In this document: piece by piece, positions 1 through 32,273 of the stretch
Position numbering within the stretch: the stretch's first letter is position 1
Layout of the letters: each line of letters starts with the position of its first letter
NCBI GenBank assembly: GCA_029259795.1
Contig: JAJDEM010000246.1
Coordinates: forward strand, 1 to 32,273
Length of the DNA stretch: 32,273 bases
Direction of reading: 5' to 3'
Origin: Planctomycetota bacterium
GTDB lineage: Bacteria > Planctomycetota > PLA2 > JAEUHO01
Program-made: the position numbers and the translations under genes
Notes under the pieces: generated by a model
The model's database searches: none
What the model saw: the letters and a program-made list of their open reading frames with translations, nothing else
What the model was told of the DNA's origin: nothing

Positions 1-45
1 GCGAGCCGGCCCCGCGCGAGCCGGCCCCGAGCGAGCCGGCGCCTG
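1..45. repeat. 15-bp tandem repeat (GCGAGCCGGCCCCGM-like), about 3 copies, encoding EPAPx
   Basis: gcgagccggccccgc / gcgagccggccccga / gcgagccggcgcctg; continues off the window edge. Confidence 0.8.
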
Positions 46-1511
46 CTGCGGGTGAGCCCGAGGACCCGTGGTCGACAGGCACGAGCACGCCGCAGCCCAG
101 TGAGCCGCAGCCCGCCGAGCCCCTGCCCGCCGAGCCCCTGCCCGTCGAGCCGCCGACCGAAGCGCCGCCGACCGAGCCTGCCCCCGTCGCCGGGGAGGCC
201 GAAGATCCGTGGCTGCCCGGCGCCCAGCCCGGGACGAAGCCTCCGAGCCCGCCCGTTCGCCCGCCTGCAGGCAACAAGCCGGTCGAGACGCCGCCGGCAG
301 CCCCCGCCGGCGAACCCGAGGATCCGTGGCTGCCTGGCGGTGCCGGCACGGCACCCGCCGCAGAGAAGCCCACGCCCCCCCGGGAGCAGCCGGAGCCTTC
401 CGGCGAACCCGAGGACCCCTGGTTGCCGGGCGGTGCCGGCGCGGCACCCGCCGCTGGCGCGGGGACCACGACCGAGGCCCCGCCGACCGAAGGCGAGTAC
501 GTCTCCTCGGACAAGGCGCGGCGTGCCATGGAGCAGGTCACCCGCCTGCTCGATCGGCCGGGCGCCAAGGATGTGCACGGCTACCCCGACGTCATCGTGC
601 GCGCGGACGATGCCGGCATGGCGTTGACGCCCGGCTCGAAGCCCGCCCTGCTCGTGTTCTACGACGACGGTGTGCGAGCCTCCGATCTCCAGGCCGCCCA
701 GCTGCTGCCGATGATCGTGCGCCTGCGCAAGAGCATCGACTTCGTGCCGCTTGATCGCGGGACGGGCGCCAAGCGCACGCGCGGTGGGGACGAGCTCGCG
801 CTGCGCTATCTCGACCACGTACCGACCGTCGTCGTCCTCGACGCCCAGCGCAAGGTGCGCCTGACGCGCTCGGGTCGCGTCGACGCGTCGCTCGTCGAGA
901 AGGCGATTCGCGAGGCGTTGGCTGCGCCGGCCCAGCCGGATCCCGCGCCTGCGGGCACGAACCCGGCCGCGCATCCCATCCCGGCCTCGCCCGGCGAGAC
1001 GGATCCCGTGGATCCGTTCGAAGGGCCTGAGGGCGCGAAGCCCGCCGGCGCGACGGCCGAGGAGCGCCGTGGCACGACGTTCACGCCGCCGAGCAGCTAC
1101 ACGGCACGTACGCACGCGGAGCGCCTCCGCAGCGGCCCCGGTGATTCAGCTGTTCCGGGCTACCCGCCCGAGCTGCTGCCCTCGGCGCCGGCAGCGCGCG
1201 TCCTCGGGACAAGCACCAAGCCGTGTGTGATCGTGTTCTACGACAACGCCTCCAAGGCGTCTGACCTCCAGGCGGCGGCGTACCTCGAGTTGCTCGTGCG
1301 TCGCAAGGGCGAGATCGACCTCGTGCTCGTGGATGTCGGTACCCAGGCCCGTTGGGACGCCGACCAGAAGCGCGTCGTCCGGACGTACTACAACTTCTAC
1401 GTCCCGACCACGGTCGTGCTTACGCCGAGCCGCACGCCGGTGAAGTCCTGGTACTCGCGCGTCGAGGCCTCGGCATTGGACGCGGCGATCAGCCAAGCGC
1501 TCGCACGCTAG
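3..1511 (+). CDS. Pro/Glu-rich repeat linker followed by two thioredoxin-like domains without CXXC; 5' truncated by window edge
   Basis: Frame 3 is open from the window edge to TAG at 1509-1511 (the track starts at 423 only because of a TTG). Internal duplication: KPALLVFYDDGVRASDLQAAQLL...DHVPTVVVLD and KPCVIVFYDNASKASDLQAAAYL...FYVPTTVVLT, with Trx-like beta-strand and cis-Pro (VPT) motifs. Confidence 0.75.
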   Translation, partial: EPAPREPAPSEPAPAAGEPEDPWSTGTSTPQPSEPQPAEPLPAEPLPVEPPTEAPPTEPAPVAGEAEDPWLPGAQPGTKPPSPPVRPPAGNKPVETPPAAPAGEPEDPWLPGGAGTAPAAEKPTPPREQPEPSGEPEDPWLPGGAGAAPAAGAGTTTEAPPTEGEYVSSDKARRAMEQVTRLLDRPGAKDVHGYPDVIVRADDAGMALTPGSKPALLVFYDDGVRASDLQAAQLLPMIVRLRKSIDFVPLDRGTGAKRTRGGDELALRYLDHVPTVVVLDAQRKVRLTRSGRVDASLVEKAIREALAAPAQPDPAPAGTNPAAHPIPASPGETDPVDPFEGPEGAKPAGATAEERRGTTFTPPSSYTARTHAERLRSGPGDSAVPGYPPELLPSAPAARVLGTSTKPCVIVFYDNASKASDLQAAAYLELLVRRKGEIDLVLVDVGTQARWDADQKRVVRTYYNFYVPTTVVLTPSRTPVKSWYSRVEASALDAAISQALAR

Positions 1512-2134
1512 CTCTCCTGGTCGATCGTCTCCGGTAGGAACGCCCGCAGGTGCGGGACACGCTTGGCGAGCCGCTGCTTCGCACGGTGGAGGAACTGGCC
1601 GACGCTCTCCGGGTTCACCCCGAGGGCCTCGCCGATGCTGCGGTAGTCCATGCCCTCGAGATACTTCATCGTGAGGAGTCGGCGGTCGCGCTCGTCCAAC
1701 TCATGCAGCGCCTCGCGCAGGGTGCGGATGGCGTCCATGCGTTCCTGGTCCTCGATGGCGCGCGACGGCCCGAGCGTGCCATCGGGCTCCGCGATCCGGG
1801 TTGCATCCTCGAGGTCGTGGGGGAGGCGGTTCCGGCGCCGCAAGTGCCGCAAGACCTCCGTGCGGCAGATGACCCCGAGGTACGTCGAGAGTCGGTACGT
1901 CGAGTCGTAGCGCTTGAGCAGGATCCGCTCGCGACGCACCAGCGCGAGGAAGACCTCGCCCGCAATCTCATCGACGTCGGCGTCGGGAGCGCGTCCGGTC
2001 CGACGCCCCAGCATCCGACGCGCGAGGGCGGTGATGAGGGGGCCGAAGCGATCGACGAATGTCTCCCACGCAGCGCGGTCCCCGTCCGCGCAGCGCGCGA
2101 CCAAAGCGGCCTCTTCTTGGTTGGGGGTCAACAT
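1508..2134 (-). CDS. RNA polymerase sigma factor, ECF/sigma-70 family
   Basis: MLTPNQEEAALVARCADGDRAAWETFVDRFGPLI...DEIAGEVFLALV...STYLGVICRTEVLRHLRRRNR...LHELDERDRRLLTMKYLEGMDYRSIGEALGVNPESVGQFLHRAKQRL: sigma region 2 and region 4 HTH. Start taken at ATG 2134; the longer ORF in the track is an upstream extension. Confidence 0.88.
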   Translation of the reverse strand: MLTPNQEEAALVARCADGDRAAWETFVDRFGPLITALARRMLGRRTGRAPDADVDEIAGEVFLALVRRERILLKRYDSTYRLSTYLGVICRTEVLRHLRRRNRLPHDLEDATRIAEPDGTLGPSRAIEDQERMDAIRTLREALHELDERDRRLLTMKYLEGMDYRSIGEALGVNPESVGQFLHRAKQRLAKRVPHLRAFLPETIDQES

Positions 2135-2151
2135 GGTGGGGCGGGGGACTT

Positions 2152-3450
2152 CTACTTGGCGGGGGGCGTGACCACGGGCGGGGGCATGGGCTTCATCGGT
2201 CGCGTCGCCTTCTTCAGGAACAGGATGGCCCACGCGGTGTCGAGTACGGCGCTCGCCTTGTACTCCTTGCCGCCGAGCATGCCGGTGTTCCAGCTGCCGT
2301 CGCCGCCTTGGCGACCGACCAGATAGCGCGCGCCTTCCAGGTACCAGTCGTGCGCGCCGATCAGGGTGCGGCTTCCGTAGATGGCCGCGCGCTCCAGACC
2401 GTAGAGGTAGTAGAAGTGCCACGGCGGCGCGGCACGACCGGGGTTGCGTTCGACGGTGAAGTTCACGTCGAGCCACGCGAAGCCGTCTTGCACGGCGCGC
2501 TTGACCCGGTTCTCGAGCTTGCGGTTGTAGATGGGCAGGCGCTTCGGCTGGGTGAGGGCGTCGTGGCAGATGGCCAGGGAGGCGATGCCCGCCGTCGTCA
2601 TGCTGCCGGTGGCGCCCGGCGCGCTCGCCATGTACCCCCACCCCCGGGCGCGGTCACCGCCGTCGATCTTGTAGATCGAATCGCCCTTCTTCTCGCCGCC
2701 GAGGGTGCGCAGCACTTTCGGGCCGTCTTGCTCCTGCAAGATCAGTAGGCGATCGATGACGCGCTTGAATACGCGACCGGGGACGACGCCGCCGCACTCG
2801 CGAGCTGCACGCAGGCCCAGCAGGGCGTACTGCGTGTTCGACATGTCTTCGCGGGGCTTGGGGTAGCCGAACCCGCCGGCGTCTTCCTGGGTGTTCACCA
2901 AGAACATGGCCATGTCCTTGATCCACTCGAGCACCTCGCGGGGCAGGCTGCAGGGGTTGCGCTTCGCCTCCTTGGTGATGGTGTGGCGCTTCTTGCGCCC
3001 TCCGGCCTTGGCCTTGGACCGGTAGTACTGGGTGGCGAACATCAGGAGCGTCCCGGTGTCGTAGGTGGTCCGGCTGCCCGCAGCCCCGCGGTCCTTGTCT
3101 TGGCCGCGGCAGTAGGCCATGGCGGCGTCGACATGCTTGTCGCCCTGCTTGTCGCCGGCGGCCAGCAGGGCGAGCCCGCCAAGCGCCGTGGTGCCGACCG
3201 TGTAGTGGCGGTCGCTGCCGTGGTGCACGCCCCCGATGAGGCCATTTTGCTTCTGCTCGGAGCGCAGGTACACAGCCCCCTTCTCGATGGCCTTGTCGAT
3301 GGCCTTCTGAAGGGCGCGGTCGGGCACCCCCGGCGTGCCCTTGGGGGCCGCGAGCCCCTCCGGGGGGCTGCCAAGGAAGGCGAGGGCGAGGAGGGCCCAC
3401 AGGAGCCGCCCGCAGGGGCGACCGCGGGTGGGTCGGGATCGTTTGTGCAT
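2152..3450 (-). CDS. Secreted prenyltransferase/squalene-cyclase-like alpha-alpha toroid protein
   Basis: N-terminal signal peptide (RLLWALLALAFLGSPPEGLAA), repeated toroid/QW-like segments (GGFGYPKPREDMSNTQYALLGLRAA, GSMTTAGIASLAICHDAL, QGGDGSWNTGML...VLDTAWAILFLKKA). No DXDD catalytic motif seen. Confidence 0.72.
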   Translation of the reverse strand: MHKRSRPTRGRPCGRLLWALLALAFLGSPPEGLAAPKGTPGVPDRALQKAIDKAIEKGAVYLRSEQKQNGLIGGVHHGSDRHYTVGTTALGGLALLAAGDKQGDKHVDAAMAYCRGQDKDRGAAGSRTTYDTGTLLMFATQYYRSKAKAGGRKKRHTITKEAKRNPCSLPREVLEWIKDMAMFLVNTQEDAGGFGYPKPREDMSNTQYALLGLRAARECGGVVPGRVFKRVIDRLLILQEQDGPKVLRTLGGEKKGDSIYKIDGGDRARGWGYMASAPGATGSMTTAGIASLAICHDALTQPKRLPIYNRKLENRVKRAVQDGFAWLDVNFTVERNPGRAAPPWHFYYLYGLERAAIYGSRTLIGAHDWYLEGARYLVGRQGGDGSWNTGMLGGKEYKASAVLDTAWAILFLKKATRPMKPMPPPVVTPPAK

Positions 3451-3680
3451 GCGTACCCTTCTCGCCGAGTGCCGGGCTGAATTCTACCCCTGGAAAACCG
3501 TCTGTGGTCGAGGTCCGGCGCCAACAGCGGCCGCGCCCCGGCGTAGAGGGGTAGGGCCGACCTGGAATCAGGCCCCCTGCCCTTCGCTTGGCCTGACAAT
3601 AGGCTCACCCACAGCCCGATCCGCCACCACCCGCCCCTTCCGATGATTCCCGTACCGCGCCTGGAGAGCCGACCCCACCG

Positions 3681-4424
3681 ATGAGCGCCGCCTCGACCCC
3701 GACCCCGGCCGTTGTGTACGGCCCCGCCGTCGAGCCGGCCGCAGGGACGCGGCCGCTGGCGCCGCGTGCGCTGAGCCTGCCGATGAAGCGGCACCGGCGA
3801 GGCGATGCCGAGGCGCGCCGCACGCGTCAGGCCGCCGACCGGGTCCTCGTCGATGGCATCCTGCGGGGTGACGAGGACGCCTTCCGAGGGCTTGTCGAGC
3901 GCTATCAGCGCCCGCTCTTCTGGGTCGCCAACGACATCCTCCTCGATGCCGACGAGGCGCGGGATGTGGTCCAGGAGACCTTCATCCGCGTGCACGCGGC
4001 CATCGAACGCTACGACCGCAGCCGGGATCTCATGAACTGGCTGTTCCGGATTGCCCGCAACCTCGCGATCGACCACTACCGCCGCCGGCGTCGTCGCGCG
4101 CTGCCCGTCGAAGATGTCGCCCAGGTCGTCGGCGGTGCCGACGAGCGCTCCGGGGCCGCGTCGGCGCTCGAGGGCACAGACCACGCGCCGTCGGCCGACT
4201 TGCCGGACCAGGTCGCCGCGGTCCTGGCCTTGCTGCCTGTGGACTACCGCCTCGCGCTCACGCTGCGCGAGTTCCACGGACTCGCGCCCCGCGAGATTGC
4301 CCGCGTCACGGACTGCAGCTACCCGACGGCGCGCTGGCGCCTGCACCGCGCGCGTGCATTGTTCCGCAAGGCCTGGGAGGAGCGCTATGGCGCCGCCCCG
4401 GTCTTCGAGGGGGGCTCCGCATGA
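3681..4424 (+). CDS. RNA polymerase sigma factor, ECF (RpoE-like) family
   Basis: GDEDAFRGLVERYQRPLFWVANDILLDADEARDVVQETFIRVHAAIERYDRSRDLMNWLFRIARNLAIDHYRRRRRR ... LLPVDYRLALTLREFHGLAPREIARVTDCSYPTARWRLHRARALFRK. Confidence 0.92.
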   Translation: MSAASTPTPAVVYGPAVEPAAGTRPLAPRALSLPMKRHRRGDAEARRTRQAADRVLVDGILRGDEDAFRGLVERYQRPLFWVANDILLDADEARDVVQETFIRVHAAIERYDRSRDLMNWLFRIARNLAIDHYRRRRRRALPVEDVAQVVGGADERSGAASALEGTDHAPSADLPDQVAAVLALLPVDYRLALTLREFHGLAPREIARVTDCSYPTARWRLHRARALFRKAWEERYGAAPVFEGGSA

Positions 4425-5167
4425 GTGCGCCGCTGCCGCTTTGCGAAGCGCTCCGCGCGGCCGAGGCCGCGCTGGATGACCTCACCCGGGAGCGCCTGGC
4501 GCATCCCGAGCGAGAGGTCCATGAGGCCGAGGCGCGCGTACGCCGGGCGATGGCGACGCTGGGCGAGGCCGCACCGCAGCCGCTGAGTGCTGAGCTTCAG
4601 GCCCGCCTCGACACGCTGCTGGCGCGGCATGCCCTGCACGCACGGGCCGTCCCGGGGCGGGTCCTCGAGGGGCTGTTCGAGGCGGTGCAGGCGGGAGCTG
4701 GGGCCGATCGCTGGGGCCGGGCCGGCATGAGCGGTGCGTTCCTCGATGCCCCCCGCAGCCTGGGCCGCTGGCGGGCCTTGGCAGCGGCGGCCTGTGTGCT
4801 GTTGTTCGCTGGTGGCGGCCTCCTGAGCCAAGCGCGGGTCTCGTTCGACGAACCGCCCGGAGTGCAGCCGCTGCAGGATCCCCGCGATGAGCTCCTTCCG
4901 CGCCTCGACGCCCCAGCGGTCAGCGCTGCGAGCGCGCGTCGGGCACTCGAGCCGGTCGGGGACGCGGTGCCTGTGGGTCATGCGCCCGCGCGCAGGGACG
5001 GCCGGGGCGCCCCGCGTCGCGGCGTCGTCTCGTTTCACATCCTGGGTTCGGGCGGTGTCGCCGGTCGGATCTCCATCGACGAGGTCCGGGTCCTGGACGC
5101 GGCCGCGCGGCGCCTGCGCGTGCCGGGCCCGGTCCGGGTATCCGTCGATGACGATGAGACGAACTGA
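4421..5167 (+). CDS. Candidate anti-sigma factor, single-pass membrane protein
   Basis: ATGA start/stop overlap with the upstream ECF sigma gene; N-terminal helical cytoplasmic-type region, one TM segment (RWRALAAAACVLLFAGGGLL), C-terminal extracytoplasmic region. Assigned by position and topology; no zinc anti-sigma motif seen. Confidence 0.55.
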   Translation: MSAPLPLCEALRAAEAALDDLTRERLAHPEREVHEAEARVRRAMATLGEAAPQPLSAELQARLDTLLARHALHARAVPGRVLEGLFEAVQAGAGADRWGRAGMSGAFLDAPRSLGRWRALAAAACVLLFAGGGLLSQARVSFDEPPGVQPLQDPRDELLPRLDAPAVSAASARRALEPVGDAVPVGHAPARRDGRGAPRRGVVSFHILGSGGVAGRISIDEVRVLDAAARRLRVPGPVRVSVDDDETN

Positions 5168-5171
5168 TCCG

Positions 5172-6383
5172 ATGCCGGCCGTGCGTGCCGCGGCAGACTG
5201 CGCGTCCGGGCGGGCTGCCTGGGGCTTGCTCGTGGCGCTGGCCCTGACCGCGCCTTCGGCGTACGCCGAGGACGAGCCGAAGCCGGCCCCGCTGGTGCCC
5301 GCGAACGCGACCCCCGTCGCCCCGGCGACCCCGGCCGAGACAACGGCAGAGGCCGGCGCGAGCGCCGCCGAGCTGGCCGTGGCGCGCGCCGCCCGTCCCT
5401 CGGTGGCGCGGGTCCGCCTGCGCGACCCGCGCTTTGGCGATCGAACGATGACCCGGCACGCGGTCGTCGTGCGTCGCGACGGCCTGTTCCTCATGGCCGG
5501 GCCCCCGCCTGGGCGGGCGGGCACAATCACGCTGGTACTGCACGACGGCCGCCAACTCCGGGCGCGGCAGCTGGGCCACGATGCCGAGACCGCGCTCACG
5601 CTGCTTCGGGTTGCGACGACCAATCTGCCCGCGTTGCGCGGCGCGGCGGGGACGCCGCAGGCGGCGGGCTCGACGAAGACGCCGCGAGCCCCAGCGGCCA
5701 AGCCCGCGCCGCTTGGCCTGCCCGCCTTGGGCAGCCGGCTGGTCATGGTCACGGGGGATGATGCCGTCGCGGTGGGTCCCGTGCGTGCCCACGGCCGGAT
5801 CGGCTCGCTGCGCGACCCCGACCGGCGGATCGTGATTCGTACGACGGGTCTCGTCGGGGTGGCGCTGGCAGCGGTCGACACCGATGCCGGCGCGCCCTTG
5901 CTCGATGGGGCCGGTCGGCTGGCCGGTCTGCTCGTGGGGCGGAGAGCCACGATCGCGCCCGCCCCCGGCGAGCGTCCTGCGGCCCAGGGCCTGAAGGTCC
6001 GACCGCGTCCCGTCGAGGCCGTCATCGTGCCAGCTGAAGTGGTGCGGCTAATCTGGCCCCTCCTCGAGGAGCACGGCCGCGTGCCGCGCGCGGGGCTGGG
6101 GATCAAGACCCAGGCGCTGGACGAGAGCCTCCGCGCGCATCTCGGTCTGAAGTCCGGCGGCCACGTGATTCGGAGCCTCGAGCCTGGGGGCGCGGCGGCG
6201 CGCCAGGGCCTTCGCCGTCACGATGTGATCGTCTCCGTGGGGGGGCGCAAGGCTCCGCCCGGAACGAGCCTGCATGACCTCTTGCTGCCCTTCCGCCCTC
6301 GAGAGACGGTAGCCCTCGGCGTCACCCGTGGCGGCGCCTCGAAGCAGGTCTCCGTCGTTCTGGGCGAGCGCAGCCGCCGCTAG
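5172..6383 (+). CDS. HtrA/DegP-like trypsin-fold protein with PDZ domain, predicted catalytically inactive
   Basis: Signal peptide; HtrA-like pattern RHAVVVRRDGLFLMAGPPPG / LHDGRQLRARQLGHDAETALTLLRV / VDTDAGAPLLDGAGRLAGLLVG; PDZ domain RAGLGIKTQALDESLRAHLGLKSGGHVIRSLEPGGAAARQGLRRHDVIVSVGGRKAP. Alternative in-frame ATG at 5154. Confidence 0.72.
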   Translation: MPAVRAAADCASGRAAWGLLVALALTAPSAYAEDEPKPAPLVPANATPVAPATPAETTAEAGASAAELAVARAARPSVARVRLRDPRFGDRTMTRHAVVVRRDGLFLMAGPPPGRAGTITLVLHDGRQLRARQLGHDAETALTLLRVATTNLPALRGAAGTPQAAGSTKTPRAPAAKPAPLGLPALGSRLVMVTGDDAVAVGPVRAHGRIGSLRDPDRRIVIRTTGLVGVALAAVDTDAGAPLLDGAGRLAGLLVGRRATIAPAPGERPAAQGLKVRPRPVEAVIVPAEVVRLIWPLLEEHGRVPRAGLGIKTQALDESLRAHLGLKSGGHVIRSLEPGGAAARQGLRRHDVIVSVGGRKAPPGTSLHDLLLPFRPRETVALGVTRGGASKQVSVVLGERSRR

Positions 6384-6562
6384 GCCAGCCCCCGCCAGGG
6401 CAGGCCCGAATTCCGCTGTCCGGTCGCAGCGCCGGGGGGCGTATATCCGAGTGGCACGGAGACCAGGCTGGGCAAGGACGCTCCGGTCGGTCGTAACTCA
6501 AGAAATGACAGGTCGTTACGGTCGAACCTCGTCGTAGATGACCCGCGCTTCAGGGCACACGC

Positions 6563-8326
6563 ATGACGGACTCCACCCCCAACACCCCCGATCTGCCGCA
6601 GGACGGCGGCGATGCCGAGGCCGGGTGTGGGCACACGGACGCTGACGCGGGGGCTGAGAGGGGGGCGGCGGAGCTTCTCGTGGACGCCCTGGCCCTCCTC
6701 GCCAGCGAACAGCATACGAACGGCCCAAGCGCTATCGGTGCCGAGCGGCTTCCTGCCGAGTTGCGCGCCCGGGCGCTGGCGGCGTTCGACGCGTCCCTCC
6801 GGGAGGCTGCCTCCGAGAGCCTGCCGGTCGAAGCGCGGCAGACCGCCGTCGCGGGCCACGCAGCCGAGCGCTTCAGCGATGACCTCCTCGCAGAGGCGCT
6901 CCTGCTGGAGGCCCTGGCAGCAACCCCCGCGGAGGGCCTCTCCCTCGGCGTCCGGCACGCGGCCCTTGCCTGCTTCGAGCCCGCGGCGGAGCTCGCGAGC
7001 GCTGCTGCCCCGGTTGGGCAGGCCGCCCCGGTTGGACAGGCCGCCCCGGTTGGACAGGCCGCCGTGCGCGCACGGCCGCTGCGGGGCCGCCAGCTGAAGC
7101 CCTTGTTCGGCGCCCGCGGGCTGGCCGTGGCTGCGCTGCTCCTGGTTGGCGTTGGGATCGCGTTCCTGCTCGCCGGCGACGGCGAGGAGGCCTACGCCGG
7201 TCTTACGCTGCGCGCCTTGGCGCGCGCCGACACCGCCGGGGCCGTTCAGACCTCGCGGGTCGAGCCCGGCTACCGCGCCGCGTTCGGGCGCCGCTTCACG
7301 CCGAGCGAGGACGAACTCCTGAGCTTCCGCTTCGCACACGACGCCATGCTCGTCGTCGGGGCGGGAGATGCCGTCCGCGTCAGCCGCACCGCGCTGGTCG
7401 ACGCCCAGGCGTTGCAGCGCGGCGCGACACGCACGCCAGTCCACCTCTTGCGTCTCGAGTCGGGCGAAGCCCAGCTCGCGACGCGCGAGCATCCCATCCC
7501 GTTGGAGATCGACGGGATTGGCGTGCTGGTGCTGGAGTCCGGCGCGGCGCATGTCGCGGTGGACGCCGGCGATGGTGCGCACGCACCCGCCGTTGCCCTG
7601 CACGCCCACAGCATCGCCCGCTTCTACCGCGCGGACGGAAGCGCGTCGGTGCCGCTCGTCGGTCCGGCCCGGGTCCTGCTCGCTGCCGACGGCATCAAGG
7701 CCTTCGGTGCGCCGGCCCGGGGGCTCTTCCACGATCTGCGCTTCTTCGGGGGCTCGCTGCCGGCGACCACGACGGAGCGGGCCGTGTCCGCGCGGCTCTT
7801 CCGCGCTCGCGCGACGAACGGCGCCTTGCGTCGAGGCCGGCAGGACGTTCGCGTCCTGGCGCGCAGCGGCGAGGCGGCCGACATGCTGCTCACGTGGACT
7901 CCGGAGCCGGCCGTCGGCGCGGCCTACGCGCTCAAGGTGGCGCTGCGGGCGCCTGCCGGCACGCGCGTGAGCCTCGCGCAGAAGCGCGCCGTCGAGGGCG
8001 AGACCGGGAACGCAGCACCGGCCCTGGCGACAGCCACCGTCGTCCGGACGGACGGTGCTGGCGAGCCGGACGGCGCCGGCGAGCCGGGCGTGGCCGTCGT
8101 CACGCTGGCTCTGCCGCGAGATTGGCTCGAGCGCCTTCCCGGCGGTCGGGTGGAACTTCGGCTGGAGTGCCCGGCAGCCACCAAGCCGGCGGCCACCAAG
8201 CCGGCGAGCGCCAAGCCCACGACAACGCCTGCGAAGACAGCCCGCGCCGTCATCGCCTGGTTTGACGGCATCGCGCTGGTCTTCGGTCCCGAGCCCGAGG
8301 GCCGGGATGGACGGCAGGCGCACTAG
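6563..8326 (+). CDS. Single-pass membrane protein with FecR-like extracytoplasmic region
   Basis: Acidic/Ala-rich N-terminus, TM (GLAVAALLLVGVGIAFLLAG), then FecR-like beta-rich stretch (HLLRLESGEAQLATREHPIPLEIDGIGVLVLESGAAHVAVDAG). FecR assignment is by eye. Confidence 0.55.
   Translation: MTDSTPNTPDLPQDGGDAEAGCGHTDADAGAERGAAELLVDALALLASEQHTNGPSAIGAERLPAELRARALAAFDASLREAASESLPVEARQTAVAGHAAERFSDDLLAEALLLEALAATPAEGLSLGVRHAALACFEPAAELASAAAPVGQAAPVGQAAPVGQAAVRARPLRGRQLKPLFGARGLAVAALLLVGVGIAFLLAGDGEEAYAGLTLRALARADTAGAVQTSRVEPGYRAAFGRRFTPSEDELLSFRFAHDAMLVVGAGDAVRVSRTALVDAQALQRGATRTPVHLLRLESGEAQLATREHPIPLEIDGIGVLVLESGAAHVAVDAGDGAHAPAVALHAHSIARFYRADGSASVPLVGPARVLLAADGIKAFGAPARGLFHDLRFFGGSLPATTTERAVSARLFRARATNGALRRGRQDVRVLARSGEAADMLLTWTPEPAVGAAYALKVALRAPAGTRVSLAQKRAVEGETGNAAPALATATVVRTDGAGEPDGAGEPGVAVVTLALPRDWLERLPGGRVELRLECPAATKPAATKPASAKPTTTPAKTARAVIAWFDGIALVFGPEPEGRDGRQAH
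7007..7060 (+). repeat. 3 x 18-bp in-frame tandem repeat encoding APVGQA
   Basis: gccccggttgggcaggcc / gccccggttggacaggcc / gccccggttggacaggcc. Confidence 0.95.
8174..8218 (+). repeat. 3 x 15-bp in-frame degenerate repeat encoding AATKP/ASAKP
   Basis: gcagccaccaagccg / gcggccaccaagccg / gcgagcgccaagccc. Confidence 0.85.
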
Positions 8327-8400
8327 ACATGCTGGATAGAATCACCAATCGCACGCGGTGCGTTCGGCCTCTTCGCCGAACTCACCCCGGAGGTACGACG

Positions 8401-11400
8401 ATGCTTACGACCAAACTTCGCTCCTTGGGTTCGTGTACGCACGCGGGGGCAACGGCCCGCTCGCGCGGTGTCGCGATGCTCATCGTCATCACGATCCTCG
8501 TGACGATGGTGCTTGTGGCCTTGCCCTTCGCGCTCTCCATGCGCCAAGGCCAGGACCGCACCCAGGCCGTCGGGGCCCGTGCGCGTGCGCGGCTCGAGGC
8601 AGAGAGCCTCGCCGAGATCGCCAAGCTCTACCTGGGCTCCACCACCCCCTGGCAGGAGCAGAAGCGCGCCAACCAAGGCGGCATGGGCGTCGACTCGATG
8701 CCGCTGGTCGACAGCCTCGCGGAGATCACCCCGAACGACGCGTTCCGGTCCACGATCGAGAACGAGATCATCACGATGTGGGAGAAGGACCCGTCCACAG
8801 CCGGTCGGGCCAAGTACCTCAAGTCGCGCGGCCTCGGCCCGATGAACGATGATCGTGGCTCCATCTGGACCGTCCTCATTGAGGATGCCCAGGCACGCGT
8901 GAACGTCAACGGCGGTCAGATGTTCCTGCTCGCCAACCTCATGGGGTCGGCTCTCCTTGCCGACGAGGTCGATACCGGCGGCGGCGATATTGCGGTCGAG
9001 CACGTGGTCACCGGCCGCTTTGGCGGTCTGCGCGGCTTCAACCCGAAGGGTGGCTACATCCGCATCGGTCGGGAAGTCATCAAGTACGAAGAGTTCGACG
9101 GCGAGGCCTTCCGGGGGTGCGAGCGTGGCGTCCTGATGGGCACACCGCTCGGCGACAACGGAACGGCCCAAGCGCACAAGCGCGGCGTGCCCGTGATCGA
9201 CTACACCGCCTACAAGCTCGCGACGCACATCATCGCGAGCCGCCCCGGCGAGCTCGCGCCCTTCGAAAACCTCGAGTCGCTGCGCGCCATCAGCGGCTGG
9301 GGCGAGGATGGCGTCCTGTCCGCCGATCGCCTCGAGCGCGTCCTGCCCTACCTCACCGTCTGGAGCAAGCGCGAGTCGTCCGCGACGTGGCTTGCCGATC
9401 AGCTCGTCATGAACGAGCTGCCCGGGTCCCTCGATGGCGGCGAGCCCGAGGAGCTGCAGCTGCGCGATTTCCGCGCCAACCCGTCCGGCACCTCCGCCTA
9501 CCTCAACCCGGGCTGCATCGCGCGCATCAGCAATGGCGTGCGCTCGGTCTACCAGGTCATCGATCAGGTCGGCGACCGTGAGGGTCGTCGCCGCGACGCG
9601 TTCGCGACCACAGCCGGCAGCGTCTCGGCAAGTGTCCCCGAGTCCCAGCGCGAGCACGTGAAGTACCAGGGCGGCGAGACCAAGGTCGCCGCGCTCGCGC
9701 CGTACCCGATCAACATCAACACGGCCTCGCGCGAGGTCCTCTACGCCGTGATGGCCAACGTCCAGCTCTGGCGCGCCGAGGGCAAGGACCAGGTCGTCAC
9801 CCCCGAGCTTGCATGGTCCCTGGCTGGCGAGATCGTTCGCGAGCGCAAGGGACCGCTGAGCGCGGACAAGGACTCCGGCGCCCGTAAGAGCGGTCCGTTC
9901 CGGCACGCGACCGACTTCGGCCGCTGGCTTGAGATGAAGGTCAAGAGCAGCGAGATCAAGCGTGAGCACCACGCGGCCCTCTACATCAACGCCATCAACC
10001 CGCACAGCTCGCAGCTGCGCTTCGGTACGGCGCCGTGGAACTTCCGTACGCTCGACGTCTACCACCTCGAGGCCCGCGTCGCCCTCAACAACCGTGCTGG
10101 TGAGCAGATCGCCGAGTCGAGTGTCCGTGAGGTCGTCGAGATCGGCTCGGACGCTGTCGCGAGCGCCACCCTCGACTCGCAGGACGACTTCGAGATGCGC
10201 CTTGCCATGGGCAGCGGTGCCAAGTGGGTCACGACCTACCCCTTCGGTGTGGCCTGGAAGAGCAAGTCCCACGCGCACATCCAGCCCGCCATCCGCGGTC
10301 CGAAGAGCATTCTCTACAACATCTACCCGAGCGTGACCCGCGGCCAGGACATGGGGGATGTGCGTCTCGAGCCCGTCCGCATGCTGCTGCCCGGCGCACA
10401 GGTGGAAGAGCACTTCGACAACAATCACTATGCCGACGGCCACTACACCGGCTACGACCAGGCCTACACGCGTCCCGTGAAGGACACCTTCATGGGCCGT
10501 ACGGACAACATGGTGCGGCCCTTCTCGATGTCCTTCTGGTGGCGTCCGTACAGCGACCAGGACTGGACCGTCTTCGACACCGGCGTCGAGGAGTACATGA
10601 ACCGTTTCGCGCTGTTCGTCCAGGATGGCGAGAAGGGGCAGGAACTCACCTTCCGCTGCTCGGCGGGCAACAACTGGCGACAGGCCGCCGAGGTCTACGT
10701 GCCGATGGAGCAGCTCGACTATGAGCCCGGCACCTGGTACCACATCCATGTCTCGTGCTTGGGCGAAGACCCCGCGACGATGCAGTTGCTCATCGACGGC
10801 GTCGACATCGGCAAGCGCCGCGGCATGACCCGCACCAGCGGTTCGGTCACCATGGACAGCGAGGAGATCGCCGTCGAGAGCACGGATGGCTTCCCGGTGC
10901 GTGGCTCGATCCGGATCGGCCGCGAGATCATCGAGTACGAAACCCTGACGGACTCCGCGTTCCGTGACTGCTTCCGCGGTCAGCGCGGCACCGCAGCGCT
11001 CGAGTACCCGGCGAACACCCCCGTCTACATCAACGGCTACTCGATGCCGCTCACAGTGGATGTGATGAAGGGCGGCGCGTCGATCAACGAGCGCCTCGGC
11101 AAGTGGTCGGCCCTGCGCATCTCCACCATGACCGGAACGCCGGCCCCGGACACCGTGCCTGTCGTTCTCGACGGCATGACGACGCCCATCATCCTGGCGG
11201 GCTTCGGGCCCGAGCAGCGCAACATCAGCGTGACGGGTGTTGGCATGTGGGGCCAGGACGACGCCGAGGGCGCTGAGGCGTTCCCGACGCGCGGCCTCGC
11301 GCTCATGGGCTGCCCGGAGATCGCGAACGCCACCACGGGCTCCGGCGGTCCCGCCGGCCCGGCCGCGAACGCAATGCGCAGCATCGCCGCCCCCGCGGAT

Positions 11401-14400
11401 GGCGAGCCGCTCCCTGAACAGCCCGAGGGCGACGAGGGTCCCGAGGAGGGCGGCGAGCCGCGTCCTGGTGACGGGGTACCTCCCGGTCGTGAAGTGCCGG
11501 ACGGCGAGGGCGGTGGCGATCCCGTGCCGGTCCCGGATGGCGAACCGGCGCCCGACACCGGAGACGGCGGCGGCGAGGACCCCGCCGCGGGCGGTGGCTC
11601 CGACATCAAGCTCGGCGGCTGGGAGGTCGTCTACTACGAGCGCAGTGGCAACGAATTCACCATCGAGCGCTACGTCAAGTCCGCGTGGCAGGGGGAAGCC
11701 GATCCGTACTTCCTCATCACCGAGAACCAGACCGCGCAGACCGAGTTCCCCGCGTTCCTGGTTCCGATCTCCGTGATGGCCTCGGGCGGCACCGAGCAGG
11801 GCCAGGACTACCTCGATCCGAGTGAGCCGGCGCACGAGACGATCCTCACCCGCTACTACCCGAACGAGCCGGCAAGCGCGTACGTCGCGCTGTCGACGGA
11901 CGGCGTGCCCGAGGGTGAACTCGAGATCATTCGCTACGACTCCATCGAGCGCAACCGTGCGGCACCGGACATCCTGTTTGTCCGTGATCGCAACATCGGT
12001 GGCGTGACCAGCCACTTCTTCGGCAACTCGCAGACGTTGGCGGGCGGATCGGCCACGCCGGATCCCGACGACACCGAGCCGCCGGTGCCGCCGCTCCCGG
12101 ATGAAGAGCCGCCGGTGCCCCCGCCGCCGGGCGATGACACACCCGATCTTCCGCCCCAGGACGGACCGGACAGCCCCGAGGAAGGCGGCGACCCGACGCC
12201 CGGCGACGGCCTGCCCCCCGGGCAGCGTCAGCCGACCGATCCCACCGGGGACGACGGCGGCGAGCCCACCGATCCCGGCGGTGGCGGTGACACCGGCGAC
12301 GGCGACGGCACCGGCGACGATGATGGCGCGCCCCTCCCGAGTCCGGGTCCCGGCGGTGATGTCGAGCCCGGCGACGACGAAGGCGAAGACGGCGAGCCGA
12401 TCGACCCGACCGACGACGGCAGTGGGTCCGGCGGCGGTGGCGGTGGTCCGCTGGATCCGCAGGACGGCGAAGGCGGTGAAGAAGAAGGCGGCAGCTTCGA
12501 TGGCGGTGACGACGTCGGACCCGGCGATCGCCCGGGTGGGGACGCCGACGGTGGCGGAGCCGCGCCCGGCGACGGCGCCGGCGACGGCCCCCCCGAAGAA
12601 GAGCCGGCACCGGATGAGTCCGGCGGCGGCTCCGGCGGCGGCGAAGAGGAAGAGGGCGATGCCAAGATCCCGAGCGTGCCCCCGGGCACCCGTGATCCGT
12701 CCGACGGCGATGCCGGCGGCGACCAGGAAGACAACGGCGACGAGATCGGCAACGGCGCCGTCTGGGAGCCCGAGGGCCCGACGACGGCAGCCGCCCAGCT
12801 CAGGTTCCGTGGCTACGTGGGTGACAACCCGCAGCAGCAGGATGGTGGCGGGGACGCCCTGGCCGCCCGCCTGGGTCTCGACCACGGCGGCGCCTCGGGG
12901 GACAACCTCGCGTACTTCCTGCCGTGCTTCCGTGCCTGGGAGGCGTCCAACGGGGCGGCTCTGGCTCGCACCGGCCGCAACGACGTGATCACCATCAGCA
13001 CGGGCGGCGAAGAGCCGACGCGCGTGGAGGTCGGCGTGCGGTGGGGCGATCCGACATCGGACTGGACGGCCCTCGACGACTGGGTGGAGAATCGCGTGGA
13101 GGCTCCGGCGACCGGGGCGACGACGCGTCGCAACGACCCGCGGGGTTACCCGCGCATTCTGCGCTTCCCCTGCGGTGAGCTGCCGGACGACATGAGCCAG
13201 GACGTCGAGTTCGGCCAGAGCCAACTCTCGGGCGCGGGCCTCGTGACGGCCTTCCTCGACGAACTGTTCGTCTGGCGACACACCCACGACACGCGGCTCT
13301 TCGTGAACAACAACGACGGCCTGACGGAAGAGGGCGATGAGATCCGCATTGCCAATGGTGGGACGAATCAGGACCTGAGTACGCTCGATGGCTACGACCG
13401 CAAGTGCGGACTCGTCCTGGTCGGCGGCGAGCTGATCGCCTACCGCGACAGCCGCATGGAGGGCACCAACACCCTCGTCCTCGAAGGCTGTGAGCGCGGC
13501 ATCATGGGGACGGCTACGGCCTTCCACCCCATTGGCGACCCGTTGCGCTTCCTGCCGGATCTGCCCGTGTCCTATCTTGAAGGCGGCATGACCGCGGAAG
13601 GGGCGAGCGTCCCGATGGCCCGCACGAACGGCTGGCCCAAGGAGGGCACGGTCCGGATCCTGCGGGAGGACACCGCGGAGATGGTGCACTACACGCGCAT
13701 GAGCAACGGCGAGTTGCTCATGCCGGAGTCGATCGACAACGACAACCGCTCCCGTGGGCGTGGACTGTTCCGAGGTCGCTACGGCACCGACGCCACCGAC
13801 CACGACTCGCGTGAGATCGTGCTCTTCCAGCCGTTCCGGTTCTGGGACCGCTACACCCCGCGGCGGGGCGAGAGTGCCGATGCCTTCGACGGCATCCACG
13901 ACCATCCCGAGTGCTCGTACCTGGAGCTCGGCTCCAAGGCCCGCTCTGCGCTCTGGCGTGGGTTCACGTGGTCGGAGAACCTGCGCGGTCGTCTCAGTGG
14001 CTCCGACGGGGGCGTAGGCAACAACGATGGCTCGGAAGCCAGCAGCGGCTACATGGACATCTACGTGCTCGCGCGCTTCAACCCGAACGTCCCGTGGGAC
14101 ACGGACCAGATCGTCGATCTGCGCCAGGACCAGGGCATGGGCCGCAAGGCCGACCTGTCCGGGAAGCAGAACTCCCACCTGTTCATCTTCGACGACACGG
14201 GCTCTTCCGCGATCGGCCACGGCCGCTCCGGCAACGAGCTCAACGTCGAGTCGGACACGGCGGAGTTCCGCCTCTACTTCGTGTACAAGGCCAATGCGTT
14301 CACGCCTGTTGACAGTGCGCGGCGTGGGGGTGGGGGCTCGCTCGAGGAACCCGTGCTCAGCAACCCCTGGAAGCAGACGCCCTGGCTGCGGGCGTTCAGC

Positions 14401-14451
14401 CTGAACTACTTCAGCCGGACCGAGACCCGCTACAAGGCCGTCGAGCGCTAG
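8401..14451 (+). CDS. Giant GspK-like (type II secretion minor pseudopilin) protein with LamG-like segment, acidic Gly/Pro/Asp linkers and repeated 'IRIGREII.Y...RG..GT' modules
   Basis: Shine-Dalgarno GGAGG at 8389-8393 ahead of ATG 8401 (2016 aa). N-terminus SRGVAMLIVITILVTMVLVALPFALSMRQ resembles type IV pilin/GspK leader and helix; PFENLESLRAISGWGEDGVLSADRLERVLPYLTVWS and PININTASREVLYAVMANV resemble GspK; FSMSFWWRPYSDQDWTVFDTG...WYHIHVSCLGEDPATMQLLIDGVDIGKRRG resembles LamG/concanavalin. Confidence 0.75.
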   Translation: MLTTKLRSLGSCTHAGATARSRGVAMLIVITILVTMVLVALPFALSMRQGQDRTQAVGARARARLEAESLAEIAKLYLGSTTPWQEQKRANQGGMGVDSMPLVDSLAEITPNDAFRSTIENEIITMWEKDPSTAGRAKYLKSRGLGPMNDDRGSIWTVLIEDAQARVNVNGGQMFLLANLMGSALLADEVDTGGGDIAVEHVVTGRFGGLRGFNPKGGYIRIGREVIKYEEFDGEAFRGCERGVLMGTPLGDNGTAQAHKRGVPVIDYTAYKLATHIIASRPGELAPFENLESLRAISGWGEDGVLSADRLERVLPYLTVWSKRESSATWLADQLVMNELPGSLDGGEPEELQLRDFRANPSGTSAYLNPGCIARISNGVRSVYQVIDQVGDREGRRRDAFATTAGSVSASVPESQREHVKYQGGETKVAALAPYPININTASREVLYAVMANVQLWRAEGKDQVVTPELAWSLAGEIVRERKGPLSADKDSGARKSGPFRHATDFGRWLEMKVKSSEIKREHHAALYINAINPHSSQLRFGTAPWNFRTLDVYHLEARVALNNRAGEQIAESSVREVVEIGSDAVASATLDSQDDFEMRLAMGSGAKWVTTYPFGVAWKSKSHAHIQPAIRGPKSILYNIYPSVTRGQDMGDVRLEPVRMLLPGAQVEEHFDNNHYADGHYTGYDQAYTRPVKDTFMGRTDNMVRPFSMSFWWRPYSDQDWTVFDTGVEEYMNRFALFVQDGEKGQELTFRCSAGNNWRQAAEVYVPMEQLDYEPGTWYHIHVSCLGEDPATMQLLIDGVDIGKRRGMTRTSGSVTMDSEEIAVESTDGFPVRGSIRIGREIIEYETLTDSAFRDCFRGQRGTAALEYPANTPVYINGYSMPLTVDVMKGGASINERLGKWSALRISTMTGTPAPDTVPVVLDGMTTPIILAGFGPEQRNISVTGVGMWGQDDAEGAEAFPTRGLALMGCPEIANATTGSGGPAGPAANAMRSIAAPADGEPLPEQPEGDEGPEEGGEPRPGDGVPPGREVPDGEGGGDPVPVPDGEPAPDTGDGGGEDPAAGGGSDIKLGGWEVVYYERSGNEFTIERYVKSAWQGEADPYFLITENQTAQTEFPAFLVPISVMASGGTEQGQDYLDPSEPAHETILTRYYPNEPASAYVALSTDGVPEGELEIIRYDSIERNRAAPDILFVRDRNIGGVTSHFFGNSQTLAGGSATPDPDDTEPPVPPLPDEEPPVPPPPGDDTPDLPPQDGPDSPEEGGDPTPGDGLPPGQRQPTDPTGDDGGEPTDPGGGGDTGDGDGTGDDDGAPLPSPGPGGDVEPGDDEGEDGEPIDPTDDGSGSGGGGGGPLDPQDGEGGEEEGGSFDGGDDVGPGDRPGGDADGGGAAPGDGAGDGPPEEEPAPDESGGGSGGGEEEEGDAKIPSVPPGTRDPSDGDAGGDQEDNGDEIGNGAVWEPEGPTTAAAQLRFRGYVGDNPQQQDGGGDALAARLGLDHGGASGDNLAYFLPCFRAWEASNGAALARTGRNDVITISTGGEEPTRVEVGVRWGDPTSDWTALDDWVENRVEAPATGATTRRNDPRGYPRILRFPCGELPDDMSQDVEFGQSQLSGAGLVTAFLDELFVWRHTHDTRLFVNNNDGLTEEGDEIRIANGGTNQDLSTLDGYDRKCGLVLVGGELIAYRDSRMEGTNTLVLEGCERGIMGTATAFHPIGDPLRFLPDLPVSYLEGGMTAEGASVPMARTNGWPKEGTVRILREDTAEMVHYTRMSNGELLMPESIDNDNRSRGRGLFRGRYGTDATDHDSREIVLFQPFRFWDRYTPRRGESADAFDGIHDHPECSYLELGSKARSALWRGFTWSENLRGRLSGSDGGVGNNDGSEASSGYMDIYVLARFNPNVPWDTDQIVDLRQDQGMGRKADLSGKQNSHLFIFDDTGSSAIGHGRSGNELNVESDTAEFRLYFVYKANAFTPVDSARRGGGGSLEEPVLSNPWKQTPWLRAFSLNYFSRTETRYKAVER
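12055..12760 (+). repeat. Low-complexity region encoding a Gly/Pro/Asp/Glu-rich acidic linker of about 235 aa
   Basis: Translation PDPDDTEPPVPPLPDEEPPVPPPPGDDTPDLPPQDGP...GGGSGGGEEEEGDAKIPS; a related shorter block lies at about 11391-11601. Confidence 0.9.
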
Positions 14452-14638
14452 GCACTGTCTGAAGACACAGCGTCGCGAGCCGGGGGAGGTCGAAGCGAGC
14501 CGTCGTCACGACGACGATCGGGCCCGGAGGCGTGCTCCTGCACGTTGAGGTGCCGTAGCGCCGTTGGGGCACGGATCGTGAGGGCATCGGCCGGCGCAGC
14601 AGGTGGGCCCAGATGGTGGACGCCGTAGACAGGCCCTC

Positions 14639-14662
14639 GAGGCACCCTGCCACAGGTGCCTC
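14639..14662. other. Perfect 8-bp inverted repeat with 8-nt loop in the intergenic gap before efp
   Basis: gaggcacc-ctgccaca-ggtgcctc. Confidence 0.7.
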
Positions 14663-14670
14663 CCTGGAAG

Positions 14671-14684
14671 CCGGGGCGCCCCGG
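14671..14684. other. 14-bp perfect palindrome CCGGGGCGCCCCGG in the intergenic gap before efp
   Basis: ccggggcgccccgg equals its own reverse complement; no following T-run. Confidence 0.7.
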
Positions 14685-14826
14685 CGCGCGCGGGGAGCCT
14701 CCGTTGCCGCGGCGGGCCTGCTGACGGGGGCGAGCCGCGGGGTGTGCGTTCTGCTCGGAGGCGGCGAAGCCCCTGGGCGGGAGATGCCTTTGGGGACAGG
14801 CGCCGGTGAGGCAGTAGACTGCCGCC

Positions 14827-15390
14827 ATGGACGCAACCAACATCCGCAAGGGCAGCTTCATCAAGCACAAGGACGACCTCTGGCAGGCCGTCGATGTGAC
14901 CCATCGCACCCCCGGGAACAAGCGGGGCTTCGTGCAGGTCAAGATGCGCAACATGCGTACGGGCTCGCATGTCACCGAGAAGTTCTCGTCCAACGAGAAC
15001 GTCGAGGGCGCCTGGCTCGACTCCCGCAAGGCGCAGTACCTCTACGATGACGCCCAGACCGGCCCGGTGTTCATGGATACCGAGAACTTCGAGCAATACA
15101 GCCTCGACCGTGAGGTGCTCGGCGACACGATGAACTACGTCAAGGAGAACGACGAGTTCGAGGTGACGTTTCACGAAGGCACGCCCATCGGCCTCAGTCT
15201 TCCGGCCAAGGTCGATCTCGTGATCATCGAGACCGACCCCGCCGTGAAGGGCGATACCGTCAACAGCGTCATGAAGGACGCCAAGCTCGAGACCGGCTTT
15301 GTGATCAAGGTGCCGGGGCACATTCGCCAGGGCGACAAGATCCGGGTCAGCACCGCGACCGGCGAGTTCCAGGAACGCGTCAACGACTGA
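14827..15390 (+). CDS. efp: Translation elongation factor P
   Basis: MDATNIRKGSFIKHKDDLWQAVDVTHRTPGNKRGFVQVKMRNMRTG...VLGDTMNYVKENDEFEVTFHEGTPIGLSLPAKVDLVIIETDPAVKGDT...KLETGFVIKVPGHIRQGDKIRVSTATGEFQERV. Confidence 0.93.
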   Translation: MDATNIRKGSFIKHKDDLWQAVDVTHRTPGNKRGFVQVKMRNMRTGSHVTEKFSSNENVEGAWLDSRKAQYLYDDAQTGPVFMDTENFEQYSLDREVLGDTMNYVKENDEFEVTFHEGTPIGLSLPAKVDLVIIETDPAVKGDTVNSVMKDAKLETGFVIKVPGHIRQGDKIRVSTATGEFQERVND

Positions 15391-15407
15391 CGGATCGGCG
15401 TTCACGC

Positions 15408-16100
15408 ATGGCAGCGCGCAAGAGCATCCTGGCCCACCGCCTGACGCAGACGCTGATCGTCTTGCTCCTGCGCTGGTATCGCGGCTTTGTCTTCGGAACG
15501 TACTTGTTCCGACACGATCGACGCCTGCTGCGCGTGCTGCGGAGCGACGAACCGGTGGTGTTCGCCACCTGGCACCAGGACTTCGTACACACCTTCGGGT
15601 ACTTCTCCCGCTGGAACGCGCGCCGCAAGACCTACCCACTCGCGAGTGCGAGCCGTGATGGCGGCCTCGCCAGCGTGTCCGCGGAGGCGATGGGCTTTCG
15701 TCGGCCGATCCGCGGATCCTCGGCGCGCGGCGGCCAGAAGGCCTTGCTCCAGCTCACGCGCTTGCTCAAGGACGATCCGCGCGCGTCGGTCGGTGTCGTG
15801 TGTGACGGCCCGCGACCGCCCCCGCGGGTCCTCAAGCCGGGCATCCTGCATCTGGCCAAGACGTCCGGTCGCCCGATCTGGCTTGTGCGGACCTCGTATG
15901 AGCGCGTCAAGGTGCTCAAGCGCACCTGGGCGGCGTTCCACATCCCCATCCCGCTCTCCCGGGCCGTGGTGCTGGCCGATGGTCCGATCCGCGTGCCGGC
16001 CGACCTCGATCGCGCCGGCCTGGAGGCACTGCGCGTGGAGGTCGAGCAGCGGCTGAACGCCCTGGCCGACCGAGCGGACGCGCTGGTCGCGCGCGCCTGA
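15408..16100 (+). CDS. DUF374/COG2121-type lysophospholipid acyltransferase-like protein
   Basis: VVFATWHQDFVHTF, SRDGGLASVSAEAMGFRRPIRGSSARGGQKALLQLTRLLKDD, GVVCDGPRPPPRVLKPGILHLAKTSGRPIWLV match the DUF374 pattern. Confidence 0.82.
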   Translation: MAARKSILAHRLTQTLIVLLLRWYRGFVFGTYLFRHDRRLLRVLRSDEPVVFATWHQDFVHTFGYFSRWNARRKTYPLASASRDGGLASVSAEAMGFRRPIRGSSARGGQKALLQLTRLLKDDPRASVGVVCDGPRPPPRVLKPGILHLAKTSGRPIWLVRTSYERVKVLKRTWAAFHIPIPLSRAVVLADGPIRVPADLDRAGLEALRVEVEQRLNALADRADALVARA

Positions 16101-16106
16101 CCCTAC

Positions 16107-16180
16107 GCGCGATCGGGCCGCCGCTAGGCGCGGTCGGGCCGCCGCTAGGCGCGATCGGGCCGCCGCTAGGCGCGATCGGG
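16107..16180. repeat. About 3.5 copies of a 21-bp tandem repeat (GCGCGATCGGGCCGCCGCTAG) between convergent acyltransferase genes
   Basis: 16107-16127, 16128-16148 (one A to G change), 16149-16169, partial 16170-16180. Confidence 0.95.
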
Positions 16181-17203
16181 ATCGTGCAGGCTGTACGCGG
16201 GGTAGCGGCCCAGCTCGACCGTGGGGCGGCTCTTCCAGCGCTTCAGCGTCCAGTTCCACAGCTCGGGCTTGGCGCGAATGACCTCCTCGAGCACGCCGTT
16301 GATGCGCGTCAGCAGCGCGACCAGGCGCTCGTGTTCGTCGCCTTCGGGGAGGTCGGCGGCAAGGTTGGGGCCGAGCCAGAGGCGGTAGCGATCATCGTCC
16401 GTGGGGAAGCAGAAGATCGGGAAGACAGGCACGTTGTGGCGGAGTGCGATCCAAGCCGGCAAGGGGGATGTGCGTGCTTCAAGTCCCATGAACGGCGCGA
16501 ACACGCCGCCCTGCTTGCGGCGCACGTTGCGGTCGACCAGCAGTGCCGCGGTGCCGCCCTGGGCCACGGCGTTGATCACGGCACGCGCCCCGCCCTTGCG
16601 GAACGCGGCGATCACATCGCCGTGACTGCGCAGCCTCTTGAGCACGCTGTTGACCGCGCCGTGGGGGATCTGCTCGGCGAGGAACGCGGTCGGGGGGAAG
16701 TCTTGGAACAGGACCCGCAACCCCAACATCATCTCCCAGTTGCCGATGTGCCCGGAGACGAGAACGCCACCCTGCTCGCGGAGCATGTCCGCCTGCCAGG
16801 CATCGCGGATCGTCTCGGGAACATCGACCCACTTGTGATAGCGCTTCGCGCTCATCGGCTGCAGGTGGAAGAGCAGGAAGATCGCGCGCACCAGCTGGCG
16901 GTAGGCACGCCGGTGGATGCGCTGCTTCTGGGCTCGGGTCTTCTCGTCACCGAACACGAGGTCGAGGTTGGCGTGGGCGGCGCGCAGGCCCCGGCGATCG
17001 AGCACGGAGAGCGCATTGCCGAGCGCATCCGCCGTCGCAAGGACCCAACGCGAGGGCACCGCCGCGATGATCTTGATGCATCCCACGGCGACGGGCACGG
17101 CCACGGTTTCGACGAGCTTCAGGTGGCGCAGGCGCTGGCTCAGGCGCATCCAGGGGCTCCGCCGGGAGGCGGCGGTCTGGGAGGGAGGAGTGCGGGAAGC
17201 CAT
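16166..17203 (-). CDS. LpxL/HtrB-family lipid A (Kdo2-lipid) acyltransferase-like protein
   Basis: VLVSGHIGNWEMMLGL (HX4E motif), AFLAEQIPHGAVNSVLKRLRSHGDVIAAFRKGGARAVINAVAQGGTAALLVDRNVRRKQGGVFAPFMGLEARTSPLPAWIALRHNVPVFPIF, ELWNWTLKRWKSRP. Confidence 0.88.
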   Translation of the reverse strand: MASRTPPSQTAASRRSPWMRLSQRLRHLKLVETVAVPVAVGCIKIIAAVPSRWVLATADALGNALSVLDRRGLRAAHANLDLVFGDEKTRAQKQRIHRRAYRQLVRAIFLLFHLQPMSAKRYHKWVDVPETIRDAWQADMLREQGGVLVSGHIGNWEMMLGLRVLFQDFPPTAFLAEQIPHGAVNSVLKRLRSHGDVIAAFRKGGARAVINAVAQGGTAALLVDRNVRRKQGGVFAPFMGLEARTSPLPAWIALRHNVPVFPIFCFPTDDDRYRLWLGPNLAADLPEGDEHERLVALLTRINGVLEEVIRAKPELWNWTLKRWKSRPTVELGRYPAYSLHDPDRA

Positions 17204-17309
17204 CGGGGGGATGGTACGCCCGAGGCCGACCCCCTGGGAGAAGGGCCATTCACGACCGGTGCGCCCAGGCCGCGGCAGCGGAGCGGGCTGGCCTCTTGGG
17301 GGGGCTGGC

Positions 17310-17525
17310 CTACAGGAAGAGGGCGATCACGATGCCGAGCGTGGTCAAGCCCGCCGTGAGGTACTCACCCCATCCGATCGACTCGCCCGGGCTCGTTCCC
17401 GCGCGCTGTCGCCCGGTCACACCCTCCGCGGTCATGGCTGCTGGTGTCATGGCTGCTGGTGTCATGGCCGCAGTTCCCATGGCCGCAGCTGTCGTTGCCG
17501 CTGGGGTCAGCATCCGTGTGGGCAT
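17310..17525 (-). CDS. Small (71 aa) Ala/Thr/Met repeat protein with C-terminal transmembrane segment
   Basis: MPTRMLTPAATTAAAMGTAAMTPAAMTPAAMTAEGVTGRQRAGTSPGESIGWGEYLTAGLTTLGIVIALFL; strong minus-strand Shine-Dalgarno (GAGGGAGGATTCC-ATG). Confidence 0.6.
   Translation of the reverse strand: MPTRMLTPAATTAAAMGTAAMTPAAMTPAAMTAEGVTGRQRAGTSPGESIGWGEYLTAGLTTLGIVIALFL
17431..17505. repeat. 5 x 15-bp degenerate tandem repeat inside the small ORF
   Basis: gtcatggctgctggt x2, gtcatggccgcagtt, cccatggccgcagct, gtcgttgccgctggg. Confidence 0.85.
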
Positions 17526-17737
17526 GGAATCCTCCCTCGATCGACAGCGAGGGTAGGTGGTTGGGGGGACAAGGATGTGGAGTGACGTAAAGTCTTTTCA
17601 TAGAATCTCTTGTGTCGTTTTGACTGGCATTTTCCCCGGAGTTTCCACCCACAATCCACACGGCTGGAGGCACTTGGGGTGCGCGCACCCCACGCCGGAG
17701 CCACGCCAGCGGGGCGGGCCACCCGTAGGCTGGGCCC

Positions 17738-19600
17738 ATGCGTCGCTGCCTCATCGTGTGTCTGGTTCTCGCCGCGGGGGCGCCCGCGCGCGCCGAAGAA
17801 GGGAAGGAGGCGGCCTGGTTCACCAACGTCGCGGCCGAGGTGGGCCTCGGGGCAGTGAAGGCCAAGGACTGCATCTTCACCGATCTCGACGGCGACGGCT
17901 TCTGGGACCTCTGCATCGACCGGCAGCACTTCTACCTCTCGAAGGCAGGCCGCCGTTTCGAGGCGCATACCAAGCACGGCATCGAGTTCCCGGCCATCCG
18001 CAAGGTGCCGGTCGGGAAGGACGGCAAGGCCGACGAGGCCAAGGCGAAGGACATCACCTTTGCACCGCACTATCTCTACTTCGCGGATCTGAACAACGAC
18101 GGGCATCAGGATGCCGCCTGGGGCGTGCACGCGTGGTGGGAGCGCCTTGATGGGCGCACTTGGAAGGACGTCGAGGGGTGCGACCCGGGTGTGCGGAGCA
18201 CGATCTGGCTTGGCACCGGCAAGGGACGGTTCAAGCGCGGCCCCGCCTCGGGCTACACGGCCAAGGACGCCGTCGGTCCTGCGATGGCACTCGCCCTCGT
18301 CGACGTCGACAACGACGGGGTGCTCGACCTCTACGAGGGGCGGGAGTATCGGCAGTACGGACAGCTCGTCGGCTGCGGTGTCGACCGGCTCTGGAAGGGC
18401 GACGGCAAGGGAGGGTTTGTCGACGGCACCGAAAAGGCCGGTCTGCTGACGAGCCCGCAGCCCTTCACCGGGCGCACCCTCCCGGAGAAGGGCAAGCGCG
18501 ACGTCCTGCGCTTCTCCCGGCCGACGTACGGCGTCACGCACTGCGACTGGAACAACGACGGCCACCAGGACCTTCTGCAGCTGGCCTACGGACGGCAGTG
18601 GAACTACCTGTGGCGCAACAACGGCGACGGGACGTTCACCGACGTCGGCCTCGACACCGGCTTTGCCGGCGACGAGGTGACGGATGGCAAGTACCCGGCG
18701 TTCGTGCGCCGGCCGCCGGAAGCGCCCTTTCGAAGCAACGGCAACACGTTCGATTGCGCCATCGGGGATCTCGACAACGACGGGGACTTGGACTGCTTCC
18801 TCGGCGAGATCGCCCACTTCTGGGCAGGGCCCGCCTCCGATGTGCCGTCGCTGCTTCACAATGGAGGCAAGGAGGCGAGTTTCGCCTTCGAGCGGGAGAC
18901 GGTGCGCGAGGCGTTTCCGCTGCGGAAGTTCCGCACGCCCGATCGCTGGAACTTCGGCGATCTCCACGCGGCCTTTCTCGACGTCGACAACGACGGGCGG
19001 CTCGACGTCCTGATCGGCTCGGGTGACTACCCCGATGGCCAGTACTTGCGCCTCTATCGCCAGACGGAGGCTGGGGGGTGGGACGAGGTCACCCAGATCG
19101 CCGGCTTTGATTGGGAGGGGTGTGGCGATCTCTCGATCGGGGACTTCGATCGTGACGGGGACGTGGACATCCTCGCGGGACGCTCGTTCATGCGCTTGAA
19201 CAAGGCGCACCGCGAGCAGTACATGGGCGGCATCGAAACCAATCTCGTCGGACTCTTCCGCAACGACATCGCGAATCGCAACGGCAACCACTGGCTGAAC
19301 GTGCGCCTGGTAGGCAAGGGGCAGGGCGGCGCGAATCGCACCGGAATCGGCGCGCGCGTGAGCGTCACTGCCGGGGGCATTACCCAGATGCGCGAGCTGC
19401 GTGCTGGCAGCGGCCTCGCGAATCACCAGGACGCGCCCGAAGCCTGCTTCGGACTCGGCAAGGCCACCACGATCGACCGACTCGAGGTGCGCTGGCCCAA
19501 CGCCAAGCGTGACGTGCAGGTCTTCACGGACGTGCCCGTGGATCGGTTCCTGACCGTCCGTGAAGGATCGAAGCGATGGAAGGCGGAGAAGCCGCGGTAG
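17738..19600 (+). CDS. Secreted FG-GAP/VCBS beta-propeller protein with ASPIC/UnbV C-terminal domain
   Basis: Signal peptide; at least six DxDxDG-type motifs (DLDGDGFWD, DLNNDGHQD, DVDNDGVLD, DWNNDGHQD, DLDNDGDLD, DVDNDGRLD, DFDRDGDVD); C-terminal HWLNVRLVGKGQGGANRTGIGARVSVTAGG...RELRAGSGLANHQDAPEACFGLGKATTIDRLEVRWPNA. Confidence 0.9.
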   Translation: MRRCLIVCLVLAAGAPARAEEGKEAAWFTNVAAEVGLGAVKAKDCIFTDLDGDGFWDLCIDRQHFYLSKAGRRFEAHTKHGIEFPAIRKVPVGKDGKADEAKAKDITFAPHYLYFADLNNDGHQDAAWGVHAWWERLDGRTWKDVEGCDPGVRSTIWLGTGKGRFKRGPASGYTAKDAVGPAMALALVDVDNDGVLDLYEGREYRQYGQLVGCGVDRLWKGDGKGGFVDGTEKAGLLTSPQPFTGRTLPEKGKRDVLRFSRPTYGVTHCDWNNDGHQDLLQLAYGRQWNYLWRNNGDGTFTDVGLDTGFAGDEVTDGKYPAFVRRPPEAPFRSNGNTFDCAIGDLDNDGDLDCFLGEIAHFWAGPASDVPSLLHNGGKEASFAFERETVREAFPLRKFRTPDRWNFGDLHAAFLDVDNDGRLDVLIGSGDYPDGQYLRLYRQTEAGGWDEVTQIAGFDWEGCGDLSIGDFDRDGDVDILAGRSFMRLNKAHREQYMGGIETNLVGLFRNDIANRNGNHWLNVRLVGKGQGGANRTGIGARVSVTAGGITQMRELRAGSGLANHQDAPEACFGLGKATTIDRLEVRWPNAKRDVQVFTDVPVDRFLTVREGSKRWKAEKPR

Positions 19601-19609
19601 CGTGGTCCC

Positions 19610-20560
19610 ATGCCGCGTCTGGGTTGGATCGTCCTTGTTGCCTTGGTGATCCTCGCAGGGGTGCTGACGGTCGTGTTCGCGCCCGCGTACGACGCCCGGG
19701 ACGCCCAGAACATGACCCTCTGGCAGGCCGCGCTGCTCGGCACCATCGAGGGCGTGACGGAGTTCCTGCCCATCAGCTCCACGGGGCACTTGTTGGTGGC
19801 CCAGCAGGCGCTCGGGATCGGCACACGCGACGCCCAGGCCAAGCACGCAGCCGATGCCTTCGCCATCTGCATCCAGCTCGGAGCCATCCTCGCGGTGCTG
19901 GGCCTCTACGCCGGGCGGGTCGGCAGCATGACGCGCGGCCTCTTCGGCCGGGATCCCGCCGGGGCACGGTTGCTCGGTCGCGTGCTCTGCGCGTTCCTGC
20001 CCGCCGCTGTCCTGGGACTCCTCCTGGGTGAGCAGATCAAGGCACATCTCTTCGGCCCGTGGCCGGTCGTGCTCGCCTGGGCCGTCGGGGGCGGGGCGAT
20101 CCTCGCCGTCGTGTGGTGGCGGACACCCTCGGAAGGCGGCGCGGGGGCCCATGCGGGCAAGCGACTTGCCGAGCTCAGCGTGCGCGCTGCCCTGGTCATC
20201 GGGCTGCTGCAGTGCGTGGCCATGTGGCCGGGCGTGAGCCGTTCCCTCGTCACCATCGTGGGGGGGGTGCTCGCCGGGCTGAGTCTCGGGGCGGCGGTGG
20301 AGTTCAGTTTCCTGCTCGGGCTCGTGACCCTGAGTGCGGCGACGGGCTACGACGTCGTCCGCCACGGGGCGCAGCTCAACGAGGCCTACTCGCCCCCGGC
20401 GCTGCTCGTCGGGCTCTGCTTCGCCTTCGTCAGTGCGCTGCTCGCCGTCCACTGGATGGTCGGCTATCTGCGCTCGCATGGGCTTGCGCTCTTCGGCTAC
20501 TACCGCCTGGCCGTCGCGGCGCTGGTCGTCGTCCTGCTCCTGACGGGCGTGCTGGCGTAG
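19610..20560 (+). CDS. uppP: Undecaprenyl-diphosphatase
   Basis: LWQAALLGTIEGVTEFLPISSTGHLLVAQQALGI...CIQLGAILAVLGLY...MWPGVSRSLVTIVGGVLAGLSLGAAVEFSFLL. Confidence 0.94.
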   Translation: MPRLGWIVLVALVILAGVLTVVFAPAYDARDAQNMTLWQAALLGTIEGVTEFLPISSTGHLLVAQQALGIGTRDAQAKHAADAFAICIQLGAILAVLGLYAGRVGSMTRGLFGRDPAGARLLGRVLCAFLPAAVLGLLLGEQIKAHLFGPWPVVLAWAVGGGAILAVVWWRTPSEGGAGAHAGKRLAELSVRAALVIGLLQCVAMWPGVSRSLVTIVGGVLAGLSLGAAVEFSFLLGLVTLSAATGYDVVRHGAQLNEAYSPPALLVGLCFAFVSALLAVHWMVGYLRSHGLALFGYYRLAVAALVVVLLLTGVLA

Positions 20561-20563
20561 GGC

Positions 20564-21847
20564 CTACTCCGCAGGCGGCGATCGGAGGGTGCGCACATGC
20601 ACGCGCAGGGCGGTACGCTCGTCGGCTTCGCGGACCTCGAAGCGCAGTGCGTTCGAGAGGGTGACATGATCGCCCTTGACCGGGATGCGCTCGAGCCGCT
20701 CCTGCAGGAGTCCGGTGATCGTCGTCGTCTCTTCGTCGACGCTCTTGAACTTGACGGTGGAGTGCAGGAAGCGCGCGACATCGCGAACGCGCGTGAGGCC
20801 GTGCACCAGCGCCTCGTCGCGCGAGAGGCGCTTGACGAGCCCCTCGCGAAGGTCGTTCTCGTCGATGGCCTCTCCAACGAGTTCCTCGACGAGATCGTCC
20901 ATCGTGATGATGCCCTCGGTGACGCCGTACTCATCGATCACGACCGCCAGGCCACCGTGTTCGGCCTGAAGGTCGCGCATGACATCGTCGACCTTGCGGG
21001 AGGTCGGCAGGAACAGCGGGGCGCGCTGGAGGTCGGCTACGGTGCGCTGCTCTTCCCCGCTCGCGAGGGCGGCCAGCAGATCGCGCAGCGTGACGATGCC
21101 GGTCACATGGTCCAGGTCCTCGGCGAACACCGGGAGCTGGTAGTGGTTGGTCGCGAGGATCACCTCGCGCAGGGAGCCGACGGTGTCGTCGGCGCGCAAG
21201 GCTTCAATCAACGGCCGAGGCGTCATGACGTCTTCGGCGGCGATGTCGTCGAGTCGGAACACGCGACGGATGAGCTCCGCCTCCTCCGGGTCGATGTGGC
21301 CGCCTTCTTCGCCAAGCCGGGCCAGTTCGCGGATCTCTGCTTCTTCGCCGGACTGCACGCGGTCCGAAGGCTTGGCGAACGCGACGAGCTTCTCGACGCA
21401 CCAGACCAGGGGACCCAGCAGGCGGCGCACCCAGACGAGGGACGGTGCGACCCGCGAGGCGATCACCTCGGGGCGGGCTTCGCCCAGCACCTTCGGAGCG
21501 ATCTCGCCGAACGCGATGATGAGCAGCGTCTGCAATGCGATGAAGCCGCCCATCGACACTGCGTCCGAGATCCCCGTGCCTGCAAACACCTCGGGCAGGA
21601 CCCGCGTGGCGATCGCCGCGGTGACCATGGTTCCCGCGATGGCGAAGATGTTGTTCAGGAACACGATCGAGGCGAGCGTACGCCCGGGATCTTCCTTCAG
21701 TTGCAGCAGGAGGACGGCGCGTCGGTCCCCGGCTTCGATGCGCGCACGCACGCGCGCCTCGCTGCTGGCCAGGAGGGCGGCTTCGCTCAATGAGCAGAAG
21801 AAGGAACCGGCGAGGTTCCCGATGACGAAAAGTAGAAGTTGGAGCAT
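20564..21847 (-). CDS. CNNM (DUF21)/CBS-pair/CorC-HlyC transporter-associated domain protein
   Basis: SLSEAALLASSEARVRARIEAGDRRA...IIAFGEIAPKVLGEARPEVIASRVAP; DVMTPRPLIEALRADDTVGSLREVILATNHYQLPVF; EHGGLAVVIDEYGVTEGIITMDDLVEELVGEAIDEND. Confidence 0.92.
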   Translation of the reverse strand: MLQLLLFVIGNLAGSFFCSLSEAALLASSEARVRARIEAGDRRAVLLLQLKEDPGRTLASIVFLNNIFAIAGTMVTAAIATRVLPEVFAGTGISDAVSMGGFIALQTLLIIAFGEIAPKVLGEARPEVIASRVAPSLVWVRRLLGPLVWCVEKLVAFAKPSDRVQSGEEAEIRELARLGEEGGHIDPEEAELIRRVFRLDDIAAEDVMTPRPLIEALRADDTVGSLREVILATNHYQLPVFAEDLDHVTGIVTLRDLLAALASGEEQRTVADLQRAPLFLPTSRKVDDVMRDLQAEHGGLAVVIDEYGVTEGIITMDDLVEELVGEAIDENDLREGLVKRLSRDEALVHGLTRVRDVARFLHSTVKFKSVDEETTTITGLLQERLERIPVKGDHVTLSNALRFEVREADERTALRVHVRTLRSPPAE

Positions 21848-21886
21848 CGCGGCGGGGCGCCACTCTATCCGAGGGGCGCGGCGTGC

Positions 21887-22873
21887 CTATGGGGCGCCCA
21901 GGCGGCTTCCGAAGAACTCCTGGGCCTTTCCGAGCAGGTGCGGGAAGAACAGCCCCACCCCGACGTAGTGGCCTGTATCGATCGTGCGGGTCTCGGGGCG
22001 GCCTAGGGCCTCGCGCAGCGCCCACTGGGCGCTGGACGGCACCGAGTCGTCCTTGGTGGCGACGAACAAGAGGACGTCCTCTCGCGGCACGTGGCCGGCC
22101 AGGCGCAGCGGATCGGTGCGGATGCCCTGGGTGAGGCGCTGGCGGATGCCCTCGTTGGTCCAGCCACGCGCCGCCCGCACCTCCGCGAGGCCGCGCTGCA
22201 CCCGCCCCTCGCTCGAGTCGACCATCACATCGGCCAGGGGCCCGCCCGCGAAGACGAAGACCCCGGCGCGCACGCGTGGATCGATCGCCATCAACGAGAT
22301 CCCGAGCATCGCCCCCGCGCTCACGCCGAACACGCCGATGCGCCCGGCGTCGATCCGAGGATCGGTGGACAACCAGTCCAGCGCCTGGCGCTCGCGCATG
22401 ACGAGGAGCCGGAGCTCCTCCTCCGCAGCGTCCACCGAGCGATGCGGGTCGAAGCCGATGTCCTTGCGCGGCAGGATTGCCACCGCATAGCCCTGGCGGA
22501 TGAAGCCACTGCCGAACTCCGGCATGAGCAGGTTCGTGTTGTTGAGGATCGGCAGCAGCAAGACCAGCGGCAGCTTCTGCCCGGCGGGCCGCGGCAACCC
22601 GACGATGATCTCGATGGGGTCGTGGGCGTGGGGGACCTCGCTGAGCGCCGCCGGCACGCGGGCAGGCAGCTCGACGCGCCACCACTCCGTGTGGGCCTGG
22701 CGCGTGATGGGCTCGAGCAGCGTCGGGTGGGGGATCGGCCCCGGCGCGTCGTAGTAGCTGGAGGTCGTCGCGACCCGGCCGAGGCGCGCGCGCGCGTCGG
22801 TTCCGGGCGGCGTGTGGGCGCAGCCCGCGCCCAAGCTCACGAGAAAGGCGAGGGTGGCAACGGCGCGAAGCAT
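21887..22873 (-). CDS. Alpha/beta-hydrolase-fold putative lipoprotein
   Basis: Lipobox-like LGAGC at the N-terminus; nucleophile elbow GVSAGAM; LLFVATKDDSVPSS and TIDTGHYVGVG as plausible acid and His positions. Confidence 0.8.
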   Translation of the reverse strand: MLRAVATLAFLVSLGAGCAHTPPGTDARARLGRVATTSSYYDAPGPIPHPTLLEPITRQAHTEWWRVELPARVPAALSEVPHAHDPIEIIVGLPRPAGQKLPLVLLLPILNNTNLLMPEFGSGFIRQGYAVAILPRKDIGFDPHRSVDAAEEELRLLVMRERQALDWLSTDPRIDAGRIGVFGVSAGAMLGISLMAIDPRVRAGVFVFAGGPLADVMVDSSEGRVQRGLAEVRAARGWTNEGIRQRLTQGIRTDPLRLAGHVPREDVLLFVATKDDSVPSSAQWALREALGRPETRTIDTGHYVGVGLFFPHLLGKAQEFFGSRLGAP

Positions 22874-22934
22874 GGGCGCAGCCTACCTCTGGATGCACGG
22901 CCCGGCTCGCTTGGGGAATCGCCGCCGACTCGCC

Positions 22935-22964
22935 TTGACCCCCCGTCCCGGCCACCGGTACGAT
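22935..22964 (+). promoter_or_regulatory. Candidate housekeeping-sigma promoter upstream of the ABC importer genes
   Basis: TTGACC - 18 nt - TACGAT, ending about 56 nt before the GTG start at 23021. Confidence 0.4.
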
Positions 22965-23020
22965 CCGCGCCGATCGCCCTGGAATCAGAGACTTTGCCTG
23001 GGCACGCGCGGGAGGTTTGT

Positions 23021-25036
23021 GTGAACGACAACCCCATTATGGGCCTGATCAAGGTGGGCGCCTTCGCCCTATTGGCCTTCTTCACGGCGATGGTCTTCTG
23101 GCAGCGCACCGAGCTCGAGGACAAGATCCAGGGCCTCACGACCAAGGTGAGCGGCCTCGAGGAGGCCACCGAGCGCCACACGAGTGCCGTCGAGCGCCTC
23201 GAGGCCAAGATCAAGGGCGGCGGTGGCGGTCTCACCAACGTCGCCGACGAGAAGCCCGCGGAGTTCTACGCCTGGGGCAAGACCCCGCCGCCGTGGGTCA
23301 AGGGCCGCGCCGCCGCGCTCTGGGGCAAGCACGGGGACAACTTCCTCCAGCCCGATCCCGACGAGCCGAAGTCGATCTCCATCGACGATCCGCGGGCAGA
23401 TCCCGACGGGACCATGACCCGCTACTACGGGAGCAATCCCCCCGACACGAACGCTGTGACGCTCAACGAGAGCGACTTCAACATGCGTATCCGCAAGACC
23501 TGCAGCGACTTGCTTGCCGTGGCGCACACGAAGAACCCCTACCGCTACGCGCCGAAGCTGGCCTACCGGGTGGAGCACTCGGCCGACCGCAAGCAGTGGG
23601 TGCTCTGGCTGCGCCCGGGCGTGAAGTGGCACACGCCCCAGGTCGACCTCGAGAAGTATCCGCACCTCAAGGGGGAGCACGAGTTCACAGCGGAGGACTG
23701 GGAATTCACCATGACCTGCGTCATGGACTCGACGGTGAACACCTCGCATCACCGCGCCTACTTCGAGGGCTTCGAGCGTGTCGAGATCGTGGATGATCAC
23801 TGCTTCATCATGCACTGGAGCAAGCCGACCTGGACTGCCATCGGCTCGAACCTGAACCTGCTTCCGCCGACTCCGAAGTTCGTTTACGGCTATGACGAGA
23901 GCGGGAATCCGATCGAGGAGGCCAGCCGCGGCCAACAGATCAACGAGCACTGGTTCGGCAAGGGCTATCACTACGTCGGCACGGGGCCGTACTACGTGCG
24001 CGAGTTCCGCAAGGAAGACGTCGTCATCTGCGAGCGCTTCAATGGCTACTGGGGTCCGGCACCCGCCATCAAGAAGCACGTGATGCCGGTGTTCTCTGGC
24101 GTTGCCGCCGCCCAGACCGAGTTCGAGGCCGGCCACTTCGCGCTGCAGGCCTACCGGGTCCCCACCTTCAAGAAGAAGGTCGAGACTCTGGACGCCTACA
24201 AGGAAGGCAAGATCGACAGTACGTGGTTCTGGTCTTCGTCCTTCAGCTACATCGGCTACAAGAATAGCCATCCGATCTTCAAGGACGTAAAGGTCCGGCG
24301 TGCAATGACCCACGCGTGCAACCGCGTGAAGATTCTCGACCTCGTCAATGAAGGCCGCGGAAGGATCCTGACGGGCCCCTCGTATTGGCGTGCGCCCACC
24401 GCGCCCAAGGACGTGCTCCCGCTCGCCTTCGACCTTGCGAAATCCGCAGCGCTACTCAAGGAAGCCGGCTGGGCCGACACGGACCAGGATGGCGTCCTCG
24501 ACAAGATCATCGACGGCAACAAGAAGAGCTTCGAGGTCGTCGCCAAGATCCCGAGCGGCGGATCTTGGATGCTGACAGCGTTCAAGGTCTTCAAGGAAGA
24601 TCTGCTGAAGGTCGGCGTGAAGCTCGAAGTCGAGACCCTCGTGTGGTCGCAGTACCTCAAGGAGGTGACCGAAGACCGCAACTTCGAGATCTGCGCGCTC
24701 GGCTGGAACACCAGCGGCTGGGACAACGACTTCACCCAGATCTGGAGCTCGACGATGATCGACGAGCCCAAGTCCAGCAACCACATCGAGTTCTCGGATC
24801 CCGAGGTCGACCGGCTCATCGAGAAGGCGCGCTTCACGTTCGAGGAGGAAGAGCGCATCAAGGTGCAGGGCGCGGTCCACCGCCGACTCAACGAGCTCCA
24901 GCCTTACACGTTCCTGTTCACCTTCGAGGCGAAGGTCGCGTGGTGGAAGGATCAGCTCTCGGACCTCAACGCCGGAAACCAGTGGTACACGCGACCGTTC
25001 CTGCGCCTGTGGCCTGTTTGCGTACCCAGGAAGTAG
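23021..25036 (+). CDS. Peptide/nickel-type ABC transporter substrate-binding protein (SBP_bac_5) with N-terminal TM anchor and coiled coil
   Basis: SD GGAGG at 23011-23015, GTG start. LIKVGAFALLAFFTAMVFW TM, ELEDKIQGLTTKVSGLEEATERHTSAVERLEAKIK coiled coil, then SBP features (DLLAVAHTKNPYRYAPKLAYRVEHSADRKQWVLWLRPGVKWH..., VGTGPYYVREFRKEDVVICERFNGYWG, DVKVRRAMTHACNR). Confidence 0.88.
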   Translation: MNDNPIMGLIKVGAFALLAFFTAMVFWQRTELEDKIQGLTTKVSGLEEATERHTSAVERLEAKIKGGGGGLTNVADEKPAEFYAWGKTPPPWVKGRAAALWGKHGDNFLQPDPDEPKSISIDDPRADPDGTMTRYYGSNPPDTNAVTLNESDFNMRIRKTCSDLLAVAHTKNPYRYAPKLAYRVEHSADRKQWVLWLRPGVKWHTPQVDLEKYPHLKGEHEFTAEDWEFTMTCVMDSTVNTSHHRAYFEGFERVEIVDDHCFIMHWSKPTWTAIGSNLNLLPPTPKFVYGYDESGNPIEEASRGQQINEHWFGKGYHYVGTGPYYVREFRKEDVVICERFNGYWGPAPAIKKHVMPVFSGVAAAQTEFEAGHFALQAYRVPTFKKKVETLDAYKEGKIDSTWFWSSSFSYIGYKNSHPIFKDVKVRRAMTHACNRVKILDLVNEGRGRILTGPSYWRAPTAPKDVLPLAFDLAKSAALLKEAGWADTDQDGVLDKIIDGNKKSFEVVAKIPSGGSWMLTAFKVFKEDLLKVGVKLEVETLVWSQYLKEVTEDRNFEICALGWNTSGWDNDFTQIWSSTMIDEPKSSNHIEFSDPEVDRLIEKARFTFEEEERIKVQGAVHRRLNELQPYTFLFTFEAKVAWWKDQLSDLNAGNQWYTRPFLRLWPVCVPRK

Positions 25037-25046
25037 GCGGGCACCT

Positions 25047-26516
25047 GTGCTCACCTATGTAGTCAAGCGCGTCCTGATCATGATCCCGACGTTCTTCGGG
25101 GTCTCGCTGGCCATCTGGCTGGTCATGACGTCGGCGCCCGGTCGGCCGACCTCGGGACAGAGCCAGGGGCCAGGCGGCGGCGCCGATGGCGGCTCCAAGA
25201 TGGAGGGCCGCGCGGGCAAGAACGTGAGCGAGCGGATCTTCCGCCATCAGTTCGGCCTCAACCGGCCGCGCTTCTGGAACGACTGGGTTGCGCTGGAGAA
25301 GGACGAGGTCCTCGGCTTGGTCGTCACGCGGATGGAGGGCCCCGCAGAGCACGGCATCAAGGCCGTGACCAAGGCCTCGGACGCGCTGGAGAACTTCGAC
25401 CGCTTCGCTGTCCCTCCGCTCGTCGAACTCCTGCAAGAGACCGAAGGCAAGACCCAAGACGCCGTCCTTGGCTGGCTGCGTGCCAGTGCGTTCCAGTATC
25501 CGCCGCTCCTTGAGGACGGGAAGCAGCGTACCGATGCGGAGGTCGCGCGCGACCGCAAGATCGATCTCGAGAACAAGCGTCTCGATAGCGCTGAGTTGAA
25601 CTGGGAACCAGGCGCGTCGGCTCCAGAGCGCGCCTCCGTCGTGGCCAGCTGGAAGGCCTGGTGGGCCGAGCATCAATCGACGGCGCGCTGGAGCTATCTC
25701 GACGATGGCTGGGAGCGCACGAAACTGCGCTTCGCCGATACCCAGTTTGGCAAGTACTGGGCCAACCTCTTCTCCCTCGACTTCGGCAAGAGCTTCAAGA
25801 GCAACGAGCCGGTCGTCGACATCATCCTCGGCAAGCTCAAGTACAGCCTCTCGCTTGCGGTGCCGTCGTTCATCATCGCGTGGATCCTGGCTGTGCTACT
25901 CGGCGTGATGGGCGCCGCGAACCACAACAAGCCCTTCGATCAGGGCTCGGCGATCGTGCTGTTCATGCTCTACAGCATTCCAAGCTTTCTCATGGGCACG
26001 GTGTTGCAGCAGGCCTTCGCCGTGGACCTGGGCTGGTTCCCCGTTTCACGGTGGGAAAGCGTGGACGCCCAGTCTATGAATACGTGGGAGCAGTTCCTCG
26101 ACGTCATCACGCACCTCTGGCTGCCCATGATCTGCTACACCTACGGTTCGCTGGCGCTCATCTCGCGCCAGGCGCGCTCAGGCATGCTCGAGGTCCTCAG
26201 CAGCGACTTCATTCGTACCGCCTACGCGAAGGGCTGCACACGGCGACAGGTGATCTGGAAGCACGGCGTGCGCAACGGCATGATGCCGCTCATCACGATG
26301 CTTGGTACGGCGCTCCCGATTCTTCTCGCGGGCAGCGTCGTGATCGAGTCCATCTTCGGTATCCCGGGCTTTGGCAAGGCCATGCTCGACGCCATCCTGG
26401 CGAAGGACTACAACCTCGTCATGGGGGTCGCGCTGCTGTCGTCCGTGCTCACTCTCATCGGTCTCCTGATCGCTGACATCCTCTACGCCATCGTCGATCC
26501 GCGGGTGTCATACTGA
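25047..26516 (+). CDS. ABC transporter permease, DppB-like, with about 150-aa insertion
   Basis: GTG start; MLTYVVKRVLIMIPTFFGVSLAIWLVMTSAPG, FGLNRPRFWNDW, SLSLAVPSFIIAWILAVLLGVMGA, C-terminal FIRTAYAKGCTRRQVIWKHGVRNGMMPLITMLG (EAA loop). Confidence 0.9.
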   Translation: MLTYVVKRVLIMIPTFFGVSLAIWLVMTSAPGRPTSGQSQGPGGGADGGSKMEGRAGKNVSERIFRHQFGLNRPRFWNDWVALEKDEVLGLVVTRMEGPAEHGIKAVTKASDALENFDRFAVPPLVELLQETEGKTQDAVLGWLRASAFQYPPLLEDGKQRTDAEVARDRKIDLENKRLDSAELNWEPGASAPERASVVASWKAWWAEHQSTARWSYLDDGWERTKLRFADTQFGKYWANLFSLDFGKSFKSNEPVVDIILGKLKYSLSLAVPSFIIAWILAVLLGVMGAANHNKPFDQGSAIVLFMLYSIPSFLMGTVLQQAFAVDLGWFPVSRWESVDAQSMNTWEQFLDVITHLWLPMICYTYGSLALISRQARSGMLEVLSSDFIRTAYAKGCTRRQVIWKHGVRNGMMPLITMLGTALPILLAGSVVIESIFGIPGFGKAMLDAILAKDYNLVMGVALLSSVLTLIGLLIADILYAIVDPRVSY

Positions 26517-27898
26517 TGGCCGGCAACGTAGAGCCCCCGACCCCGCACAGCCACGGCGAGACCCAGTGGCAGATCGCCTACCGGCAGTTCCGGAAGCGAG
26601 GCTCGGCCGTCTGGGGCCTTCTGGGCGTCCGGATTCTGTTCTATCTGGCTGTCTTCGCACCGGTTCTCTGTTGCGGCCTTCCGCTCGCGTGGCGGGAGCC
26701 CGGCGGCTCGTTGACCTTCCCGTGGTTGGCCAAGGTGTTCGATCGCCTCTACTGGGCCAATGGCGTCGATCGGTTCTTCAATCTTCTGATGTTCGTTGTG
26801 GTCGTCTGGTGGATTGTGCAACTCGTCCTGCACCTGACGTTGCCGGACCCGGCCGCACGGGCCCGCGCGCGCGGCAAGGCCATGCGGTGGGCCATGGGTG
26901 CTGTCGTCGTGCTTGGCCTCTTGCAGGGCTTCAAGGTGCCACCCTTGTGGTCCAGCGAGCCGTACACGGACTATCAAGAGCTCTCCGTCCGCTACTCGGC
27001 CCAGCAGGAACTCGCCGAGCAGCGCCTGCTAGCGATCGCTGTGGAGCAAGAGACGGCGACCCCCGACGAGAGCGCCACGCTTGACGAGGAACGCAAGACC
27101 GTGGCCGCCCGCCTTGCCGACCTCGAGGGTCGCACGGAGCTCTTCACGTTCGTGCCGTTCGGCCACCGCGAGCAGAGCGCCTTGGGATCCGTGGATCGCT
27201 TCCGCGGACCGATGGAGCGCTCAACTCACGGCTTCCATGTGCTGGGCACCGCGCTCGAGGGCCAGGATGTGCTTGCGCAGTTGCTCTATGGCACGCGCAT
27301 CTCGCTTACCGTCGGGCTGCTGGCCGTCGCGATCTACGTCACGATCGGCCTGATTCTTGGCGGCATCGCCGGCTTCGTTGGGGGGACCACCGATCTTCTG
27401 ATCATGCGGCTCGTCGAAATCGTGATGTCGGTGCCGGGGCTGTTCCTGATCCTCACGATCATCGCGCTGTTCAACAACCGGTCGATCTTCATGATCATGA
27501 TCGCCATCGGAATCGTCGGGTGGACAGGGATTGCACGTCTCGTGCGCGGCGAGTTCATCCGCGAGCGCGGCAAGGACTACGTGGCGGCGGCACGCAGCTT
27601 GGGCTTCTCCGGTCCGCGCATCCTTTTCCGTCACATCATGCCGAATGCCGTCGCGCCGGTCATCGTCGCCGCATCCTTTGGCGTGGCCTCTGCCATCATC
27701 GTCGAGTCCACGCTGTCGTTCCTCGGACTGGGCGACACCAACGTGCCCTCCTGGGGCCAGATGCTCAACGTGGGCCGCGAGAACGGGGAGTGGCACCTGA
27801 TCATCGTGCCGGGCTTGGCGATCTTCGTCACGGTCACGATGCTGAACCTCGTCGGCGACGGGCTGCGCGATGCCCTCGACCCGAAGATGAGGAAATAG
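26516..27898 (+). CDS. ABC transporter permease, DppC-like, with extra membrane/coiled-coil insertion
   Basis: TGATG overlap with the upstream permease; HVLGTALEGQDVLAQLLYGTRISLTVGL and DYVAAARSLGFSGPRILFRHIMPNAVAPVIV...ESTLSFLGLG. Confidence 0.9.
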   Translation: MAGNVEPPTPHSHGETQWQIAYRQFRKRGSAVWGLLGVRILFYLAVFAPVLCCGLPLAWREPGGSLTFPWLAKVFDRLYWANGVDRFFNLLMFVVVVWWIVQLVLHLTLPDPAARARARGKAMRWAMGAVVVLGLLQGFKVPPLWSSEPYTDYQELSVRYSAQQELAEQRLLAIAVEQETATPDESATLDEERKTVAARLADLEGRTELFTFVPFGHREQSALGSVDRFRGPMERSTHGFHVLGTALEGQDVLAQLLYGTRISLTVGLLAVAIYVTIGLILGGIAGFVGGTTDLLIMRLVEIVMSVPGLFLILTIIALFNNRSIFMIMIAIGIVGWTGIARLVRGEFIRERGKDYVAAARSLGFSGPRILFRHIMPNAVAPVIVAASFGVASAIIVESTLSFLGLGDTNVPSWGQMLNVGRENGEWHLIIVPGLAIFVTVTMLNLVGDGLRDALDPKMRK

Positions 27899-27950
27899 TC
27901 CGCACGGCGGCCCGCCGAGCGACCGACTCCACTAGGTAGGAGCGCCTGCC

Positions 27951-29564
27951 TTGTCCGATCCGTCCGCCGCGCCTGAGCCCTCTCGACCGGATCGCGCTGC
28001 CGAGCCGGTCGCGAAGCCCGCGGGCAAGGTCGCGGCTGCGACGATGTGCTCGCGGGTCACCGGACTGCTCCGGGAAGCCGTGTTCGCGGCGCTCTTTGCC
28101 ACCCGGGGCGTTGCGGACGCCTACGTGCTGGCATTCCGCATTCCCAACCTGTTGCGCGACTTCTTTGCCGAGGGCGCCCTGGCCTCGGCCTTCGTCCCTG
28201 CCTTCGCCGAGGCGAAGGAGAAGGAGGGCGAGGCGCGCGCATTCGAGCTCGCCCGGCGGGTGCTCGGCACGCTGGGAGCGCTCGCGGCCTTGGTCGTGCT
28301 CCTGGGCATCGTCTTCGCCCCGGCGGTCGTTTCGCTGATCGCGATGGACGCGCGCGTTGAGTGGCGTCCCCTGACGATCCAACTCACGCGCATCATGTTC
28401 CCGTTCCTGCTGCTCGTCGCGTGGGCATCCGTGGCCATGGGCATTCTCAACACCTACCGGCGCTACTTCGTGCCGGCCGTTGCGCCGATGTTCTTCAACC
28501 TCATCGCCGTGGTCAGCGGCTCCGTCCTGCTCCTGCTCGATCTGGGGGAGACCGACGCAGCCGTGGTCTGGTCGGTCTTCGTCGTGGTGGGGGGGCTGGC
28601 TCAGTTGCTCGTGCAGCTCCCAGCGCTGCGGGCGATCGGGTTCCGCTTCCGCCCTCAGCTCGACCTGCGCTTGCGCGACCCGGGCCTGCGCAAGATCGTG
28701 CGGCGGATGGGGCCCGTGCTGCTCTCGCTGACTGCGACCAACGTGATGATCCTCATCACCACCGTCCTCGCTTGGCAAACGGAGGGCTGGGCCTCGTCGC
28801 TGCACTACGCCTTCCGTTTGGTGCATCTTCCGATCGGCGTGGTCGGTGTTGCCGTTGGAACGATCGTGCTCGCGGCCGGTGCCCGGCGCTCGGCCGTGAA
28901 TGACGTCGAGGGACTCAACGACATCGTGCGCCGGGGGCTGCGGCTGAACTGGTTCCTTGCGCTGCCCGCCGCGGTCGGACTCTTCGTCCTGGCCGAGCCC
29001 ATCGTGCGGCTCATCTATCAGCGGGGGACGTTCGACGCAGCCAGCACGGCGTCCGTGGCCGAGGCCCTGCGCTACTACGCGGGCGGCATCGTCTTCTACG
29101 CGGGGATCAAGGCCGCAGCCCCGCACTTCCTCGTGCGGGGCGATACCCGCACGCCCATGCTCTGCTCCCTGCTCGGGATCGCGGCCAACCTCATCGTGGC
29201 CCTGAGCCTCGTTGGCCCGCTGGGCATGCGAGCGTTGGCGTTGGCGGTCGCGGTGGGCGCCGCGACGAACTATCTCGCGCTGCGCTTCTTGGCCCGGCGA
29301 CGCTTCGGTCCGGGCTCCGGGCCCGGAGGCGGCTTTCTCCTGCGCTGCGGCGTCGCCGCGATCCTCTTGGGGGGCGCGGGAGCGTTCCTCGGCTCGGCGT
29401 GGCTCACCGGTGACCAAGCCGTGGCGAACGGCTGGCTCCGTGCGGCCCTGACCCTGGGGCTCGTTGCCGCGCTCGGCCTGCTGTATCTCTTTGTCGCAGC
29501 ACGACTTGGGATTGAAGAGGGGGCCTGGGTGCGGGCGCGGCTGCGGCGCGGCCGGGGCGCGTGA
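27951..29564 (+). CDS. murJ: MurJ (MviN) lipid II flippase
   Basis: TTG start; AAATMCSRVTGLLREAVFAALFATRGVADAYVLAFRIPNLLRDFFAEGALASAFVPAFAE...KAAAPHFLVRGDTRTPMLCSLLGIAANLIVAL. Confidence 0.94.
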   Translation: MSDPSAAPEPSRPDRAAEPVAKPAGKVAAATMCSRVTGLLREAVFAALFATRGVADAYVLAFRIPNLLRDFFAEGALASAFVPAFAEAKEKEGEARAFELARRVLGTLGALAALVVLLGIVFAPAVVSLIAMDARVEWRPLTIQLTRIMFPFLLLVAWASVAMGILNTYRRYFVPAVAPMFFNLIAVVSGSVLLLLDLGETDAAVVWSVFVVVGGLAQLLVQLPALRAIGFRFRPQLDLRLRDPGLRKIVRRMGPVLLSLTATNVMILITTVLAWQTEGWASSLHYAFRLVHLPIGVVGVAVGTIVLAAGARRSAVNDVEGLNDIVRRGLRLNWFLALPAAVGLFVLAEPIVRLIYQRGTFDAASTASVAEALRYYAGGIVFYAGIKAAAPHFLVRGDTRTPMLCSLLGIAANLIVALSLVGPLGMRALALAVAVGAATNYLALRFLARRRFGPGSGPGGGFLLRCGVAAILLGGAGAFLGSAWLTGDQAVANGWLRAALTLGLVAALGLLYLFVAARLGIEEGAWVRARLRRGRGA

Positions 29565-29632
29565 CCGGGCCCGGCCGACGCTATCCTGACGCCGATCGTG
29601 TGGGCGCCACGGGGGGTGCCCGCGGAGGGTGC

Positions 29633-32273
29633 ATGCAGCCGCCGAGGGATAGGCGCGAAACTCGTCGGAGCCTGCTGACCATCGCGCTCGTGGGCTGCGC
29701 GGTGTGGGGCAGCCTGCTGCTCGTCGACGCCGCCCGCGCCGACGAGAGCGCCTTGCCGCCGCCCAAGGTCATCCCGCGCCGCCGAGCGGGTGTGCCGGTA
29801 CCGGCCCCCGCCCGCCCGATCCCGCCCCGCCGGGCTCCGGCGCCCCAGCCCTCGGCCAGGCCGAACACCAAAGGACTGAACCCACGGAGGCAAGGCCCGC
29901 CGAACCTGATCCCGCCGCCCCGTCCGGCGCCGCCGAGCACGGTTGTGCCGCGCCGCCCGCGAGCACCGGCTCGGCGGCCGCGCGGGGCCGTGCCGATTCC
30001 CCCGCAGCCTTCAGCGACCGGACCCTTGCCGCCGCCGGTGGTACGCCGACACGGCTCTGCCCGCCGCCCCCAGCCGTCCCAGCCCCGACCGACGCGGCCG
30101 CCGGTCCGTCCGCGCGCGCCCGGCACGCCGCCCGGCGGCCCCGTGCTCCCGCCGCCGCCCCCCGGCGCGGGCGAGTCGATCCCGTTCGTCGGGGCCGGTC
30201 GCCCCGCCGTCAACGAAGAGCTCAGCGCGGGGGACTTCCTCTTCGAGACGGCCAAGCGACCGCTCGGTGGCATTCAGCGGGTCACGGGTGAATCCGACCC
30301 GGACGGGGTCGAGGTCTACCTGTTCACAGGCACGCCACACATGCAGCGGACGGCCTACGTCGAGGATGGTGTGCCGGTCGATGCGCTGAGCATCAAGGCC
30401 AACTCCATCGTCGCGTGGATCGACAAGGACGAGGCGCTGAAGGCGAGTGACCTGCAGCGCTTCGCCGGGGAGACGGCGAAGTCTTCCGAAGGGTCGAGCG
30501 CGGGTCCGGTGAGCGCCTCGATCATCCCCAAGGCCCTGCTCGGCATCTACGCCGAGGGCGCCGTCGAGCTGAAGTTTGGCAACATCAGCTTCACGGTCGA
30601 GCGGCTCTACAACGAGCCCCACTCCAACCGTGCCATGCTCGTCAATGCGCGCGTGGCGGGCCGCTCCATCGGCATTGGCGCCCTGGACGACCCGATCTCG
30701 CTGCATGTTCGGGCACCGCGGGTTCGGATGGTGTCCAAGGGCTTGATGGTCTTCGACGATGCGGAGGTCTCGACCAGCCGCGCCGATGACAGGATCTGGC
30801 TGCATCTCAAACAGCTCACCGCCGAGGAGATCAAGGACGCAGTCGATGAGAACGGCGTCGCGCGCTCGGAGGTCCTCGGCTTCTACGCAGACTCCTCCCA
30901 GTGGTACAGCGGTCGCCAGATGACCCTGCGCGCGGAGCGCATCCCATTGATCATGCTGCCGCGCGTCGACTTCGGGTACTCCGACAAGACCTCGGCCATC
31001 GCCTCGCCGATCAAGAGCATCGACATCGGGAACAAGAGCGAGGTGGGGCGGTTCGGCTTCCTGCGGCTGGGTTTCCCCATCGGCCCGCGGTCGGATCCAT
31101 GGTTTGACCTCTTCGTCGAGGGTGGGGGCTACTCCAAGCGCGGTGCTGCGGGGGGCATCGATCTGAAGTGGGACCACACCCGCGCGGGTGACCCGCTGCG
31201 CAGCCGTGGGCAGGTCGAGAGCTGGGGCGTCTATGACAACAAGACGCTCGACAGCGACGACTTTCGAGCCCCGGACGACTTCCGCTGGAAATTCCTCTCC
31301 GAGAGCAAGAACTGGATTGGCACGGAGCTCCAGGTCGACCACGAGTTTCACGCGTTCTCCGACCGCGGCTTCAACAACGAGTTCTTCGAGCGCGACGACC
31401 TCGCTCACAAGGACCGTGAGTCCTACGTCCGCGCCCGCTGGCAGCCCACGCGGCCCGGCAACTTCGTGGCGACGCTGGAAGGCAAGTGGCACCAGCGGGA
31501 CTTCGTGACCGAGACGACCCAGCTGCCCGAGGTCGGCGCGTGGCTCCTGCCGCTGCCCTTGCTGCGGCCCAGTCGGCGCGGCGGCCTCTCGCTGGACCTC
31601 ACTACGGAGACCCGGGCCGGCTACCTGGGTCGCGTGTTTGACACGGCTGTGCCCGACGAGGACTACGAGGCGTGGCGGCTGCACACGGACACGCTCGTCA
31701 ACGCGGGCGTCGATGCCGGCGACCTGCGCCTGAGTGGTCACCTGGGTGCTTCGGGCTCCGTCTACGCGGGTCGTACCGACCCCGGCCGTGATCTCGAGCG
31801 GGCGGCGCTCCTGGCCGGACTCCGCGCGAATCTGCAGTCATGGCGGGTCTTTGCCGCCCAGGGCGGCTTCTTCCAGCTCAACGGACTGCGCCACGTCATC
31901 GACGTGGACGGCAAGGTGGTCGGGCGCTTCTTCGACTCGCACGAGCCCGCCGATGTGCCGATCTTCGATCTCCACGAGGCCGAGCGGGAGCGCACCGCCC
32001 TCGTCGGGCGCTGGCGCAACCGTCTCCAGACGCGCCGAGCGCCCGCCGCAGAGCGGCTGCAGAGCAAGGAGTCCGGCGTCCCCGTCGCGTCGGCCACGCG
32101 GACCGTCGCCGATCTCGACCTGGGCTTGCGCTACTTCCTCGATCGCAAGGGGCCGTACGGCCGGGACACGCCAGGCGACTTCCAGGCACGCTTCTACGGT
32201 GAGGTCCTGCCGGGCTTCGAGATCACCAGCGAGACCGACGTCGACTTCGAGGACGGGGTCCAGACGGGCTCCA
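29633..32273 (+). CDS. LptD/OstA-like outer-membrane protein with long basic Pro/Arg-rich N-terminal linker; 3' truncated by window edge
   Basis: ATG 29633 behind GGAGGG; open to the window end with no stop (at least 880 codons), so absent from the ORF track. Signal peptide-like LLTIALVGCAVWGSLLLVDAARA; DRGFNNEFFERDDLAHKDRESYVRARWQPTRPGNFVATLEGKWHQRDFVTETTQLPEVGAWLLPLPLL resembles LptD barrel regions. Confidence 0.62.
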   Translation, partial: MQPPRDRRETRRSLLTIALVGCAVWGSLLLVDAARADESALPPPKVIPRRRAGVPVPAPARPIPPRRAPAPQPSARPNTKGLNPRRQGPPNLIPPPRPAPPSTVVPRRPRAPARRPRGAVPIPPQPSATGPLPPPVVRRHGSARRPQPSQPRPTRPPVRPRAPGTPPGGPVLPPPPPGAGESIPFVGAGRPAVNEELSAGDFLFETAKRPLGGIQRVTGESDPDGVEVYLFTGTPHMQRTAYVEDGVPVDALSIKANSIVAWIDKDEALKASDLQRFAGETAKSSEGSSAGPVSASIIPKALLGIYAEGAVELKFGNISFTVERLYNEPHSNRAMLVNARVAGRSIGIGALDDPISLHVRAPRVRMVSKGLMVFDDAEVSTSRADDRIWLHLKQLTAEEIKDAVDENGVARSEVLGFYADSSQWYSGRQMTLRAERIPLIMLPRVDFGYSDKTSAIASPIKSIDIGNKSEVGRFGFLRLGFPIGPRSDPWFDLFVEGGGYSKRGAAGGIDLKWDHTRAGDPLRSRGQVESWGVYDNKTLDSDDFRAPDDFRWKFLSESKNWIGTELQVDHEFHAFSDRGFNNEFFERDDLAHKDRESYVRARWQPTRPGNFVATLEGKWHQRDFVTETTQLPEVGAWLLPLPLLRPSRRGGLSLDLTTETRAGYLGRVFDTAVPDEDYEAWRLHTDTLVNAGVDAGDLRLSGHLGASGSVYAGRTDPGRDLERAALLAGLRANLQSWRVFAAQGGFFQLNGLRHVIDVDGKVVGRFFDSHEPADVPIFDLHEAERERTALVGRWRNRLQTRRAPAAERLQSKESGVPVASATRTVADLDLGLRYFLDRKGPYGRDTPGDFQARFYGEVLPGFEITSETDVDFEDGVQTGS

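Follow-up and report, generated by a model that had tools for sequence, protein, structure and literature searches.

A giant GspK-like pseudopilin with lectin-like and phage-tail-like modules in Planctomycetota

The giant gene and its surroundings

The window, that is, the whole stretch of DNA analyzed here, comprises 32,273 nucleotides of a Planctomycetota genome (assembly GCA_029259795.1, contig JAJDEM010000246.1). It encodes a protein of 2016 aa, hereafter giant K. The features of this protein and of its neighbors are the following.

3681..4424, + strand: ECF sigma factor (Pfam), a conserved upstream partner within the window's order (synteny)
4421..5167, + strand: open reading frame without Pfam family, whose position suggests an anti-sigma factor (synteny)
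4887..6383, + strand: PDZ/HtrA-like protein (PDZ_2, 8e-9; HtrA family match; synteny), start uncertain, overlapping the frame at 4421..5167
6563..8326, + strand: probable membrane protein directly 5' of the giant gene, FecR-like by eye only (no Pfam family; synteny)
8389..8394, + strand: Shine-Dalgarno site GGAGGT, read off the sequence
8401..14451, + strand: giant GspK-like pseudopilin gene (2016 aa), with known homologues
8401..8469, + strand: prepilin leader, predicted cleavage after Gly23 (SRG↓VAML)
8470..10200, + strand: GspK-homologous region, residues 24-600, interrupted by module copy 1 and a second insertion (hhalign, AF2)
8986..9195, + strand: phage-tail-like module copy 1, residues 196-265 (module HMM), inside the GspK region in the hhalign alignment
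9709..9762, + strand: T2SSK motif PININTAS, residues 437-454 (Pfam PF03934, below cut-off)
10516..10836, + strand: LamG/concanavalin A-like lectin domain, residues 706-812 (Pfam PF13385; Foldseek on the homologue L055)
10864..11025, + strand: module copy 2, residues 822-875 (module HMM; PHROG baseplate wedge and virion structural matches, 3e-10 and 2e-11)
11323..11661, + strand: acidic Gly/Pro-rich block 1, residues 975-1087, net charge -19
11995..12858, + strand: acidic Gly/Pro-rich block 2, residues 1199-1486, net charge -69
13375..13542, + strand: module copy 3, residues 1659-1714 (module HMM; Pfam Rcc01698_C, E 2.4e-4, below cut-off)
13588..14448, + strand: conserved C-terminal domain, residues 1730-2016 (alignment), including module copy 4 (1736-1807)
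14827..15390, + strand: elongation factor P-like gene, named by eye, a downstream neighbor conserved within the family

The reading frame is intact, with zero internal stops in its translation. The Shine-Dalgarno site lies 6 nt ahead of the ATG at 8401, as well placed as the original prediction from the sequence had claimed; an alternative in-frame ATG is present at 8329, but it lacks a comparable site. The neighbors are cellular genes, and we found no phage or gene-transfer-agent structural genes around giant K.

The N-terminal third resembles GspK

Giant K starts with a pilin-like leader (MLTT...SRG↓VAMLIVITILV) in which mature position 5 is Ile and not Glu, in line with the original description of a GspK-type leader. 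Nearly all relatives retain the pattern G↓(V/I/M/F)A(M/L/I) without Glu5, and G23 and A25 are invariant in a 20-row phylum-wide alignment, which was too diverse to be used for the contig scan. The N_methyl family (PF07963/IPR012902) gave no Pfam match at E<=1 in the full protein.

Profile-profile comparison with hhalign aligned residues ~24-600 to nearly the whole length of GspK (probability 99.8%, E 1e-30, 347 columns), using as targets the GspK of E. coli K-12, the canonical GspK of the same genome, and four other GspK-like proteins. When the targets were cut to the E. coli and same-genome proteins, a probability of 96.3 remained over the 110 N-terminal columns; leaving out the helix lowered it to 16.9. 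The LamG region, taken as a negative control, matched GspK with a probability of 0.1. The AF2 model of the GspK region has a pLDDT mostly between 75 and 95 from residue 31 to 580. The predicted ININTA segment was located at residues 437-454, where the sequence profile also matches 5vtm_X weakly (E 0.15). Searching the PDB with the whole protein by phmmer returned nothing useful. Among the best 50 Foldseek matches of the model of residues 1-960 there was no GspK structure, most being lectin-like and viral domains; the structural backing for the GspK assignment is thus of an indirect kind. The curated cut-offs were not reached either: a 960-aa piece of giant K scored 18.2 against the 24.2 bits required for PF03934, and giant K scored 18.7 against 130 for the GspK family NF037980. 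We therefore name the protein GspK-like, or GspK-derived, and not an equivalog.

Giant K shares with GspK/XcpX/PulK (PF03934, NF037980, PDB 5VTM) the leader without Glu5, the long N-terminal helix, the V-x-D-A-Q-x-x-x-N and ININTA motifs, the C-terminal beta strands, and, in relatives, a place among G, H, I, and J pseudopilin genes. As judged from sequence comparison, the N-terminal third of the protein is homologous to GspK. The original assignment of the first ~600 aa to GspK thus stands on the profile-profile comparison and, above all, on the GspK slot between GspH and GspJ in the relatives. The differences are large: GspK has roughly 330-390 aa (327 in E. coli K-12, 384 for the canonical protein of the same genome), whereas giant K has 2016, with two insertions in the GspK region, one of them a phage-tail-like module, and a C-terminal extension of ~1,400 aa.

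A lectin-like and modular extension

The downstream regions described originally were all recovered. Laminin_G_3 (PF13385) matched residues 706-812 above its cut-off (E 1.4e-6, Pfam scan of residues 1-960), which establishes the LamG-like region. In the modeled extension of the homologue L055, Foldseek retrieved the LamG-type folds of pentraxin, CBM40, agrin, and NELL (prob 0.98-1.00). Foldseek also matched toxin receptor-binding domains; a toxin reading was dropped, as these matches arise only via the generic LamG/jelly-roll fold. The repeated module, of ~58 aa, has four confident copies (E 3e-16 to 3e-21; the training set of the HMM included giant K proteins), one within the GspK region and three in the extension. 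It matches the C-terminal domain of Rcc01698 (megatron) and phage baseplate proteins (PF23666, PHROG 2885, 4406). A single chain thus unites a pilin module with non-pilin modules, namely the LamG domain and the module copies. Both acidic Gly/Pro-rich blocks are present as predicted; they are mainly restricted to the window's order; the folded parts show phylum-wide conservation.

Distribution and gene order in Planctomycetota

Searching with a profile of the C-terminal domain, we found the giant K family in 97 of 149 genomes sampled evenly across Planctomycetota, usually in single copy and mostly as open reading frames of 1,270-2,290 aa. In a pattern scan covering 85,462 bacterial and archaeal species genomes, almost all matches fell within this phylum. 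The homologues with the architecture of giant K are full-length and occur phylum-wide in independent genomes and assemblies. Because of these full-length homologues, the giant gene is not a chance frame, a frameshift, or an assembly fusion, the last two being among the refutations that the original prediction had named. A fusion or frameshift origin is ruled out by the conservation of the whole architecture.

Outside the window's order, giant K takes the K position in an operon of fixed order, PilM-PilO-TPR-GspG-GspH-giantK-GspJ-GspI, in essentially every locus with enough flanking DNA. The order G-H-K-J-I differs from the G-H-I-J-K of E. coli. Like those of type IV pili, the operon opens with a PilM-type protein; no secretin is linked to it. 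GspJ follows giant K immediately in 77 of 97 genomes (median gap 27 bp), and its profile at E<=1e-20 detects 93 of the 97 genomes having giant K versus none of the 52 lacking it. The partners have changed too: the cognate GspH bears a LamG domain (up to 7e-11), and most cognate GspJ are matched by the module HMM.

In the window's order, all nine sampled genomes keep the operon without K, GspH being followed by GspJ, and carry giant K unlinked. In the window's own genome, profiles excluding its own sequences identified GspG (2e-45), GspH (6e-24), GspJ (3e-22), TPR (9e-18), GspI (1e-7), and PilO (1e-6); the pseudopilin genes whose presence elsewhere in the genome had been left for checking are thus found, in a K-less operon away from the giant gene. 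We assign the cognate operon to contig C120, which fits the conserved gene order, and not to the pseudopilin pair on C285 that was the first candidate. The genome also encodes a separate canonical GspK (384 aa). Genes for prepilin peptidase, T2SSE, T2SSF, and secretin are present too, the ATPase, the platform protein, and the secretin in several sets; these genes lie on contigs other than those of giant K and the K-less operon. Both the phylum-wide spread and an operon elsewhere in the genome without its K gene go beyond the view of the original prediction.

A candidate tip subunit

In our assessment, giant K is rather likely to serve as the tip pseudopilin, K, in a type IV filament of Planctomycetota, with a putative location at the tip and a head presumed to bind ligands. 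This head is predicted to be probably glycan-binding. The original proposal of a tip adhesin or cargo cap, plausible on sequence grounds, is strengthened by the LamG domain of the cognate GspH and the module of the cognate GspJ. Prepilin peptidase would cut giant K between G23 and V24, and the N-terminal helix would pack against GspI and GspJ at the tip of the filament, an arrangement seen in solved GspI-J-K complexes. The filament would be extended by the unlinked GspE/GspF/secretin set. The ~1,400-aa extension would then display its LamG and phage-tail-type modules and capture a ligand outside the cell, most likely a glycan or another macromolecule. In the window's order, flexible acidic linkers would hold the displayed domains, and the K gene has moved from the operon to a locus beside the ECF sigma factor gene, so the supply of the tip may be separately regulated there. 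One argument against this model is that a subunit of ~2,000 aa has to pass the outer membrane; canonical GspK is not known to do so.

It is conceivable, if rather unlikely, that giant K instead caps a periplasmic T2SS pseudopilus, its extension recruiting or recognizing substrates in the periplasm and not serving as an external adhesin. This would agree with the homology to GspK and with the similarity-based naming of the operon pseudopilins as G, H, J, and I. In Pseudomonas aeruginosa the T2SS tip complex is described as critical for substrate recognition and binding (PMC6211770), and planctomycetes are reported to have an enlarged periplasmic space (PMC5394234). However, the PilM-type protein at the head of the operon and the unlinked secretin speak against it, and the LamG and phage-tail-like modules suggest external ligands.

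That giant K is a surface or periplasmic protein using its pilin-like N-terminus merely as an anchor, outside any filament, seems improbable. In the window's order the gene does lie off the operon, near genes for an ECF sigma factor and an HtrA/PDZ-like protein, as might be expected of an envelope-stress or surface-protein locus, but this reading sits poorly with the strong co-occurrence with the cognate GspJ, its place in the operon elsewhere in the phylum, and the retention of the K-less operon in all sampled members of the order. An artefact, by gene fusion or by a chance long frame on high-GC DNA, can be dismissed with near certainty: the open frame on the antisense strand would favor it, but the gene is conserved at full length over independent assemblies and families, with its Pfam matches in the plus frame. 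This antisense frame is itself 1965 aa long; such long open frames are common opposite high-GC genes.

GspK is normally a small cap, and its roughly six-fold enlargement, mostly in single copy in about two thirds of the sampled Planctomycetota and accompanied by corresponding changes in GspH and GspJ, suggests a tip-specialized filament. In most sampled genomes giant K lies beside other filament subunits, so it may form the working end of a filament used for capture. In planctomycetes, dextran binds pili-like fibers that emanate from crateriform structures, and macromolecules are taken up by an uncharacterized route (PMC5394234). Giant K and its partner genes are a concrete candidate for the capture end of this uptake. 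More speculatively, the phylum might have a type IV filament class of its own, in which H, J, and K at the tip were rebuilt with LamG lectin and phage-tail-type modules, K reaching ~2,000 aa, and which would serve as the ligand-capturing arm of planctomycetal macromolecule uptake; we propose this only tentatively.

Comparison with known systems

Modular pilins are already known, and we found in the literature searched no phylum-wide giant GspK in a lectin- or module-decorated tip complex. PilB and PilC of Streptococcus sanguinis, CofB, and ComZ likewise graft functional modules onto a pilin module, and PilC of S. sanguinis bears a concanavalin-type lectin that binds glycans (PMC9934059). In type IVa pili, the tip adhesin PilY1/PilC is large, has variable modules, and is borne by a minor-pilin complex (PMC8179133). 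PilY1 itself does not belong to the pilins; giant K would combine both roles, adhesin and tip pilin, in a single chain. The Kil Tad pili of Myxococcus xanthus carry minor pilins with large extra domains as exchangeable tips; they differ in belonging to the Flp/Tad class, with KilLMN tips, and GspK is not mentioned in their description (PMC12075869). Rcc01698 and the baseplate proteins belong to phage or gene-transfer-agent tails (PMC7296036); they are no pilins and have only the module in common with giant K.

A survey of modular pilins selected proteins by an N-terminal IPR012902 domain (PMC8179133). As PF07963 is undetected in giant K, the family would probably have been missed. Our results bring GspK under the modular-pilin concept; N_methyl-based searches would probably overlook this class. 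The most extreme multi-domain example highlighted in that survey has 860 aa (PMC8179133), and giant K chains can be more than twice this size.

The giant gene and its leader

By translation of the window, the frame at 8401-14451 (+) runs without a stop for 2016 residues, with GGAGGT upstream at 8389-8394. The N-terminus of the product, ...ATARSRG|VAMLIVITILVTMVLVALPFALSMRQG, is a prepilin-type leader with Ile, not Glu, at mature position 5. A 20-row alignment of the family across the phylum shows no change at Gly23 or Ala25. The Shine-Dalgarno sequence and pilin-like leader lacking Glu at +5, both part of the original prediction, are present, and the leader pattern is conserved in relatives. 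The window is the entire contig C164 (32,273 bases) of a 4.29 Mb genome in 417 contigs, estimated to be around 89% complete. Opposite the giant gene, 8323-14220 (-) is open for 1965 aa, as expected when a long gene is GC-rich.

Residues 24-600 are, as judged from sequence, GspK-like. Pfam T2SSK matches weakly at the PININTA motif (residues 437-454), present in 11 of 24 aligned relatives. When a profile of the region was compared with a canonical GspK set (E. coli K-12 GspK, the 384-aa GspK of the same genome, and four other GspK-like proteins), the match had a probability of 99.8 (E 1e-30, 347 columns) and aligned both the VxDAQxxxNxN and ININTA motifs as well as the helix and the last strands. 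The LamG region, used as a negative control, scored 0.1 against the canonical profile. Against the E. coli protein and the genome's own canonical GspK alone, the value was 96.3, limited to the N-terminal 110 columns, and it fell to 16.9 without the helix. Hence, the strength of the 99.8 result rests on intermediate sequences, which were themselves fetched with a pattern containing the ININTA motif; with this dependence, the GspK-like assignment proposed for the first ~600 residues holds.

The 384-aa gene (L043:7144-8298, own contig C390) adjoins genes for FG-GAP-type repeat proteins and a topoisomerase VI-like pair, all named by eye. An Omnitrophota MAG (L081) has a 675-aa GspK-like frame that continues past its GspK part, so smaller extensions exist outside Planctomycetota.

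The extension

The features of the giant protein are listed below. They bear out the LamG-like region expected downstream of ~600 residues, the two acidic blocks, and the repeated modules, four by HMM.

Features of the giant GspK (residues)
196-265: module copy 1, inside the GspK region (module HMM)
706-812: Laminin_G_3 lectin-type domain (Pfam, E 1.4e-6)
822-875: module copy 2 (module HMM)
975-1087: acidic Gly/Pro block 1, net charge -19
1199-1486: acidic Gly/Pro block 2, net charge -69
1659-1714: module copy 3 (module HMM)
1736-1807: module copy 4 (module HMM)

The module, of ~58 aa, is similar to baseplate-wedge and virion structural proteins in PHROG and to Pfam Rcc01698_C (matched by 9 of 24 relatives), and most relatives have copies at similar places. 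The acidic blocks look like linkers and are mainly confined to the window's order. In the alignment, the final ~290 residues are kept phylum-wide.

The AlphaFold2 model of residues 1-960 has a mean pLDDT of 72.6, with block means mostly of 75-95 over 31-580. Foldseek with this model against the PDB gave nothing at E<=0.001, and its top 50 contained no GspK, a multi-domain chain with insertions being a poor query. The 1,069-aa extension of the homologue at locus L055 (pLDDT 70.7, pTM 0.70) had LamG-type folds as its best single-domain PDB matches (pentraxin, CBM40, agrin, NELL; probability 0.98-1.00). Against viral models it gave one 241-column match (probability 1.00, 5.2 A rmsd).

Distribution and operon in Planctomycetota

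Homologues sharing the giant architecture, whose existence had been left to a search, are widespread. In contig scans they fall in Planctomycetota, nearly all in metagenome-assembled genomes. The N-terminal 610 aa found relatives in 30 of 40 genomes searched. In an evenly drawn sample of 149 genomes from across the phylum, the C-terminal profile matched 97 (81 of 124 genera), as a rule in single copy; the frames are mostly 1,270-2,290 aa long. Family f65 has at least two copies, as do genomes G138 and G167, and L068 carries a tandem pair of giant-K-like frames of ~1,300 aa each (4088-8002 and 8463-12347). The tandem pair and the copies in f65 indicate duplication of the gene there.

Outside the window's order, the gene lies in a fixed operon: PilM-like, PilO-like, TPR protein, GspG, GspH, giant K, GspJ, GspI. 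PilM and the pseudopilins have Pfam support, and PilO, GspJ, and GspI were named by position and pilin leader. At E<=1e-20, the cognate GspJ profile matched 93 of the 97 genomes with giant K and none of the 52 without it, where the best score was 7e-19 (counts made by reading two result tables). GspJ is directly 3' of giant K in 77 of the 97 (median gap 27 bp), and the two are also apart in a few other families (e.g., genomes G130 and G096). In four related genomes of family f23 (G037, G110, G127, G142) the GspJ frame has one TGA, which may be a genuine stop or reflect a frameshift or recoding.

K outside the operon in the window's order

In the window, giant K is separate from this operon, 3' of an ECF sigma factor, an unassigned frame, an HtrA/PDZ-like gene, and a probable membrane protein. 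This neighbourhood is conserved in synteny within the family; its sigma and PDZ genes, and a further gene at 2155-3450, recur in other families of the order. The gspG/H/I/J genes, whose presence elsewhere in the genome was to be checked, are all on contig C120 (L110), in the order PilO, TPR, GspG, GspH, GspJ, GspI, with K absent and the GspH and GspJ frames 2 bp apart; the start of PilM is on the end of contig C81 (L109). Profiles built without the genome's own sequences confirmed these subunits, and ScpB follows the operon both here and in L058. Eight further genomes of the order have the same K-less operon, which indicates that K left it in this order; a single event in the order's ancestor would be the simplest account.

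The genome also has genes for GspE/PilB, GspF/PilC, a secretin, and a prepilin peptidase, none on the K or operon contigs. Several more prepilin-like clusters (L111 on contig C337, L112, L115) suggest that the genome may encode two or more type IV filaments. The operon region of C120 ends with a gene for a SurA/PpiD-like membrane protein (L110:5-1570, -) that has a T2SSG domain match at residues 323-400 (1.4e-9).

A putative tip subunit among the modular pilins

In the T2SS, four minor pseudopilins make the tip complex (PMC6211770). A LamG-type domain was found in cognate GspH (L055 6.9e-11, L057 5.2e-6, L058 1.4e-5, own genome 0.0017; only L055 passed the cut-off), and the module HMM matches the C-termini of most cognate GspJ. 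As K has both, these two kinds of domain have been added to three of the operon's four minor pseudopilins. Considering homology, gene order, co-occurrence, and domain content, the best-supported reading is that giant K is a type IV filament tip subunit presenting a putative ligand-binding head. Its leader would be cleaved, the protein placed at the filament tip, and the head exported; its gene may be under sigma-factor control. The ligand is probably a glycan or other macromolecule. In Streptococcus sanguinis, a minor pilin carries a glycan-binding lectin of the concanavalin type (PMC9934059). Dextran binds to pili-like fibres of planctomycetes, which take up macromolecules by an uncharacterised route (PMC5394234), and we hypothesize that the filament is linked to these processes.

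Modular pilins are known and diverse: a published survey counted more than 1,200, and its most extreme multi-domain example had 860 aa. Inclusion in the survey depended on an N-terminal domain of the N_methyl type (PMC8179133). A Pfam scan did not detect this domain in giant K. Searches of an open-access full-text library returned no account of a giant GspK.

Other genes of the window

Downstream of giant K, the window has a convergent acyltransferase-like pair, 15408-16100 (+) and 16166-17203 (-). The latter matches Pfam lipid A acyltransferase (1e-41), which indicates LPS-type lipid A synthesis. Downstream of this gene in the window, at 17738-19600, lies a frame assigned by eye to an FG-GAP/ASPIC-UnbV-type protein, with numerous calcium-type DxDxDG repeats.
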